From positions 530,501-594,500 of the forward strand of contig NZ_CP022372.1 in assembly GCF_002220095.1 (NCBI RefSeq): a stretch of DNA of 64,000 nucleotides. The letters are read 5' to 3'. Each line of letters opens with the position of its first letter. Within the stretch, counting starts at the first letter, position 1. This document shows positions 1 through 64,000 of this stretch, in pieces. Source of the DNA: Bosea sp. AS-1. GTDB lineage: Bacteria > Pseudomonadota > Alphaproteobacteria > Rhizobiales > Beijerinckiaceae. The position numbers and the translations under genes are program-made. The notes beneath the pieces are model-generated. The model made no database searches. It had not been told where the DNA came from and saw only the letters and a list, made by a program, of their open reading frames with translations.

Positions 1-294
1 CCGCCGAATACCAGGTTCCAGCAGTAAGCCATGGTGGCGAGCTGGTGTTGTGCCGAAGCCGGCGTGCTCGACAGGCGCGGGCGTTCCACCGGCCCTTGTC
101 CCAGTTGAAAAGCGCGTGTCGTGCGGGTCGGTGCCGGCTGAGCCTCTTGGCGCAAAGCCTCGATAAGCGCCGACCACCAGAAAAACCCTCGGGTATCGCT
201 TATTGGTCAAGCGCATGGCGCGTAGCGATATTGCGCTCGCTCCGAAATTGGTTCAACATTGGCTGAAATTGATCCGCATTGGCTGAGGCGAGGA
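1..294. other. Left edge without a supported gene
   Basis: No convincing gene is visible in these 294 bases. On the minus strand an ATG at 32-30 opens a frame reading MAYCWNLVFGG off the window edge. This could be the start of a membrane protein, but 11 codons prove nothing and no ribosome binding site precedes it. The right half is the promoter region of the first plus-strand gene and holds repeated ATTGG motifs, listed separately. Confidence 0.4.
247..286 (+). promoter_or_regulatory. Helically phased ATTGG repeats before the enolase-superfamily gene
   Basis: ATTGG occurs at 247, 258 and 278, with a degenerate ATTGA at 268, so the repeats step by 11, 10 and 10 bases and face one side of the helix. 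The 10-base word CATTGGCTGA appears twice exactly 20 bases apart (257 and 277). The same ATTGG pattern precedes the ThDP enzyme gene further on, next to a GntR regulator, so a shared operator is inferred. No protein-DNA evidence exists here. Confidence 0.45.
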
Positions 295-1440
295 ATGCGA
301 CGGGCCATGATCATCGAAGACATCGCGTTCATCCCCTTGCAGGCGCAGCTTCCCGCCGGCCGCAGCTATGGAATGGCGAAATCGCTCGCAAGTGCGCGGG
401 CCACGACCCTGGTTCGCCTGCGGCTGTCGGACGGCACCGAAGGCGTCGGCGAATGCTGGGGCATGCCGGCGGTGAATCTCGCCATGCTGCCGCTGGTCAA
501 GGGGTACCTGCTCGGCAGCCATGTGCTCGATGTCGAGCACGTCTTCTCGCAGATGCTGGCCCGCCACTACCATTTCGGCGTCCAGGGAGCGATGACCTGG
601 TGCATTTCCGGCATCGACATGGCCGCCAAGGACGCGGCGGGCAAGGTGCTCGGGCTGCCTGTCCATCGTCTGATCGGCGGCAAGCAGGCTTCGCAGGTGC
701 CGATCTACGCGTCCGGCGGCTACCTGACCGAAGACAGCGAGCGTGATTTCGCGCCGCAGATCGAGGCGATGGCCAAGGCGGGACATCGCGCGATCAAGAT
801 CAAGATCGGCGTCTCCCTGGCCAATGACGAGCAACGGGTGGCTGCGGCGCGCGAGATTCTCGGGCCCGAAGTCGAAATCCTGGTCGACATCAACTCCAAC
901 TACACGCTGGACCTCGCCCGCGAGAGCATCGAGCGCCTTGTCCGCTATGGCATCGGCTGGGTCGAGGAGCCGCTCGCGCCGCAAGACTTCTCCGGCTACG
1001 AGGCGCTTCATCGCTGGAGCCCGGTTCCGATCGCGACCGGCGAGGCTCTCTACACGGCCTTCGATTTCAAGCGTCTGATCGATCGGCGCGCCGTCGATGT
1101 CGTCCAGCCCGACCTCTCGCTCTGCGGCGGTTTCTGGCAGGGGCGGCAGATCGCCCAGCTCGCCATGATGGAGCATCTGCGCCTGTCGCCTCATGTCTGG
1201 GGTACGGGGGTCGGGTTGGCGGCCGCCGTGCATTTCGTCGCGTCCCTGCCGGCCTATCCGCATGCCGGCAATGTGCCCCGGTCGACGCTGGTCGAATATG
1301 ATCTCGGCGACAATCCGCTGCGGGATTCGATCCTGGTCAATCCGCTCGCGCAGAACGATGGCGTCATCGCCGTGCCCGACGCTCCTGGTCTCGGCATCGA
1401 GATCGACTGGGACGCGGTGGAACGCCATGTCGTTCGTTGA
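295..1440 (+). CDS. Mandelate racemase/muconate lactonizing enzyme family protein (enolase superfamily)
   Basis: Predicted cytoplasmic enzyme of 381 residues that would abstract the proton alpha to a carboxylate using a divalent metal. The KIK (KxK) motif lies near residue 167. It is followed by the metal ligands in DINSN, VEEP and ATGEA, and by a histidine in SPHVWGTG. Lys plus His is the mandelate-racemase subgroup pattern, which covers racemases and sugar-acid dehydratases; the substrate cannot be read from sequence. ATG 295 is chosen because GAGG lies 6 bases upstream; ATG 307 (MIIEDIAF) is the alternative. The end overlaps the next gene by 14 bases, so the genes are probably co-transcribed with the epimerase, RidA and ABC importer genes that follow. 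Confidence 0.88.
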   Translation: MRRAMIIEDIAFIPLQAQLPAGRSYGMAKSLASARATTLVRLRLSDGTEGVGECWGMPAVNLAMLPLVKGYLLGSHVLDVEHVFSQMLARHYHFGVQGAMTWCISGIDMAAKDAAGKVLGLPVHRLIGGKQASQVPIYASGGYLTEDSERDFAPQIEAMAKAGHRAIKIKIGVSLANDEQRVAAAREILGPEVEILVDINSNYTLDLARESIERLVRYGIGWVEEPLAPQDFSGYEALHRWSPVPIATGEALYTAFDFKRLIDRRAVDVVQPDLSLCGGFWQGRQIAQLAMMEHLRLSPHVWGTGVGLAAAVHFVASLPAYPHAGNVPRSTLVEYDLGDNPLRDSILVNPLAQNDGVIAVPDAPGLGIEIDWDAVERHVVR

Positions 1441-2437
1441 TGCTGCCGAACCCGATGCCGCGGGCGTGACGTCGAAGCCGGGCGATGCCGGCACCGTGCT
1501 CGTCGCCGGCGGGCTGGGCTTCGTCGGCTCGCATGTCGTGCGGGCCCTGATCCATGCCGGCTATGCGCCGGTGCTGTTCGGGCCCGCCATGGCCGAAGAT
1601 CGGCTCGCCGACGTCGCCGGCCGCTATCAGATCTTCGAGGGCTCGATCGGCGATCGCGATGCTCTCGACGCGGCCTTTACCCGATACAAGCCGACGCAGG
1701 TGGTGTCCTGCGTGGCGCATAGCGTCGGCAAGCAGGGCCTGATGCGTGCGGGGGAGGCCGAGGCTGACGCGGCCTTCGAGATCAACGTCACCGGCCATGG
1801 CCGACTCGTCGAGGCCGCCTGCCGCGCCGGGGTGAAGCGCCTCGTCTGGACCGGGTCCGCCGTGGTGTACGGTCCTGCCTCGGCCTATGCGACCAGCCAT
1901 GTCGACGAGGACGACGCCGCGGCGCCGACCACCGTCTATGGCGTGACGAAGCAGATGGCGGAGGTGCTTTCCGAGTTCCTGATGCGTCGGCACGGAGTCG
2001 AGATCGTCAGCATGCGCCTGCCGCTGATCCTCGGCCCAGGGCTCTGGTATCAGGGCGCGGCCAGCGCGATCTCCGAAATTTTCGCGGCCGCACGTGAAGG
2101 CCGCCCGGCGCAGGTGACGTTTCACGACCGGCCGGTCGACCTGATGCATGTCGTCGATGCGGCAGCCGCGATGCTGACGATCCTGCAGCATCGCGGGCCG
2201 GTCCGGCCGGCCTATAACATCAAGGGGTTCGAGGCGAGCATCGTCGACATCATCGCGGCGGTCCGGGCTCGGCGGCCACAGGCTGAGATCGAGCTCGAGC
2301 GCATCGAGCCGGCGCTGCTGCTGCCGCTGAGCGATGGCGGCCGGTTCGTATCGGATACCGGCTTCGCGCCACGCTACGATCTCGACGGTCTCGTCGACGA
2401 TTTCCTCACTCCCGCTTCGAGGCAGGCCCATGATTGA
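1427..2437 (+). CDS. NAD-dependent epimerase/dehydratase family protein
   Basis: Extended short-chain dehydrogenase/reductase of 336 residues. The Rossmann signature GGLGFVGSHV follows an acidic leader of about 26 residues. A Ser (TGSAVVYG) and the catalytic Tyr-Lys pair in VYGVTKQ complete the usual triad. Families of this type epimerise, dehydrate or oxidise nucleotide-activated or free sugars and related lactones; the substrate is unknown. ATG 1427 lies inside the end of the preceding gene and gives a start just ahead of the Rossmann fold. Overlap with both neighbours (14 and 8 bases) shows tight operon structure. Together with the enolase-superfamily enzyme it suggests catabolism of a sugar acid or lactone. 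Confidence 0.86.
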   Translation: MSFVDAAEPDAAGVTSKPGDAGTVLVAGGLGFVGSHVVRALIHAGYAPVLFGPAMAEDRLADVAGRYQIFEGSIGDRDALDAAFTRYKPTQVVSCVAHSVGKQGLMRAGEAEADAAFEINVTGHGRLVEAACRAGVKRLVWTGSAVVYGPASAYATSHVDEDDAAAPTTVYGVTKQMAEVLSEFLMRRHGVEIVSMRLPLILGPGLWYQGAASAISEIFAAAREGRPAQVTFHDRPVDLMHVVDAAAAMLTILQHRGPVRPAYNIKGFEASIVDIIAAVRARRPQAEIELERIEPALLLPLSDGGRFVSDTGFAPRYDLDGLVDDFLTPASRQAHD

Positions 2438-2888
2438 CAAGCGTCTCGCCGAGCTCGGCATCGAACTGCCGGAAGCCGCATCGCCTTCCTTCAATTATGT
2501 GCCGGTGACGCTGCATCGCGGCGTCGCCTATGTCGCGGGCCAGCTCCCCAAAGTCGATGGCGAGGTCAAGGTCAGAGGCAAGGCCGGTGCCGCAGTCTCA
2601 CTCGAGGCGGCTCGCGGCGAGGCGCGCATCTGCATTCTGCAGGGCCTGGCCTGCCTCAAGCAGGCGCTGGGCAGTCTCGACCGCGTGGAGCGCGTCCTGA
2701 AAGTGACGGGTTTCGTCGCTTCGGCTCCGGGCTTCAACGACCAGCCGAAGGTTCTCGACGCGGCCTCCGACCTGCTCGGCGAAATCCTCGGCGAGGCGGG
2801 CCGTCACGCGCGCTCTGCCGTTGGCGTCGCCGAACTGCCGCGCGATGCGGCTGTCGAGATCGAGCTGGTGGTGGCCTACCGCGATTGA
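2430..2888 (+). CDS. RidA family protein (YjgF/YER057c/UK114)
   Basis: Small protein of 152 residues with the RidA fold. Visible landmarks are the N-terminal LGIELPEAASPSFNYVP segment, GVAYVAGQLP, and a C-terminal SAVGVAELPRDAAVEIELV stretch that corresponds to the family signature. RidA proteins hydrolyse reactive enamines/imines from PLP enzymes; many paralogues in catabolic operons are divergent and have unproven roles. In this paralogue the segment before AAVEIE reads ELPRD rather than a typical archetype motif, so archetypal deaminase activity is uncertain. The start overlaps the upstream gene by 8 bases. Confidence 0.85.
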   Translation: MIDKRLAELGIELPEAASPSFNYVPVTLHRGVAYVAGQLPKVDGEVKVRGKAGAAVSLEAARGEARICILQGLACLKQALGSLDRVERVLKVTGFVASAPGFNDQPKVLDAASDLLGEILGEAGRHARSAVGVAELPRDAAVEIELVVAYRD

Positions 2889-2979
2889 GGTTTTCGACGA
2901 TGGGGGACCGGCCAACGGGCGCCCGGCCATCCCAGGGTCGCTGCAGATCCGAACGAAGCCCGGCGAGGGGATAACAACA

Positions 2980-4575
2980 ATGTCGGATTCCAATCTCTTT
3001 GGCGGGGTGGACCGCCGCAGCCTGCTGCTGGCATTCGGCGGTTGGGCCGCCGTGACCGCCATTGCCGGGCCGGCGGTCGCGGCCGAGCTTTACGGACCAA
3101 AGCCGGCAGGCGCCAAGACCGGCGGGACACTCAATATGGGCCTGCTGGTCGAGCCTCCGGGGCTCGATCCCTTCCATCAGGCTGCCGACGCCCGCATCCG
3201 GTTGACGGTGCTGATCTATCAGGGGTTGTTCTACGAAGGCCCCGACGGCATCGCCATGCCGCTGCTCGCGGAGGGCTTCGACCTCTCGGCCGACCAGCTG
3301 GTCTATACCGTGCGCCTGCGCAAGGGCGTTAAGTTCCATGACGGCCGGCCGATGACCGCCAAGGACGTCGCCTACAGCTACAACTACATCCGTGACCCCA
3401 AGAACGGTTCGCCCGGCGCCGGCGATTTCGCCATGATCACGGCGGTCGAGGCGGTCGATGAAGCGACGGTCAAGATCACCATCTCGGCGCCCAATGCCGC
3501 TTTGCCGATGACCATGGGCAACAAGTACGGCGGCGTCGTTCCGGCCGGCTATTTCGACGCGGCCGATGCGAAGACGAAGCTGAACCAGACGAGCGTCGGC
3601 ACCGGGCCGTTCAAGCTCGCCGAGTTCAAGCCCAACAGCAACGCGACCCTGGTGCGCAATCCAGATTATTGGGAGCCGGGTGTTCCCTATCTCGACCGGA
3701 TCAATTTCGTCTTCGTTCCGAATGCGGCGAGCCTGCTCGTCGGCCTGCGCAACAAGCGTATCGACATCGCGACGCTAAGCCGCCCTCAGGACGTCAAGCA
3801 GGTCGAAGGCGTTGCCGGGCTGGTGGTCGAGCGCAAGCCGTCCTTCAACCAGAAGGCGATCGATCTCGGAGCCGAGCTGAAGCCGCTCGACGACGAGCGC
3901 GTCCGTCGCGCCATCGCGCTGGCGGTCGACAAGGACGAGATCATGCGCGCGTCGATCGGCGGCCTCGGTAACGTCATCGGTACCATGGTCGCCGGCATGC
4001 AGGAGAGCTGGGGCGCCCCGCTCGACAAGCTGGCGAACCAGAAGGTCGATATCGCCGCCGCCAAGAAGCTGCTCGCCGAGGCAGGGCATCCCGACGGGTT
4101 CGAGCTGACCCTGACCTCGATCATCGGCTATGACTGGATGGATGCCGCCAGCGTGATCCTGCGCGAGCAGCTGGCCAAGGTCGGTATCAAGCTGTCGATT
4201 CAGCGCGTCGAGCTGGGTGTCTGGGTCAAGAATTTCCAGTCGAAGCAGATGGGCTTCACCTTCAACGACTGGGCGACGGTGCCGGACCCCAACCTGCTGT
4301 TCTACCGGCATTTCCACAAGGCGCCCGAAGGCGCGGACTTCCGCAACTGGAAGAACGACGAAGCCAGCAAGCTGCTCGACCAGGGCCGTGCCGAAAGCGA
4401 TCCGGCCAAGCGCCGCGAGATCTATGTGCGCTTCCAGCAGATCATGGCCGAGAGCGTCCCGACGATCATGCTGTTCTCGGCGGACCATATCGTCGTCCGT
4501 GGCGAGAGGGTGCACAACTACGATCAGCACCCGACGGGCTGGTATTACGGCCTGGCACGCGCCTGGATCGGCTGA
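2980..4575 (+). CDS. ABC transporter substrate-binding protein, family 5 (peptide/opine/nickel type)
   Basis: Periplasmic solute-binding protein of 531 residues. A twin-arginine-like leader (DRRSLLLAFGG) ends near AVAAEL. The mature part shows family 5 landmarks: YTVRLRKGVKFHDGRPMTAKDVAYS, GTGPFKL and NPDYWEPG. This family binds di- or oligopeptides, opines or other medium-sized solutes. ATG 2980 follows a GAGGGG sequence and is the only start that places the signal peptide at the N-terminus. Two permease genes follow after a strong hairpin. No ATPase gene accompanies this importer in the window. Confidence 0.92.
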   Translation: MSDSNLFGGVDRRSLLLAFGGWAAVTAIAGPAVAAELYGPKPAGAKTGGTLNMGLLVEPPGLDPFHQAADARIRLTVLIYQGLFYEGPDGIAMPLLAEGFDLSADQLVYTVRLRKGVKFHDGRPMTAKDVAYSYNYIRDPKNGSPGAGDFAMITAVEAVDEATVKITISAPNAALPMTMGNKYGGVVPAGYFDAADAKTKLNQTSVGTGPFKLAEFKPNSNATLVRNPDYWEPGVPYLDRINFVFVPNAASLLVGLRNKRIDIATLSRPQDVKQVEGVAGLVVERKPSFNQKAIDLGAELKPLDDERVRRAIALAVDKDEIMRASIGGLGNVIGTMVAGMQESWGAPLDKLANQKVDIAAAKKLLAEAGHPDGFELTLTSIIGYDWMDAASVILREQLAKVGIKLSIQRVELGVWVKNFQSKQMGFTFNDWATVPDPNLLFYRHFHKAPEGADFRNWKNDEASKLLDQGRAESDPAKRREIYVRFQQIMAESVPTIMLFSADHIVVRGERVHNYDQHPTGWYYGLARAWIG

Positions 4576-4587
4576 CCTGGTGCGCAA

Positions 4588-4606
4588 GCGGCGCCTGAGG
4601 CGCCGC
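4588..4606 (+). promoter_or_regulatory. Perfect stem-loop between binding protein and permease genes
   Basis: Arms GCGGCGCC and GGCGCCGC pair perfectly over 8 bp around a TGA loop. No T-run follows, so it is not a classical terminator. A hairpin right after a binding-protein gene commonly protects upstream mRNA or partly attenuates, giving more binding protein than permease. That role is inferred. Confidence 0.55.
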
Positions 4607-4674
4607 AGATCCTACCGGTGCGGCGCTGCGGCCCCGCGCCGGCTTCGTTCCTGTCCAGAAAGTCGCGGAGTCCG

Positions 4675-5619
4675 ATGGGCGCTTATCTCGTAAAACGGCT
4701 GGCGGCCTCGGTCGTCACGGCGCTGCTCGCCTCGATGGTGGTCTTCCTGATGGTGCGCTCGGTGCCGGGCGACGTGGTCGGCCAGATGCTCGGCCAGACC
4801 AGCGATCCGATCGCGACCAAGGCATTGCGCGAGTTCTTCGGCCTCGATCAGCCGGTCTGGCAGCAATATCTCGGCTGGCTCGGGCGTGTCGTCACCGGTG
4901 ATTTCGGCACGAGCTGGACGCGCGGGCAACCCGTCCTCGGCATGATCGGCTCGGCGCTTGCCGTGACGATCCAGCTTGCCTTCGCGACGCTCATCCTGGC
5001 GACGCTGATCGGCGTTCCGCTCGGCATTCTCGCCGCCATCTACGAAGGCCGCGCGTTAGACCGGGCGATTCAGGCCTTCAACCTGCTCGGGCTGGCGGCG
5101 CCGGTATTCTGGATCGGCCTGATGCTGCTGGTCGGGATGTCGACCGGATTCGATTGGTCGCCGCCGCTGATGTACGTCTCGCCGACCGAATCCCTGAGCG
5201 AAAACCTGTCGATGATCGCGCTGCCGGTGTTGAGCCTGGCGCTGCTGCAGGCGGCCGCCTACAGCCAGTTCGTGCGGCAAAGCATCGTCTCCGCACTCGG
5301 GCAGGATTATGTGCGGACCGCGACCGCCAAGGGCGTGCCGACGCGGACCATCTTCTTCACCCATCTGCTGCGCAACATCGGGATTCCGCTGGTGACGTTC
5401 ATGGGATTGATCCTGATCCAGATCCTGGGCGGCGCGGTCATCATCGAAAGCCTGTTCGCACTGCCGGGACTGGGCCGGTTGCTGCTGTCGTCGATCGAGG
5501 CGCGCGACTATCCCGTGCTGCAGGCAGGGCTGCTGGTCGTGGTCGTGCTGGCGATGCTGGTCAATCTGCTCGTCGATCTCTCCTATCGGATCATCGATCC
5601 GCGCGTTCGGCTGGGCTAG
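4675..5619 (+). CDS. ABC transporter permease, DppB/OppB type
   Basis: Inner-membrane permease of 314 residues, starting MGAYLVKRLAASVVTALLAS, a typical DppB-family first membrane segment, followed by SVPGD. Several further hydrophobic segments are present. The cytoplasmic EAA-type loop reads VRTATAKGVPTRTIFFTHLLRN and would contact the ATPase. It forms the translocation pore with the next gene product, with only 6 bases between the two genes. ATG 4675 is preceded by CGGAG. Confidence 0.92.
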   Translation: MGAYLVKRLAASVVTALLASMVVFLMVRSVPGDVVGQMLGQTSDPIATKALREFFGLDQPVWQQYLGWLGRVVTGDFGTSWTRGQPVLGMIGSALAVTIQLAFATLILATLIGVPLGILAAIYEGRALDRAIQAFNLLGLAAPVFWIGLMLLVGMSTGFDWSPPLMYVSPTESLSENLSMIALPVLSLALLQAAAYSQFVRQSIVSALGQDYVRTATAKGVPTRTIFFTHLLRNIGIPLVTFMGLILIQILGGAVIIESLFALPGLGRLLLSSIEARDYPVLQAGLLVVVVLAMLVNLLVDLSYRIIDPRVRLG

Positions 5620-5625
5620 TCAGAC

Positions 5626-6486
5626 ATGAGCATCTCCCCGACCATTCCCGCCGCCCGCTCCCGTCTCTCCCGACTCGTCCTGCGCGCGCGCCTCGAACCG
5701 GACCTCACCCTCGGTCTCGTCCTGCTTGCCTTCGTGCTGCTGGTCGTTCTGTTTCCGGGCTTGTTCAGCAGCCATTCGCCGCTGGCGGTCAATGTCGACA
5801 AGGCGATGGAGGCCCCGTCGGCGGCACATCCGTTCGGTACGGACGATGTCGGCCGCGATGTGCTGGCTCGCGTGGTTCACGGGGCGCGGATAACCCTGTC
5901 GATCTGCGCCTCAGCCCTGGCCGCCGCCGCGCTGATCGGGGGGGCGCTCGGCTTGGTCTCGGGCTTCCTCGGCGGTCGCATCGACATGGTGCTCGGCCGG
6001 CTCGTCGACGTGATCCTCAGCTTTCCGCCGATCATCTTCGGCGTGATGGTTACCGGCATCCTGGGGCCGAAGACCCTCAACCTGGTCTTTGCCCTCACGG
6101 TCGTCTACGTGCCGCTCTTCTTCCGGATCGCCCGGTCGGGAGCCATGGCGGAGGCTGGCATGACCTATGTCGAGGCTGCCCGTAGCCTCGGCCTGCCGCC
6201 GGGCCTGATCCTCCTGCGGCACGTGGCGCGGAATGTCCTGCCGGTCATTCTCGTCCAATGCATGGTGCTGTTTCCGCTGGTGCTGCAGATTCAAGCGGCT
6301 CTCGGATTTCTCGGCCTCGGCGTGCAGCCGCCAACACCCGATTGGGGAGCCATCCTGCAGCAGGGCAAGGATTACATCCTCCTGGCGCCGTGGATGTCGG
6401 CGTTTCCAGGGCTCGCCATTCTGATCACGGCCCTGGCGCTGATGCTGGTGGGACGCGCCCTGCAACGCCGAATGGACCGGCGCTGA
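5626..6486 (+). CDS. ABC transporter permease, DppC/OppC type
   Basis: Second pore subunit, 286 residues. It has the DppC hallmark HPFGTDDVGRDVLARVVHGAR after the first membrane segment and an EAA loop reading TYVEAARSLGLPPGLILLRHVARN. Partner of the DppB-type permease upstream. The expected DppD/DppF ATPase genes do not follow; the next gene is an oppositely oriented regulator. Energising must therefore come from ATPases encoded elsewhere, unless they have been lost. Confidence 0.92.
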   Translation: MSISPTIPAARSRLSRLVLRARLEPDLTLGLVLLAFVLLVVLFPGLFSSHSPLAVNVDKAMEAPSAAHPFGTDDVGRDVLARVVHGARITLSICASALAAAALIGGALGLVSGFLGGRIDMVLGRLVDVILSFPPIIFGVMVTGILGPKTLNLVFALTVVYVPLFFRIARSGAMAEAGMTYVEAARSLGLPPGLILLRHVARNVLPVILVQCMVLFPLVLQIQAALGFLGLGVQPPTPDWGAILQQGKDYILLAPWMSAFPGLAILITALALMLVGRALQRRMDRR

Positions 6487-6492
6487 ACCGGA

Positions 6493-6520
6493 ATGTCGGT
6501 CAGCTCTCGCTGACCGACAT
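6493..6520. terminator. Perfect inverted repeat between convergent genes, likely bidirectional terminator
   Basis: Arms ATGTCGGTCAGC and GCTGACCGACAT are perfect 12 bp complements around a TCTC loop. It sits between the end of the DppC-type gene and the last codons of the GntR gene, which it partly encodes (C-terminus SVSES). There is no strong T-run on either strand, so termination efficiency is uncertain. Confidence 0.55.
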
Positions 6521-7219
6521 CAACGTGCGCAGGAGATAGCCGCTGATGAGTTCGCGCGCCTTGTTCGCGTCGCGATCTCTCAAGGCGTCGATGATCGCGG
6601 CGTTGTCGCGCGCCGCAGCTTCCCTTACGGCGCTGATCGGGAGTGGGTGGCCACCTGGGCGCCCCCAACCTGCCTTGCGGCGCGATGAGATGATCCGCTC
6701 GAACACCGAGATGAGGAAGCTGTTGCGGGAGGCGCGGACGATGGCGAGATGAAGAGCGTATTTCGCTTCCTTGAACTCGCTCCAGCTCGTCGCGTTGCGC
6801 AGTGCTTCGAGATAGGTCGACAGCGCGACGAGATCCTGCTCGGTCGCGCGCTCCGCCACCAGTTCGGCCAAGGCCGGCTCGAACATCAGGCGGGCCTCGA
6901 GCAATTCGCCCAGAGTGAAATCCGGCTCAGCATTCGCTTCCGGAACCGCCTTGGACTGGTTCCGGGCCACGAAGGTGCCGCGCCCGACATGGCGGATGAT
7001 CAGCCCCTCGTCGGCGAGCTGATTCATCGTCTTGCGAACGGTGTTGCGGGCGGCGCCGAAGCGCGAGGCGAGCGCTCTTTCCGTCGGCAGGCGCGCGCCA
7101 GTGCGTAGCTGACCCTCGACGATCGAGCTCCGCAGGCTCTGGTAGATGGCTTGACTATCCGAATCGGATTTCAGCCGCGCGCTGGGCTCGTCCGATTGTC
7201 CTGCCAGATGCTCGATCAT
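6500..7219 (-). CDS. GntR family transcriptional regulator, FadR/FCD subfamily
   Basis: Predicted DNA-binding regulator of 239 residues. The N-terminal winged helix reads LPTERALASRFGAARNTVRK and ends at HVGRGTFVAR. The C-terminal helical part (EARLMFEPALAELVAERAT, HLAIVRASRN, later histidine-rich ligand positions) matches the FCD ligand-binding domain, which senses small organic acids. ATG 7219 is chosen; a GTG at 7249 would add ten residues, but that stretch contains phased TTTGGTC repeats that look like control DNA. It sits divergently from the ThDP enzyme gene and probably controls this locus, and perhaps the operon starting at 0.3 kb. Confidence 0.88.
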   Translation of the reverse strand: MIEHLAGQSDEPSARLKSDSDSQAIYQSLRSSIVEGQLRTGARLPTERALASRFGAARNTVRKTMNQLADEGLIIRHVGRGTFVARNQSKAVPEANAEPDFTLGELLEARLMFEPALAELVAERATEQDLVALSTYLEALRNATSWSEFKEAKYALHLAIVRASRNSFLISVFERIISSRRKAGWGRPGGHPLPISAVREAAARDNAAIIDALRDRDANKARELISGYLLRTLMSVSES

Positions 7220-7220
7220 G

Positions 7221-7237
7221 TTTGGTCTGGTTTGGTC
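7221..7237. promoter_or_regulatory. TTTGGTC direct repeat before the GntR gene
   Basis: TTTGGTC occurs at 7221 and 7231, exactly 10 bases apart, immediately upstream of the chosen GntR start. The spacing equals that of the ATTGG repeats before the divergent gene. Possible autoregulatory site. Confidence 0.35.
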
Positions 7238-7323
7238 CCGCCAATTCACAAGTACCGATACCTCATTCCTGACAAATGTTCAAAACACACGCGCGATGCG
7301 CCAGGAGAGAAAAGTGAGCGGAC

Positions 7324-7358
7324 ATTGGTTGCAATTGGGTAGTATTGGTTTAAACCAT
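7324..7358 (+). promoter_or_regulatory. Three phased ATTGG motifs ending in a 12-bp palindrome
   Basis: ATTGG begins at 7324, 7334 and 7344, exactly one helical turn apart. The third copy is the left half of the perfect palindrome TGGTTTAAACCA (7346-7357). The site lies 30 bases before the ThDP enzyme start and about 105 bases from the divergent GntR start. FCD-type GntR proteins usually bind short palindromes with a TGGT..ACCA look, so this is the best operator candidate for the neighbouring regulator. Confidence 0.55.
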
Positions 7359-7387
7359 TCAGCCAGTCGATGCAGGGGAACGTGGCG

Positions 7388-9088
7388 ATGAGCGAGCGAA
7401 TGGGACGGACGGGCGCGCAGCTTCTGGTGGACGGCCTTGCCTTGCAGGCGGTGGACCGGATCTTCTGCGTGCCCGGCGAGAGCTACATCGCGGTGCTCGA
7501 CGCGCTGCATGACAAGCGCAACGAGATCGAGCTCATCGTCTGCCGCCAGGAAGGCGGCGCCGCGAACATGGCGGAGGCGCATGGCAAGCTGACCGGCCGC
7601 CCGGGCATCTGCTTCGTGACGCGTGGCCCGGGTGCGACGAACGCGTCGATCGGCGTCCATACCGCCTTCCAGGACTCGACGCCGATGATCCTGTTCATCG
7701 GTCAGGTCGGGCGCGACTTCATCGACCGCGAAGGTTTCCAGGAGGTCGATTTTCGGGCCATGTTCGCGCCGCTGGCGAAATGGGTCGCACAGATCGACGA
7801 CCCAGCCCGCATTCCGGAATATCTGCATCGCGCCTTCCAGACGGCGATGGCGGGGCGGCCGGGGCCGGTCGTCCTGGCGCTGCCGGAGGACATGCTCAGC
7901 CAGATCGTCGAAGGCGAGATCGATCTGGGGCGCCGCGCAGAGCCGATCCCAGCCGCGCCGCGCCCGGATCAGGTTGCCGATGTGATGGCGATGCTGGCGC
8001 AGGCTCGGCGCCCTCTGGTGATCGCCGGCGGGGGCGGCTGGACCACGCAGGCCGGTCGCGATCTGGTCACCTTCGCTGAGCGCAATCGCCTGCCGGTCGC
8101 TGTTTCGCTCCGCTGCCAGGATTATCTGCCGAACCGGGAGGAGTGTTTCGTCGGGCATTTCGGGATCGGTGCCGAGCCCAGCCTCGCCAAGCGCTTGGCC
8201 GAATCCGATCTCCTGCTCGTGCTCGGCCCGCGCCTCGGCGAGATGACGACCGCCGGCTATACGCTGCTCGCGCCACCGCGGCCGGCGGGCAAGGCGATGA
8301 TCCATGTACATCCCGACCCCGAAGAGCTCGGCCGGGTCTACCAGGCCGATCTGCCGATCAATGCGGCGGCAAGCGTCACGATCGCAGCACTTGCCGCGCA
8401 ATCGCCCGTCACGGCGCCGGCCTGGGCCGAATGGGCGCGGGCCTGTCGGGCTGACTATGAGGCCAGTCTGGAACCCACCCCACAGCCTGGGGCGGTGAAT
8501 CTCGGCGAGGTGATCGCGAAGCTGCGCGACGCCTTTCCCGACGACACCATCATCAGCTCGGGAGCCGGCAACTATACCGGCTGGCTGCACCGCCACTGGC
8601 CCTTCTCGACCTATCGCACGCAGCTCGCCCCGACCTCCGGCGCCATGGGCTACGGCGTTCCGGCTGCGGTCGCGGCGAAGCTCGCCTTTCCCGAGCGGGA
8701 GGTGATATCGGTCGCCGGCGACGGCTGCTTCCTGATGAACGGGCAGGAGCTGGCGACGGCCGCGCAATATGGGCTGAAGATCCTCTTCATCGTCGTCAAC
8801 AACGGCATGTACGGAACCATCCGCATGCATCAGGAGCGAAATTACCCGACACGCGAGAGCGGCACGGCATTGACGAATCCGGACTTCGTCACCTTGGCGC
8901 GGGCTTACGGCCTGCAGGCCGAGCGCGTGGACAAGACGGAGGGCTTCGACGCGGCGCTACGCCGTGCACGCGATGCCAGTTCGGGTGCACTGATCGAGCT
9001 GGTGACCGATCCGGAGGCGCTGTCCGTCCGCTCCACGCTGTCGAAGCTGCGCAGCAGTTCGCTGGAACGGCTGGCACGAACGGCCTGA
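7388..9088 (+). CDS. Thiamine diphosphate-binding enzyme, acetolactate synthase-like
   Basis: Enzyme of 566 residues with the three-domain ThDP layout. The N-terminal Pyr domain carries the catalytic glutamate in CRQEGGAANMAEAHG. A central Rossmann-like domain follows. The C-terminal PP domain has the ThDP motif GDGCFLMNG..NN (VAGDGCFLMNG to IVVNNGMYG). These enzymes decarboxylate 2-keto acids or carboligate them. True acetolactate synthase is unlikely because no small regulatory subunit is adjacent and the setting is catabolic. ATG 7388 is chosen because AGGGGA lies 8 bases upstream; ATG 7370 overlaps that site. Confidence 0.87.
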   Translation: MSERMGRTGAQLLVDGLALQAVDRIFCVPGESYIAVLDALHDKRNEIELIVCRQEGGAANMAEAHGKLTGRPGICFVTRGPGATNASIGVHTAFQDSTPMILFIGQVGRDFIDREGFQEVDFRAMFAPLAKWVAQIDDPARIPEYLHRAFQTAMAGRPGPVVLALPEDMLSQIVEGEIDLGRRAEPIPAAPRPDQVADVMAMLAQARRPLVIAGGGGWTTQAGRDLVTFAERNRLPVAVSLRCQDYLPNREECFVGHFGIGAEPSLAKRLAESDLLLVLGPRLGEMTTAGYTLLAPPRPAGKAMIHVHPDPEELGRVYQADLPINAAASVTIAALAAQSPVTAPAWAEWARACRADYEASLEPTPQPGAVNLGEVIAKLRDAFPDDTIISSGAGNYTGWLHRHWPFSTYRTQLAPTSGAMGYGVPAAVAAKLAFPEREVISVAGDGCFLMNGQELATAAQYGLKILFIVVNNGMYGTIRMHQERNYPTRESGTALTNPDFVTLARAYGLQAERVDKTEGFDAALRRARDASSGALIELVTDPEALSVRSTLSKLRSSSLERLARTA

Positions 9089-9117
9089 AGAACCACAACG
9101 TCACCGACCGGCAGGGG

Positions 9118-10032
9118 ATGAAGATGTCTTCCGATCAAGCTTTCTGGACCGGCCTCAGCCCTGAGGAACACGAGTTCCAGTATAATCCGCAGGCCGCGTT
9201 CCCGAACTTCAAGGACGCTCAGACGGAGCGGGCGCCGGTCAATGCGGATGCGCTAGCGCGGCTGGAACGCCAGGCTGACCTCGCCTATGGCGAGCATCCC
9301 CTGCGCAAGGTCGACATCTATCCGGCGCGAGGCGGAGCGGGAGCGAGCCCCGTCCATGTCTTCTACCATGGCGGCTACTGGCGTGCGCAGGACAAGCAGA
9401 ATTTCGCGTTCGTGGCCGCCCCGCTGGTCGCGGCCGGCATCACCACGGTAATCGCCAATTACGAGCTCTGCCCGGCCTCGACGCTGGACGGCGTGGCGGA
9501 ATCCGCGATTGCGGCGCTCGCCTGGGTCCGCCGCGAGATCCATCGTTTCGGCGGCAATGCCGGACGCATCGGCCTCTCCGGACATTCGGCGGGCGCTCAC
9601 CTCGTCGCGGAATGCCTGGCGCATGACTGGGCCGCCGAGGGGCTCGACCCGACCTTCGTCAGCCATGCCGTGCTGATCAGCGGGATCTACGATCCACGGC
9701 CGGTGGTGCAAACCAGCGTCAATGCCGAGGTGCAGCTGACCGAGGACATTGCGGCGCGACGCGATGTCGAGCGGCGCAGGGTCCATGTGCAATGTCCGGC
9801 GACGATCTTCGTCGGTGGCCTCGAGCCCTGGCACTGGATCGACCAGAGCTATCGCTACTCGCACCACCTCCATCGCAGCGGGATGAATCCCGAAGTGCAT
9901 ACGCTGCCACGCTGGGGCCACTTCGACATCCTGAACGAATTCCGCGAAGCCGGAAGCCCGATCCTGAAAGCTGCCATCGGCCATCCTGCTGATCATTCGC
10001 CAAGGCATGGCGAGCAATGCGTTGGGAGATGA
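9118..10032 (+). CDS. Alpha/beta hydrolase, kynurenine formamidase-like
   Basis: Hydrolase of 304 residues. It shows the oxyanion motif HGGYW (about residue 82), the nucleophile elbow GHSAGAH (about residue 158) and a late histidine in RWGHFDI that would complete the triad. HGGYW plus GHSAG is the pattern of arylformamidase (N-formylkynurenine hydrolase) and related carboxylesterases. No other kynurenine-pathway gene is nearby, so the real substrate may be another amide or ester of this locus. It lies 29 bases after the ThDP enzyme gene. A second ATG at 9124 is a possible start. Confidence 0.8.
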   Translation: MKMSSDQAFWTGLSPEEHEFQYNPQAAFPNFKDAQTERAPVNADALARLERQADLAYGEHPLRKVDIYPARGGAGASPVHVFYHGGYWRAQDKQNFAFVAAPLVAAGITTVIANYELCPASTLDGVAESAIAALAWVRREIHRFGGNAGRIGLSGHSAGAHLVAECLAHDWAAEGLDPTFVSHAVLISGIYDPRPVVQTSVNAEVQLTEDIAARRDVERRRVHVQCPATIFVGGLEPWHWIDQSYRYSHHLHRSGMNPEVHTLPRWGHFDILNEFREAGSPILKAAIGHPADHSPRHGEQCVGR

Positions 10033-10033
10033 G

Positions 10034-10657
10034 ATGGCGCGCCAATACCGACTGACCGCTTACGACATCGGTCCGGCCGCTACCTGCGAGATGGGTAGCG
10101 CAGGTCTCGCCTTCCTGCTCGCGCAGAGGGGGGAAGCTCGTATCGGCGATCGTCGCATCGCCGAAAATGACGGGGGCTTCGCTCGTCCGGGCGACCGGGT
10201 TGCGAGTTCCGGCTGTGCCTGGCTGTTCGAGCTTGTGCCGGAGGGCTCGACCGTTCGGCAGGGCAATGGGGTGTCGCCGGTTCTATCGCGCATCATCACA
10301 TTGCCCGAGGGCGAGGTGATGATGCGCGCGGATCGCGTCGAATCCGGCGCCGGAGCGCAAACGCCTGCCCATCGCCACCGTGGCCCAGGCATCCGCAGGT
10401 TGCTGAAGGGATTGCTGCAGGCCGAAGTCGGCGAGCAGCTCGATCGCGTCGGGCCGGGGCAGGCCTGGTTCGAAAGCGGTCATGAAACGGTCGTCGGCAC
10501 GAATATCAGCGGCGCCGACAACGCGTTCGTTCGTGTCATGCTGCTGCCGATCGCGCTCGCCGGCGGTGAAAGCTCCTTCATCGCGGCCAACGCGGAGGAA
10601 GCCGCGAAGCCGCGCGCGGTCAAGCTTCATCTGTTCGGCGAGTGCCCATTCGCCTAG
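10034..10657 (+). CDS. Cupin-domain protein
   Basis: Protein of 207 residues starting one base after the preceding stop; GGGAGA provides the ribosome binding site. The second half has a cupin metal-site look, with TPAHRHRGPGIRRLL followed by a later ESGHETV histidine. The first half resembles a second, poorly conserved cupin (GEARIGDRRIAENDGGFARPGD). Cupins in such loci are often small isomerases, dioxygenases or ligand-binding proteins. Function is not known. It is the last gene of the ThDP enzyme operon and converges on nadC. Confidence 0.72.
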   Translation: MARQYRLTAYDIGPAATCEMGSAGLAFLLAQRGEARIGDRRIAENDGGFARPGDRVASSGCAWLFELVPEGSTVRQGNGVSPVLSRIITLPEGEVMMRADRVESGAGAQTPAHRHRGPGIRRLLKGLLQAEVGEQLDRVGPGQAWFESGHETVVGTNISGADNAFVRVMLLPIALAGGESSFIAANAEEAAKPRAVKLHLFGECPFA

Positions 10658-10698
10658 ATCGCCACCTGTCTCCTGATCGAGGAAGACCGGTGCTTGGA

Positions 10699-11556
10699 TC
10701 ACAGCTCCCGATAATCCAAGCCGATGTCGAGGATCGGCGCGCTGTGGGTAAGCCAACCGATGGAAATCAGGTCGACGCCGGTCGCGGCGACGGCCGGTGC
10801 GGTCGCGGCCGTGATCCGGCCCGATGCCTCGGTGATCGCCCGGCCAGCGACCATGGCGACGGCGCGGCGCAGTTCATCCGGGGTCATGTTGTCGAGCAGT
10901 ACGGCATCGGGGGCGAGGCCGAGCGCTTCCTCCAGCTGCGCAAGCGTGTCGACTTCGATCTCGATCTTGACGAGATGGCCGACATTGCTGCGCACGCGCT
11001 CGATCGCCGGGCGGATGCCGCCGGCCACGGCAATATGGTTGTCCTTGATGAGGACCGCGTCGTCGAGGCCGAAGCGATGATTGGAGCCGCCACCGGCGCG
11101 CACGGCGTATTTCTCGACAGCGCGCAGACCGGGAGTGGTTTTGCGCGTGCAGACGATCTTCGCCCGGTGCCCATCGATCGCATCGACGATGGCCCGTGTC
11201 GCCGTGGCTATCCCACTTAGCCGGCTTATGAGATTGAGGGCGGTTCGTTCGCCGGTGAGAATCGCCCGAGCCGGGCCGCTCACCGTCGCGACGACATCGC
11301 CCGCCACCACGGCGCTACCATCGGCCCGCTGCACCGAGATCGTGACACCCGGATCAAGCAGCCTGAAGGCAAGCGCTGCCAGATCGAGACCGGCGATCAC
11401 GCCAGGTTGACGTGCCGCCAGGACGGTGGTGGTGCGCTGCTCGTTTGGCACGATCGCATCCGTGGTGAGATCGCCGGCGCGGCCCAGATCTTCCAGAAGG
11501 GCAGCCCGAACCAGAGGCTCGAGCATGATGGCGGGAAGCGGGAAGAGATGTTTCAT
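10699..11556 (-). CDS. nadC: Nicotinate-nucleotide pyrophosphorylase (quinolinate phosphoribosyltransferase)
   Basis: Third step of de novo NAD synthesis: quinolinate plus PRPP gives nicotinate mononucleotide, CO2 and pyrophosphate. The 285 residues contain [16 protein letters not shown] near the N-terminus, [11 protein letters not shown], the RKTTPGLR substrate-binding stretch and [19 protein letters not shown] completes the family signature. ATG 11556 is preferred to the TTG six bases upstream, because the nadB stop lies between them. Last gene of the nadABC operon. Confidence 0.96.
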
Positions 11557-11558
11557 GA

Positions 11559-13097
11559 TCAAAGGCTTTCCAGCACTGGCGCAGGGGTGAGATCTCGTGC
11601 CGCAGCCAGGGCGGCGTGGAGGGTGATGTCGGAACGGATGGCAACGGCCTCATGGTGCGGATAGTCCGGCCGGTGATGGGCGCCGCGGCTTTCCCGGCGA
11701 CGCAGGGCGGCGATCGCGATCATCAATCCGACCGCAGCGGGATCGGAGGCCGGACCGTTGCGCTCCGCGAGCGGCAGCAACGACCGCGCGGCTGCCGACA
11801 ATCCTTCTTCATCACGCATGACGCCGAGCGCATGCGAGACCGACGCGCGCACGGGAGTGGGATCGGGCGCGGGGCATTCGACTGCCGCGGCAGGCCGGAT
11901 AGGGCGGGCAGGCGTGCCCGCCAGGTCTTCGGCGACCCAGCGCGCGCAGACGACCGCTTCGGTCAGGGAATTGCTGGCGAGCCTGTTGGCACCATGCAGC
12001 CCCGTCGCCGCGACTTCGCCGCAAGCCCAGAGGCCGGAGACCGAGCTGCGGCCGGAGGCGTCCACCGCGACGCCGCCCATATGGTAATGCTGGGCTGGAC
12101 GGATCGGGATGAGATTGCGCACCGGATCGATGCCGAGCTTGCCGCAAGCTGCCGCGATGCCGGGAAAGCGTCGCGCGAAGTCCGGCCCGGGCCTCGCGCG
12201 GGCATCGAGGAAGACGCGGTGACCAAGGGCGAGGTGGTTCCAGACGGCGCGCGCAACGACGTCCCGCGGTGCGAGTTCTGCGCGTTCGATGCCAGCGAGA
12301 AAGCGCTGGCCAGTTTCATCGACGAGGATGGCTCCTTCACCCCGAACGGCCTCGCTGATCAGCGCCATCGGGCTGCCCGATCCATCGAGCGCCGTCGGAT
12401 GGAACTGGACGAACTCGAGATCGGCGAGGATGGCGTCGGCGCGTGCCGCGAGTGCCAGCCCCTGGCCGATGTTGCCGGTCGGGTTGGTCGTGTCGAAGAA
12501 CAGGCCGCCGATCCCGCCAGTGGCCAGCACGATCCGGCTTGCCCTGAAGAACAGGCGGCCGGTCGGATCGTCCGTCCAAATGCCCTGGATCGCGTTGTCC
12601 GCGACGGCCAGCCGGCGTGCTGCCGTGCCTTCCACGACCGTGATCGAGGGGATAGCGCGCACTGCGGCGACGAGCGCGCGCATGATCTCACGGCCGCTGC
12701 CGTCGCCATCGGCGTGGACGATGCGCCGCCGGCTATGCGCGGCCTCCAGGCCGAGGCGCAGTTTCCCCTCGGGGCCGCGATCAAAGCGGACGCCATATCT
12801 GTCCAATGCTGCGATCGCGCCCGGCGCGGCGTGGAGGATGCGGCTTGCCATGGCTCGGTCGCAGAGGCCGTCGCCGGCGGCGAGGGTGTCAGCCAGGTGC
12901 AAGGCCGGATCGTCGTCATCGCCCATGGCGGCGGCGAGGCCGCCTTGCGCCCAGACGCTCGACGCCCCGGTTCCCAGCCGCGCCTGCGACAGCAGAAGTA
13001 CGGGCTCCGGCGCGAGATGAAGCGCGACCAGCAGCCCGGCGATGCCGCCGCCGACGATGACGGGCCGGTCCTCGCTGTTTCGGATCTCGACGCTCAT
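11559..13097 (-). CDS. nadB: L-aspartate oxidase
   Basis: FAD-dependent oxidation of L-aspartate to iminoaspartate, the first step of de novo NAD synthesis. The 512 residues begin with the dinucleotide motif [14 protein letters not shown]. They also contain the [13 protein letters not shown] active-site segment, the HYHMGGV motif and a C-terminal FAD motif [18 protein letters not shown], all typical of NadB rather than succinate dehydrogenase. It overlaps nadA by 4 bases (ATGA) and is followed by nadC after 2 bases. Confidence 0.96.
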
Positions 13098-14068
13098 ACG
13101 GCGAGCATCCGTTCCACAGCCAACCGGGCCGGCTCAGCGATCTCGGGCGCGACGGTCACGACATGACGGTTCTGCTCGAGCGCGGTGCGGATATTGGCGA
13201 GGGTGATCCGTTTCATGTGCGGGCACAGGTTGCAGGGCCTGATGAATTCAACATCGGGATGCTGAAGCGCGACGTTGTCGCTCATCGAGCATTCGGTCAT
13301 CAGCACCACGCGGGCCGGCTTGTGGTGCTCGACATACCCGGACATGTCGGCGGTCGAGCCGGCGAAATCCGCCTCGGCGACGACCTCGGGCGGGCATTCC
13401 GGATGGGCCAGCACCGTCACGCCCGGATGGTTCTCCCGCAACGCGCGGATATCGGCCGCCGAGAAGCGTTCATGCACCTCGCAATGGCCTTTCCAGGCGA
13501 TGATCTGCACATCGGTCTGGGCCGCGATATTCTGTGCGAGATACTCGTCCGGCAACATCAGTACCCGCGGTACGCCGAGGGATTCCACCACGGCCTTCGC
13601 ATTGCCGGAGGTGCAGCAGATATCGGACTCGGCCTTCACCTCGGCCGATGTGTTGACATAGGTGACGACGGGAACGCCCGGGTAACGCTGCCGCAGCAGG
13701 CGGATATCCGCAGCCGTAATCGAATCCGCCAGCGAGCAGCCCGCTCCGAGGTCGGGGATCAGCACCGTCTTTCGTGGATTCAGCAGCTTCGCCGTCTCGG
13801 CCATGAAGTGCACGCCGGCCAGCACGATCACATCGGCTTCGGTCGACATCGCCTTGCGGGCGAGGGCGAGACTGTCGCCGACGATATCGGCGACGCCGTG
13901 GAAGATCTCGGGCGTCTGGTAGTTGTGAGCCAGGATGACGGCATTGCGCTGCCGCTTCAGCGCGAGAATCGCCTCGATATCATCGGCGAAGCTCAGCCAC
14001 TCGGCCGGCGGAATCGCAGTTTTCACGCGCTCGTAGAGTGCGGTCGTAGCGGTGGATGCGTGAAGCAT
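13094..14068 (-). CDS. nadA: Quinolinate synthase
   Basis: Iron-sulfur enzyme joining iminoaspartate and dihydroxyacetone phosphate to quinolinate. The 324 residues contain [36 protein letters not shown] and [12 protein letters not shown]. The three cysteines in these last motifs match the [4Fe-4S] ligands of the family. First gene of the nadABC operon, preceded by two inverted repeats that fit an NrtR operator pair, so transcription is probably repressed when NAD is plentiful. Confidence 0.96.
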
Positions 14069-14080
14069 GCGTGACTCCTA

Positions 14081-14101
14081 TTATGCTCTAAATGAGTATA
14101 A
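14081..14101 (-). promoter_or_regulatory. Candidate NrtR operator 1
   Basis: A 21-bp inverted repeat whose arms TTATGCTC and GAGTATAA match at 7 of 8 positions around TAAAT. It starts 12 bases upstream of the nadA start codon, where a repressor would block transcription or RNA polymerase clearance. The TTATxCTC type half-site fits what is known for NrtR sites in alphaproteobacteria; the match is from memory and not computed. Confidence 0.6.
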
Positions 14102-14109
14102 TAAGGGCA

Positions 14110-14128
14110 TATGCTTACTATGAGCATA
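14110..14128 (-). promoter_or_regulatory. Candidate NrtR operator 2
   Basis: A 19-bp inverted repeat with perfect arms TATGCT and AGCATA around seven bases. Its centre lies 28 bp from the centre of operator 1, and the half-site GAGCATAA is shared between the two. Two sites nearly three turns apart would allow cooperative binding. Confidence 0.5.
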
Positions 14129-14135
14129 ACGAAAG

Positions 14136-15086
14136 TCAAGCGCGTGAAAGCGGCAGGCGCGTTCCAGCGACGGTTCGTTCGGCGAGCACGGCCTGTCGGA
14201 AGCGGAAGCGCTTGGCCGGCCTGCCGCCGGTATCCGATGTGGTCTCCCCGGTCTCCTCGACCAGATCCTGCTGTTCGATCAGGCGCCGGAAGTTCTGCTT
14301 GTGCAGAAGTCGCCCGGCGAGGGCTTCCACCGTCTGCTGCAGCTGCAGCAGCGTGAAGGTCGGCGGCATCAGCTCGAACACGACGGGGCGGTATTTGATC
14401 TTGGTGCGGAGCCTGGCGATCCCCGTTGCCAGGATGCGGCGATGATCGGCGTTCATGGGGTTGCCGGGGATGGCACGGGTCCCTTTCGGCGCGGCACGGC
14501 CGGCTTCGTTGACCAAGCCGGCCTCGTAGAGCAGCTCGTATCGCTGCAGCACGAGCTCCTCGTTCCAGTCGTGACCCTCCAGCCCGAACGTCAGGGCGAC
14601 ACGCTGCCGGCGTTCCTGCTTCCGAACCGGGCTTTCGGTGTCGTCTGCCCAGGTTTCGAGGCGGGGAAGGATCGTGTCGGCGATGAGGGCCGGTCGTCCC
14701 GCTCGATGGTCCTCCCACGGGAAATAGTCATACCAGCTGCGCCAGCCATGGGTGGAGGCGTGCTTGGACCCGTCGGCCAGCGTCAGGCCGAGATAGCTGA
14801 TCGAAATCTGAACCCGGCCATCGGCGACGCGATCCCGATCGGCGAAGGTGTAGAGCTGCTCGACATAACCGAGAGAAAGCTCGGTCTGCTTTTCCACCCA
14901 TGCCCGGAGACCGGACTGCAGCGAGCGGTGCGAGAATTCGAACGGGCCGGAGGGCAGCGATCCGCCATGCTCGACGGTCAGGACACGCGGCTCGCGGCCG
15001 GCAACGTCGACGACCACTGCGATGAGATCTGCGCCGATCGTCCGGCTCTGATCGATCTCGGTTGCCTGAGTCATGGGGTTCTGCAT
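14136..15086 (-). CDS. nrtR: NrtR-type Nudix-related transcriptional regulator of NAD synthesis
   Basis: Regulator of about 316 residues: a degenerate Nudix domain (IAVVVDVAGREPRVLTVEHG onward, about residues 20-180) fused to a C-terminal winged helix. The C-terminal segment LRTKIKYRPVVFELMPPTF and LLHKQNFRRLIEQQ is strongly characteristic of NrtR. ADP-ribose or related NAD metabolites relieve its DNA binding in studied members. The Nudix box is not intact here, so it probably senses without hydrolysing. The start is uncertain: ATG 15086 or 15074; neither has a strong ribosome binding site. It lies directly upstream of nadABC with candidate operators between. Confidence 0.85.
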   Translation of the reverse strand: MQNPMTQATEIDQSRTIGADLIAVVVDVAGREPRVLTVEHGGSLPSGPFEFSHRSLQSGLRAWVEKQTELSLGYVEQLYTFADRDRVADGRVQISISYLGLTLADGSKHASTHGWRSWYDYFPWEDHRAGRPALIADTILPRLETWADDTESPVRKQERRQRVALTFGLEGHDWNEELVLQRYELLYEAGLVNEAGRAAPKGTRAIPGNPMNADHRRILATGIARLRTKIKYRPVVFELMPPTFTLLQLQQTVEALAGRLLHKQNFRRLIEQQDLVEETGETTSDTGGRPAKRFRFRQAVLAERTVAGTRLPLSRA

Positions 15087-15239
15087 GGCCTGGTCATAAC
15101 GATCTGCACGAATCTTTGCATCGAGCTTGGACTGATGTGACGCTTGCTCGCAACGCCGCAATCGGTGGACGACAAAGGCCGCAAGCGCCGGTCGCAAGCG
15201 GCCGAATGCCAATAAAAGCATCAACAACCTGCCCAAAGG

Positions 15240-15264
15240 TCAGATTGCCTAAATAATAATCTGA
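15240..15264. promoter_or_regulatory. Inverted repeat between nrtR and urtA
   Basis: Perfect 7-bp arms TCAGATT and AATCTGA flank an 11-bp AT-rich centre. It lies in the 374-base gap between the divergent nrtR and urtA genes, about 110 bases upstream of the sigma-54 promoter. It may be an operator for either side; the binding protein is unknown. The rest of the gap holds no gene. Confidence 0.35.
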
Positions 15265-15374
15265 TGGTGACCCGCCGCCCGGGCACCTGCCGGCCGCCCA
15301 AGCCGTCCGTGCTCTGGCGAGCCCACTTGGGAAAAGGGCTGATTTACAGGCTTGAACGGGCCTAAGCAGGACGT

Positions 15375-15390
15375 TGGCACATCGCTTGCG
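15375..15390 (+). promoter_or_regulatory. Sigma-54 type promoter of the urea transport operon
   Basis: TGGCAC (15375-15380), five bases, then TTGC (15386-15389) reproduces the -24/-12 pattern TGGCAC-N5-TTGC, with GG and GC 12 bases apart. Transcription would begin near 15401, about 60 bases before urtA. Urea transport genes are classic nitrogen-limitation targets of NtrC with RpoN. No clear NtrC enhancer pair is visible; TGCAC..TTGCA near 15106-15120 is only a weak candidate. Confidence 0.7.
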
Positions 15391-15460
15391 AAGCTTGGCT
15401 TGCGGGCCTCGAGGCTCGTCGGTGTCGAGGGGACGCCGCCAACCTGCATTCCTTCGGGAG

Positions 15461-16759
15461 ATGTCCGTGAGCAGCAATCGTCGTGAGTTTCTCGGCACGG
15501 CCCTGGCCGGTGCCGCTTTCCTCGGATCGTCCTGGCGGCCGGCGGCGGCGCAGCAGGAGACCATCAAGGTCGGCATTCTTCATTCGCTCTCGGGCACGAT
15601 GGCGATCTCCGAGACGACGCTGAAGGACGTCATGCTGATGCTCATCGAGGAGCAGAACAAGAAGGGCGGCCTGCTCGGCAAGAAGCTCGAGGCCGTCGTC
15701 GTCGATCCCGCTTCGAACTGGCCGCTCTTCGCCGAGAAGGCGCGCGAGCTCATCACCAAGGACAAGGTCGCGGCCACCTTCGGCTGCTGGACCTCGGTGT
15801 CGCGCAAATCGGTGCTGCCGGTCTTCAAGGAGCTCAACAACATCCTGTTCTATCCCGTCCAGTACGAGGGCGAGGAGAGCGAGCGCAACGTCTTCTATAC
15901 CGGCGCCGCGCCGAACCAGCAGGCGATTCCTGCCGTCGACTATCTCGCCAAGGAGGAGAAGGTCGAGCGCTGGGTGCTCGCGGGCACGGACTACGTCTAT
16001 CCGCGCACGACCAACAAGATCCTCGAGGCCTATCTGAAGTCCAAGGGCGTGAAGCCCGAGGACATCATGATCAACTACACGCCCTTCGGTCATTCCGACT
16101 GGCAGACCATTGTCTCCGACATCAAGAAGTTCGGTTCGGCCGGAAAGAAGACGGCGGTGGTCTCGACCATCAACGGTGATGCCAACGTTCCCTTCTACAA
16201 GGAGCTCGGCAACCAGGGCATCAAGGCGACCGACATCCCGGTCGTGGCCTTCTCGGTCGGCGAAGAGGAGCTTGCAGGCATCGACACCAAGCCGCTCGTC
16301 GGCCATCTCGCCGCCTGGAACTACTTCGAGTCGATCAAGATCCCCGAGAACGAGGCCTTCATCAAGCAGTGGCAGGCCTTCACCAAGAACCCGAAGCGCG
16401 TCACCAACGACCCGATGGAAGCCCACTACATCGGCTTCAACATGTGGGTGAAGGCGGTCGAGAAGGCCAAGTCGACCGACCCGGACAAGGTCATCGACGC
16501 TCTACCCGGTATCGAGGCCCCGAACCTCACCGGCGGCATCTCGAAGATGCTGCCGAACCACCATATCACCAAGCCGGTCTTCATCGGCGAGATCAAGGAA
16601 GACGGCCAGTTCGATGTGGTCTGGAAGACCGCGGGTCTCGTGCCGGGCGACGCGTGGTCGAAGGAGCTCGACGGCTCCAAGGACCTGGTCGGCGACTGGG
16701 TCGAGAAGAAGTGCGGCAACTTCAACGTCAAGACCAACAAATGCGGTGGCGGCGCCTGA
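15461..16759 (+). CDS. urtA: Urea ABC transporter, urea-binding protein
   Basis: Periplasmic urea-binding lipid-free receptor of 432 residues. A twin-arginine leader (NRREFLGTALAG) ends near AAAQQ. The mature protein has UrtA-specific stretches KVGILHSLSGTMAISETTLKD, FGCWTSVSRKSVLPVF, LFYPVQYEGEE and NDPMEAHYIGFNMW. ATG 15461 abuts the GGGAG sequence; a GTG at 15467 would have ideal spacing and loses only two residues, so the exact start is open. First gene of the urt block, behind a sigma-54 type promoter. Confidence 0.96.
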   Translation: MSVSSNRREFLGTALAGAAFLGSSWRPAAAQQETIKVGILHSLSGTMAISETTLKDVMLMLIEEQNKKGGLLGKKLEAVVVDPASNWPLFAEKARELITKDKVAATFGCWTSVSRKSVLPVFKELNNILFYPVQYEGEESERNVFYTGAAPNQQAIPAVDYLAKEEKVERWVLAGTDYVYPRTTNKILEAYLKSKGVKPEDIMINYTPFGHSDWQTIVSDIKKFGSAGKKTAVVSTINGDANVPFYKELGNQGIKATDIPVVAFSVGEEELAGIDTKPLVGHLAAWNYFESIKIPENEAFIKQWQAFTKNPKRVTNDPMEAHYIGFNMWVKAVEKAKSTDPDKVIDALPGIEAPNLTGGISKMLPNHHITKPVFIGEIKEDGQFDVVWKTAGLVPGDAWSKELDGSKDLVGDWVEKKCGNFNVKTNKCGGGA

Positions 16760-16773
16760 GATCATGAGGGGGG

Positions 16774-16804
16774 AGGGCGGCACGGGAAACATCCCGGCCG
16801 CCCT
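16774..16804 (+). promoter_or_regulatory. Long stem-loop between urtA and urtB
   Basis: AGGGCGGC-A-CGGGA pairs with TCCCGGCCGCCCT over 13 bp with a single bulged A and an AACA loop. No T-run follows. Placed right after the binding-protein gene, it would favour urtA message over the membrane genes by protecting the 3' end or attenuating transcription (inferred). Confidence 0.6.
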
Positions 16805-16852
16805 TCATTCGCCGCCCTGCGACGCTGCTTTTCCAGGCAAGAACCAGCCGAA

Positions 16853-18469
16853 ATGCGAATTGTGTCGATGTCGATCTTCCACCGCCTGAAGCATGCGGTC
16901 GTCATCGTCGTCGCGCTGGTCGCGGCCTCGATCGCCTCCTTCGCACAGACCGCCGACGGAGCCTTCGTGCGGCTCGCTGCCGACAGCTATTCCGATACCG
17001 CGCGCGCGATCGAGATCCTCGTTTCGACCGCCCATCCCAATGCCGCGCTGATTGTCGAGGCCCTGAATGACGGCCGCCTGCTCGCGGGATCGGCCGGTGT
17101 GGTCGTGAAGACGACCGCAGATGGCTTCGTCGACGCCCGAACCGGTCAGGTGCTGCCGGCCGCGCCGGAGGGCATAAAGCCCGTTCGCCTCAACAACGCC
17201 GTGCGCCGCGCCGTGCAGGCCGCGCTCGGCGGCCTCGGCCTGCTCAGTCCGGATCCGGCGAAACGCAGGGCTGCAGCCGAAGCCGTGTTCAAGTCACGCG
17301 ATGCCGGCCTGCTACCGATCGTCGAGACGGCGCTGAGCAAGGAGAGCGATCCGCGCGCCCTCGCTGCGTTGCGCCAGGCTCAGGCGGCGATCTGGATGAT
17401 CAAGCCCGATGCGCAGCCGCTCGACCGGCTCGCGGCGATCGAGGTGCTGCATGAGCGCGGGGATCAGGATGCGCTTGCCACGCTGCGCGCGCTGCCGGGC
17501 GATGCGACACCAGCCCTCAAGGAGGCACAAGCCAAGGCGATCATCGCGATCGAAGGCCGGCTGAAGCTCTGGGCCGCCGCACAGAACCTCTGGTACGGGC
17601 TCTCGCTCGGCTCGGTGCTGCTGCTCGCCGCCATCGGCCTTGCGATCACCTTCGGCGTCATGGGCGTCATCAACATGGCCCATGGCGAGATGGTCATGCT
17701 CGGCGCCTACACAACCTTCGTGGTACAGGAGCTGATCCGCACGAATGCGCCCTGGCTGTTCGACTGGTCGCTGGCGATCGCGCTGCCGGCCGCCTTCATC
17801 GTCGCTGGTGCGGTCGGCATCGCCATCGAACGCGGCATCATCCGCTTCCTTTACGGCCGCCCGCTGGAGACGCTGCTCGCGACCTGGGGCATCAGCCTGA
17901 TCCTGCAGCAGGCGGTGCGCACCGCTTTCGGTCCGACCAATCGCGAGGTCGGCGCGCCGTCTTTCATGTCAGGCGCCTTCGAACTGGGCGGCCTGGCGAT
18001 CACCTATAACCGCCTCTGGATCATCGTCTTTGCGGCTTTGGTTTTCGCCGCGCTGCTCGCCATCCTGAAGCTGACGCCGATGGGCCTGCAGATGCGCGCC
18101 GTCACCCAGAACCGCCGAATGGCCTCGGCCATGGGCATCCGTACCGGGCGCATCGACGCGCTGACCTTCGGACTCGGCTCGGGCGTCGCGGGGCTGGCTG
18201 GCGTCGCGCTCTCACAGATCGACAATGTCAGCCCCAATCTCGGCCAGAGCTACATCATCGACTCGTTCATGGTCGTGGTCTTCGGCGGCGTCGGCAATCT
18301 CTGGGGCACGCTGGTCGGCGCGATGACGCTCGGCATCGCCAACAAGCTGCTCGAACCCTATGCCGGCGCCGTGCTCGGCAAGATCGCGCTGCTCGTCTGC
18401 ATCATCCTCTTCATCCAGAAGCGCCCGCGCGGCCTGTTCGCGCTGAAGGGCAGGGCGGTGGAAGCATGA
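16853..18469 (+). CDS. urtB: Urea ABC transporter permease UrtB
   Basis: Membrane subunit of 538 residues. A signal segment and an exported region of roughly 220 residues precede a LivH-like permease domain that begins near NLWYGLSLGSVLLLAAIGLAI. The long N-terminal domain is usual for UrtB. The permease part contains GVMGVINMAHGEMVMLGAY and a loop with GNLWGTLVGAMTLG. It forms the channel with UrtC, whose gene overlaps by 4 bases. A start at ATG 16868 is also possible. Confidence 0.95.
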   Translation: MRIVSMSIFHRLKHAVVIVVALVAASIASFAQTADGAFVRLAADSYSDTARAIEILVSTAHPNAALIVEALNDGRLLAGSAGVVVKTTADGFVDARTGQVLPAAPEGIKPVRLNNAVRRAVQAALGGLGLLSPDPAKRRAAAEAVFKSRDAGLLPIVETALSKESDPRALAALRQAQAAIWMIKPDAQPLDRLAAIEVLHERGDQDALATLRALPGDATPALKEAQAKAIIAIEGRLKLWAAAQNLWYGLSLGSVLLLAAIGLAITFGVMGVINMAHGEMVMLGAYTTFVVQELIRTNAPWLFDWSLAIALPAAFIVAGAVGIAIERGIIRFLYGRPLETLLATWGISLILQQAVRTAFGPTNREVGAPSFMSGAFELGGLAITYNRLWIIVFAALVFAALLAILKLTPMGLQMRAVTQNRRMASAMGIRTGRIDALTFGLGSGVAGLAGVALSQIDNVSPNLGQSYIIDSFMVVVFGGVGNLWGTLVGAMTLGIANKLLEPYAGAVLGKIALLVCIILFIQKRPRGLFALKGRAVEA

Positions 18470-19605
18470 TCACCCGCTTCCTCCTCCAGAACATGGACCG
18501 GCGCGGCGGCATCTTCCTCGCGATCCTGCTGGGCCTGGCCGTGCTGGTGCCGCTCTCGAACCTTTTGCTGCCGGCATCCTCGCCCTTCCATGTCCCGACC
18601 TCGACCCTATCGCTCTGGGGCAAATATCTCTGCTACGCGCTGCTCGCGGTCTCGCTCGATCTGGTCTGGGGCTATTGCGGCATCCTGAGCCTCGGCCATG
18701 GCGCCTTCTTCGCGCTCGGCGGCTATGCCATGGGCCTTTACCTGATGCGCCAGATCGGCGCGCGCGGCGTCTACGGCAATCCGATCCTGCCTGATTTCAT
18801 GGTTTTTCTGAACTGGCAGGAACTACCCTGGTACTGGTGGGGCTTCTCCTCCTTCCCCTTCGCCATGCTGATGGTGCTGGCCGTGCCCGGCGTGCTCGCC
18901 TTCGTCTTCGGCTGGTTCGCCTTCCGCTCGCGCGTCACCGGCGTCTATCTCTCGATCATCACCCAGGCGCTGACCTATGCGCTGCTGCTCGCCTTCTTCC
19001 GCAATGATATGGGCTTCGGCGGCAACAACGGCCTGACCGACTTCAAGGACATCCTGGGCTTCAACATCCAGGCACAGGGCACGCGCGCCGCCCTGTTTTC
19101 GATGACCTGCGTGATGCTGGCGGCCGGCTTCCTGATCGCGCGTGGCATCGTCGCCTCGAAGCTCGGCAAGGTCGTCATCGCGATCCGTGATGCCGAGTCC
19201 CGCACGCGCTTCCTCGGCTACCGGGTCGACCGTTTCAAGCTCTTCGTCTTCACCGTTTCGGCCTGCATGGCAGGCGTGGCCGGAGCGCTCTACGTCCCGC
19301 AGGTCGGGATCATCAATCCGAGCGAATTCGCCCCGGCCAACTCGATCGAAACGGTGATCTGGGTGGCGGTCGGCGGGCGCGGCACGCTGGTCGGTGCGGC
19401 GCTCGGTGCCGTTGTCGTCAATTGGGCCAAGACGCTGTTCACCTCCGGCTTCATGGCGCCGTACTGGCTCTTCGCGCTCGGTGGCCTCTTCGTCGTCGTC
19501 ACGCTCTTCCTGCCCAAGGGCATTCTGGGCACAGCCGAAGCCCTGTGGGCGCGTCGTCGCAAGCCGGATGGCACCCCGGCCGCCGAGCCGGCCCCGGCGG
19601 AGTGA
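18466..19605 (+). CDS. urtC: Urea ABC transporter permease UrtC
   Basis: LivM-type membrane subunit of 379 residues, with DLVWGYCGILSLGHGAFFALGGYAMG near the N-terminus and FGGNNGLTDFKDILGF, which is characteristic of UrtC. EAA-type loop: IRDAESRTRFLGYRVDRFK. Partner of UrtB. Followed by urtD after 5 bases. Confidence 0.96.
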   Translation: MITRFLLQNMDRRGGIFLAILLGLAVLVPLSNLLLPASSPFHVPTSTLSLWGKYLCYALLAVSLDLVWGYCGILSLGHGAFFALGGYAMGLYLMRQIGARGVYGNPILPDFMVFLNWQELPWYWWGFSSFPFAMLMVLAVPGVLAFVFGWFAFRSRVTGVYLSIITQALTYALLLAFFRNDMGFGGNNGLTDFKDILGFNIQAQGTRAALFSMTCVMLAAGFLIARGIVASKLGKVVIAIRDAESRTRFLGYRVDRFKLFVFTVSACMAGVAGALYVPQVGIINPSEFAPANSIETVIWVAVGGRGTLVGAALGAVVVNWAKTLFTSGFMAPYWLFALGGLFVVVTLFLPKGILGTAEALWARRRKPDGTPAAEPAPAE

Positions 19606-19610
19606 AGGCG

Positions 19611-20375
<765 letters not shown>

Positions 20376-20410
20376 GGGATGATCGTGACACTCGCCTTGC
20401 TCCTCCTCCG

Positions 20411-20524
20411 CTGTCATCCCGGACAAGCCGCGCAGCGGCGCCGATCCGGGATCCATTCCGGAGCGCTTTTGATGAAGGTTCCGGCATGGGTCCCGGGTCT
20501 GCGCTTCGCTCCGCCCGGGATGAC
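20411..20524. repeat. Palindromic intergenic repeat element inserted within the urt operon
   Basis: A 114-bp element bounded by GTCATCCCGG (20413-20422) and its exact inverse CCGGGATGAC (20515-20524). Inside, GATCCGGGATCCATTCCGGA (20443-20462) is nearly inverted by the segment at 20479-20499, so the RNA would fold into a long cruciform-like hairpin. It resembles the tcatcccgg...ccgggatga class of dispersed intergenic repeats common in Hyphomicrobiales genomes. It has no coding capacity and no second copy was noticed in this window. Confidence 0.7.
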
Positions 20525-20563
20525 GCGCGCTTTTTCCTGCGAGGTCAGGGTGGAGGCGACACG

Positions 20564-21259
20564 ATGCTGACCGTCGACGCCATCAACCTGCACTACGGCG
20601 CCGCCCAGGCGCTGCGCCGCGTCTCCGTCACGGCCGAGACCGGCAAGGTCACTTGCGTGATGGGCCGCAACGGCGTCGGCAAGACCTCGCTGATGCGCGC
20701 CATCGTCGGCCATCAGCCGATTTCCGGGGGGCATATCCGCCTTGACGGAGAGGATATCTCGGCGCTGCGCAGCGAGGATCGCGCGCGGGCCGGCATCGCC
20801 TATGTGCCGCAGGGGCGGGAGATCTTCCCGCTGCTGACGGTGAAGGAGAATCTGGAGACCGGCTTTGCGCCGCTGAAGCGCCGCGAGCGCTTCGTCCCGG
20901 ATGAACTCTTCGACCTCTTCCCCGTGCTGAAGTCGATGCTGGGCCGGCGCGGCGGAGACCTCTCGGGTGGCCAGCAGCAGCAACTCGCGATCGCGCGGGC
21001 GCTGGTCACCCGACCCAGGCTGCTGGTGCTGGACGAGCCGACCGAGGGCATTCAGCCCTCGATCATCAAGGATATCGGCCGCGCCATCGACTATCTCCGC
21101 CAGAAAGGCGGCATGGCGATCGTGCTGGTCGAGCAGTATTTCGACTTCGCCCGCGATCTCGCCGACACGATGTTTGTCATGGATCGCGGCGAGGTTGTGC
21201 TGTCCGGCCCGATGAGCGAGCTCGACGGGGCGCAGGTTCAGCGCTTGATTCAGGTCTAG
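20564..21259 (+). CDS. urtE: Urea ABC transporter ATP-binding protein UrtE
   Basis: LivF-type ATPase of 231 residues: Walker A GRNGVGKTS, signature LSGGQQQQLAIARAL, Walker B LLVLDEPTEGIQPS. The QPSIIKDI ending of the Walker B region is typical of UrtE. ATG 20564 places the start directly after the inserted palindromic repeat; reading frames extending further upstream run through that repeat and are not credible. ureD follows 47 bases later, so urea import and hydrolysis genes probably share transcripts. Confidence 0.95.
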   Translation: MLTVDAINLHYGAAQALRRVSVTAETGKVTCVMGRNGVGKTSLMRAIVGHQPISGGHIRLDGEDISALRSEDRARAGIAYVPQGREIFPLLTVKENLETGFAPLKRRERFVPDELFDLFPVLKSMLGRRGGDLSGGQQQQLAIARALVTRPRLLVLDEPTEGIQPSIIKDIGRAIDYLRQKGGMAIVLVEQYFDFARDLADTMFVMDRGEVVLSGPMSELDGAQVQRLIQV

Positions 21260-21306
21260 ATGCAGCGTCTTCTGCAAACCTTGCTGCATACGAAGCGGCC
21301 CTGACG

Positions 21307-22143
21307 ATGCTGGCGATTGACGATCTCCAGAGAGCGGTTCCGATCCGGATGCAGCGCGCCTATGGGCAGGCGAGCGTGAGCTTCCGCTCGCGCGACGGTC
21401 AAACTTGTCTCGATCGGCTGTTTCAGGAGGGCTGCGCGAAGCTGCGTTTCCCGCGCCCGCTTGGAGCGGATGATCCGCAGGCCATCCTTATCAACACGGC
21501 AGGCGGGCTGACCGGGGGAGACCGTTTCGGCGCGGAGGTAGCCCTTGAAGCCGGAGCCGCCGCGAGTGTCACCACGCAGGCCTGCGAGCGCATCTATCGC
21601 TCGACGGGAGCCGATGCCGTCGTGACCAATCGCTTGCGCCTTGCGCCCGGTGCCCGGCTCGCCTGGCTGCCGCAGGAAACGATCCTGTTCGATGGCGGGC
21701 GCCTGTCCCGCGCGCTCGACGTCGATCTCGCTGAGGATGCCGAGCTGGTCGCGGTCGAGGCCGTGCTGTTCGGCCGGCAGGCGATGGGCGAGACGCTGCG
21801 CAACGGTCACCTGCACGATCGCTGGCGCATCCGGCGCGACGGCCGCCTGATCTTCGCCGATGATCTGCGCGTCGAAGGCGATATCGCGGCCCGTCTCGCG
21901 GCGCAGCCCGCTATGGCCGGTGGCCGTGCCATGACGACGGTGCTGTTCGCGGGCACCGTGCCCGAGCGCTTCCTGGATCAGGCCCGCGCGATCATCGGGC
22001 CGAGCGGCGGCGCCAGCGCCTGGAACGGCAAGTTTCTCGCGCGGCTGGTCGAGGAGACCGGCCTTGCGCTCCGGCGGCGGCTGGAGCCGCTCTTGACGCT
22101 TCTCCTGGGCGGCCGTCCGCTGCCCAAGGTCTGGCAACTCTAG
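21307..22143 (+). CDS. ureD: Urease accessory protein UreD
   Basis: Chaperone of 278 residues that, with UreF and UreG, delivers nickel to the urease active site. Family landmarks: [39 protein letters not shown] and [12 protein letters not shown]. It precedes ureA by 11 bases, the usual order. Confidence 0.95.
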
Positions 22144-22154
22144 GAACCGATCGC

Positions 22155-22457
22155 ATGAACCTCACCCCACGCGAGAAAGACAAGCTCCTGATCTCCATGG
22201 CTGCCATGGTCGCCCGGCGCCGGCTCGAACGTGGCGTGAAGCTCAATCATCCCGAGGCCATCGCCCTGATCAGCGATTTCGTCGTCGAGGGCGCACGCGA
22301 CGGTCGCAGCGTCGCCGATCTCATGGAAGCGGGCGCTCATGTCGTTAGCCGCGTGCAGGTCATGGAAGGCGTCGCCGAGATGATCCACGACGTGCAGGTC
22401 GAGGCCACTTTCCCGGACGGCACCAAGCTCGTCACCGTCCATGAGCCCATTCGTTGA
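22155..22457 (+). CDS. ureA: Urease gamma subunit
   Basis: Structural subunit of 100 residues, the standard length. It begins [17 protein letters not shown], with [22 protein letters not shown] and a C-terminal [20 protein letters not shown]. Assembles with the beta and alpha subunits. A HupE/UreJ gene separates it from ureB. Confidence 0.98.
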
Positions 22458-22495
22458 ATTTGCCGATCCGCTGAGAGCGCAAGCCGGAGATTGCC

Positions 22496-23077
22496 ATGAA
22501 GAGACTGTCGATCGCCCTGATCCTGAGCGTCGGTGCCGCGAGCCCGGCCTTCGCGCATCTCAATCCGGCTGAGCACGGCTCTTTTGCCGCCGGATTCTCG
22601 CATCCGCTTTTTGGCGCGGACCATATCCTGGCGATGGTCGGCGTCGGCCTCTGGGCCTTCCTCGTCGGCGGTCGCGCTGTCTGGGCCATTCCGACCGCCT
22701 TCATCGCCACGATGATGCTCGGTTTCGCGGCAGCGCTCGCCGGCATCGGCCTGCCCTTCGTTGAGCCGACCATCGCGGCGTCTGTCGTGGTGCTCGGCCT
22801 GCTGGCATTGGTCGCGCTGCAGGTGCCGGTCGTTGCCGGGATGGCCGTGGTCGGCTTCTTCGCGCTGTTCCACGGCTATGCTCATGGCGGCGAGATGGGC
22901 GAGGCGACGAGCCTGTCCTTCATGATCGGCTTCGCGCTGGCAACCGCCCTTCTGCACGCGGTCGGCGTCGGCATCGGCTTGGCCGGCAATGCGCTCTCGC
23001 ATCGCGGCCGGATCGCGGCGCGTATCGCCGGTGGCCTGACCGCGCTCGGCGGCCTCTGGCTCGTTACCGGAGCCTGA
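22496..23077 (+). CDS. ureJ: HupE/UreJ family protein, probable nickel permease or accessory
   Basis: Membrane protein of 193 residues with a cleavable N-terminus (ASPAFAH) and about six hydrophobic segments. The family metal motif [12 protein letters not shown] lies in the first third, and a second histidine-containing motif ([12 protein letters not shown]) lies in the middle. HupE/UreJ proteins are linked to nickel supply for hydrogenase or urease. Placement between ureA and ureB argues for nickel entry for this urease. Direct transport has been shown only for some relatives. Confidence 0.88.
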
Positions 23078-23081
23078 GGCG

Positions 23082-23386
23082 ATGATCCCCGGAGAGGTCT
23101 TTCCCGCAGCGGGCGATATCATCCTCAACGCGGGCGCCGAACAGGTCACGCTGCTCGTCGCCAATACCGGGGATCGGCCGATCCAGGTCGGCTCGCACTA
23201 CCATTTCTTCGAAACCAACGACGCCCTCGATTTCGACCGCACGCTGGCGCGCGGCATGCGGCTCGATATCGCCGCTGGCACGGCCGTGCGCTTCGAGCCC
23301 GGCCAGCAGCGCGAGGTCCGCCTCGTGCCGCTCGGCGGCGCGCGCGCCGTCTACGGCTTCCAGCAGAAGGTGATGGGGAAACTCTG

Positions 23387-23387
<1 letters not shown>
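23082..23387 (+). CDS. ureB: Urease beta subunit
   Basis: Structural subunit of 101 residues starting [13 protein letters not shown]. It contains [19 protein letters not shown] and ends with FQQKVMGKL, all diagnostic. Its stop overlaps the ureC start by one base (TGATG), which couples their translation. Confidence 0.98.
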
Positions 23388-25099
<1,712 letters not shown>

Positions 25100-25108
25100 G
25101 GTCAAGTC

Positions 25109-25597
25109 ATGCTTCGTGCCATTTCCCGTAGCCACGGTGGCACCGGCCAACCTGCCGGCACGATCCGGCTCGACCATGCAGCGCGCCATCTGCGCCGCAA
25201 GCGCATCACCTCGGATCAAGGCGAGGAGGTGCTGGTCGATCTGCCCGAAGCGGTTCTTCTTGCCGATGGCGACCGGCTCGTGCTGGAGGACGGCCGCACC
25301 ATCGCGGTCCTCGCGGCGGAGGAGGAGCTTTACGAAGTGCTGCCGGGAGTCTGCCCCTTGCGCCATCTCGCCTGGCATCTCGGGAACCGCCACCTGCCGG
25401 CGCAGATCGACCAGGATCGGATCCTGATCCGGCGCGACCATGTCATTCGGGCCATGCTGGAGGGCCTTGGCGCGTCGGTCCGGGAGGTCGTCGCGCGTTT
25501 CCAACCGGTCCATGGCGCCTATCACGCCCCCGCGCATGATCATGGTCATGGGCACCAGCATGGTCATGGTCACGCGCACGATCACCATCATGACTGA
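25109..25597 (+). CDS. ureE: Urease accessory protein UreE, nickel metallochaperone
   Basis: Cytoplasmic nickel carrier of 162 residues. The N-terminal peptide-binding domain leads to the conserved metal-site segment [12 protein letters not shown]. The C-terminal tail is very histidine-rich, with 13 His in about 28 residues ([20 protein letters not shown]), which allows binding of several nickel ions. The tail coding region overlaps the start of ureF by 8 bases. Confidence 0.95.
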
Positions 25598-26248
25598 CGC
25601 GGTCGCGCTCGCTCGGCTGATGACGTGGCTGTCCCCGGCTTTCCCCGTCGGAGCCTTCGCCTATAGCCACGGTCTGGAGCGGGCGATCCATGATGGTTTG
25701 ATCCGGGACCGTATGAGCCTGAGCGAATGGTTGGAGGTGCTGCTGGAGCGCGGCTCGGCCTGGAACGATGCGGTGCTGCTTGCGGAAGCGTGGCGCAGTA
25801 CGGTTGCTGGAACCAGCATCGCTCACGTCGCGGAACTCGCGGGCGCGATCGCGGGATCGCGCGAGCGCCATATGGAGACGACGCTGCAGGGAGGCGCCTT
25901 TGTCGATGCGATGGCGGCCTGGAGCGGCGAGCGGGCGATGGATGGGGAGGGGTCGGTCGCCTATCCGGTGGCCGTCGGCGCATCGGCCGTACGCCATGGC
26001 GTCGCGCTGGAGGATACGCTCGTCGCCTATCTCCACGCCTTTGCGTCCAACCTTGTCCAGGCCTGTGTCCGGCTGGTGCCGCTCGGCCAGCGCGATGGGG
26101 TTGCGACGCTCGCTGCGCTGGAGCCGGTCGTCCTGCAAACCGCCCAGCATGGGGCTGTGTCGACGCTCGACGATCTCGGCTCCTGCACCATCCGCGCCGA
26201 CATCCTGTCGATGAACCACGAAACGCAGTATTCAAGGGTCTTTCGCTC

Positions 26249-26252
<4 letters not shown>
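25590..26252 (+). CDS. ureF: Urease accessory protein UreF
   Basis: Protein of 220 residues that acts with UreD to gate UreG in nickel insertion. Landmark [16 protein letters not shown] lies near the N-terminus. ATG 25590, inside the ureE His tail, gives the normal length; upstream in-frame codons would only translate the ureE tail in another frame. Ends overlapping ureG by 4 bases. Confidence 0.94.
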
Positions 26253-26869
<617 letters not shown>

Positions 26870-26935
26870 CGCCGGATCGTGCGAGCAGGTCGGGTCGATC
26901 GGAGCGAGCGCTCAGCGCCAGCTCTCATCCGGGGC

Positions 26936-27466
26936 TTAGCTGGTCTCTCGGACCTTGCGAAAGATGGCGAGGAATTCCTGCGGTTCCGGAAGCGTCTCCA
27001 TGCGCGCCACTTCCCGATCGCGCGGCTGCCGATTGGCCAAACCTGCAGAGCTCGGGGGGAAGAACTGGATCGCCGGCGTTCCGATGATCCCGTAGCGGGC
27101 TGCGAACCGCTTTTCTGGAAGCTTCGCGCCGTCGAAATCCGTGACTTCGCGCGCGCCCAGGATGTTGAGATGGAGGATCGCGAAGTTGTCGCGGATGTAG
27201 CTCTCGGTTGCTGGGTCGGCGAGATGGACCTCGTGCATGCGCCGGCAGGCCGGGCAGTTTCGTAGACCCCACAGGATCGCGAAACGCTTGCCGTCGCGGG
27301 TGGCGGAGGCGAGGTCGTCGGCAAGCTCGAGGAAGCTCTCCAGATACCAGTCGAGCTGGTAGAGCCCGTCCTCGCCGAGCCGGGCCTTGCTCCGGGCGGG
27401 CAGCGCCAGCAATGGCGCGCCGAGGATCGCCGATGCGGCTGCCAGCAGGCTCCGTCGGGTGGTCAT
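26936..27466 (-). CDS. soxW: Thioredoxin-fold protein, SoxW-like
   Basis: Exported protein of 176 residues with a leader beginning MTTRRSLLAAASAI and a thioredoxin-like CPAC active site (NCPACRRMHEVHL). It also has the cis-proline region GIIGTPAIQFF. SoxW proteins are periplasmic thioredoxins of sox clusters and keep SoxY-type thiols reduced or carry out sulfur transfer. ATG 27466 has CGGAGG 8 bases upstream. Divergent from soxS. Identity as SoxW rests on fold plus context. Confidence 0.75.
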   Translation of the reverse strand: MTTRRSLLAAASAILGAPLLALPARSKARLGEDGLYQLDWYLESFLELADDLASATRDGKRFAILWGLRNCPACRRMHEVHLADPATESYIRDNFAILHLNILGAREVTDFDGAKLPEKRFAARYGIIGTPAIQFFPPSSAGLANRQPRDREVARMETLPEPQEFLAIFRKVRETS

Positions 27467-27501
27467 CGCGTTGCCTCCGGCATCGGCGTTTCGGCTCTCT
27501 G

Positions 27502-27530
27502 GTATAAACATATGAATACGACTATATTAG
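27502..27530. promoter_or_regulatory. AT-rich divergent promoter of soxW and soxS, possible SoxR site
   Basis: A short AT-rich island (ATAAACATATGAATAC and then CTATATTAG) stands out in otherwise GC-rich DNA between divergent soxW and soxS. It carries a TATTCATA half-site on the minus strand, similar to words found before the second ArsR gene and in the soxA-soxY gap. Likely control DNA for the ArsR-type SoxR encoded just downstream. Confidence 0.35.
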
Positions 27531-27534
27531 GCGG

Positions 27535-27927
27535 ATGATTGCAAGCCGGGGATATTGGGTGCGGAGTGCGGCAGCAGCCCTGTTGCTGTGCGCTTGGTTG
27601 CCGGTGCCGGCGTTTGCGGCCGAGCTCGTCATGTACAGGCGGGACGGTTGTCCCTTCTGCCTTCGCTTCGAGCGCGAGGTGGCGCCCGTCTACGGGAAGA
27701 CGCAGGAGGGGAAGCTGGCCCCACTGCGGCGCGTCGAGGTTCCGGCCGGTGGTGTTCGCGATGCGAGCCTGAAGGAGCCGGTGATTGCCGCGCCGACCTT
27801 CGTTCTCGTTGACAAGGGCCAGGAGATCGGCCGGATTACCGGCTATCTCAACGACGACATGTTTTGGGGTTTGCTCGGGTCGCTCGTAGCTGGCATGGAC
27901 AAGCACGACGCCGACCCGAAGCCTTGA
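27535..27927 (+). CDS. soxS: Periplasmic thioredoxin-like protein, SoxS-like
   Basis: Exported small protein of 130 residues. The leader ends at PAFAAE, followed at once by VMYRRDGCPFCLRFER, a CPFC glutaredoxin/thioredoxin-type active site. In Paracoccus SoxS reactivates SoxYZ by reducing blocked carrier cysteines. The order soxS-soxR with a YeeE-type soxT behind it is known from alphaproteobacterial sulfur oxidisers. The gene is followed by soxR after 12 bases. Confidence 0.8.
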   Translation: MIASRGYWVRSAAAALLLCAWLPVPAFAAELVMYRRDGCPFCLRFEREVAPVYGKTQEGKLAPLRRVEVPAGGVRDASLKEPVIAAPTFVLVDKGQEIGRITGYLNDDMFWGLLGSLVAGMDKHDADPKP

Positions 27928-27939
27928 GGTGGAGACAGG

Positions 27940-28320
27940 ATGACTGCGATCGTCTCGAAAGCACTCGAAAACGAGTTGCGCGACGGCGCCGAGTTCTCCC
28001 CCGAGCTCGACCAGCTCATGCGCAAGGCGCGCCGGGCCAGCGACTTCCTGAAGGCGCTGTCGCATGAGAACCGCCTGTTGCTGCTGTGCCTGCTCGCCGA
28101 GCGGGAGCGGACGGTGACGGAGCTCGAAAACCTTCTGTCGCTGCGGCAGCCGATGGTCTCGCAACAGCTCGCCCGCCTTCGGCTCGACCGATTGGTGACG
28201 ACGCGGCGGGACGGCAAGGCGATGTATTACAGCCTTGCCAACGACGATGTCCGGCGCGTCATTTCCGTGATCTACGACATCTTCTGCGGCACCGAGCCCT
28301 CCGAGCTGAGCCAGTCGTGA
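27940..28320 (+). CDS. soxR: ArsR/SmtB family repressor of sulfur oxidation, SoxR
   Basis: Winged-helix repressor of 126 residues (not the MerR-type redox SoxR of enterobacteria). DNA-recognition region: LENLLSLRQPMVSQQLARLR. Two cysteines, Cys50 and Cys116, are 66 residues apart, as in BigR (42/108) and SqrR (41/107), where they form a polysulfide or disulfide bridge on exposure to sulfane sulfur. It is therefore probably derepressed by persulfides. It sits between soxS and soxT. Confidence 0.85.
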   Translation: MTAIVSKALENELRDGAEFSPELDQLMRKARRASDFLKALSHENRLLLLCLLAERERTVTELENLLSLRQPMVSQQLARLRLDRLVTTRRDGKAMYYSLANDDVRRVISVIYDIFCGTEPSELSQS

Positions 28321-28351
28321 TCGTTGGCTCGGTCGCTCCGATCCACTTGCC

Positions 28352-29425
28352 ATGACCGAGCTTTCGGCCTGGGGCGCAACGCTGGCGGGCTTGCTGGTCG
28401 GAACGGCTTGCGGGTTCACGGTGCGGCGCGCGCGGTTGTGTTCCTTCGGGGCGGTCGAAGACGCGTGGATGGGCGGCGACACGCGCCGCCTGCGGATTTT
28501 CGGTCTCGCGCTGGCAATCGCCCTAGCCGGCACGCAGTCGCTGGTCGCTCTCGGCCTGCTCGACCCGTCGAACTCGACCTATGTGCAGCCGGCATTGCCA
28601 TGGCTGTCGATCGCCGTCGGCAGCACGATGTTCGGGCTCGGCATGGCGCTGGTCGGCACCTGCAGCTTCGGTTCGCTCGTGCGCCTCGGCTCCGGGGATT
28701 TGCGCAGCCTGATCGTGATGATGGTTTTCGGTTCGGTCGCCTATGCCACGCTGCGGGGCATGCTGGCGCCTGTCCGGATCGAAGTGCTGGAAAAGGTCGC
28801 CTGGCCGGTCCCGGGCGGCTTGAAGGGCGATCTGGATAGCGTGCTCGCCTATCTCGGCGCACCACATTCGCGCCTGGGACTCACGGCGATCGCCGTGGTG
28901 GTGCTGGTGGCGGCGGTGGCCGCCGATCCGCGACTGCGCCGGTCGCCGCGTCTGCTGATGGCCGGCGCGACGCTGGGGCTCAGCGTCGTGGCCGGCTGGT
29001 GGGTTACCGGGGTGGCCGTCGATGCCTTCGACCATGTTCCGCGGGCGCAGAGCCTGACATTCGTCTCGCCGGTCGGTCGGGCTCTCTATGCTGTCTTGTC
29101 GGCACCTGCCGCCCTGCTCGAATTCGGCATCGGGACACTCGTCGGCGTCACGCTCGGCTCCTTCCTGTCGGCGCTCTACGACCGGGAATTCCGCTGGGAA
29201 GCTTTTGACGACGACCGTGAGATGCGGCGCCATCTCGTCGGGGCCATGCTGATGGGCGGAGGCGGCGTTCTTGCCGGCGGCTGCACGATCGGCCAGGGGA
29301 TTTCCGCCGGCTCGATGATGGCGTTGTCCTGGCCACTCGCGATCGCCGGCATGATGCTCGGTGCGCGGATCGGCATCGCCTTCCTGATGGAAGGTTCGCT
29401 CAGAGGTCTGTTGCAGCGGCGCTGA
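28352..29425 (+). CDS. soxT: YeeE/YedE family membrane protein, SoxT-like
   Basis: Membrane protein of 357 residues with about nine hydrophobic segments, from the YeeE/YedE (TsuA) family that moves thiosulfate or other sulfur species. Cysteine motifs sit at the expected places: ACGF, LCSFG, GTCSFG and GGCTIGQG. In TsuA such cysteines relay the sulfur anion through the pore. It probably imports a signalling or assimilated sulfur compound. Its end overlaps the tail of the convergent ArsR gene by 26 bases. Confidence 0.82.
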   Translation: MTELSAWGATLAGLLVGTACGFTVRRARLCSFGAVEDAWMGGDTRRLRIFGLALAIALAGTQSLVALGLLDPSNSTYVQPALPWLSIAVGSTMFGLGMALVGTCSFGSLVRLGSGDLRSLIVMMVFGSVAYATLRGMLAPVRIEVLEKVAWPVPGGLKGDLDSVLAYLGAPHSRLGLTAIAVVVLVAAVAADPRLRRSPRLLMAGATLGLSVVAGWWVTGVAVDAFDHVPRAQSLTFVSPVGRALYAVLSAPAALLEFGIGTLVGVTLGSFLSALYDREFRWEAFDDDREMRRHLVGAMLMGGGGVLAGGCTIGQGISAGSMMALSWPLAIAGMMLGARIGIAFLMEGSLRGLLQRR

Positions 29426-29786
29426 TGGTCGGGTGCGGCGCGCAGTAAAGCGCGTGCAGCGTTTCGAGCACGGCCTTCGCTTGTGGGCTCTTGAGCGAAA
29501 ACGTAACCGCGATGCCTTGCCGGCGCGCGGCGATCAGACCGAGACGGCGCAGTTGCGCGAGATGAGCTGCGACGCCGGGAGCGCTCAGACCCGTGATGCG
29601 GGCCAGTTCCGGGGCTGAAGCCTCTCCTTCGGCGAGGCGGCACAGAATGGCGAGCCGGCGCGGACCCGCCATCGCGGACAGCAGTGCGGCAGCTTCCTCG
29701 ATCGGTGGGGCCGAAACAGGTGGGTCGGCCGTCAAGATAGTTGATATATTCAATTTTCCATATATATTGTTTCTGCTAAATATCAT
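29400..29786 (-). CDS. Second ArsR family repressor, BigR/SqrR-like persulfide sensor
   Basis: Winged-helix protein of 128 residues: LARITGLSAPGVAAHLAQLR is the recognition helix region. Cys49 and Cys115 are again 66 residues apart. The divergent YeeE/YedE gene pair is the usual partner of BigR-type repressors. ATG 29786 includes an AT-rich first stretch (MIFSRNNIYGKLNIS) that overlaps operator-like DNA, so a TTG at codon 18 could be the true start. It converges on and overlaps soxT. Confidence 0.8.
   Translation of the reverse strand: MIFSRNNIYGKLNISTILTADPPVSAPPIEEAAALLSAMAGPRRLAILCRLAEGEASAPELARITGLSAPGVAAHLAQLRRLGLIAARRQGIAVTFSLKSPQAKAVLETLHALYCAPHPTISAAATDL
29741..29769. promoter_or_regulatory. 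AT-rich operator-like site near the start of the BigR-like gene
   Basis: TTGATATATTCAA (29741-29753) has TTGA/TCAA arms around TATAT, followed by CATATATATTG (29759-29769). Such AT-rich inverted motifs with ATTC half-sites are typical of ArsR-family persulfide repressors. It overlaps the annotated start of the repressor gene, which argues for a later start or for autoregulation inside the coding region. Confidence 0.4.
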
Positions 29787-29808
29787 GCCTCGTGAGACAT
29801 AGATGGTC

Positions 29809-29822
29809 AATATCTGGATATT
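29809..29822. promoter_or_regulatory. AATATC-TG-GATATT palindrome before the YeeE pair
   Basis: Perfect 6-bp inverted arms separated by two bases, between the BigR-like gene and the divergent YeeE gene. A second candidate operator for that repressor. Confidence 0.4.
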
Positions 29823-29858
29823 TGCTCGCCGGCAGGTGCTTCGAGAGGGGTGGTCGTC

Positions 29859-30287
29859 GTGATCGCACCGAGCTTCACGCCCATCGCCTCCTTCGTCGGC
29901 GGCGCGCTTATCGGTGTCGCCGCGGTGATGCTGATGCTGTTTCAGGGGCGGATTGCGGGGATCAGCGGCATCGTCTCGCGGCTGCTTCCGCCTGAGGCAG
30001 ACGGCCAAATGCTCGGACGTGTCGCGTTCGTTGCCGGGCTGGTGCTGGCTCCGCTGGCCTATCTCGCGATGACGGGCAGCCAGCCAGTGCCGCAGATCGC
30101 TGCGTCGCTCCCTGTCCTGATCGGAGGAGGCTTACTCGTCGGTTTCGGTTCGGTCTGGGGCAATGGTTGCACTTCGGGGCATGGCATCTGCGGGCTCTCG
30201 CGGCTTTCGCCACGCTCGGCGGTCGCGGTGACGATCTTCATGGTCTCGGCGATCGCGACCGTTTTCGTCGCCCGGCATGTGCTGTGA
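29859..30287 (+). CDS. YeeE/YedE family protein, N-terminal half type
   Basis: Membrane protein of 142 residues with four hydrophobic segments and the cysteine motif GNGCTSGHGICG of the YeeE/YedE family. It corresponds to one half of the longer family members; the next gene encodes the other half. Together they would form one sulfur-anion channel. GTG 29859 is chosen because AGAGGGG lies 8 bases upstream; a GTG at 29850 overlaps that sequence. Confidence 0.82.
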   Translation: MIAPSFTPIASFVGGALIGVAAVMLMLFQGRIAGISGIVSRLLPPEADGQMLGRVAFVAGLVLAPLAYLAMTGSQPVPQIAASLPVLIGGGLLVGFGSVWGNGCTSGHGICGLSRLSPRSAVAVTIFMVSAIATVFVARHVL

Positions 30288-30295
30288 GGAAGCCG

Positions 30296-30751
30296 ATGTC
30301 GATCCTCATCCAGTTCATCGCAGGCCTTGTCTTCGGGCTCGGTCTCATCGTCGCGGGCATGTCGGACCCGACGAAGGTGCTCGGCTTTCTCGATCTTGGC
30401 GCCATTCCGCACGGAAATTGGGATCCCAGCCTGATCTTCGTCATGGCCGGCGGCATCGTCGTGACCTTCATCGGATACCGGATGGTGTTCGGATATGGTC
30501 GGCCCCTGCTGGCGGAACGCTTCGTCCTCCCGATGGCGAGCAGGCCGGATGGGCAGCTTGCGACCGGCGCCGTGCTGTTCGGCATTGGCTGGGGACTTGT
30601 AGGCCTCTGCCCTGGCCCTGCGCTCGTCGCAACGCTGACGGGCGGCGTGCCCGCCGTCGTCTTCATCGTGGCCATGGCCATCGGCATGGCCTTAGCCCGC
30701 CGACTGGCGTCGGCCACTGCCAGTCCGGTCCGGCATGGCCAACGCTTCTGA
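30296..30751 (+). CDS. YeeE/YedE (DUF6691-type) family protein, C-terminal half type
   Basis: Membrane protein of 151 residues with about four hydrophobic segments. Landmarks: VAGMSDPTKVLGFLD, WDPSLIFVMAGG and GLCPGPAL, the last with the conserved Cys. This is the usual partner of the preceding gene, 8 bases away, under BigR-type control in other bacteria. Confidence 0.82.
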   Translation: MSILIQFIAGLVFGLGLIVAGMSDPTKVLGFLDLGAIPHGNWDPSLIFVMAGGIVVTFIGYRMVFGYGRPLLAERFVLPMASRPDGQLATGAVLFGIGWGLVGLCPGPALVATLTGGVPAVVFIVAMAIGMALARRLASATASPVRHGQRF

Positions 30752-30790
30752 AGCGCACCGCTCCAGAACCCGATCCGAAGGAGTCCGTAC

Positions 30791-31405
30791 ATGAACCGTC
30801 GAACCGTCCTGACGCTGGCGAGTGCCGCAGCCGTCGGCGCTCTCGCGGCCCGCGCCGATGCACAGCAACCCGCCTCACCCAAATCCGCTTCGCCGGGAGC
30901 TGTCCCCAAGCCGAAGCAGACGACGCTCGGCCTCTACATGACGCCGCGCGAGGCGGCCGAGGCGATGGCGAAGGACGGCGCCAGGACCCTGTTCGTCGAC
31001 GTGCGTACGCGGGCTGAAATGATGTTCACCGGCTGGGCACCGCTGATCGACGGCAACGTGCCCTTCGTCGAGGTCACCGAGTTCTGGGACTGGGACGACA
31101 AGGAGAACCGCTACAAGCTCGAGCCGAATGCCACCTTCTCCCAGGATGTCGGCCGACTGCTTGCGGCAAAGGGGCTGTCCAAGACCGACCGAGTCATTCT
31201 GATGTGCCGTTCGGGCGACCGCTCGGCACGGGCGGCGGACAAGCTGGCGGAGGCCGGTTACACGCAGGTCTACAGCCAGTATGAGGGCTTCGAAGGCGAT
31301 CTTTCGGCGGCAGGCCACCGTGACGTCAATGGCTGGCGGAATGCCGGGTTGCCCTGGAGCTTCAAGCCCGACAAGGCGAAGTTCTATCTCGGCATTGGCG
31401 GATGA
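30791..31405 (+). CDS. Exported rhodanese-like sulfurtransferase
   Basis: Periplasmic protein of 204 residues: leader [23 protein letters not shown], then one rhodanese domain. The active-site loop is CRSGDRSARAA, with the catalytic Cys carrying a persulfide. It also has LFVDVRTRAEMMFTG, the CDC25/rhodanese entry motif. It would move sulfane sulfur in the periplasm beside the Sox carriers. It lies 39 bases after the YeeE pair and is likely co-transcribed with it; a persulfide dioxygenase (Blh), often found in BigR operons, is missing here. Confidence 0.85.
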   Translation: MNRRTVLTLASAAAVGALAARADAQQPASPKSASPGAVPKPKQTTLGLYMTPREAAEAMAKDGARTLFVDVRTRAEMMFTGWAPLIDGNVPFVEVTEFWDWDDKENRYKLEPNATFSQDVGRLLAAKGLSKTDRVILMCRSGDRSARAADKLAEAGYTQVYSQYEGFEGDLSAAGHRDVNGWRNAGLPWSFKPDKAKFYLGIGG

Positions 31406-31415
31406 TGAGAAGGCA

Positions 31416-31456
31416 AATTTGCCGGCTGACCGTCCTTCACGATCGGCCGGCGAATT
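31416..31456. terminator. Inverted repeat between convergent rhodanese and SoxH-like genes
   Basis: AATTTGCCGGC and GCCGGCGAATT match at 10 of 11 positions around a 19-base loop. A run of T or A borders the arms on both strands, so a bidirectional terminator is plausible. Confidence 0.45.
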
Positions 31457-31471
31457 AACCGCCATGGTGAG

Positions 31472-32359
31472 TCAGGCGCCGACGAAACGATAGGCGGTTC
31501 CCTGCCGCTCGACGCGCCCGGCAGCGCCGGGGAGGTGATAGCCGATCACCCGCGTGCCATTCCGGCTCAATTCGTCGAGCAGCCGGCGGCGGGTCGCGAC
31601 TGCACGCTCGGCATCTTGATCCGAAGCCGGACGCCAGTCGGGATGAGCGAAGGAAATCCGCGGATGGGTGAGCGCATCGCCCAACACCATCACCGGGCTT
31701 CCGCCCGGGTTCAGCGCGAAGGAGACATGGCCCGGCGTGTGCCCGGCCGTCTCGACGGCGGCGATGCCCGGCAGCCATTCGCGTTTCGCTTCCACCCGCT
31801 CGAGCCGGTCGGCGAGCCCCTTCGCGATGCGTTGCGCACCGGCAGCGAAGGCATGTCGGTCCGCCGGTAGCTGGTCGTACACCTTAGTGCCGGTCCAGAA
31901 ATCGACCTCGCGCGCCGCGGCGAGCCAGCGTGCGTTCGGGAAGAGCGGGCTGTCAAACTCGTCGAGCGCGCCCCAGAAATGATCGGGGTGAAGGTGGGTG
32001 AACAGCACATGCGTCACCGCTTCGGGCTCGATGCCAGCGGTGCGCAGGCTGTCCTGCAACTGGCCGGTGCCGGGCAGGAAATTGGCACCGGCTCCGCAAT
32101 CGAACAGGATCAACTCCTTGCCGCGCCGCAGGCAGGTGATGTTCAGGGGCGTCCGGAAGGGATCGGTCGGCCCGGCCTGCGCGGCGATCTCGGCAGCCGG
32201 CACGTCGCGCGCCAGAGTCGACAGCGGCATCTCGAAGCCGCCGTCGCTCAGGATCGTGATGCGCTCTGCTTCGGAGCCGAAGGTGGTGACCACCTGCGCC
32301 CGGGCGGGGACGGCAAGGCTTGCAACCCCGGCGGCGAGCAGGAAACGACGCGTCAGCAT
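31472..32359 (-). CDS. Metallo-beta-lactamase-fold hydrolase, SoxH-like
   Basis: Exported protein of 295 residues: leader ending near VPARAQ, then a metallo-beta-lactamase fold with THLHPDHFWG (HxHxDH metal motif), an AAREVDFW region, a histidine in GHTPGHVSF and a late GDALTH. SoxH proteins of this type end some sox operons; their reaction is unproven, possibly a thioester or persulfide hydrolase. It lies 7 bases after soxX on the same strand and so belongs to the soxAX transcript. Confidence 0.8.
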   Translation of the reverse strand: MLTRRFLLAAGVASLAVPARAQVVTTFGSEAERITILSDGGFEMPLSTLARDVPAAEIAAQAGPTDPFRTPLNITCLRRGKELILFDCGAGANFLPGTGQLQDSLRTAGIEPEAVTHVLFTHLHPDHFWGALDEFDSPLFPNARWLAAAREVDFWTGTKVYDQLPADRHAFAAGAQRIAKGLADRLERVEAKREWLPGIAAVETAGHTPGHVSFALNPGGSPVMVLGDALTHPRISFAHPDWRPASDQDAERAVATRRRLLDELSRNGTRVIGYHLPGAAGRVERQGTAYRFVGA

Positions 32360-32366
32360 GCCCGGC

Positions 32367-32975
32367 CTATTTGTTGACCGGCGATTCGGGGTCGAACAGA
32401 TAGGCCATCACGTCCTTGATCTGCTCCTCGGTGAGCACCTTGTTGACGCCGAAGCGCGGCATGTTCGAACAGGGGACGACTGCCATCGAGTCATAGACCT
32501 TGGTGTAGGCGTCCTTGATGGTCTCGGGATCATATTTGCGATCCTTGCCGTAGGCCGACAGGCTCGGACCCAGTGTGCCGTAACTCACTTCCTTGGGGTC
32601 GAGCTGATGGCAGGCGAAGCAGTTCCCGCCTGAGACGGTCCCGGGCGGGTCGGAGAACTGGCCGCCGCGACCGTTGTTCGCGACCTGGTAACCCTTCTTC
32701 CAGTCGCCGAGGAACTTGCCGTCGGCCGGATAGGTCACGCGGCCTGCCTCGCGCTTCAGGATCTCGTCGGACTGCGCCGAGGAGGGGTTGTTGCGCGTCG
32801 CGTTGCAGACCGCGAGCGTCTCGTCCGGCTTGATGCGGGCCTGCCATTCGGGCGAGGCCTTGCCGAAGGTCGATTTGATATAGGCGTCGATGACGGCCTG
32901 GCTCGGGCGGTCCTGGGCACAGGCCTGGCTGGCTGCGAGGAGGCCGGCAGCGAGGGCGATGGTCAGTCTCAGCAT
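32367..32975 (-). CDS. soxX: Sulfur oxidation c-type cytochrome SoxX
   Basis: Periplasmic monohaem cytochrome of 202 residues. The leader ends QACAQD; the haem motif is NCFACHQLDP, and the distal part has the axial methionine region CSNMPRFGVNK. It pairs with SoxA to attach thiosulfate oxidatively to the SoxY cysteine, taking two electrons. The start at ATG 32975 lies in the soxA-soxX gap of 10 bases; longer frames would run into soxA. Confidence 0.94.
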   Translation of the reverse strand: MLRLTIALAAGLLAASQACAQDRPSQAVIDAYIKSTFGKASPEWQARIKPDETLAVCNATRNNPSSAQSDEILKREAGRVTYPADGKFLGDWKKGYQVANNGRGGQFSDPPGTVSGGNCFACHQLDPKEVSYGTLGPSLSAYGKDRKYDPETIKDAYTKVYDSMAVVPCSNMPRFGVNKVLTEEQIKDVMAYLFDPESPVNK

Positions 32976-32985
32976 CGTCAGGTCC

Positions 32986-33816
32986 TCACCGCTTGATCGA
33001 CGGAACGTTGATCTCGCCACCTTCCGCCCGGGTCTCCAGGAAGACGGTCAGGGCGGTCAGCGCGTCGGAGCCATATTCCGGAACGGGCCAGCGCTGCTGG
33101 CGATAGCAGTCCCAGAGCCGGTGCTGCATCGTGCGCAGCGCGCTCTGCGAGACACGATAGGTCGGCCAGGAGGCCATCGTCTCCTGCGCGGCCTTGCCCT
33201 TGACCGAGAGGTTGGGGAGGCCCTGCAGGCGGATGCGCTTGCCTTCTTCGGCGTGGCAGGTGGCGCAGGAGAAGTCGTTGACCCCGCCGCGGGTGTAGAA
33301 CAGCGCTTCACCGACGGCTGCGGCCTCCTTCTCCTTCGGATGGGAGAGCGGCGGCGCGATCTTCAGGCCGTTGGATTTGTTGGCGATGAAGGCGACGAGA
33401 TCCTCCATGTCGGAGGCCTTGCCCGGGCCGGAGAAGCGGCGGGCAACGACATCCTTGGTGTCGAGGCCTTGCACCTTGTCCATGCACCAGAGGAGCCGCT
33501 GTTCGAGGTCCATGACCTTGTCGGTATCGGCGAAATAGCGGGGCAGCTTGGCATAGGCGCCTTCGAGCTTGCCGGGGCCTTCGCCGAGGTCGCAGCCTTC
33601 GAGCGAGACGTTCTTCGTGCCCCGCGCTTCGCTCCACAGCGCCTCGCCGCGGTCGACGGCGAGGAAGCCTGGATTCGAGAACGGATCCGACAGCATCTGC
33701 CGGTAGCGCTCGATCTCCTTTTCGCTGTCGTCTTGCGGCGATTGCGCGGCCAGCCGGCTGCTTGCCAGGCTCATGGCAGCCATCAGAACGGCTGCCGCAA
33801 TCAGCGGAATCCTCAT
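32986..33816 (-). CDS. soxA: Sulfur oxidation c-type cytochrome SoxA
   Basis: Periplasmic catalytic subunit of SoxAX, 276 residues. One haem motif is present ([10 protein letters not shown]). The N-terminal haem of dihaem SoxA proteins is replaced by a cysteine pair (EGCDLG and LLWCMDK), so this is the monohaem type. The active-site cysteine that ligates haem as a persulfide is in [11 protein letters not shown]. Divergent from soxY, with soxX and the SoxH-like gene downstream. Confidence 0.94.
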
Positions 33817-33865
33817 CCCTCGCCCTTTCGTTTCCCCATCGGCCGCTTATGCTGCGGTTTGGTGC

Positions 33866-33910
33866 AAAGCCGCTCCGGGCTTTACATTCAAAAAAAACAA
33901 TATAACGATA
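33866..33910. promoter_or_regulatory. Divergent soxA-soxY control region
   Basis: The 167-base gap between divergent soxA and soxY has an AAAGCC-N6-GGCTTT inverted repeat (33866-33883). It runs straight into an AT-rich stretch with ACATTCAAAA and CAATATAA (33884-33908). The ATTCA half-site recurs at the other presumed SoxR and BigR-like sites. Likely position of both promoters and a SoxR operator. Confidence 0.4.
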
Positions 33911-33983
33911 CGTGCAAATGATGTGCGGCGATCGGTCGCTTCGTCAAGCTTTAAAAATCGACCAGTTCCAGGGAGGAACACGC

Positions 33984-34448
33984 ATGAACAAAGGCCTTTC
34001 AGGGCTGTCGCGCCGCGATGCCGTCAAGGCCGCTGCCTTGGCTTTTGCTGCCGGGGTGATCGCGCCGCGCCTTGCCTTCGCCGACGAGAAGGCCGTTGCG
34101 GCCGAGATCAAGAAGCTCTTCGGCGACAAGAAGATGGCCCAGGGCAAGATCAAGCTCGACGTGCCCGAGATCGCCGAGAACGGCCTCGTCGTGCCGGTCA
34201 ATGTCGAGATCGAGAGCCCGATGACGGACGCCGATTACGTCAAGGCGGTGCATGTCTTCGCCGATGGCAATCCGCAACCCGGCGTCGTCAGTTACCAGTT
34301 CACGCCGGCCTGCGGAAAGGCTTCTGCCGCGACCCGCATGCGCCTCGCGCAGACGCAGGACGTGATCTGCATCGCCGAGATGTCGAATGGCGATCTCTAT
34401 TCGGCCAAGGCCAACGTCAAGGTCACGATCGGCGGCTGCGGCGGCTGA
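33984..34448 (+). CDS. soxY: Thiosulfate oxidation carrier protein SoxY
   Basis: Carrier of 154 residues that holds the sulfur substrate on a swinging C-terminal cysteine. The C-terminus is GGCGG, the defining motif. A twin-arginine leader (SRRDAVKAAALAFAAG) exports it folded with SoxZ. GGGAGG lies 7 bases upstream of ATG 33984. Followed by soxZ. Confidence 0.97.
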   Translation: MNKGLSGLSRRDAVKAAALAFAAGVIAPRLAFADEKAVAAEIKKLFGDKKMAQGKIKLDVPEIAENGLVVPVNVEIESPMTDADYVKAVHVFADGNPQPGVVSYQFTPACGKASAATRMRLAQTQDVICIAEMSNGDLYSAKANVKVTIGGCGG

Positions 34449-34496
34449 TCTGCCGCCTTCCAGCTTGATCAGAAAACCAAGAAGGCGAGGAAACTC

Positions 34497-34826
34497 ATGA
34501 CCACGAAGCCTACGCCCCGGGTGCGCGTTCCCGCGAAAGCCGCCGCCGGCGAGATGATCGAGATCAAGACCCTGATCTCGCACGAGATGGAATCCGGCCA
34601 GCGCAAGGACGCCAAGGGCGAGACCATCCCGCGCAAGATCATCAACAAGTTCACGGCGAGCTTCAACGGCAAGCCCGTCTTCGCCGCCGACTGGAACCCG
34701 GCGATCTCGGCCAATCCCTACCAGTCCTTCTTCTTCAAGGCGGCGGAGTCCGGTGAGTTCACCTTCGCCTGGAAGGATGACGACGGCTCGGAATACACCG
34801 CCAAGAGCAAGCTGACGGTGGGCTGA
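34497..34826 (+). CDS. soxZ: Thiosulfate oxidation carrier complex protein SoxZ
   Basis: Partner of SoxY, 109 residues, without its own leader; it is exported bound to SoxY. Landmarks: RVRVPAKAAAGEMIEIKTLI, SHEMESGQRKD, ANPYQSFFFKA and WKDDDG near the C-terminus. Followed by a hairpin and soxB. Confidence 0.97.
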   Translation: MTTKPTPRVRVPAKAAAGEMIEIKTLISHEMESGQRKDAKGETIPRKIINKFTASFNGKPVFAADWNPAISANPYQSFFFKAAESGEFTFAWKDDDGSEYTAKSKLTVG

Positions 34827-34850
34827 CGCCCGCCTTTCGCCCGGCGGGCG
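34827..34850 (+). promoter_or_regulatory. Stem-loop between soxZ and soxB
   Basis: CGCCCGCC and GGCGGGCG pair perfectly over 8 bp around TTTCGCCC. There is no T-run. It probably protects the abundant soxYZ message or attenuates read-through into soxB (inferred). Confidence 0.5.
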
Positions 34851-34930
34851 CGAGGGCGCGGCGCCGGGTCATTGCCTGACAATCCGATCACTTCCCGGGG
34901 CGCGGCATGCGCGGGCCCGAAGGATGAGTC

Positions 34931-36628
34931 ATGATCTCGAGACGCGAATTCCTGCAGGCGACCGCTGCCGCTGGGGCATTGACCGTATCCGCCGGGCTCG
35001 GGCCGCTCGGGCGCGCCGCGGCCCAGCAGAAGCTCTCGCAGGCCGACATCCTGCGCTTCGACCCGCTCGGCACGGTCACGATCCTCTATCTTGCCGACAT
35101 CCACGCGCAGCTCATGCCGCTGCATTTTCGCGAGCCCTCGGTCAATCTCGGCGTCGGCGAGGTCAAGGGCCTGCCGCCGCATCTGACCGACGCGGCCTTC
35201 CGCGATTACTTCAAGGTCGCGGCCGGCTCGCCCGATGCTTTCGCGCTGACGTCAGATGATTTCGTCCAGCTCGCGCGCAATTACGGCAGGATGGGCGGTC
35301 TCGACCGGATCGCCACGCTGGTGAAGGCGATCCGCGCCGAACGCGGCGACGACAAGGTATTGCTGCTCGATGGTGGCGATACCTGGCAGGGTAGCTGGAG
35401 CGCGCTGCAGACCAAGGGCCAGGACATGGTCGATGCCATGTCCGCGCTGAAGGTTGATGCGATGACCTCGCATTGGGAGTTCACGCTCGGCGCCGAGCGC
35501 GTCAAGGAGATCGTCGAGGCCGCTCCCTTCGCCTTCCTCGCCCAGAACATTCGCGACAAGGAATGGAACGAGCCGGTCTTTCCGCCGCGCAAGGTTTTCG
35601 AGAAGGGCGGCGTCAAGGTCGCCGTCATCGGCCAGGCCCTGCCGCGCACGGCGGTCGCCAATCCGCGCTGGATGTTCCCGGAATGGGAGTTCGGCATTCG
35701 CGAGGAGGAGCTGCAGAAACAAGTCGAGGAAGCGCGCGCCGAAGGAGCGGGCGTGGTGGTGCTGCTGTCGCATGACGGCTTCGATGTCGACCGCAAGCTC
35801 GCCTCGCGGGTGAAGGGCATCGACATCATCCTCACCGCCCACACCCATGATGCCATGCCGGGGCTGGTACGCGTCGGGAATACGGCCCTCGTCGCCACCG
35901 GCTCGCATGGCAAGTTCCTGTCGCGGCTCGATATCGCGGTCAAGGACGGCAAGGTGTCCGATATCCGCTTCAAACTGATGCCGGTCTTCGCCGACGCGAT
36001 CGCGCCCGATGCCGAGATGGCGGCGCTGATCAGGAAGGCGCGCGAGCCCTACGCCGCAGACCTCGCCCGCGAGATAGGCCGCACGGATGCGCTGCTCTAC
36101 CGGCGCGGCAATTTCAACGGCACCTTCGACGACCTGATCTGCGCCGCGATGATGGAGCAGCGCGATGCCGAGATCACGCTGTCGCCCGGCTTCCGCTGGG
36201 GCGGAACGCTCCTGCCAAACGATCCCATCACCTGGGAGGCGATCACCAACGCCACCGCCATCACCTATCCGAACTGCTACCGGATGGAGATGACGGGCCA
36301 GCAGCTCAAGGATGTGCTGGAGGATGTCGCCGACAACATCTTCCACCCCGATCCGTATTTCCAGGGCGGCGGCGACATGGTCCGCGTCGGCGGCATGGGC
36401 TACGCGATCGACATCGCCCAGTCGATGGGCAGCCGCATCTCGGAGCTCACCCATCTGAAGACGGGTCAGCCGATCGAGGCCGGCAAGCGCTATGTCGTTT
36501 CGGGCTGGGCCAGCGTCAATGAAGGCACGCAAGGCCCGCCGATCTGGGATGTCGTGCGCGATCACGTCGCCAAGGCCAAGACCGTTTCCCTCAAGCCGAA
36601 CACCGCGGTGAAGGTCAGCGGCGCCTGA
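34931..36628 (+). CDS. soxB: Thiosulfohydrolase SoxB
   Basis: Dimanganese hydrolase of 565 residues releasing sulfate from SoxY-bound thiosulfate. A Tat leader begins MISRREFLQATAAAG. Metal-site motifs of the metallophosphoesterase domain follow: DIHAQLMPLHFREPSVNLG, LLDGGDTWQGSW, TSHWEFTLG, LLSHDGFDVD and TAHTHDAMP. The C-terminal 5'-nucleotidase-like domain begins near residue 385. Full length with no lesions. Commonly used as the marker gene of this pathway. Confidence 0.97.
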   Translation: MISRREFLQATAAAGALTVSAGLGPLGRAAAQQKLSQADILRFDPLGTVTILYLADIHAQLMPLHFREPSVNLGVGEVKGLPPHLTDAAFRDYFKVAAGSPDAFALTSDDFVQLARNYGRMGGLDRIATLVKAIRAERGDDKVLLLDGGDTWQGSWSALQTKGQDMVDAMSALKVDAMTSHWEFTLGAERVKEIVEAAPFAFLAQNIRDKEWNEPVFPPRKVFEKGGVKVAVIGQALPRTAVANPRWMFPEWEFGIREEELQKQVEEARAEGAGVVVLLSHDGFDVDRKLASRVKGIDIILTAHTHDAMPGLVRVGNTALVATGSHGKFLSRLDIAVKDGKVSDIRFKLMPVFADAIAPDAEMAALIRKAREPYAADLAREIGRTDALLYRRGNFNGTFDDLICAAMMEQRDAEITLSPGFRWGGTLLPNDPITWEAITNATAITYPNCYRMEMTGQQLKDVLEDVADNIFHPDPYFQGGGDMVRVGGMGYAIDIAQSMGSRISELTHLKTGQPIEAGKRYVVSGWASVNEGTQGPPIWDVVRDHVAKAKTVSLKPNTAVKVSGA

Positions 36629-36675
36629 GCGCTGCCGTGCCGCACCGCCCCCCCGCAATCGGAGGACATGAGACG

Positions 36676-37950
36676 ATGACCTCGCATCGAGACGATCCGG
36701 CCCCGAGCCGGCGCCGCTTCCTGGGAGGCGCGGCCCTGGCCGGCGCAGGCCTCGTCACGGCCGGCTCCGCCCGCGCCGAGGCGGGCAAGCCCGATCCCCT
36801 GATCACCGACGTCCAGGACTGGAACCGCTATCTCGGCGAAGGGGTCGACAAGCACCCCTATGGCGTGCCCTCGCGCTACGAGAAGAACGTAATCCGGCGC
36901 GACGTGCCGTGGCTGACGGCCTCGCCGGAATCCTCCGTGAACTTCACGCCGCTGCACGATCTCGACGGAATCATCACCCCGTCCGGTCTGTGCTTCGAGC
37001 GCCATCACGGCGGGGTCGCCGATATCGATCCGGCCAATCACCGCCTGATGATCCACGGCCTCGTCGAGAAGCCGCTCGTCTTCACCATGGAAGACATCAG
37101 GCGGATGCCGCGCGAAAACCGCATCTACTTCCTGGAATGCGCGGCGAATTCGGGCATGGAATGGCGGGGCTCGCAGCTCAATGGCTGCCAGTTCACGCAC
37201 GGCATGGTCCACAATGTCATGTACACCGGCGTGCCGCTGAAGGTGATCCTCGCCGAAGCAGGCCTGAAGCCGAAGGCGAAATGGCTAATGCTGGAGGGCG
37301 CCGACTCTTCCGGCATGAACCGCTCGCTGCCGCTGGAGAAGGCGCTCGACGACGTGCTGATCGCCTTCGCCATGAACGGCGAGGCGTTGCGGCCGGAGCA
37401 GGGCTATCCGCTGCGCGCGGTCATCCCCGGCTGGGAGGGCAATCTCTGGGTCAAGTGGCTGCGCCGCATCGAGGTCGGCGACATGCCCTGGATGGCGCGC
37501 GAGGAGACCTCGAAATACACCGACCTCCTGGCTGACGGGCGCTCGCGCCGCTTCACCTTCTTCATGGATGCCAAGTCGGTCGTCACCAACCCGTCGCCGC
37601 AGGCGCCACTGAAACAGAAGGGCCGCAATGTGCTCTCGGGCCTCGCCTGGTCCGGCCGCGGCACGATCAAGCGCGTCGACGTCACGCTCGACGGCGGCAA
37701 GAACTGGCAGAGCGCGCGCATCGACGGGCCGGTGCTCGACAAGTCCCTGACCCGCTTCTACGTCGATTTCGACTGGAACGGCGGGGAGTTGCTGGTGCAG
37801 TCGCGGGCCATGGACTCCACCGGCTACGTCCAGCCGACGAAGGAGGAGCTGCGCAAGATCCGCGGCGCCAATTCGATCTATCACAACAACGGCATCCAGA
37901 CCTGGCATGTGAAGCCGAATGGGGAGACCGAGAATGTCGAAATCTCCTAG
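36676..37950 (+). CDS. soxC: Sulfane dehydrogenase molybdenum subunit SoxC
   Basis: Sulfite-oxidase-fold molybdoprotein of 424 residues oxidising the sulfane sulfur left on SoxY, with SoxD as electron acceptor. A Tat leader (PSRRRFLGGAALAGAG) is present. The molybdenum cysteine is in YFLECAANSGMEWRG, and a dimerisation domain ends HNNGIQTWHVKPNG. Having soxCD implies complete oxidation to sulfate without stored sulfur globules. ATG 36676 has GGAGG 10 bases upstream. Its end overlaps soxD by 17 bases. Confidence 0.96.
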   Translation: MTSHRDDPAPSRRRFLGGAALAGAGLVTAGSARAEAGKPDPLITDVQDWNRYLGEGVDKHPYGVPSRYEKNVIRRDVPWLTASPESSVNFTPLHDLDGIITPSGLCFERHHGGVADIDPANHRLMIHGLVEKPLVFTMEDIRRMPRENRIYFLECAANSGMEWRGSQLNGCQFTHGMVHNVMYTGVPLKVILAEAGLKPKAKWLMLEGADSSGMNRSLPLEKALDDVLIAFAMNGEALRPEQGYPLRAVIPGWEGNLWVKWLRRIEVGDMPWMAREETSKYTDLLADGRSRRFTFFMDAKSVVTNPSPQAPLKQKGRNVLSGLAWSGRGTIKRVDVTLDGGKNWQSARIDGPVLDKSLTRFYVDFDWNGGELLVQSRAMDSTGYVQPTKEELRKIRGANSIYHNNGIQTWHVKPNGETENVEIS

Positions 37951-38680
37951 GATCGCGCTTCTGGCCGGCGCCGCCGGCCTTGCCGTGGCCCTCGCCGGGC
38001 CGCTTCTCGCGCAGCCGTCGCACAAGAACCATGGGCCGGCGAAGCATCCCCATGCCGCGCAGGCGCCCGCCCCGGCGGCTCCGGCTGCAGCCGCGAAGCT
38101 CGGGCTCGGCCGCGAGGCGCTGCCCGAGGAGATCAAGGCATGGTCCATCGACGTGCGTCCGGACGGGCAGGGCCTGCCTCCCGGCAAGGGTACTGTCCGG
38201 CAGGGCGACGAGATCTTCCAGGCGCAATGCGCGACCTGCCACGGCGAGTTCGGGCAGGGCAATGCGCGCTGGCCGGTTTTGGCCGGAGGGCAGGGCTCGC
38301 TGAAGGATGACCGGCCGGAGAAGACCATCGGCTCGTTCTGGCCGGATCTGTCCACCGTCTTCGACTACATCCATCGCGCCATGCCTTATGGCAATGCGCA
38401 ATCGCTGCAGCCGGATGAGGTCTACGCCCTGACGGCCTATCTCCTCTATCTCAACGATATCGTGAAGGACGAGGATTTCGAGCTTTCGGACAAGAACTTC
38501 ACCTCGATCAAGCTGCCCAATGCCTCGGCCTTCTACGACGACGATCGAGAGACGACCGAGAAGGCGTTCTGGGGCAAGCAGCCCTGCATGAAGGACTGCA
38601 AGAGCGAGGTGAAGATTACGGGCCGTGCCACGGTGCTCGACGTGACGCCGGATTCCAAGACGGCGCCGAAGGTGGATTGA
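37934..38680 (+). CDS. soxD: Sulfane dehydrogenase cytochrome subunit SoxD
   Basis: Periplasmic cytochrome of 248 residues receiving electrons from SoxC. After a leader ending PLLAQPS and a His/Ala/Pro-rich linker, one haem motif is seen (CATCHGEFGQG). Two more cysteines lie in PCMKDCKSEV. The Paracoccus protein is longer and carries two haems; this one is the shorter monohaem form. A separate small cytochrome gene starts in the TGATG overlap of its stop. Confidence 0.92.
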   Translation: MSKSPRIALLAGAAGLAVALAGPLLAQPSHKNHGPAKHPHAAQAPAPAAPAAAAKLGLGREALPEEIKAWSIDVRPDGQGLPPGKGTVRQGDEIFQAQCATCHGEFGQGNARWPVLAGGQGSLKDDRPEKTIGSFWPDLSTVFDYIHRAMPYGNAQSLQPDEVYALTAYLLYLNDIVKDEDFELSDKNFTSIKLPNASAFYDDDRETTEKAFWGKQPCMKDCKSEVKITGRATVLDVTPDSKTAPKVD

Positions 38681-39006
38681 TGGCTGGGCCGCAAGCCGGA
38701 TCGGGTTGGATGAGCTTCGCCGCTGTGGCGGCGGGGCTCGCAGCGGCTCCGGCCCATGCGGCGGCCGACCGGGCGCTCGGGGAATATCTCTCGGCCGAAT
38801 GCGCGACCTGCCATGTGGGCAGCGCGCCGAAGGCGGGCGCCATCCCAGCGCTTGCGGGCATGCCCGCCGACCAGTTCACCGCGCTGATGATGGCGTATCG
38901 GCGGGGTGATCGCGACAATGCGGCGATGCGCAATGTCGCCAAGCAACTTTCGGAAGAGGATATCGCGGCTCTGGCCGCCTATTACGAGGGGCTGAAAGCC
39001 CCCTGA
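38680..39006 (+). CDS. Small class I c-type cytochrome, SoxE/FccA-like
   Basis: Exported monohaem cytochrome of 108 residues, with leader ending APAHAAA. The haem motif is CATCHVGSAPKAG, and the C-terminal segment IAALAAYYEGL is typical of cytochrome c553/c4-like domains and of the haem subunit of flavocytochrome c sulfide dehydrogenase. Translationally coupled to soxD (TGATG). It could be the second haem module of SoxD made as a separate chain, or the electron acceptor of SoxF two genes downstream; the second seems likelier from sequence style. Confidence 0.75.
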   Translation: MAGPQAGSGWMSFAAVAAGLAAAPAHAAADRALGEYLSAECATCHVGSAPKAGAIPALAGMPADQFTALMMAYRRGDRDNAAMRNVAKQLSEEDIAALAAYYEGLKAP

Positions 39007-39040
39007 CCGTCGATATGCGGCGGCCAACAGGGAGGAAAAG

Positions 39041-39565
39041 ATGACTGACAATGCAGTGATACCCTCGCGCCGCGGCCTGCTCGCGGCGGCCGCTTCTGGC
39101 CTCGCGGTGGCGGCCACCTCTGCCGCGGCAGCTCCGAAGGAGCTCAATCTCGCGGATATCAAGAAGGAGGCCGATGTCGCCTGCGTCTACCATTGCGACT
39201 TCGGCGACGTCGCCCGGTTCGACCAGATGCTGACCAATATCGCGAACCATTATTCGGCTTATGGTGCCGATCCTTTCGCGCTGCAGCTCGCTATCGTCGC
39301 GCATGGCGCCGGCGTGAAGTTCTTCCTGAAGGACCTCGAGGGGACGAGCTGGGTCGGTGACAGCGCCGCGTTGAAGGCGTTCGACCGGGTTGAGGCGCTC
39401 GCGAAGAACGGGCTCAAGATTCACCTCTGCGAGATCACCTTCCAGCGCAACAAGATCGACAAGACCAAGGCGCGGGATGTCCCCTTCGCCAGCTTCGTCC
39501 CCTCCGGTGTCGCGGCGGTCGCGGCGCTGCAGGCGAAGGGTTTCGCCTATCTGAAGGTCGGTTGA
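39041..39565 (+). CDS. Tat-exported DsrE-family protein
   Basis: Protein of 174 residues with a twin-arginine leader (PSRRGLLAAAASGLAVAA) followed by a DsrE/DsrF-like fold. The landmark AIVAHGAGVKFFLKD and a conserved cysteine in IHLCEITFQRNK are visible. Cytoplasmic relatives carry persulfide on that Cys. Here the protein is apparently exported, between the SoxE-like cytochrome and SoxF, so it may be a periplasmic sulfur relay for sulfide oxidation. The role is inferred. Confidence 0.78.
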   Translation: MTDNAVIPSRRGLLAAAASGLAVAATSAAAAPKELNLADIKKEADVACVYHCDFGDVARFDQMLTNIANHYSAYGADPFALQLAIVAHGAGVKFFLKDLEGTSWVGDSAALKAFDRVEALAKNGLKIHLCEITFQRNKIDKTKARDVPFASFVPSGVAAVAALQAKGFAYLKVG

Positions 39566-39571
39566 GCGGTC

Positions 39572-40843
39572 ATGAGGTTTGACCGGCGGACGATGCTGCG
39601 TTCGGGGCTGGCAGCCGCGGCAACGCTGGCGGCGCCGGCCGTGCTCGGCCAGGCGAAGCCGCGCGTCGTGGTGATCGGCGGCGGCGCGGGCGGCGCCACG
39701 GCCGCGCGCTACCTCGCCAAGGATTCGAATGGCGCGTTGGCCGTGACACTGGTGGAAGAGAACGAGCTCTATCACACCTGCTTCCACTCGAATCTCTACC
39801 TCGGCGGCTTCAAATCCTATGACGAGATCACGCATCGCTACGATGCGCTGACGGGTCGATATGGCATCGCGCTCGTCCGAGCCCGTGCCATGCGGATCGA
39901 CCGGGACAAGCGCGAGATCGTCCTCGCCGACGGGCAGCGCCTGCCTTACGATCGCCTCGTCGTCTCGCCCGGCATCGATCTCAAATATGATTCCGTCCCC
40001 GGCTGGTCGAAGGCGGCCGAGGAGATCATGCCGCATGGCTGGAAGCCCGGCCCGCAGACGCAGCTCATCAGGCAGAAGCTCGATGCCGTGCCCAATGGCG
40101 GGACGATCGTGATGATCGCGCCCCCCAACCCTTATCGCTGTCCGCCGGGGCCTTACGAGCGTGCCTCGATGTTCGCCCATGCGCTGAAGAGCACCGGGCG
40201 CGGCGACGCCCGGATCGTGATCCTCGACCCCAAGGAGAGCTTCTCCAAGCAGGGCGTCTTCCAGGAAGGCTGGGAGAAATACTTCGGCTCGATGATCGAA
40301 TGGCTCGGGCCCAAGGTGCATGACGGGGTCAAGTCGGTCGACCCCGCCACCAACACCGTCGTCACCGGCTTCGAGACCTATCGGGACTGCGCCTTCGTCA
40401 ATGTCGTGCCGGCCCAGATGGCCGGCGAGATCGCCCGCAGCGCGGGGCTCGCGCCCGAGGGCGGCTACTGCGCCATCGATCCGGCCACGATGAAATCGAC
40501 CGCCGATGCGAATATCTATGTCCTCGGAGATGCCTGCATCGCCGGCGACATGCCGAAATCGGCCTTCGCCGCCAACAGCCAGGCCAAGGTCGCGGCGATG
40601 ACGATCCGGGTGGAGCTGACGGAAGCACGCAGCTTCCCGCCGCGCTACCTCAACACCTGCTGGTCGCTGATCGAGACCGACGATGCGATCAAGGTCGGCG
40701 GCCGCTACGAACCGCGTGACGGCCGCATCGCGGCAATCGAAACCTTCGTCTCGCAGAATGACGAGCCCGCCGATCTGCGCCGGCAGAACGAGGCCGAGAA
40801 CCTCGGCTGGTACGCGGCGATCACGGCCGACATGTTCTCGTGA
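39572..40843 (+). CDS. soxF: Flavocytochrome c sulfide dehydrogenase flavoprotein, SoxF
   Basis: FAD enzyme of 423 residues oxidising sulfide to sulfane sulfur. A Tat leader (FDRRTMLRSGLAAAATLAA) precedes the dinucleotide fold VVVIGGGAGGATAARYL. The redox cysteines match RCPPGPYER and NTCWSLIE. It also has YVLGDACIAGDMPKSAFAANSQ near the C-terminal FAD domain. It starts 6 bases after the DsrE-like gene. It would pass electrons to a small c cytochrome. Confidence 0.92.
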   Translation: MRFDRRTMLRSGLAAAATLAAPAVLGQAKPRVVVIGGGAGGATAARYLAKDSNGALAVTLVEENELYHTCFHSNLYLGGFKSYDEITHRYDALTGRYGIALVRARAMRIDRDKREIVLADGQRLPYDRLVVSPGIDLKYDSVPGWSKAAEEIMPHGWKPGPQTQLIRQKLDAVPNGGTIVMIAPPNPYRCPPGPYERASMFAHALKSTGRGDARIVILDPKESFSKQGVFQEGWEKYFGSMIEWLGPKVHDGVKSVDPATNTVVTGFETYRDCAFVNVVPAQMAGEIARSAGLAPEGGYCAIDPATMKSTADANIYVLGDACIAGDMPKSAFAANSQAKVAAMTIRVELTEARSFPPRYLNTCWSLIETDDAIKVGGRYEPRDGRIAAIETFVSQNDEPADLRRQNEAENLGWYAAITADMFS

Positions 40844-40886
40844 CGATCACTCCGCTCCTTCTCGCAGCCATCCCAGAGGATTTCGC

Positions 40887-41273
40887 ATGAAACTATTGGT
40901 TCCCGCCGCCCTTCTGATCGTCCTGTCCGCCTCGCAGGCCGCCAACGCGCAGGACCTGTCGGCCGGTGAGCGCTCCTTCAACAAGTGCAGGGCCTGCCAC
41001 CAGGTCGGCGAGACTGCGAAGAACGGCGTCGGGCCGGAGTTGAACGGGCTGTTCGGGCGCCACACCGGCGCGGTCGAGGGATACAGCTACTCCGCGGCCA
41101 ACAAGGGCGCCAACATCACCTGGGACGAGGCGACCTTCGCCGAATACATCAAGGACCCCAAGGGCAAGATCCCCGGGACGAAAATGGTTTTCGCCGGCAT
41201 CAAGAACGAGAAGGAGGTCGCGGACCTGACCGCGTTCCTGAAGCAGTTCGGCAAGGACGGGAAGAAGATGTAA
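40887..41273 (+). CDS. Cytochrome c550/c2-like electron carrier
   Basis: Periplasmic class I cytochrome of 128 residues: leader ending NAQDL, haem motif KCRACHQVGE, axial methionine in GTKMVFAGIKN. The length and the GPELNGLFGR and YSAANK motifs match mitochondrial-like cytochromes c2/c550. It is the likely soluble shuttle from SoxXA, SoxCD and SoxF to the terminal oxidase. Last gene of the sox plus-strand run; an intrinsic terminator follows. Confidence 0.93.
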   Translation: MKLLVPAALLIVLSASQAANAQDLSAGERSFNKCRACHQVGETAKNGVGPELNGLFGRHTGAVEGYSYSAANKGANITWDEATFAEYIKDPKGKIPGTKMVFAGIKNEKEVADLTAFLKQFGKDGKKM

Positions 41274-41274
41274 G

Positions 41275-41298
41275 ACGCCGGGGCCGGCCCGGCGTTTT
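41275..41298 (+). terminator. Rho-independent terminator closing the sox operon
   Basis: ACGCCGGG and CCCGGCGT form a perfect 8-bp stem around GCCGG, followed by TTT. It starts two bases after the cytochrome stop codon. The convergent SIS-domain gene ends just beyond. Confidence 0.75.
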
Positions 41299-41303
41299 GC
41301 CTG

Positions 41304-42332
41304 TCAGAGCGTTCGGGTGACCTTGCTCAGATGCGGCGGGCGGTCGGGGTCCAGCCCCCTTGCCGCTGCCAGCCCGGCAATGCCGCCATAGAAGGCGCGC
41401 GCCTGGACGAGTGGTGCCAGAACGGCCGGGACATCCGCTGGCATGGGTAGGGCGAGGGTGGACGGCACAGCGAGTGGCCCGGCATAGGCGACATCCGCCC
41501 CCAGGCTGGCGACGGTACGTGCGGCAGACTGCGTGCTGTCGCTGCCTTCGTCGGAAGGGTCGAGCGCCAGGACCGGAAAGCCGGGGCGGACCAGCGCCAG
41601 TGGGCCGTGAAGGACCTCCGCCGCGCTGAAGGCCTCCGCGTGAAGGCGGCAAGTCTCCTTGAACTTCAGCGCCATCTCCTGAGCGATTCCCAGCCCGAGG
41701 CCGCGGCCGATGACATAAAGGCTGCTGGCTTGCTCGAGCCGCTGGAAGAAGGGCGACCAGTCGCAGTTCCCAGCCTGGGTCAGGAAATCGGGTGCGCTTT
41801 CCAGCGTTTCCATTAGGGAGGGCTCGCGGCTCCAGGCGACGGCGAGGTGCAGGAACGCGATGCAGGTGGCGAGGAAGCTCTTCGTGGCGGCGACGCTGGT
41901 CTCCGGCCCGGCGGAAAGCGGCAGCGTGACGTCGACCAGCTCTGCGAGCGGGGCGGTCGTGTCGTTGATCAGGCCGATCGTCAGCGCGCCACCGCGTTTG
42001 GCCGCTTCGGTCAATCGCAGAGCGTCGGGGCTTCGACCGGATTGCGAGATGGCGATGAAGACGGCCCCGGAGAGATCGAGTTCTTCCCGGTAGACCGAGG
42101 CGAGGCTGGGCCCCAGCGAAGCGACGGGCAGGCCGAGCGCGCGCTCGATCAGATATTTTCCATAAGTCGCGGCATGGTCGGAGGAGCCGCGTGCGCAGGT
42201 TGCGACGAAGGCCGGCCGGCGCCGACGTAACTGCTCGCCGAGCGCGGCCATGGCCGCCGCGTTAGCGGCAATCTGGCGCGCGGCGACATCGGCGGATTCG
42301 GCCGCCTCGCGGGCAAGGAGGGCTTCAGGCAT
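41304..42332 (-). CDS. SIS-domain sugar isomerase/deaminase (NagB-II, AgaS or FrlB-like)
   Basis: Cytoplasmic protein of 342 residues with two SIS sugar-phosphate domains and no glutaminase domain. ARGSSDHAATYGKYLIE, AISQSGRSPD and SAGPETSVAATKSF form the first domain; HGPLALV lies in the second, and the C-terminus is DPDRPPHLSKVTRTL. These are close to the isomerase half of GlmS and to stand-alone aminosugar-6-phosphate deaminases. Fructoselysine-6-phosphate deglycases belong to the same superfamily. Last gene of the ROK-controlled operon; it overlaps the kinase gene by 8 bases. Confidence 0.85.
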   Translation of the reverse strand: MPEALLAREAAESADVAARQIAANAAAMAALGEQLRRRRPAFVATCARGSSDHAATYGKYLIERALGLPVASLGPSLASVYREELDLSGAVFIAISQSGRSPDALRLTEAAKRGGALTIGLINDTTAPLAELVDVTLPLSAGPETSVAATKSFLATCIAFLHLAVAWSREPSLMETLESAPDFLTQAGNCDWSPFFQRLEQASSLYVIGRGLGLGIAQEMALKFKETCRLHAEAFSAAEVLHGPLALVRPGFPVLALDPSDEGSDSTQSAARTVASLGADVAYAGPLAVPSTLALPMPADVPAVLAPLVQARAFYGGIAGLAAARGLDPDRPPHLSKVTRTL

Positions 42333-43272
42333 CGATGCGGTCTTGGCTGTGCAGCAGGTCTCGGCTCATCGCGTCGACATCGGTACGGTCGAGCCGCGTC
42401 CCCGCTCCCCCGACGGAGCGCACGGACAGGGTTCCGCAGGCGATACCTTCCGCCAAGGCCAGCTCCGGCTGATGGCCGGCGAGCCAGGCCGCGAGGAAAC
42501 CGGCATTGAAAGCGTCACCGGCGCCTGTCGTGTCGAGAACCGGGCCGCCATCCGGTGCTGGCAGGGCGGTGGCCGAGCCACTCCGGAACAGCCGTGCGCC
42601 GTCGCCTCCGTCCTTGACGATCACGAGCGGGAAATCGCGAGCCAGCCGGAGCCCGGCCTGATCCAGATCGTCGCATCCGGTGATCGCGCGCGCTTCGGCG
42701 GCATTGGGCAGGAAGATATCTGCGCCAGCGGCGCGTGGCAGCAGCTCGGGATCGCGGATCCAGACGTCGTCCCAGCTCGGATCGAGCGAAACGGAGAGGC
42801 CGGCGCGCTTGGCCATCCGGATCAGCTCCGGGATCTCGGCCAGAGTCGCGAATTCGGCGATATGGAGATGCCGGGCGGCCGGGTCGGCGAGGGCCGCGTC
42901 CAATGTCGCCGGCCGGGCGCAGCCGGCGCGCCGCGACAGAAAGGCGCGCTCGCCATCCTTGATCATCGCGACGGTCGGTTGCGGGCCGGCATCGGCGGAA
43001 TGTTCGAGCCAGCGCAGATCGACACCGCTATCTGCCAACGCCGGCGCGATGGCGCCGGAGAGCGGATCGGTGCCGATCCGGGCGAGCAGCCCGGTCCGGA
43101 TGCCGAGCGCGGCGAGATGGGCCGCGGTGATGAAGCCGCCGCCGCCGGGCACGATCGATACCGCCTCGGCAAAGCGTTCCTCGCCGAGCCTCGGCAATGC
43201 GTCGATCCCGCGGAAAACGATGTCGCAGTAGAGGCGGCCGATGCTCAGGACGAAGTCGCGTCCGGTGGTCAT
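42325..43272 (-). CDS. PfkB family carbohydrate kinase
   Basis: Ribokinase-like sugar kinase of 315 residues. The N-terminal substrate region has PGGGGFITAAHLAALG, and the C-terminal catalytic motif is DTTGAGDAFNAGFLAAW with the base Asp. Fructoselysine kinase, fructokinase and tagatose kinase all belong here; specificity is not readable. It starts in an ATGA overlap with the ATPase gene. It probably phosphorylates the imported sugar compound at O6 before the SIS enzyme acts. Confidence 0.88.
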   Translation of the reverse strand: MTTGRDFVLSIGRLYCDIVFRGIDALPRLGEERFAEAVSIVPGGGGFITAAHLAALGIRTGLLARIGTDPLSGAIAPALADSGVDLRWLEHSADAGPQPTVAMIKDGERAFLSRRAGCARPATLDAALADPAARHLHIAEFATLAEIPELIRMAKRAGLSVSLDPSWDDVWIRDPELLPRAAGADIFLPNAAEARAITGCDDLDQAGLRLARDFPLVIVKDGGDGARLFRSGSATALPAPDGGPVLDTTGAGDAFNAGFLAAWLAGHQPELALAEGIACGTLSVRSVGGAGTRLDRTDVDAMSRDLLHSQDRIDA

Positions 43273-44345
43273 AGGGCGCGCTCGGTCGCGGTGTCGAACA
43301 GGCGCAGGGCGTCGATGGCTGCGCCGAGCCGCACCTCGCTGCCGACGGCGGGCGGAGCCTTGGCCGAAGCCGAGGCGAGGATCAGCGTATCGCCATGCTC
43401 GACATGGACGAAGCTCTCCGAACCGAGCGGTTCGACCACTGCGACCTTGCCGGTGAGGACGAGATCGGCGTTTTCGCCGGGGGCAAGCACGCGCAATTCC
43501 TGCGGGCGGACGCCGACCAGCACCTCGGGGGGGAGTGGGGCCGGGCAGCTGGGCAGGGCGATAGCGTTGCCGGCCAGTTCCAGCGTCGATTTACCGTTAC
43601 CGGTGCTCGTCTTGGCCGGGAGAATGTTCATCGTCGGTGAGCCGATGAAGCGAGCGGTGAAGACGTCGGCCGGTTTCTCGTAGAGTTCCATCGGCGCGCC
43701 GACCTGGAGGATGCGGCCGTCGCGCATCACCACGATGCGGTCGGCCAGCGTCATCGCTTCGACCTGATCATGGGTGACGAAGACGATGGTGCGGCCGAGC
43801 CGCTGGTGCAGGCGCTTGATCTCCAGGCGCATCTGGGCGCGCAATTGCGCGTCGAGATTGGAGAGCGGCTCGTCGAACAGGAAAGCCGAGGGGTCGCGCA
43901 CCATGGCGCGGCCGATAGCGACGCGCTGCCGTTGGCCGCCGGACAATGCCGACGGCTTACGTTCGAGCAGTGGTTCGAGGCCGAGGATGCGGGCGGTCTC
44001 CTCGATCCGGCGGCGTTTCTCCGCCTTGTCGAGCTTCGCCGTATAGAGGCCGAAGCCGATATTCTCGGCGACGCTCATATGCGGGTAGATCGCGTAGTTC
44101 TGGAACACCATCGCGATGTTCCGCTCCTTCGGCTCCAGCCGGTTCACGGGCCGATCCGCGATCGTGATGGTGCCGCCGTCGATCTCTTCCAGACCCGCGA
44201 TCATGCGCAGCGTCGTCGACTTGCCGCAGCCGGAGGGGCCGACGAAGACGACGAATTCGCCATCCTCGATGGCGAGGTCGATGCCGTGGACGACCTGCGT
44301 CTTGCCGTAGCGCTTGACCAGCCCCTGAAGCTCGATACCCGCCAT
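43269..44345 (-). CDS. Sugar ABC transporter ATP-binding protein, UgpC/MalK type
   Basis: ATPase of 358 residues with a C-terminal OB-fold (TOBE) regulatory region. Walker A GPSGCGKST, signature LSGGQRQRVAIGRAM, Walker B FLFDEPLSNLDAQLR and the switch histidine in VTHDQVEAMT are present. It powers the two permeases of the same operon. It overlaps the lyase gene by one base (TGATG). Confidence 0.93.
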   Translation of the reverse strand: MAGIELQGLVKRYGKTQVVHGIDLAIEDGEFVVFVGPSGCGKSTTLRMIAGLEEIDGGTITIADRPVNRLEPKERNIAMVFQNYAIYPHMSVAENIGFGLYTAKLDKAEKRRRIEETARILGLEPLLERKPSALSGGQRQRVAIGRAMVRDPSAFLFDEPLSNLDAQLRAQMRLEIKRLHQRLGRTIVFVTHDQVEAMTLADRIVVMRDGRILQVGAPMELYEKPADVFTARFIGSPTMNILPAKTSTGNGKSTLELAGNAIALPSCPAPLPPEVLVGVRPQELRVLAPGENADLVLTGKVAVVEPLGSESFVHVEHGDTLILASASAKAPPAVGSEVRLGAAIDALRLFDTATERAL

Positions 44346-45859
44346 CAGGCTGCTCCCATCAGATCCGCGAAGGCGGCGTCGAGTTCATGGCGCGCGGAGG
44401 CCTCGCGCGCAGCGGTCGCGGTCGCGGCGAGGCTTGCCGCCACCAGCACGCCGCGATAACCGGCGAAGGCGGCGGCGAGCGCCTGTGGCCCCGGCCCGCC
44501 GAAGCGCTCGCGCACCGCGACGAAATGTTCGGGCGAGACGGCCTCGGCGAAGGCGGCCTCGTTCAAGGCCGGCTCGCGGCCGGCATGTTCGCGGAAAGCC
44601 TTTTGGAAGGGCGCGTAGCCGTCTCGCGGCAGGTCGCCATCAGCCGCGACCACGGCACGCGCGACATCGGCGGCGATCTCATGGGCGGTGCGGAAGGAGA
44701 GGTCTTCCGACCGGACCAGCGTGTCGGCCAGCTCGGTGATGGTGATGCAGGAGCGGCGGATGTTCTCGGCGACGCGACGTCCGTCGACCTGCAACGCCGG
44801 CAGCAGCGCGGCGAGCAGGCTCAGCACGCGCTCGCCGGTCGCGAAGGCCTGATAGCCGGCTTCGTTGGTTTCACCCTCGGCGTCGTTCATGTCGGTGAAG
44901 GGCGTGTTGTGGACGATGTCCCTGACCATCCGGGCGCGCGCCACGGTCTGCGACGCGAGATGGCGCAGATGCTCGATCGGGACGGGATTGCGCTTCTGCG
45001 GCATGATCGAGGAGATCTGCACGAAGGCATTGGGCACATAGAGCTGGCCGACCTCGAAGGCGGTCCAGACCTGCAAATCCTGGATCAGGCGACCGAGATG
45101 CAGGAACACGAGCTCGACCGCGCTGTAGGTCGCGGTGAGGTAATCGATCGCGGCGATGCAGCCATAGGAGTTCTGCAGCGGAGCCGAAAAGCCGAGCAGA
45201 TGCGCGACGCGGGTGCGATCCAGCGGGAAGCCCGAGGTCGTGATCGCGGCCGCGCCCATCGGCGAGAGATCGAGCAAGGCGCGCGCCTGCACCAGTCGCT
45301 CGTGGTCGCGCAGCATCACTTCGATCGCGGCGGAGAGGTAATGGCCGAAGGTCGTCGGCTGCGCCGGCTGGCCATGGGTATAGGCGACGATCAGCGTCGC
45401 CTTCTCGCGCTCGGCGAGGTCCAGGGTTGCGGTGATCAGGGCGCGCAGCAGGCCGGCCATATGGTCGAGCCGCGGCTTGAGGGCGAGCTTGAACAGCGTG
45501 TGGTCGATGTCGTTGCGCGAACGGCCGGTATGCAGGCGCCCGGCATCGTCGGCCGGCAGGCGCTTCTTCAGCTCGGCCTCGATCAGGAAGAAATAATCCT
45601 CGACCGAGCCGTCATAGCTCAGCTTGGCTGGGTCGATCTCGGCATCGATTTCGTCGAGCGCGCGGGCAATGCGGCCGGCGGTAGTGCGGGGCAGGATGCC
45701 GGTCTCGGCGAGCATGACGAGATGGGCGCGGTCGATGGCGCGGAAGCTCTGGACGTGATGCGTCCTCGCGCCGTCGAAGAGCGGACGTAGCACCGTCTCC
45801 TTGTAGACCGGATCGGGAAAGACGGAGGTATCGCTCGCGCGGGGATCGGTTTTCGTCAT
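44345..45859 (-). CDS. Argininosuccinate lyase-superfamily protein in a sugar operon
   Basis: Protein of 504 residues of the aspartase/fumarase/ArgH superfamily, which removes fumarate from N-substituted aspartates. Visible elements: DAGRLHTGRSRNDID (ArgH signature), THGQPAQPTTFGHYL with the conserved Thr-His, and the mobile loop SSIMPQKRNPVP with the catalytic serine. The loop ends RNPVPIEHLR instead of the KNPDxxEL usual in arginine-biosynthetic enzymes. The protein is also longer, with an extended C-terminus. This resembles divergent lyases such as EDDS lyase. Location between permease and ATPase genes speaks against a housekeeping arginine role. ATG 45859 is the only start fitting the family N-terminus. 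Confidence 0.8.
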   Translation of the reverse strand: MTKTDPRASDTSVFPDPVYKETVLRPLFDGARTHHVQSFRAIDRAHLVMLAETGILPRTTAGRIARALDEIDAEIDPAKLSYDGSVEDYFFLIEAELKKRLPADDAGRLHTGRSRNDIDHTLFKLALKPRLDHMAGLLRALITATLDLAEREKATLIVAYTHGQPAQPTTFGHYLSAAIEVMLRDHERLVQARALLDLSPMGAAAITTSGFPLDRTRVAHLLGFSAPLQNSYGCIAAIDYLTATYSAVELVFLHLGRLIQDLQVWTAFEVGQLYVPNAFVQISSIMPQKRNPVPIEHLRHLASQTVARARMVRDIVHNTPFTDMNDAEGETNEAGYQAFATGERVLSLLAALLPALQVDGRRVAENIRRSCITITELADTLVRSEDLSFRTAHEIAADVARAVVAADGDLPRDGYAPFQKAFREHAGREPALNEAAFAEAVSPEHFVAVRERFGGPGPQALAAAFAGYRGVLVAASLAATATAAREASARHELDAAFADLMGAA

Positions 45860-45864
45860 GGCAA

Positions 45865-46707
45865 TCAGCCCTTGAGACCGGCGAGGACCACGCCGCGCAC
45901 GATATAGCGCTGGAGCAGCAGGAAGACGGTCAATGTCGGCAAGGTGGCGAGCGCGGCGCCCGTCATGATCAACTCCCACTGGACCTGCGATTCCACCGCG
46001 AAGCTCGTGAGGCCGACCGGCAAGGTGTAGAGTTCCTTGGAGGTCGTCACGATCAGCGGCCAGATGAAGGCGGTCCAGTTGCTGAGGAAGGTGAAGATCG
46101 CCAGCGCCGAGAGGGCCGGCGTCACCAGTGGCAGGGCGATGCGCCAGAAGATCGCGAATTCGTTGAGGCCGTCGATGCGGGCGGCTTCGAGGAAGTCGTT
46201 CGGCACGGTCTCGAAGAACTGTTTCATCAGGAAGGTGCCGAAGGCCGTCATCATGCCCGGGAACATGATGCCCCAGTAACTGTCGAGCCAGCCGAAGTTC
46301 TTGGCCATGACATACCAGGGGATGACCAGCATCTCGGTCGGGATCATCAGCGTCGAGAGAATGGCGATGAAGACGAGATAGCGGCCGCGGAACTGGAATT
46401 TTGCCAAGGTGTAGCCGACGAGGCTGTCGAAGAAGACGTTCGAGAGCGTGACCGCTGTGGCGATGCCGAAGGAATTGGCGAACCAGCGCAGGAAGCGGCC
46501 GTCCGAAAGCACAGTCACGTAGTTGGCGAGCGTCGGGTGGGCCGGGAAGAAGGCGAGATCGTAGATCTCGGAGGAATCCTTCAGCGAGGTCGCGAACATG
46601 AAGGCGAGCGGCGTCACCATTAGCAGGCCGCCGCCGAAAAGCAGTAGCCATGCGAGGATGCGGCCGGGCTCGAAACGCAGGGTCATGGGGGAAGCGGCGG
46701 CGCTCAT
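45865..46707 (-). CDS. Carbohydrate ABC transporter permease, MalG type
   Basis: Inner-membrane permease of 280 residues with six hydrophobic segments and the EAA loop LEAARIDGLNEFAIFWRIALP. It pairs with the MalF-type permease, whose stop overlaps its start (TGATG), and precedes the lyase gene by 5 bases. Confidence 0.93.
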   Translation of the reverse strand: MSAAASPMTLRFEPGRILAWLLLFGGGLLMVTPLAFMFATSLKDSSEIYDLAFFPAHPTLANYVTVLSDGRFLRWFANSFGIATAVTLSNVFFDSLVGYTLAKFQFRGRYLVFIAILSTLMIPTEMLVIPWYVMAKNFGWLDSYWGIMFPGMMTAFGTFLMKQFFETVPNDFLEAARIDGLNEFAIFWRIALPLVTPALSALAIFTFLSNWTAFIWPLIVTTSKELYTLPVGLTSFAVESQVQWELIMTGAALATLPTLTVFLLLQRYIVRGVVLAGLKG

Positions 46708-47648
46708 CAGCGGTCCCTCAGCAGCCTGAGCTGCAGCAGCGAGACCACCAGCAGCACGAGGAATAGCACGACGGTCTGGGCCGCGGCATAGCCCATGTCG
46801 AAGGAGGAGAAGGCCGTCTGGTAGATCATCAGCACGAGCGGCTTGGTGGCGTTCAGCGGGCCGCCCGGGTCGCTGCTCGTCTGGCTGGTCATGTTGTAGA
46901 CCTGATCGAAGATCCGCAGGAACCCGATCGAGGAGAAGACGACGAGGAAGACGATCGTCGGCTTGAGCAGCGGCAGGGTGATCCGCCGCAGGATCGTTCC
47001 GTTCGAGACGCCGTCGATGCGGGCGGCCTCGTAATAGGTCGTCGGGATGGCGCGCAGGCCTGCCATGAAGATCACGACCTGGAAGCCGAGCCCGGCCCAG
47101 ATCGCGGGCGCGAGCACGGCCGGCAGCGATTGCGTGGTCGAGCGCAGGAAGGGCTGCTGGGCGATGCCGATGCCGGCGAGCAGGTTGTTGAACAGGCCGA
47201 TCGGCACCGGCTGGTAGAACCAGCGCCAGACCCAGGCCATCGCCGCCGCGGTCGTCAGGAAGGGCAGGAAATACAGCGCCCGGATGAAGCCGTGCAGGAA
47301 GCGCACGCGGTCGAGATGATAGGCGATGGTGAAGGCGAGCAGCAGGCTGATCGGCGTGCCAAGCAGCAGGTAGAGCGCGGTATTGCGGAAGACCTGCCAG
47401 AAGACCGGATCGGCAACGAGCCGCTTGAAATTGGCGAGCCCGATGAAGGAGGGCTTGGTCAGCAGGTTCCAGTTTGTGGTGGAGATCCAGAAGGCTTCCA
47501 GCGTCGGATAGAAGCGCACCACCGCATAGAACAGGATCGGCACCGCCAGGAAGGACCAGGCCCAGAGGACCTGCTTCTGGCGCATGCCGAATCCGGATAG
47601 GAGGCGGGCGCCGGAACGGGCGTCGTCGTGAGAGGAAGACGGGTTCAT
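46707..47648 (-). CDS. Carbohydrate ABC transporter permease, MalF type
   Basis: Inner-membrane permease of 313 residues, with about six hydrophobic segments after a charged N-terminus. EAA loop: YEAARIDGVSNGTILRRITLP. ATG 47648 lies 31 bases after the binding-protein gene; longer frames would run back into that gene and are rejected. Confidence 0.93.
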   Translation of the reverse strand: MNPSSSHDDARSGARLLSGFGMRQKQVLWAWSFLAVPILFYAVVRFYPTLEAFWISTTNWNLLTKPSFIGLANFKRLVADPVFWQVFRNTALYLLLGTPISLLLAFTIAYHLDRVRFLHGFIRALYFLPFLTTAAAMAWVWRWFYQPVPIGLFNNLLAGIGIAQQPFLRSTTQSLPAVLAPAIWAGLGFQVVIFMAGLRAIPTTYYEAARIDGVSNGTILRRITLPLLKPTIVFLVVFSSIGFLRIFDQVYNMTSQTSSDPGGPLNATKPLVLMIYQTAFSSFDMGYAAAQTVVLFLVLLVVSLLQLRLLRDR

Positions 47649-47679
47649 CGCGACAATCCGCTCCGGCGCCCGCTGAGAT

Positions 47680-48939
47680 TCACTTCTTGTAGAAGCGGTC
47701 GAGGATCGGCTGCTCGGCGGCCGCGGCTTCCGCCAAGGCGGCCTTGGCATCCTGGTTCTGCAGCAGCACGCGATTGATCATGTCGAGTGAGACCTGGCGC
47801 TGAGCCAGTTCGTCGACGAAGACCGTGGCGTGCGAATAGGCGAGCGCTTTGAGGAACGGCCCGTAGATCGGGTGGTTCAGGTTCTTCTCGGTCTCGGCCG
47901 CCGCCTTGCGTGCCGGCAGCTCGCCGACGGTTTCGAGCCAGAGCTGCATTGCCTCGGGGGTCGTGACGAAGGCAAGGAACTTCTTGGCCGCTTCCAGTTT
48001 CTCGCCCGTAGGCTTGGTGGTGATGGCGTTGACCCAGTAGCTGGCGAAGTTCGCCTTCTTGCCGTCGGCAGAGGCGGGTAGCTCCGCGACGCCCCACTCG
48101 AAATTCTTGATGCCGCCGAAGGCGCCGAGACGGAAGGAGCCGTCGATGGTCATCGCCGCACGCCCGGCGCGGAAGGCGGCCTGGCCCTCGTCCATGAAGC
48201 CGACCTGGCCGACCTTGTGGACGCGCTGGAGATCGGCATACCAGTTCAGAGACTTGGCGCCGGCCTCGCTGTTGTAGGTCACGGTTTTGTTGTCGTCGCT
48301 ATAGGGTGCGCCGCCGTTCTGGCGCAGCAGCGTCTCGCGCCACCAATGGTAGTCCTGACCGGGGAAGTCGAGCGTAATGCCGGCGGAGAGCATGTTGCCG
48401 GCGCCGTCGCGCTTGGTCGTCTTCTTGGCCATGTCGAGCAGTTCGTCGACGGTCTTCGGCGGCTTGTTCGGGTCGAGCCCGGCCTCCTGGAAGATCTTCT
48501 TGTTGTAGAACAGGGCCAGCGAGCGCACCGCCGTCGGCAGGGCATAATATTCGCCGTCGCGCTTCATCGCCGAGACGATCGGATAAAACTCCTTCTCGAT
48601 CATGGCAGGCGGGAAGGCGTCGCGCGGCAGCGGCTGGATGAACTTGGCGCCGACGAAATTGTCGAGCCAGCCATAGAAGAGCTGCACGACGTCGGGGCCC
48701 TGGCCGGCCGGCATCGCGGCGGCGATCTTCGTCTGATAGTCGGCGTAGGGGAAGGTGGTCTGCTTGACCTTGATGTTCGGGTTGGCGGCCTCGAAGCGCT
48801 TGATCAGCTCGTTCATCGCCTTGACGCGCGCGTCGAAGACATACTGCCAGTATTCGATCTCGACGGTCTGTGCCTTCGCGCCGGCGATCGCACCGACCGA
48901 GACCATCAGACCCAACAGCATCCCGCGAAAACCGCGCAT
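47680..48939 (-). CDS. Sugar ABC transporter substrate-binding protein, family 1
   Basis: Periplasmic binding protein of 419 residues: leader ending AGAKAQ, then VEIEYWQYVFDARVKAMNELI. Further landmarks are AAMPAGQGPDVVQLFYGW and LPTAVRSLALFYNKKIFQEAGL, all typical of family 1 sugar-binding proteins. First gene of an operon of seven (binding protein, two permeases, lyase, ATPase, kinase, SIS enzyme). The ligand is unknown. Confidence 0.92.
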   Translation of the reverse strand: MRGFRGMLLGLMVSVGAIAGAKAQTVEIEYWQYVFDARVKAMNELIKRFEAANPNIKVKQTTFPYADYQTKIAAAMPAGQGPDVVQLFYGWLDNFVGAKFIQPLPRDAFPPAMIEKEFYPIVSAMKRDGEYYALPTAVRSLALFYNKKIFQEAGLDPNKPPKTVDELLDMAKKTTKRDGAGNMLSAGITLDFPGQDYHWWRETLLRQNGGAPYSDDNKTVTYNSEAGAKSLNWYADLQRVHKVGQVGFMDEGQAAFRAGRAAMTIDGSFRLGAFGGIKNFEWGVAELPASADGKKANFASYWVNAITTKPTGEKLEAAKKFLAFVTTPEAMQLWLETVGELPARKAAAETEKNLNHPIYGPFLKALAYSHATVFVDELAQRQVSLDMINRVLLQNQDAKAALAEAAAAEQPILDRFYKK

Positions 48940-49035
48940 GTTTCTCTCCCCTGTTCTCCCGCCCTCCGCCCCTGCCGGCGACGGCATTCGGGAGGCTCGC
49001 CGATATCGTCATCTCGCGGGCCCGCGGCTGTCAAT

Positions 49036-49064
49036 CAATTAATTCACTTGAGTTGGATTAATTG
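49036..49064. promoter_or_regulatory. Palindromic operator for the ROK repressor
   Basis: CAATTAATTC (49036-49045) and GGATTAATTG (49055-49064) are inverted with 9 of 10 matches around nine bases. The AT-rich palindrome lies in the 164-base gap between the divergent binding-protein and ROK genes. TTGACA, a possible -35 box for the sugar operon, abuts it on the minus strand (49034-49029), so a bound repressor would block that promoter. Confidence 0.6.
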
Positions 49065-49103
49065 CCGACGCAGGCTGTTTCCCCGTTCCTTCCCCGATCG
49101 CCT

Positions 49104-50342
49104 ATGCCGCACCGTCCCGTCCCGCCTTCCCGCAGCGTTGCCGTCGGCACCAATCCCGAGCGGACGCGAAGCCACAACCGCCGCGTGGTGCTGGAAACTG
49201 TGCGCCAGCACGGGCAGCTCGGCCGCTCCGACATCGCGGTGCTGACACGGCTGACGGCCCAGGCGGTCTCCAACATCGTTGCCGAGCTGGTCGAGGAAGG
49301 ATTCCTGATCGAGCTCGGCCGGCGCCGCACCGCGCGCGGCCAGCCGCCTGTGGAGTTCGCGGTCAATCCCGATGGTGGCATGACGGCGGGCATGGAGATC
49401 GCCGCGGACCACATCACCACAGTGCTCGTCGACCTCGCCGGCCGGGTCCGGGCGCAGCGCATCGCGCCGCTGGCCGATGCGACGGTCGCCGGCGTGCAAC
49501 AACTGGCTGCGACGGAGCTGGCCTGGGTGCGGCAAGCGGCCGGCTTGCCGGAGCGATTGCTCGGCTGCGGAGTGGTGATGCCTGGCCCCTTCGAGATCGA
49601 AGGCATGAGCTCGGTCGGGACCTCGCCCCTGCCGGGCTGGGCGGGGCAGGATGCGGCGCAGCTTCTCGCCGAGGCCCTGAACACACCGGTTGTCATCGAA
49701 AACGATGCCACCGCGGCGGCGGTCGGCGAGCATCTCCACGGTCTCGGGCGCAATCTGCGTCATTTCTGCCAGATCTATTTCGGGGCCGGCCTCGGGCTCG
49801 GCGTGATCATCGGAGGGCAGCCCTATCGCGGCGCCTTCGGCAATGCCGGCGAGATCGGCCATATCCCGGTGGTGGCGGGCGGGCGACTCTGCGCCTGCGG
49901 CGGGCATGGCTGCCTCGAGCGCTACGCCTCGGTCCACGCCCTGACCGAAACATTGCGGGAGGCCGGGATCGTAGCCGCCGGCCCGGAGGAGATCGTGCAG
50001 CTCCATCGGAGCGGGCATCCGGCCCTGACCGGCTGGGTTGCCGAGGCAGCGACCCTGCTGGCGCCGGTCGTAGCGATGCTGGAGAATCTGTTCGATCCCG
50101 AGACCGTCATCCTCGGAGGTGAGATGCCGGACGAGGTGGTCGATGCGATGATCGCCGCGATGACGCCGCTGCCGATCTCGGTGGCAAGCCGGAGAGGCCG
50201 CTCGATTCCACGGGTCCAGCGGGGGGCGACCGGAAGGCTCACGGCGGCACTCGGCGCAGCGGCACTGCCGCTGCTGGATACGATGACGCCCAAGCTCGAT
50301 CGCGTCAGCCTGGCCCCCGAGAGTGAGCTTTCGCCGGGCTGA
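49104..50342 (+). CDS. ROK family transcriptional regulator
   Basis: Regulator of 412 residues. The N-terminal winged helix (RSDIAVLTRLTAQAVSNIV) is followed by a ROK sugar-binding/kinase-like domain. The zinc-binding motif is CACGGHGCLE, and GAGLGLGVIIGGQPYRGAFG plus NDATAAA resemble the kinase active site. Members repress sugar operons and respond to the sugar or its phosphate. ATG 49104 is chosen over a TTG at 49062 that lies inside the operator. Divergent from the sugar operon, which it presumably represses. Confidence 0.9.
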   Translation: MPHRPVPPSRSVAVGTNPERTRSHNRRVVLETVRQHGQLGRSDIAVLTRLTAQAVSNIVAELVEEGFLIELGRRRTARGQPPVEFAVNPDGGMTAGMEIAADHITTVLVDLAGRVRAQRIAPLADATVAGVQQLAATELAWVRQAAGLPERLLGCGVVMPGPFEIEGMSSVGTSPLPGWAGQDAAQLLAEALNTPVVIENDATAAAVGEHLHGLGRNLRHFCQIYFGAGLGLGVIIGGQPYRGAFGNAGEIGHIPVVAGGRLCACGGHGCLERYASVHALTETLREAGIVAAGPEEIVQLHRSGHPALTGWVAEAATLLAPVVAMLENLFDPETVILGGEMPDEVVDAMIAAMTPLPISVASRRGRSIPRVQRGATGRLTAALGAAALPLLDTMTPKLDRVSLAPESELSPG

Positions 50343-50366
50343 GGCCGGGCGGGCGCTCCAGAACCG

Positions 50367-51077
50367 TCAGACTGACAGGTATTGCGTCCGGATTGCTTCG
50401 TCGGCCTTGAGCGCGTTCATCGTCCCGGTGAAACGAATGGCGCCTTTTTCGATGATGGCGACACGATCCGCGACATTGCCGGCGAAGTGCAGATTCTGTT
50501 CGGAGAGCAGGATGCTCAGGCCTTCGCCCTTCAGCGCCAGGATGGCCTTGGCCATCTCCTCGACGATGACCGGCGCCAGTCCTTCCGAAGGCTCGTCCAG
50601 CAGCACGAGTCGTGGATTGCCCATCAGCGTGCGGGCGATGGTCAGCATCTGCTGTTCGCCGCCCGACATCGCTCCGCCTGGTCGGTCGCGCATGCGGCCG
50701 AGATTGGGGAAGAGCGCGAAGAGCCGGTCCGGCGTCCAGTGCGGCGCGCCTTCCCGTGGCGGGCGCTGGCCGACGGCGAGATTCTCCATCACGGAAAGTT
50801 CCGAGAAGATGCGTCGTTCCTCCGGCACATAGCCGATGCCGAGGCGCGCGATCTCGAAGGGCTCGCGCCCGTCGATCCGCTGCCCATCGAAGCGGATCTC
50901 GCCCGCCGACGGTGGCACCAGCCCCATCACCGCCTTGATCGTCGTCGACTTGCCGGCGCCGTTGCGGCCCATCAGGGCAAGCACCTCGCCCCGACCCATG
51001 TCGAAGCCGACGCCCCGCAGAATATGGGCGCGCCCGTAATAGGCGTCGAGCCCGGAAATCGCGAGAAGGGCCGTCAT
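50367..51077 (-). CDS. Branched-chain amino acid-type ABC ATPase, LivF-like
   Basis: ATPase of 236 residues: Walker A GRNGAGKST, signature MSGGEQQMLTIARTL, Walker B LVLLDEPSEGLAPV. LivF type. Last gene of a four-gene importer operon; its start overlaps the LivG-type stop by one base. Substrate unknown: such importers carry amino acids, amides, aromatic acids or urea analogues. Confidence 0.92.
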   Translation of the reverse strand: MTALLAISGLDAYYGRAHILRGVGFDMGRGEVLALMGRNGAGKSTTIKAVMGLVPPSAGEIRFDGQRIDGREPFEIARLGIGYVPEERRIFSELSVMENLAVGQRPPREGAPHWTPDRLFALFPNLGRMRDRPGGAMSGGEQQMLTIARTLMGNPRLVLLDEPSEGLAPVIVEEMAKAILALKGEGLSILLSEQNLHFAGNVADRVAIIEKGAIRFTGTMNALKADEAIRTQYLSV

Positions 51078-51862
51078 CAGTGCCCTCCCGAATTCGTGCC
51101 GGAGCCGAGATAGACGGCCCGCACCTGCGGGTCCTGTCGCACCGTCTCGGCCGGGCCGTCGGCGATCAGCCGGCCGCGATCCAGCACGATCACTCGGTCG
51201 GCATGGGCGAAGACCACATCCATGTCGTGCTCGGTGAACAGCACCGCGATGTTCTCCTCCGTCGCGATCCGGGCTGTCAGGGCCATCAGGTCCAGGCGCT
51301 CGCGCGGCGCCATGCCGGCCGTCGGCTCGTCCATCAGCAGGAGCTCCGGCCGGTTGGCGAGCGCCACGGCGAGCTCGACCCGCTTCAGGTCGCCATAAGC
51401 GAGCACGCCGCAGGCCCGGTCCGCCTGCTCCAGCATGCCGACTTGCGCCAGCAGTGCCTCGGCCATCGCGACATGGCGCGATCGTGCCGCCTGAAACGGA
51501 CTCCAGAGGTCGCCTTCCTTCGAGATCAGCGCCATCTGCACGTTTTCGCGCACTGTCATCGAGGTGAAGGTCGCGGTGATCTGGAAGGTGCGGCCGACGC
51601 CCCTGCGCCAGATGACGCGTGGCTTCAGCCCTGTGACCGGCTGTCCGGCGAGGACGACCTCGCCGCGGTCCGGCGCGAGCTGTCCGCCCAGCATGTTGAA
51701 GCAGGTCGTCTTGCCGGCGCCGTTTGGACCGATCAGCGCCACCATCCGGCCGGCTTCGACCGCAAAGGAGACACCCCGCACAGCGTGGACCCCGCCAAAG
51801 GATTTCGCGAGATCGCGCACCACCAGCACCGGCGCGGATGAGCGAGTGGTGACCGCGCTCAT
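51077..51862 (-). CDS. Branched-chain amino acid-type ABC ATPase, LivG-like
   Basis: ATPase of 261 residues: Walker A GPNGAGKTT, signature region LAYGDLKRVELAVAL and Walker B LLLMDEPTAGMAPRE with the AGMxP motif of LivG. The usual LSGGQ is replaced by LAYGD, which is common in this subfamily. ATG 51862 overlaps the fused permease gene by 4 bases. Confidence 0.92.
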   Translation of the reverse strand: MSAVTTRSSAPVLVVRDLAKSFGGVHAVRGVSFAVEAGRMVALIGPNGAGKTTCFNMLGGQLAPDRGEVVLAGQPVTGLKPRVIWRRGVGRTFQITATFTSMTVRENVQMALISKEGDLWSPFQAARSRHVAMAEALLAQVGMLEQADRACGVLAYGDLKRVELAVALANRPELLLMDEPTAGMAPRERLDLMALTARIATEENIAVLFTEHDMDVVFAHADRVIVLDRGRLIADGPAETVRQDPQVRAVYLGSGTNSGGH

Positions 51863-53718
51863 CGCGCGCCCTCCGTAGACGCAATTCGCTCGCGCCAGGC
51901 CAGGAAGCTGCCGACCAGCCCACGTGGAAACAGCATCACGAGCAGCACGATCGTGAGCCCGAGCGCGAAGCGCCAGTACAGGGTGAATTTGGCAAGCTGG
52001 TCGCTGAGGCCCGCATAGGCGAAGGCGCCGACGATCGGTCCGGAGACGGTCTGGACGCCGCCGAGCAGCACCATCAGCAGGGCATCGACCGAGCGCGGGA
52101 TCGCCAGATAGGTCGGGAAGACCGAGCCCTTGAAGAAGGCGAATAGCCCGCCAGCGATGCCGGCTGCGCAGGCCGCGATCGCGAAGGCGATCCATTGCAC
52201 GCGCATCGTGTCGATGCCGATCGCCTCGGCGCGGAGCGGATTGTCGCGGGAGGCGCGCAGCGCATAGCCCAATGGTGAGAACACCATGACGCGCAGCAGG
52301 AGCACGCAAGCGGCGCAGATACCGAGCGCGAGATAGTAGAACGCTGTCTTCGACACGGCCCAGCTCGAGGGCCAGACGCCCAGAATGCCGTTGTCGCCGC
52401 CGGTGAGCTCGACCCATTGGAAGGCGGTCGCCCAGGCTATCTGCGCGAAGGCGAGCGTCAGCATGGCGAGATAAACGCCCGACAGCCGGACGCAGAACCA
52501 GCCGAACACCGTCCCCGCGATGCCGGCGAGGAAGGGCGCGAAGAGCAGCGCCGGCTCCATCGGTGTGCCGAGCCATTTCACCGCGAGCGCCGCGCCATAG
52601 GCGCCGAGGCCGAAATAGGCGGCGTGGCCGAAGGACGCCATGCCGCCCGGCCCCATCATGAAATGCAGCGAGGCGGCGAAGAGGGTGAAGATCACGAGTT
52701 CGGTCAGAGTCAGCAGCAGGTAGTCCGGCGTGACCAGCGGAGCGATGGCGAGCAGCAACAGGGCAAGGAGGCCGGCGAGCCTGGTCGCCCGATCGGCTGG
52801 TTTCAGCAGCGGCTCGAGCGCCGGTCCGCGTGCCTGCCCGGTCGGGGGCTTGCCCAGGAGCCCGAAGGGCCTGACCACCAGGACGACGGCCATGACCAGG
52901 AAGACGAGGACCAGCGTGATCTTCGGAAAGATCAGGATGCCGAAGGCATGCAGAATGCCGATCAGCACCGCCGCCAGATAGGCGCCGGTGACGCTGCCGA
53001 GGCCGCCGACGACCACGACGACGAAGACCTCCGCGATCATCGACAGGTCCATATGCAGCGTCGCGGCCTCGCGCGGCAGCTGAAGCGCACCTCCAAGGCC
53101 TGCCAGACCGGCGCCGAAGGCGAAGACCGAGGTGAAGAGCAGGCGCTGGTTGACGCCGAGCGCCCCGACCATTTCGCGGTCCTGCGTCGCGGCCCGGACC
53201 AGCGTGCCCCAGCGCGTCTTCTGGAACAGGAACCAGAGCAGCGCCAGCACGGCCGGGCCGATGGCGATCAGCAACAGCTCATAGGTCGGGAAGCGGCTGT
53301 CGAACAGGATGACGAAGCTCTTGAAGCCCGGCGCGCGCGGGCCGAGCTTGTCCTCCGGCCCCCAGATCGCCAGCGCGATGTCCTGAATCATCAGCACGAC
53401 GCCGAAGGTGGCGAGGAGCTGGAAGAGTTCGGGCGCCTGATAGATCCGCCGCAGGATCGCGACCTCGATCAGGACGCCGATGCCGGCGACGAGCAGAGCG
53501 GCCAGCACGACTCCGCCCCAGAAGCCGAGGGGGCTCGCCGGTCCGAGCCATTCGACCAGCGTCCAGCCGAGATAGGCGCCCAGCATGTAGAGCGAGCCAT
53601 GGGCGAAGTTCACGATGCGGGTGACGCCGAAGATGATCGACAGCCCCGATGCAACGAGAAACAGCGACGAAGCGGAAGCGAGCCCGTTCAGCGTCTGCGT
53701 GAGGATGAGATCGAGCAT
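51859..53718 (-). CDS. Fused LivH-LivM type ABC permease
   Basis: Single membrane protein of 619 residues joining both pore subunits. Residues about 1-285 are LivH-like (GLSIIFGVTRIVNFAHGSLYMLGAY, GGLGSVTGAYLAAVLIG). A polar linker around residues 285-310 (GKPPTGQARGPALEPLLKPA) leads to a LivM-like half (GPGGMASFGHAAYFGLGAYG). About 18 hydrophobic segments in all. A fixed 1:1 subunit ratio follows from the fusion. Confidence 0.92.
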   Translation of the reverse strand: MLDLILTQTLNGLASASSLFLVASGLSIIFGVTRIVNFAHGSLYMLGAYLGWTLVEWLGPASPLGFWGGVVLAALLVAGIGVLIEVAILRRIYQAPELFQLLATFGVVLMIQDIALAIWGPEDKLGPRAPGFKSFVILFDSRFPTYELLLIAIGPAVLALLWFLFQKTRWGTLVRAATQDREMVGALGVNQRLLFTSVFAFGAGLAGLGGALQLPREAATLHMDLSMIAEVFVVVVVGGLGSVTGAYLAAVLIGILHAFGILIFPKITLVLVFLVMAVVLVVRPFGLLGKPPTGQARGPALEPLLKPADRATRLAGLLALLLLAIAPLVTPDYLLLTLTELVIFTLFAASLHFMMGPGGMASFGHAAYFGLGAYGAALAVKWLGTPMEPALLFAPFLAGIAGTVFGWFCVRLSGVYLAMLTLAFAQIAWATAFQWVELTGGDNGILGVWPSSWAVSKTAFYYLALGICAACVLLLRVMVFSPLGYALRASRDNPLRAEAIGIDTMRVQWIAFAIAACAAGIAGGLFAFFKGSVFPTYLAIPRSVDALLMVLLGGVQTVSGPIVGAFAYAGLSDQLAKFTLYWRFALGLTIVLLVMLFPRGLVGSFLAWRERIASTEGAR

Positions 53719-53837
53719 TCCGTCTCGTCTGGAGGCAAGGCGCAGCGAGGGTCCCGCGCGCCTGCAGGCTTAACCGGACCGTCGAACGGATCAAGCGGGC
53801 GTAGCGGTCTTCGGCCGCGATTGGGTGCGCACTCGGG

Positions 53838-55055
53838 CTAGCCTGCGGGGCGCAGCGTCTTCACGACCTCGTCGGAGGGGAGGTACTTGGCGCCGTCGGC
53901 ATAGCGCCAGTCGACCATCACGCCCTTGCCGTCCTTCAGCGCCGTCCTGCCGACGAAGGCACCGAGCGTCGACTGATGGTCGATGGCGCGATACTCGGCC
54001 GAGCCGAAGGCCGAGGGGAATTTCAGCCCCTCCATCGCAGCGACGAGCTTCTCGTTGTCGGTCGAACCCGCCTTGGCGAGCGCGGCGGTAATGGAGTTCA
54101 TCGTATCGAAGCCGACGACCGAGCCGAGCCGTGGATAGTCATTGTACCTAGCCTTGTAGGCGTCGCGGAACTTGATGTGCTCCGGCGTCGCCAGATCGGC
54201 ATGCGGGTAACCCGTGACGATCCAACCTTCGGGGGCCTCGGCGCCGAGCGCGTCCAGATATTCAGGCTCGCCGGTCAACATTGAGGCGACGTCGCGACCC
54301 TCGAACAGGCCGCGCGTATTGCCTTGGCGCACGAAATTGGTCAGGTCGGCGGAGAAGGTGACGTTGAAGATCGCATCGGGCTTCGCGGCCTCGAGCGCCT
54401 GAACCGTCGCGCCGGCATCGATGCGGCCCAGCGCCGGATATTGCTCGGCGACGAACTCAACGTCAGGCCTCGCCTTCTTCAGCAGTTCCTTGAACCACTT
54501 CACCGCCGATTGGCCGTATTCGTAGTTCGGCGCGACGAGCGCCCATTTCCTGGCCTTGAGCTTCGCAGCCTCCTCGACGAGCATTGCCGCCTGCATGTAG
54601 GTCGATGGGCGCAACCGGAAGGTGTAGCGATTGCCCTTCGACCAGACCAGCGCATCGGAGAGAGGCTCGGAGGCCGCGTAGAGCCGCTTGTTCTGCGCCG
54701 CGAAGTCGGCGATCGCGAGGCCGACATTCGAGAGATAACCGCCCGACAGCAGATCGACCTTCTCGGCGTTGATGAGGTCGCCGGCGTGGCGCACCGCGTC
54801 TTCCGGCTTGCCGGCGTCATCGCGGAAGATGGTCTCGATCTTGCGGCCAAGTACGCCCCCGGCCGCGTTGACCTGCTCCTGCGCCAGCTCCCAACCCTGG
54901 CGATAGGGCTTCAGGAAGGCCGGCTGGGCGGTGTAGCTGTTGATCTCGCCAATCCGGATCGCGCTTGTGCTCTGCGCCCGGACCAGGGAAGGTGCGGCGA
55001 GTATGGCCGCGCCGCCCGAGGCAGCAGCCAGGAAACGCCTGCGGTCGATCGTCAT
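53838..55055 (-). CDS. Branched-chain amino acid-type ABC substrate-binding protein
   Basis: Periplasmic binding protein of 405 residues. A Tat-like leader (IDRRRFLAAASGGAAI) ends near VRAQS; then IRIGEINSYTAQPAF, NAAGGVLGRKIE and a type I periplasmic-binding fold follow. ATG 55055 starts at the leader; upstream frame is non-coding. 119 bases separate it from the permease gene. Ligand unknown; the family covers amino acids, amides and aromatic acids. Confidence 0.9.
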   Translation of the reverse strand: MTIDRRRFLAAASGGAAILAAPSLVRAQSTSAIRIGEINSYTAQPAFLKPYRQGWELAQEQVNAAGGVLGRKIETIFRDDAGKPEDAVRHAGDLINAEKVDLLSGGYLSNVGLAIADFAAQNKRLYAASEPLSDALVWSKGNRYTFRLRPSTYMQAAMLVEEAAKLKARKWALVAPNYEYGQSAVKWFKELLKKARPDVEFVAEQYPALGRIDAGATVQALEAAKPDAIFNVTFSADLTNFVRQGNTRGLFEGRDVASMLTGEPEYLDALGAEAPEGWIVTGYPHADLATPEHIKFRDAYKARYNDYPRLGSVVGFDTMNSITAALAKAGSTDNEKLVAAMEGLKFPSAFGSAEYRAIDHQSTLGAFVGRTALKDGKGVMVDWRYADGAKYLPSDEVVKTLRPAG

Positions 55056-55187
55056 CGTTCTTGTCCTCGATGGGTGTGGCTGCGCGGCATTCCGTCTCTC
55101 CGCCGCAGCGCCAGGCCAGTCTCTTGGCCATTCCACGCCGGTGCTGCAATGACCACCAGCCGTTGGAAAATCGTTGATGTGGCTGCG

Positions 55188-55216
55188 AATTTGCGAAGGG
55201 CGAAAATGCTTGTCAA
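55188..55216 (-). promoter_or_regulatory. Candidate sigma-70 promoter of the Liv-type operon
   Basis: On the minus strand TTGACA (55216-55211) is followed after 17 bases by CAAATT (55193-55188), a weak -10 box. It lies about 130 bases upstream of the binding-protein start. Confidence 0.3.
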
Positions 55217-55527
55217 CCGGCGGCCGGCCGGTTTCTGCCCATAGGGCAAGCCGTTGAAGCAGACTGCTGCGGAGCTCATCCGCATTCTCCCCCGCACGCC
55301 CGCCGATCTCTCGCAATCGCGAATTCATTGCGCAGCGCAGCGACACCTCTATCGCCTCTCTCTGGGCGTGACGATCCGGAAAATGCGATTCATTTCGCTC
55401 GACGAGCATGTGCGCCCTGTCCTGGGCTGGGATCGTCAGCCGGCAATTCGGCCCCGGCGTCGCGCTCCGATCGCTCAGCGCATTGGTCGGGCGGGTGGAA
55501 AGTTCTCCCGAAGGCAAGATGCGCGTT

Positions 55528-55539
55528 CAGAATATTCTG
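55528..55539. promoter_or_regulatory. CAGAATATTCTG palindrome before fpr
   Basis: A perfect 12-bp palindrome, extended loosely by TTC on one side and GAA on the other, about 130 bases upstream of the ferredoxin-NADP reductase start. Possible operator of an unidentified regulator. Confidence 0.35.
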
Positions 55540-55667
55540 TTCGAATACCTCCAATGAGAAGAAACGATAAGATTTTGATTTCAGCACGGTTTTCTGCTTA
55601 TCCAGCGTCGCCGGCCGCTGTAGACATCCGCTAAACAGCCGCTGCCCGAGTTGCCAAGGACGACGCG

Positions 55668-56441
55668 ATGAGCAATTTCTACGAGGAACAGGTCCTCAGC
55701 GTCCATCATTGGACGGATACGCTGTTCAGCTTCACGACCACGCGCGACACATCGTTCCGCTTCAAGAACGGCCAGTTCACGATGATCGGCCTCAAGGTCG
55801 GCGACAGGCCATTGCTGCGGGCCTACAGCGTCGCCAGCACGAATTATGACGACAACCTCGAATTCTTCTCGATCAAGGTGGCCGACGGCCCGCTGACTTC
55901 GCGGCTGCAAAATCTCCAGGTCGGCGACGCGATCATCGTCGGCAAGAAGGCGACGGGCACTCTCGTCCTCGACAATCTCAGGGATGGCCGGCGGCTCTTC
56001 CTGCTCGGCACGGGCACGGGGCTGGCGCCGTTCCTTTCGCTGATCCGCGATCCCGAGACCTATGAGCGTTACGAGAAGGTCGTGCTCGTCCATGGCTGCC
56101 GCCAGGTCGCCGAGCTCGCCTATGGCGAGCGCATCACCCAGCATCTGCCGCAGGACGAGTTCCTCGGCGAGATGATCCGCCAGCAGCTCATCTACTATCC
56201 GACGGTGACGCGCGAACCGTTCCGCAACCGTGGCCGCATCACCGATCTGCTGACCTCCGGGCAGCTCTTCGACGATATCGGCCTGCCGGATTTCGATCCC
56301 GCAGGCGACCGCTTCATGCTCTGCGGCTCGCCGCAGATGCTGGCCGACCTCAAGACGATCTTCGCCGAGCGCGGCCTTGCCGAAGGCAATCACGGCGAAC
56401 CCGGCGACTACGTGATCGAGAAGGCCTTCGTCGAGAAGTAA
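55668..56441 (+). CDS. fpr: Ferredoxin--NADP(+) reductase
   Basis: FAD enzyme of 257 residues exchanging electrons between NADPH and ferredoxin or flavodoxin. The FAD motif is LRAYSVAST, the NADP phosphate-binding loop is LLGTGTGLAPFLSLIRDP, and the substrate loop is FMLCGSPQMLADL. The C-terminus EPGDYVIEKAFVEK is typical of the bacterial subclass. Probable roles are redox stress response or iron-sulfur cluster supply. Monocistronic in appearance. Confidence 0.94.
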   Translation: MSNFYEEQVLSVHHWTDTLFSFTTTRDTSFRFKNGQFTMIGLKVGDRPLLRAYSVASTNYDDNLEFFSIKVADGPLTSRLQNLQVGDAIIVGKKATGTLVLDNLRDGRRLFLLGTGTGLAPFLSLIRDPETYERYEKVVLVHGCRQVAELAYGERITQHLPQDEFLGEMIRQQLIYYPTVTREPFRNRGRITDLLTSGQLFDDIGLPDFDPAGDRFMLCGSPQMLADLKTIFAERGLAEGNHGEPGDYVIEKAFVEK

Positions 56442-56569
56442 GGCTGCGGCATGCCGGAGCACGCCCCAACCGTCCGCGTTGCGGATATCGCCTATGCGGC
56501 ATCTGCAACGCGCGCCCCGCGCTTTTAGGCCAGTGTAGCCGCGCTCAGTTTCGACCGCGGTGCTTCGCC

Positions 56570-58930
56570 ATGAATATGCATGTCTCCAAAGCCGGCTCTC
56601 CTGCGAGGCAGGCCGGCATCGGCCAGTCGCTTCCGCGCAAGGAGGACGCCGTTCTCGTGCGCGGCGGTGGCCACTACACCGACGACCTGTCGCTGGAAGG
56701 GCAGCTCTACGCCGCCTTCGTCCGTAGTCCCTACGCCCATGGCGTCATCCGCGGCATCGACGTGGCGGCGGCCAGGGAGATGAAAGGCGTCGTTGCGGTC
56801 TATACGGCGCAGGACCTCGAAGGCCAGGGCTATGGCCCTCTGAAATGCAATGTCGACCTGCCCAACCGCGACGGCACGCCGATGCGGAAGCCGGCGCGGC
56901 AGGCGCTGGCGGTCGGCAAGGTCCGCTACGTCGGCGATCCGGTTGCCATGGTCGTGGCGCGCACGGCCATTCAGGCGCGCGACGCTGCCGAGGCGGTGGG
57001 CCTCGACGTCGATATCCTGCCCGCCGTGACCTCGACGGAGGAGGCCCTTGCGCCCGGCGCGCCGGAGCTTTTCGACGATGTCCCGGGCAACCTGATCCTC
57101 GACTATCATTTCGGCGACGCCGGGAAGGTCGCGGACGCCTTCGCCAAGGCGGCCCATGTCACCAGGCTCCGGATCGTCAACAACCGCATCGTCGTGAACC
57201 CGATCGAGCCGCGCGCTGCGATCGGCACTTATGACCGCAAGAGCGGGCGCTATACGCTCCACGCCCCGAGCCAGGGCGCCTTTGGCATGCGCAACAGCCT
57301 CGCGGCGGCGATGGGTGTGTCTCACGACCGGATGCGGCTGGTCACGGGCCATGTCGGCGGCTCCTTCGGCATGAAATCGGCGGTGTTCCCGGAATATGTC
57401 GTGCTGCTGCATGCGGCCCGCCTGCTGAAGAAGCCGGTGAAATGGACCGACCAGCGGTCCGAGAGCTTCGTCTCCGACCATCACGGCCGCGACATGGTGT
57501 TCGAGGCCGAGCTGGCGCTCGATGCGCGCGGCCGCTTCCTGGCGACGCGCTTCACAGGCCTCGGCAATATGGGCGGCTATCTCTCGCCGGTCGGGCCGAT
57601 GATGGCGACGCTGAACATCGGCAAGAACAGCGTCGGCATGTATCGCACGCCGCTGGTCGAGGTGCAGACGCGCTGCGCCGTCACCAACACCGCGCCGATC
57701 GCGGCCTATCGCGGCGCCGGACGCCCCGAGGGCAACTATTTCATGGAGCGGCTGATCGACACCGCCGCCCGCGAGATGGGCATCGACCGGGCGGTCCTGC
57801 GGCAGCGCAACCTGATCCCGGCCAAGGCGCTGCCCTGGACCACCCCGATAGGGACGCTTTACGACAGCGGTGATTTCCCGGCGCTGTTCGCCCGCGCGCT
57901 GGAGGCGGCCGACTGGAAGGGCTATCCGGTCCGCGAGCGCGCCAGCCGCAAGGCCGGCAAGCTGCGCGGCCGCGGCATCGGCTGCTATCTGGAAGTCACC
58001 GCGCCGCCGAGCAACGAGATGGGTGGCATCCATTTCGAAGCGGACGGCTCCGTCACCATCGTCACCGGTACGCTCGATTACGGGCAGGGGCACTGGACGC
58101 CCTTCGCCCAGGTGCTGACCAGCCAGCTCGGCGTGCCCTTCGACAAGATCCGCCTGGTGCAGGGCGACAGCGACCGCCTGATCGCCGGCGGCGGGACCGG
58201 CGGTTCGAAATCGATCATGGCCAGCGGCTCGGCGATCATCGAGGCAAGCGAGAAGGTCGTCGAGAAGGGCAAGCTTCTCGCGGCGCATTTCCTCGAGGCG
58301 AGTGTCGCGGACATCGAATTCGCGGCCGGCCGCTTCAACATCGCCGGCACCGACCGTTCCATTGGCATCATGGAACTCGCGGGGAGGCTGCGGGCCGTTT
58401 CGGCCTTACCCGACGACCTGCCGCAGACGCTGGATGTCGACCATGTCTTCAAGGCGGCGCCGTCGGCCTATCCCAATGGCTGCCATATCGCCGAGGTCGA
58501 GATCGACCCCGATACGGGGCAGGTCGAGATCGCGAGCTACGTCATGGTCAACGATTTCGGCACGCTGGTGAACCCGATGATCGTCGAGGGACAGCTGCAT
58601 GGTGGAGTCGTGCAGGGCATCGGCCAGGCGATCTATGAGCTGACCTCCTATGACGAGGAGGGTCAGCTCAGGACGGGCTCCTATATGGATTACGCCATGC
58701 CGCGCGCGGCGGATGTGCCGTTCTTCTCCTTCATCAGCCAGGGCGTCCCAACCAGCACCAACCGGGTCGGCGCGAAAGGCTGCGGGGAGGCAGGTTGCGC
58801 CGGCTCGCTGCCCTCGGTGATGAACGCGATCGTCGATGCCCTCGCGCCGCACGGAGTGCAGCATCTCGACATGCCGGCGACGCCGCTGGCGATCTGGCGC
58901 GCTATCCACGGGCAGGACACCAAGGGCTGA
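56570..58930 (+). CDS. Molybdenum hydroxylase large subunit, CoxL-like form II (xanthine dehydrogenase family)
   Basis: Protein of 786 residues binding molybdopterin. It starts with GIGQSLPRKEDAVLVRGGGHYTDD, usual for this family. The loop AYRGAGRPEGNYFME marks the form II type, not true CO dehydrogenase (form I has a CSFR loop). The catalytic glutamate is in KGCGEAGCAG. No medium FAD subunit (CoxM) or small iron-sulfur subunit (CoxS) is adjacent, which is unusual. Its substrate is unknown; form II enzymes oxidise aldehydes, aromatic N-heterocycles or purines. Confidence 0.88.
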   Translation: MNMHVSKAGSPARQAGIGQSLPRKEDAVLVRGGGHYTDDLSLEGQLYAAFVRSPYAHGVIRGIDVAAAREMKGVVAVYTAQDLEGQGYGPLKCNVDLPNRDGTPMRKPARQALAVGKVRYVGDPVAMVVARTAIQARDAAEAVGLDVDILPAVTSTEEALAPGAPELFDDVPGNLILDYHFGDAGKVADAFAKAAHVTRLRIVNNRIVVNPIEPRAAIGTYDRKSGRYTLHAPSQGAFGMRNSLAAAMGVSHDRMRLVTGHVGGSFGMKSAVFPEYVVLLHAARLLKKPVKWTDQRSESFVSDHHGRDMVFEAELALDARGRFLATRFTGLGNMGGYLSPVGPMMATLNIGKNSVGMYRTPLVEVQTRCAVTNTAPIAAYRGAGRPEGNYFMERLIDTAAREMGIDRAVLRQRNLIPAKALPWTTPIGTLYDSGDFPALFARALEAADWKGYPVRERASRKAGKLRGRGIGCYLEVTAPPSNEMGGIHFEADGSVTIVTGTLDYGQGHWTPFAQVLTSQLGVPFDKIRLVQGDSDRLIAGGGTGGSKSIMASGSAIIEASEKVVEKGKLLAAHFLEASVADIEFAAGRFNIAGTDRSIGIMELAGRLRAVSALPDDLPQTLDVDHVFKAAPSAYPNGCHIAEVEIDPDTGQVEIASYVMVNDFGTLVNPMIVEGQLHGGVVQGIGQAIYELTSYDEEGQLRTGSYMDYAMPRAADVPFFSFISQGVPTSTNRVGAKGCGEAGCAGSLPSVMNAIVDALAPHGVQHLDMPATPLAIWRAIHGQDTKG

Positions 58931-59048
58931 ACGGCCCGTCGGGCGGCCGGAAGGGCGCGCATGGCGGGTATGCCATGCGGCCGGCGCACGGTCTTTCATC
59001 CGGAAACCGGGGTGGACGCCGGGCCCGAGTCGGGCTCAAGTGCCGGAC

Positions 59049-60725
59049 ATGAACGCTCATGCTCCTGCCCGCCGCATCGCCGAATTCGCCTGCGAGAAGA
59101 AGCCAGCCACCGGCTCGCGCGGCATGGTCGTCACCAATCACCCGCTCGCCTCGGCGGCGGGCTCGCAAATGCTGCTCGCCGGCGGGAATGCCATCGATGC
59201 GGCGGTTGCCGCGCTGTTCGCACTGACGGTGGCCGAGCCGATGATGGTCGGCATCCTCGGCGGAGGCCTGAGCCATATCCGGCTCGCCGATGGCAGCCAC
59301 CGCATCATCGACAATCTCTCGACCGCGCCCGGCCGCGCTTCGCCGGACATGTATGACTGCCTCTCCGACGAGATCGGTAAGCAGCGCGACACACGCGACC
59401 GTGAGAACGTCGTCGGGGCGAAGGCGGTGGCGGTTCCGGGCGCGCTCAAGGGTTGGTGCGAAGCCCTGGAGCGCTTCGGCAGCTTGCCGCTGGCGGATGT
59501 GCTGCAGCCGGCGATCGCGCTCGCCGCGCGCGGCTTCACGGTCACGCCCTATCTCTCGAACTGCATCGGCGACAATGCGGTCGATCTTGCGCGCGATGCC
59601 GGTCTCGCGGCGATGCTGTTGCCGGGCGGGGCCCCGCTCAAGCCCGGAGCGAAGCTGGTTCAGGGCGATTATGCCGAGAGCTTGCGACTCATCGCGAAAG
59701 ACGGACCGGAGGCGCTGTACGGCGGAGCGCTTGGGGCGGCGCTGACCGGCTACATGGCGACGCATGGCGGCCTGATCGGGCCGGAGGATCTGGCGAACTA
59801 CCGAACCGAGACGCGCGAGCCGATCCGTGGTTCCTATCGCGGCTACGAGATCGTCGGGCCGCCGCCGCCGTCTTCGTCGGGCGTGCATATCGCGCAGATG
59901 CTCAACATTCTTGAGGGCTACGATCTCGGCGCGCTCGGCTTCGGCTCGACTGACGCAGTGCATCTCCTGGCGGAGGCGCTGAAGATCGCCTTCGCTGACC
60001 GCGCCGTGGCGACGGCCGATCCGGCCTTCGTCAAGGTCCCGGTCGAGAGGCTGATCGACAAGGGCTATGCCGCCGAGCGGCGCGCGCTTATCGAGATGAG
60101 CCGGGCGAAAAGCTGGAGGGCGGGGCTTTCCGGCGGCGAATCCGCCGATACCACCCATGTCACCGTGGCTGATGCAGACGGCAACGTCGTCAGCGCGACG
60201 CAGACGATCAATGGGCTGTTCGGCGCCTGCGTGCAGATCCCCGGCACGGGCATGATCGCCAACAACTACATGTTCAATTTCGACCCGCATCCTGGCCGTG
60301 CCCTGTCCATCGCGCCGGGCAAGCGCGTCTTCACCTCGATGGCGCCGATGATGGTGCTGCGGGAACGGCGGATCGCCTACGCGCTCGGGCTGCCCGGAGC
60401 ACTGCGCATCTTCCCCTCGGCCCTGCAGGCGATCGTCAATCTGCTGGACCACCGCATGAGCTTGCAGGAAGCGGTCGAGGCGCCGCGCGTCTGGACCGAG
60501 GGCGGGGTGCTCGAGCTGGAAGAGGCGATCCCCGAGACGGTAGCGCAGGAACTGGTGGCGCGCGGCCACAAGGTCGTGCGCTCGCCGCGCGTGGCGGGTG
60601 GCATGAACGCCATTGCCTTCAATGCGGATGGCACCATGACGGGCGCCGCCTGCTGGCGGGCGGACGGTACGCCGGTCGCGATCTCGGGTGGTCTGGCGCG
60701 AGCCGGGGCGCGCTTCAGCATCTGA
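59049..60725 (+). CDS. ggt: Gamma-glutamyltransferase family protein
   Basis: Ntn-hydrolase of 558 residues that cleaves itself and transfers or hydrolyses gamma-glutamyl groups. The nucleophile threonine lies in ADTTHVTVADADGNVVS. Also seen: NHPLASAAGSQMLLAGGNAIDAA, EPMMVGILGGGL and PPPPSSSGVHIAQML. There is no obvious signal peptide from ATG 59049, so a cytoplasmic or unusually exported form is possible. It lies 118 bases after the molybdenum hydroxylase gene and converges on a Liv-type importer, suggesting use of gamma-glutamyl or cyclic-imide compounds. Confidence 0.9.
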   Translation: MNAHAPARRIAEFACEKKPATGSRGMVVTNHPLASAAGSQMLLAGGNAIDAAVAALFALTVAEPMMVGILGGGLSHIRLADGSHRIIDNLSTAPGRASPDMYDCLSDEIGKQRDTRDRENVVGAKAVAVPGALKGWCEALERFGSLPLADVLQPAIALAARGFTVTPYLSNCIGDNAVDLARDAGLAAMLLPGGAPLKPGAKLVQGDYAESLRLIAKDGPEALYGGALGAALTGYMATHGGLIGPEDLANYRTETREPIRGSYRGYEIVGPPPPSSSGVHIAQMLNILEGYDLGALGFGSTDAVHLLAEALKIAFADRAVATADPAFVKVPVERLIDKGYAAERRALIEMSRAKSWRAGLSGGESADTTHVTVADADGNVVSATQTINGLFGACVQIPGTGMIANNYMFNFDPHPGRALSIAPGKRVFTSMAPMMVLRERRIAYALGLPGALRIFPSALQAIVNLLDHRMSLQEAVEAPRVWTEGGVLELEEAIPETVAQELVARGHKVVRSPRVAGGMNAIAFNADGTMTGAACWRADGTPVAISGGLARAGARFSI

Positions 60726-60741
60726 GCCGGTGCAGGCGGCT

Positions 60742-61464
60742 TCAGTGCAGCCCGCCGACACCGACATAGCGTTCGAGCACCTCGCCATCGACGCGCAGGC
60801 CCGCCGAGCTGCCGGACCAGACGATCCGCCCGCGTTCGAGGATGATGACGTCTTCGGCGAAGTCGAGCGCGCTTTCCAGCCGCTGCTCGACGAAGAGGAT
60901 CGTCATCGCACCGCTCGACGCGAGCTGCGTGAAAGCTTCCATCAACATGTCGCAGATCACGGGGGCGAGGCCCTCAAGCGGCTCGTCGAGCAGCAGGATC
61001 GCGGGCTGGCCGAGGATGGTGCGGGCGGTCGCCAGCATCTGCTGCTCGCCGCCTGAAAGCTGAGAGCCGAGATTGCGGCGCCGCTCCTGCAGGCGCGGGA
61101 ATAGCGCATAGGCCTCCTCGATCGCGGAGCGCGGCCGGCCTTTCAGCCCGACGAAGAGGTTCTCCTCGACGGTGAGGCTCTTGAAGATCTCGCGGGTCTG
61201 CGGGACGAGGCCGATGCCGCCTTGCGCCCGTCCGGTGGTGCGCAGGGCCGTCACGTCCTGGCCGCCGACGCTGATGCTCCCGGCATAGCGCCGGGTCAGC
61301 CCCATCAGCGTCGCCATCAGCGTGGTCTTGCCCATGCCGTTGCGACCGAGGATCGAGAGGCGCCCGCCGGCCGGAACGGAGAAGGAGACGTTCTCCAGCA
61401 CATGGGTCTGGCCGTAGCCGGCGCTCAGGTTCTGGACGTCGAGCTCAGCTGCCGGCATGGGCAT
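60742..61464 (-). CDS. Liv-type ABC ATPase, LivF-like (second system)
   Basis: ATPase of 240 residues: Walker A GRNGMGKTT, signature LSGGEQQMLATARTI, Walker B ILLLDEPLEGLAPV. Start ATG 61464 overlaps the LivG-type gene by 20 bases; ATG 61458 is an alternative. Last gene of the second Liv-type importer. Confidence 0.92.
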   Translation of the reverse strand: MPMPAAELDVQNLSAGYGQTHVLENVSFSVPAGGRLSILGRNGMGKTTLMATLMGLTRRYAGSISVGGQDVTALRTTGRAQGGIGLVPQTREIFKSLTVEENLFVGLKGRPRSAIEEAYALFPRLQERRRNLGSQLSGGEQQMLATARTILGQPAILLLDEPLEGLAPVICDMLMEAFTQLASSGAMTILFVEQRLESALDFAEDVIILERGRIVWSGSSAGLRVDGEVLERYVGVGGLH

Positions 61465-62203
61465 AGCTCCCGAGATAGGCTTCGCGGACCTTGTCGTCCC
61501 TGGCGACGTCGGCCGGCAAACCCTGGAAGATCAGCTCGCCGGCCGCCAACACTACGACGCGCCTGGCGAAGCGGAAGACCAGGTCCATGTCATGCTCGAT
61601 CATCAGCACGGCGAGGGAGGCGGGGAGCCGCTCCAGAGCCCGCTCGATCAGCGGCGTGTCGGAGGAGGGCACACCGGCGGCCGGTTCGTCGAGCAGCAGC
61701 ACCTTCGGGCGCTGGGCCATGGCTATGGCGATCTCGAGCAGGCGCTGCTGACCATAAGCGATCTCGACCACCTTGCGGCGAGCGATGTCGGTGAGGCCGA
61801 GCGTCGCCAGGATGTCGGCAGCCTCGTCGGCTGCCGCGCTGTTGCCGTGGAAGCGGGCAAGGATGCGCGTCGCGCGGCCCTGCCGCTGCAGGATGGCCAT
61901 GACAACGTGCTCCTCCGGCGTCATGTCCGGGAAGAGCCGGGTGACCTGGAAGGTTCGGACAAGGCCGCGGCGCACGCGCGCGACGGCGCCCTGACGCGTG
62001 ATGTCCTCACCCATCAGATGGACCGTGCCGGCGCTCGGCGGGATGCGCCCGGTGACGAGGTTGACGAAGGTGGTCTTGCCCGCGCCGTTGGGGCCGATCA
62101 GGGCGAGCCTCTCGCCCTCCGCCATGGCGATGGAGACGTCGTGGTTGACCTTGAGCCCGCCGAAGGACTTCGACAGATGGGCGACTTCGAAGACCGCGCT
62201 CAT
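61445..62203 (-). CDS. Liv-type ABC ATPase, LivG-like (second system)
   Basis: ATPase of 252 residues: Walker A GPNGAGKTT, IAYGQQRLLEIAIAM in place of LSGGQ, Walker B LLLDEPAAGVPSSD. Starts in a 4-base overlap with the LivM-type gene. Confidence 0.92.
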   Translation of the reverse strand: MSAVFEVAHLSKSFGGLKVNHDVSIAMAEGERLALIGPNGAGKTTFVNLVTGRIPPSAGTVHLMGEDITRQGAVARVRRGLVRTFQVTRLFPDMTPEEHVVMAILQRQGRATRILARFHGNSAAADEAADILATLGLTDIARRKVVEIAYGQQRLLEIAIAMAQRPKVLLLDEPAAGVPSSDTPLIERALERLPASLAVLMIEHDMDLVFRFARRVVVLAAGELIFQGLPADVARDDKVREAYLGSYAHAGS

Positions 62204-63207
62204 GGCCTCGTCCTCCGCGAGCCGCGCGTCAGGATGCGGGCCGCCTCGTCGAGCGTGCCGGAGAGCCCGCGCGGGGCGAAGAGCACGATGGCGATCAGCA
62301 GCGCACCGACCAGCGTCATCCAGTGGAAAGGGTTGATCGCGGCTATGACATGCTCGACCGCCATGAAGGCCACGGTGCCGATCAGCGCGCCGTAGAGATT
62401 GCCGAGGCCGCCGAGCACGAGCATGACCAGCGCATTGGCGGACAGCTCGAAGCTGACGCTGTCCAGGCCGACGACCTGGGTCGCGATGGCGCCGAGCGCG
62501 CCGCCCATGCCGGCGACTGCGCCGGAAATCACGAACATCCTGAGCAGCACCGGGAAGGCGGAGATGCCGAGCGCGCTCACCCGCAGCGGATCCTCCTTGA
62601 GGCCGCGGCAGACCATGCCGAAAGGCGAGCGGACTAGGAGCTTCAGCGCGATGAAGACGATGACCAGCAGGCCGAGCCCGAAGAGATAGGCCGCGCGACC
62701 CCAGAGATCGAACTCGAACAGGCCGAAGAGCGGAGCCGGGACCATGCCGGAGAGGCCGTCGCTGCCGCCCGTGATGGAATAGGCCTTGTTGGCGGCCTCA
62801 TGCAGCAGCTGGACGATGGCGATGGAGAGAACGAGCTGCGGCAGCCCGTGCGCCCGCAGCATGATCGCTCCGCTCAGGAGACCCGTGACGGCGCCAGCCG
62901 CGGCCCCGATCAGGATGAGCAGGAAGGGCTCGGTCACGCCATTGAGGCAGGCGATGCCGGCGGCATAGGCGCCGGCCCCGTAGAGCGCGGCCTGCCCGAG
63001 CGAGGCGATGCCGCAATAGCCGGTGATGAGGTCGAGCGAAAGCACGAGCAGGGCGACCGAGATCACCCGCGTCAGGAAGGAGAGATTGTCGGGGAAGAGC
63101 CAGTAGCCGGCGAGCCCCGCGACGACGATCAGGCCGATGCCGAAAAGGTCGCGGCCGAGGCTGCGCGGGGGCAGAGGAGCCGATGGTGTGGAAGGCTGGG
63201 CCATCAC
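62200..63207 (-). CDS. Liv-type ABC permease, LivM-like (second system)
   Basis: Membrane subunit of 335 residues with about nine hydrophobic segments; LDLITGYCGIASLGQAALYGAGAYAAG is the LivM entry motif and GGLGNLYGALIGTVAFM lies near the C-terminus. Overlaps the LivH-type gene by 4 bases. Start at one of two adjacent ATGs. Confidence 0.92.
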   Translation of the reverse strand: MMAQPSTPSAPLPPRSLGRDLFGIGLIVVAGLAGYWLFPDNLSFLTRVISVALLVLSLDLITGYCGIASLGQAALYGAGAYAAGIACLNGVTEPFLLILIGAAAGAVTGLLSGAIMLRAHGLPQLVLSIAIVQLLHEAANKAYSITGGSDGLSGMVPAPLFGLFEFDLWGRAAYLFGLGLLVIVFIALKLLVRSPFGMVCRGLKEDPLRVSALGISAFPVLLRMFVISGAVAGMGGALGAIATQVVGLDSVSFELSANALVMLVLGGLGNLYGALIGTVAFMAVEHVIAAINPFHWMTLVGALLIAIVLFAPRGLSGTLDEAARILTRGSRRTRP

Positions 63208-64000
63208 TGCGCCCGCCCCATCAGGCCACGGGGAAAGGCGCAGACCACGAGGATCACCGCGAGATAGAAGAAGAAATTGCCGAAATCGGGCATGAGATAG
63301 CGACCCGTCACGTCGATCGCCCCCAGGAGCAGGCAGGCGGCGAGCGCGCCGGGGATCGAGCCGGCCCCGCCAACGGAGACGACGACAAGGAAGGTCACCA
63401 TGTAGCGCAGGGCGTAATAGGGCTCGATCGGCAGGAATTCGGCGCCGACCACGCCGCCAAAGGCCGCGAGCCCGATGGCGAGCGCGAAGCTTGCGGCATA
63501 GATCAGCTCGGTACGCACGCCGAGCGCCCGCGACATCGGTGCATTCTCGACGGCGGCCCGCAGATGGATGCCGAAGCCGGTGCGCTCGATCAGGAACCAG
63601 AGACCGCCCGCGACGACGAGACCGCTCGCGATCACGAAGAGGCGATGCCCCGCGATGCTGCGGAAGCCGAGATCGACCGGCTGCGCCAGTTCGGCCGGTA
63701 GCGGAATCGTCTTCAGCGTCGGGCCGAAGAAGTAGTTGGTGATGCCGATGACGCAGAAGGTGATGCCGATGGTCATCAGTACCTGCGAAAGCTCGCTCCG
63801 GTCATAGATGCGGCGGAAGAGCAGGCGCTCGAGCGGGATCGCGATCAGAACCGTGCCGATGACGGCGAGCACGATGCCGAAGGCATAGCCGAGGCCAAGG
63901 TCGCGGGCGACATAGGAGGCGATGTAGCCGCCGATCATGGCGAAGGCGCCATGCGCCAGGTTGACCAGCCGCATCAAGCCCATCGTCAACGACAGGCCGA
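63204..64000 (-). CDS. Liv-type ABC permease, LivH-like, 5' end cut by the window edge
   Basis: Partial membrane subunit: the visible part ends at 63204 and continues past the right edge. It contains SLTMGLMRLVNLAHGAFAMIGGYIASYV, which in complete relatives lies 20-40 residues after the start, so only a short N-terminal piece is missing. A late motif reads VSVGGAGSIPGALAACLLLGAID. Operon partner of the LivM-, LivG- and LivF-type genes; the binding protein is presumably beyond the edge. Confidence 0.9.
   Translation of the reverse strand, partial: GLSLTMGLMRLVNLAHGAFAMIGGYIASYVARDLGLGYAFGIVLAVIGTVLIAIPLERLLFRRIYDRSELSQVLMTIGITFCVIGITNYFFGPTLKTIPLPAELAQPVDLGFRSIAGHRLFVIASGLVVAGGLWFLIERTGFGIHLRAAVENAPMSRALGVRTELIYAASFALAIGLAAFGGVVGAEFLPIEPYYALRYMVTFLVVVSVGGAGSIPGALAACLLLGAIDVTGRYLMPDFGNFFFYLAVILVVCAFPRGLMGRAQ

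Follow-up and report, generated by a model that had tools for sequence, protein, structure and literature searches.

A ROK-associated operon of Bosea sp. AS-1 with an ArgH-superfamily lyase may break down a glucosamine-dicarboxylate conjugate

The operon described here lies within a 64,000-nucleotide stretch of the Bosea sp. AS-1 genome (contig NZ_CP022372.1, positions 530,501 to 594,500; hereafter the window), and our best explanation of it, offered tentatively, is ROK-controlled import and breakdown of a glucosamine-dicarboxylate conjugate resembling glucosaminyl-malate (GlcN-malate). The ArgH-superfamily lyase that it encodes likely acts on a conjugate of the glucosamine type; this conjugate may be an O-malyl glucosamine, for example GlcN-malate, an assignment that we make with considerably less confidence. 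Open reading frame calls and Pfam matches bear out all eight genes and gene families listed in the initial annotation; their positions in the window, together with a candidate regulatory site, are as follows.

41304..42332, minus strand: SIS protein, NagB-II-like (NF046059, 330 bits); proposed glucosamine-6-phosphate deaminase
42325..43272, minus strand: PfkB-family sugar kinase (PF00294); proposed kinase of glucosamine or its conjugate
43269..44345, minus strand: ABC transporter ATPase, UgpC/MalK type (PF00005; NF008653, 474.6 bits, cut-off 432)
44345..45859, minus strand: ArgH-superfamily lyase, 504 aa (Lyase_1 and ASL_C2, PF00206 and PF14698); proposed glucosamine-conjugate fumarate lyase
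45865..46707, minus strand: ABC permease 2 (BPD_transp_1, PF00528); 57.5% identical to the permease of the corresponding Deinococcus ficus operon
46707..47648, minus strand: ABC permease 1 (BPD_transp_1, PF00528)
47680..48939, minus strand: solute-binding protein of a CUT1-type ABC importer (SBP_bac_1/8, PF13416/PF01547)
49036..49064, no strand: AT-rich inverted repeat CAATTAATTCA-n7-TGGATTAATTG, 11-nt arms, 91% complementary; candidate ROK operator
49104..50342, plus strand: ROK-family transcriptional regulator (ORF call; PF00480, 155 bits), with an alternative in-frame TTG start at 49062

The ROK and binding-protein genes form a divergent pair, and the coupling by 1- to 8-base overlaps or short gaps that had been described agrees with the coordinates: overlaps are 8 nt (SIS/kinase), 4 nt (kinase/ATPase), 1 nt (ATPase/lyase), and 1 nt (permease 2/permease 1), with gaps of 5 nt between the lyase and permease 2 and 31 nt between permease 1 and the binding protein.

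The lyase has the marks of its superfamily, namely the Lyase_1 fold, the SS-MP-K-NP signature, and the catalytic His and Ser, and it shares with ArgH (TIGR00838) the fold, the catalytic His (within a retained YTH), the SS-MPQK-NP loop (SS-MPQKRNP here), and the Glu beyond the loop. It differs from ArgH in that HNTPFTDMND stands where Bosea's own ArgH has YSKDMQEDKE, and in that the Asp after NP is replaced by Val. The ArgH motif Y-N/S-K/R-D-x-Q-E-D, whose residues we take to serve the arginine side of the substrate, is kept in none of the 120 best listed homologues, although it is present in L002; a motif of the lyase's own, HN-P-F/Y-x-D-x-N/T-D, is found in all 120, and in 119 of the 120 best listed homologues when a Deinococcus lyase is the query. 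This motif region has a pLDDT below 50 in the monomer model. The nearest solved fold is that of EDDS lyase (PDB 6g3d, 6rx8; TM 0.82, 26% identity); in the alignment, however, Q159, D290, and Y320 of that enzyme, which figure among the active-site residues in the available excerpt of PMC12363623, correspond to His162, Val293, and Met324, D290 being the Asp that EDDS lyase and ArgH have in common.

The initial annotation had named as fatal to its proposal a lyase that efficiently complements an argH mutant and is the only ArgH of its genome. It is not the only one: among six ArgH-superfamily matches in Bosea, one, encoded elsewhere, is canonical (TIGR00838, 593.4 bits). The lyase itself barely passes that equivalog model, with 279.8 bits against a cut-off of 279.5. 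We reject a function as argininosuccinate lyase on the strength of the canonical ArgH (593 bits) and the loss of the arginine-side motif.

The other fatal outcome named there, homologues without conserved linkage to the sugar genes, does not occur either as far as genomes can tell: the linkage is conserved. A relative of the lyase is encoded in 506 stretches of the genome collection, a total that will include other ArgH-family proteins; we took the best 80 of these and 20 of the 23 other lyase-bearing genomes of the order sample, giving 100 loci, 87 of which extend at least 7.5 kb on each side and are the basis of the counts per 87. Each of the four transporter genes (binding protein, two permeases, ATPase) occurs in 83 of the 87, the ROK regulator in 76, and the PfkB kinase in 68; seven loci have a ROK-family kinase instead, never both, and in 12 neither kind was found near the lyase. 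The kinase, the deaminase, and a PIG-L de-N-acylase stay with the lyase despite changes of transporter type, and no glycosidase is a constant neighbor. Among plasmids, 34 of the 36 records with a close binding-protein homologue fall among the 40 listed lyase records. At L103-L106, all from one genus, the gene beside the lyase is instead one for an FMN hydroxy-acid dehydrogenase.

The downstream enzymes point to an amino sugar phosphate. By sequence, the SIS enzyme is NagB-II-like and not FrlB-like: the NagB-II equivalog NF046059 is the best of all models at 330 bits, and its cut-off of 430 is reached in none of 79 genomes, the gene of a separate NagB-II/NagA locus in Bosea scoring 341 bits, whereas the fructoselysine-6-phosphate deglycase model (FrlB type) gives 25 bits (cut-off 430). 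Its nearest solved chains are 7kqa, 3fj1, and the glucosamine-6-phosphate deaminase 8eol. In some other lineages its place is taken by NagB-I (PF01182), an unrelated glucosamine-6-phosphate deaminase family; against TIGR00502 (cut-off 236.9) one such protein scores over the cut-off (L066, 257.6 bits) and another just under it (L132, 232.1 bits), and at L141 and L159 the gene in this position is annotated nagB. A genome-wide count of NagB-II alone found none in 12 of 42 lyase genomes. The PfkB kinase scores 45.2 bits to fructoselysine 6-kinase (FrlD type; cut-off 247). Because the SIS enzyme is NagB-II-like, NagB-I substitutes for it, and PfkB is swapped for a ROK kinase, the pathway intermediate is probably glucosamine-6-phosphate, which is evidence against an Amadori compound.

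Sinorhizobium meliloti genes for utilization of free glucosamine offer a comparison at the level of published gene descriptions: they too comprise an ABC importer (SM_b21216, 21219-21221), a sugar kinase (SM_b21217), and a further enzyme (SM_b21218), but the available portions of PMC11378808 and PMC4961836, which describe SM_b21216-21221, mention no lyase. The S. meliloti matches in our kinase search belong to a 6-phospho-beta-glucosidase cluster.

No NagA-type deacetylase had been noted, and this holds for the window; in most relatives, a PIG-L de-N-acylase adjoins the ROK gene (64 of 87 loci), so that lyase and de-N-acylase occur together and "lyase instead of deacetylase" fails as a general rule. 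A PIG-L of about 800 aa is encoded in 15 of the 24 order-sample genomes that have the lyase and in 0 of the 273 that lack it; for the class sample the corresponding figures are 9 of 11 and 0 of 376. It is on the lyase contig in 27 of 30, 0.1-4.9 kb apart, and its metal site, HxDD plus His, is invariant in 22 of 22 aligned relatives. A search of the Bosea genome, with positive controls, found no such protein, and the Bosea substrate therefore need not be N-acylated. A 794-aa PIG-L had no matches in a PDB sequence search; MshB and BshB, the two Foldseek-best parts of the PIG-L model, do not single out bacillithiol. In the available part of a review, the LmbE/PIG-L enzymes known at its date all act on N-acyl-glucosamine cores (PMC4101496).

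Some Deinococcus plasmids also carry this operon, and the transporter that it encodes there is an ortholog; 4 of 7 loci viewed have the order ROK, lyase, (large PIG-L), binding protein, permeases, small PIG-L, PfkB, and the transporter proteins are 46, 47, and 58% identical to those of the window. The Deinococcus and alphaproteobacterial lyases are not joined in the lyase tree. The large Deinococcus PIG-L has NEW3 and CBM9 domains and, by eye, looks exported, which would suit a glycan substrate more than a small thiol. Mycothiol was set aside as a substrate on the reasoning that its inositol cannot yield fumarate, yet MshB is the top-scoring model for the small Deinococcus PIG-L (145 bits, then Mca 106, BshB2 81, and BshB1 64, all below cut-offs). 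N-glycosidic GlcNAc-Asn was set aside by chemical reasoning alone.

Bacillithiol, with which other bacteria protect themselves, is cysteinyl-glucosaminyl-malate, its precursor is GlcNAc-malate, and the substrate we propose is of the glucosaminyl-alpha-O-malate type that forms the core of both. A CUT1 ABC transporter under ROK control would import a glucosamine conjugate bearing a four-carbon dicarboxylate, and in most relatives, though not in Bosea, the PIG-L would first strip an N-acyl group. Since PIG-L would free the amine, the diacid would probably be held through oxygen, as in glucosaminyl-malate, and the lyase would be a C-O lyase. Its beta-elimination reaction would yield fumarate and glucosamine, or fumarate and glucosamine-6-phosphate should phosphorylation come before cleavage; in either order the PfkB kinase would provide glucosamine-6-phosphate, which the NagB-II-like SIS enzyme would convert to fructose-6-phosphate and ammonia. 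According to PMC6282198, BshA couples UDP-GlcNAc with malate, and predictions give bacillithiol a very wide distribution. Bacillithiol biosynthesis and recycling (BshA, BshB, Bca) share with our proposal the GlcN-malate core and a PIG-L de-N-acylase/amidase, as far as the accessible text of PMC4101496 and PMC6282198 goes, but they make or recycle GlcN-malate, whereas the window operon would degrade it with release of fumarate. Bolder, and in our judgment rather doubtful, is the idea that this is the first dedicated bacillithiol-eating route, common to Alphaproteobacteria and Deinococcus, in which PIG-L action gives GlcN-malate and an ArgH-family C-O lyase, a kinase, and a deaminase follow. Among the titles and abstract openings listed in searches mostly outside the subscription literature, none describes a lyase that degrades bacillithiol or GlcN-malate.

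Several other readings were weighed. The bare pass of TIGR00838 (279.8 against 279.5 bits) would suit a second argininosuccinate lyase, or a lyase of chelators like EDDS or iminodisuccinate, placed in a sugar operon by chance; we consider this highly improbable given the canonical ArgH elsewhere, the ArgH motif kept in 0 of the 120 best listed homologues, and the kinase, deaminase, and PIG-L genes that follow the lyase through changes of transporter type. The initial annotation had proposed an Amadori route, in which fructosyl-aspartate or fructosyl-asparagine is phosphorylated, the lyase releases fumarate, and the SIS enzyme removes the amine. Its general outline, an aminosugar pathway with a presumably fumarate-releasing lyase and with kinase and SIS deaminase steps at its end, survives as probable, but not its substrate, which now seems very unlikely. 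The toolkit does resemble that of the frl/fra operons of Amadori catabolism (transporter, with binding protein and permeases, PfkB kinase, SIS enzyme), and in a separate Cereibacter cluster (L148) an ArgH-like protein and an FrlB-like SIS protein are encoded together with an asparaginase and an amino-acid importer. An Amadori route leads, however, to a 1-amino-1-deoxyfructose phosphate and needs an FrlB-type deglycase, and neither the window SIS enzyme (330 bits NagB-II against 25 bits deglycase) nor its kinase (45 bits, cut-off 247) matches the FrlB and FrlD models; the NagB-I replacement in the same place in other lineages and the PIG-L partner also argue against it.

A 2-amino sugar would suit either deaminase family, and the lyase could then be a C-N lyase, as is EDDS lyase with its nearest solved fold, converting N-(1,2-dicarboxyethyl)-glucosamine, the Heyns product of fructose and aspartate, or its 6-phosphate to fumarate and glucosamine (or glucosamine-6-phosphate) before deamination. 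Bosea would require no PIG-L for this, but in most relatives PIG-L accompanies the lyase and would have little to do on a succinyl-bearing nitrogen, and the Asp of ArgH and EDDS lyase (Asp290) is Val in the lyase family; we regard this alternative as unlikely. Quite unlikely is a malyl (1,2-dicarboxyethyl) ether of GlcNAc in a polysaccharide or peptidoglycan-like glycan, a muramic acid analogue, from which an exported or cytosolic PIG-L would remove the acetyl group and the lyase fumarate: PIG-L, kinase, and deaminase all fit, as do the carbohydrate-binding domains of the large Deinococcus PIG-L, but a constant glycosidase neighbor is missing, and we know of no abundant glycan with a malyl ether substituent. 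Another amino-sugar conjugate, with a different acceptor or of galactosamine or mannosamine type, or a lyase working as a hydratase or cycloisomerase, seems rather improbable. Membership in the NagB/SIS or kinase families leaves the stereochemistry of the sugar undefined, and at L103-L106 the lyase works in a setting without kinase and deaminase genes; fumarate release is, however, the commonest chemistry of the ArgH superfamily.

If GlcN-malate-like conjugates are indeed the substrates, a widespread family labeled argininosuccinate lyase (the annotation of most of the listed lyase-family records in the plasmid collection) would gain a real function, and glucosamine glycosides or conjugates would be cleaved by elimination, not hydrolysis. 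A single spectrophotometric assay (fumarate at 240 nm) would then allow a direct test of what becomes of bacillithiol or related conjugates among soil and root microbes.

The inverted repeat between the divergent ROK and binding-protein genes may be the ROK operator. Of 89 intergenic regions, 13 have a dyad of this type as their top dyad, and each of these belongs to a locus with a lyase at least 80% identical; the strict operator pattern occurs in 2 of the 89, against 0.02 expected from mononucleotide shuffles.

The operon (41304..50342) lies in a genome of 5.84 Mb. Open reading frames and Pfam matches resolve it into a divergent ROK regulator gene and a minus-strand series coding for a binding protein, permease 1, permease 2, an ArgH-superfamily lyase (44345..45859, 504 aa), an ATPase, a PfkB kinase, and a SIS protein, with 1- to 8-nt overlaps and spacers of 5 and 31 nt. 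The divergent ROK and binding-protein genes flank an AT-rich inverted repeat, a candidate operator, in a window of 66% GC. Bosea species are the closest named relatives of the locus, among the best 80 of 506 genome-collection stretches. Judged by eye from the open reading frames, branched-chain-amino-acid-type ABC transporter genes (50367-55517) adjoin the ROK gene, and c-type cytochrome-, DsrE-like, and flavocytochrome sulfide dehydrogenase-like genes (37919-41273) stop just before the SIS gene.

A genome search identified six ArgH-superfamily members, including a canonical ArgH (L002; TIGR00838, 593.4 bits), from which the window lyase, barely over the cut-off (279.8 versus 279.5 bits), is distinct in sequence. 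The window lyase retains the catalytic signature YTH and SSIMPQKRNP with the Glu after it, but where L002 carries YSKDMQEDKE, it has HNTPFTDMND. The pattern HN-[TVI]-P-[FY]-x-D-x-[NT]-D is present in 120/120 homologues of the window lyase (best 120 of 7,664) and 119/120 homologues of a Deinococcus query (best 120 of 2,703), the exception being a 289-aa fragment. The closest solved fold to the lyase model (mean pLDDT 81.8, but below 50 at residues 202-208 and 321-327, motif included) is EDDS lyase (TM 0.82, 26% identity), followed by ArgH. In EDDS lyase, D290, the Asp after NP, is close to the substrate (part of PMC12363623); it is replaced by Val in all 120 listed homologues of the window lyase and 119 of the 120 listed for the Deinococcus query. 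ArgH-family proteins without the motif, beside ABC/CoA-transferase genes in Geminicoccaceae (L147:3145-13699) and beside MFS and mandelate-racemase-like genes in Haladaptatus (L149:6929-8416), are further unexplained lyases.

The genome collection gave 557 pattern matches, 506 encoding a relative, of which we took the best 80, the closest relatives; 20 more loci came from an order-wide sample in which 24 of 297 genomes, the window's own counted, are lyase positive (E≤1e-120). Neighborhoods were counted in the 87 of 100 loci with at least 7.5 kb on both flanks. Binding protein, permeases, and ATPase are each found in 83, the four transporter-less loci (L103-L106) all being from one genus, and a ROK regulator in 76. 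The kinase is PfkB in 68 and a ROK kinase in seven, never both, with neither nearby in 12; candidate deaminases are SIS (18 loci) and NagB-I (three), and PIG-L and EamA genes occur in 64 and 42 loci, respectively. PIG-L is found in 0/18 SIS loci versus 64/69 loci without SIS, an exclusion that reflects few events rather than many, because SIS loci are mostly from Bosea and Alsobacter. L092 (JAHREI010000008.1, titled Bacillus subtilis SK6B4) almost equals Pseudochrobactrum L087 in gene map and identities, and its assembly is probably mislabelled or contaminated.

In most relatives, the ROK gene adjoins a gene whose ~800-aa product has a PIG-L domain (PF02585) at the N terminus; the metal motif is unchanged in 22/22 aligned. 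In the model (mean pLDDT 87.9), the first part resembles MshB, BshB, and chitobiose deacetylases, and the last resembles a ThuA-like protein. In the order sample, 15 of 297 genomes encode this protein (15/24 lyase positive, 0/273 negative), as do nine of 387 in the class sample (9/11 positive, 0/376 negative); the two samples share draw settings, overlap partially, and are not independent of phylogeny. It is on the lyase contig, 0.1-4.9 kb away, in 27 of 30 genomes and on another contig in three; a second copy lies near the first, on the opposite strand, in L098 and L099 (genomes G202 and G259). A search of the window's genome found no ~800-aa PIG-L; its two PIG-L proteins sit, by eye, in aromatic-acid and polysaccharide clusters.

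The SIS protein is NagB-II-like, with the GlcN6P deaminase 8eol among its nearest solved chains. NagB-I is encoded in or adjoining the lyase operon in Skermanella L066, Rhodobacteraceae bacterium L088, L099, L132, Paroceanicella L141, and Loktanella L159. NagB-I and NagB-II are unrelated deaminases for 2-amino-2-deoxyhexose-6-phosphate, and finding both at the same place points to glucosamine-6-phosphate as the likely intermediate, the deaminase type not fixing the exact sugar. NagB-II is present in 30/42 lyase-positive genomes, including 12/12 without PIG-L, versus 8/37 lyase-negative genomes picked from printed lists rather than at random. Because the second NagB-II of the window's genome stands beside NagA (L008), the window operon is a separate pathway. 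None of 79 genomes attains the 430 bits that NF046059 (NagB-II) demands, though 38 have strong matches, one beside NagA; the model may set its threshold too high for Alphaproteobacteria.

The established chemistry of the ArgH superfamily is elimination of fumarate from substituted succinates. Since the product would enter as glucosamine-6-phosphate and the PIG-L family acts on N-acyl-glucosamines (part of PMC4101496), a substrate of the type N-acyl-GlcN-X-succinate would fit. X is more likely oxygen than amino nitrogen, as with nitrogen PIG-L would find no acyl group. GlcN-alpha-O-malate is, to our knowledge, the sole abundant compound with such a structure. BshA synthesizes it by joining malate to UDP-GlcNAc, and it forms the core of bacillithiol, which is predicted for many phyla (part of PMC6282198). 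The similarities of PIG-L do not single out bacillithiol, and a glycan would fit as substrate source instead of a small thiol, a reading favored by the NEW3 and CBM9 domains of the large Deinococcus PIG-L. The importer of Bosea, Alsobacter, and the few others without PIG-L may take up the free-amine conjugate. Titles and abstract openings in the literature searched gave no account of this lyase pathway.

Other transporters accompany the lyase elsewhere. In family f97 (L120, L123), lyase and PIG-L are divergent neighbors adjoining a Dpp/Gsi-type binding protein, and in L132 a PhnS/PotD-type importer lies beside lyase, ROK kinase, and NagB-I. Of 40 plasmid records listed for the lyase, we viewed 19. 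Four of seven Deinococcus plasmid loci viewed (L140, L145, L154, L155) code for ROK, lyase, binding protein, two permeases, small PIG-L, and PfkB, with a large PIG-L in addition in three; the others (L144, L146, L153) have lyase and transporter only. The large PIG-L proteins of L154 (9524-11647) and L155 (9487-11751), alongside the small one in the lyase operon, carry the NEW3 and CBM9 domains, and one has, by eye, a likely signal peptide. Deinococcus ficus and window proteins are 46% (binding protein), 47 and 58% (permeases), 33% (lyase), and 28% (kinase) identical; the tree neither supports nor rejects a sister relationship between the Deinococcus and alphaproteobacterial lyases. Among plasmids with a close binding-protein homologue, 34/36 are among the listed lyase records (best 40 of 102); in the other two, from Thermus oshimai and Deinococcus sp. 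AJ005, the lyase is absent from the stretches viewed. Plasmids of Bosea sp. NBC_00550 (L137) and Terrarubrum (L138) carry transporter and lyase, with kinase, deaminase, and PIG-L not nearby.

L103-L106 speak against the glucosamine-conjugate reading and point to a second role or substrate for the lyase: the orthologue (~66% identical) lies between FMN-dependent hydroxy-acid dehydrogenase and DUF3422 genes with a GntR/FCD regulator, no sugar operon was found beside it, and glcD/glcE/glcF-like genes (named by eye) are close by. Glycolate or lactate, for example, would fit this setting as the product. The initial annotation proposed degradation of fructosyl-aspartate or fructosyl-asparagine by fumarate release and a SIS deaminase; nearer than the window to the fructosyl-asparagine idea is a Cereibacter sphaeroides plasmid cluster (L148:1222-9552) coding in a row for asparaginase, an amino-acid ABC importer, MmgE/PrpD, an ArgH-like protein (344 bits to TIGR00838), and a SIS protein resembling FrlB (79 bits, below the cut-off).
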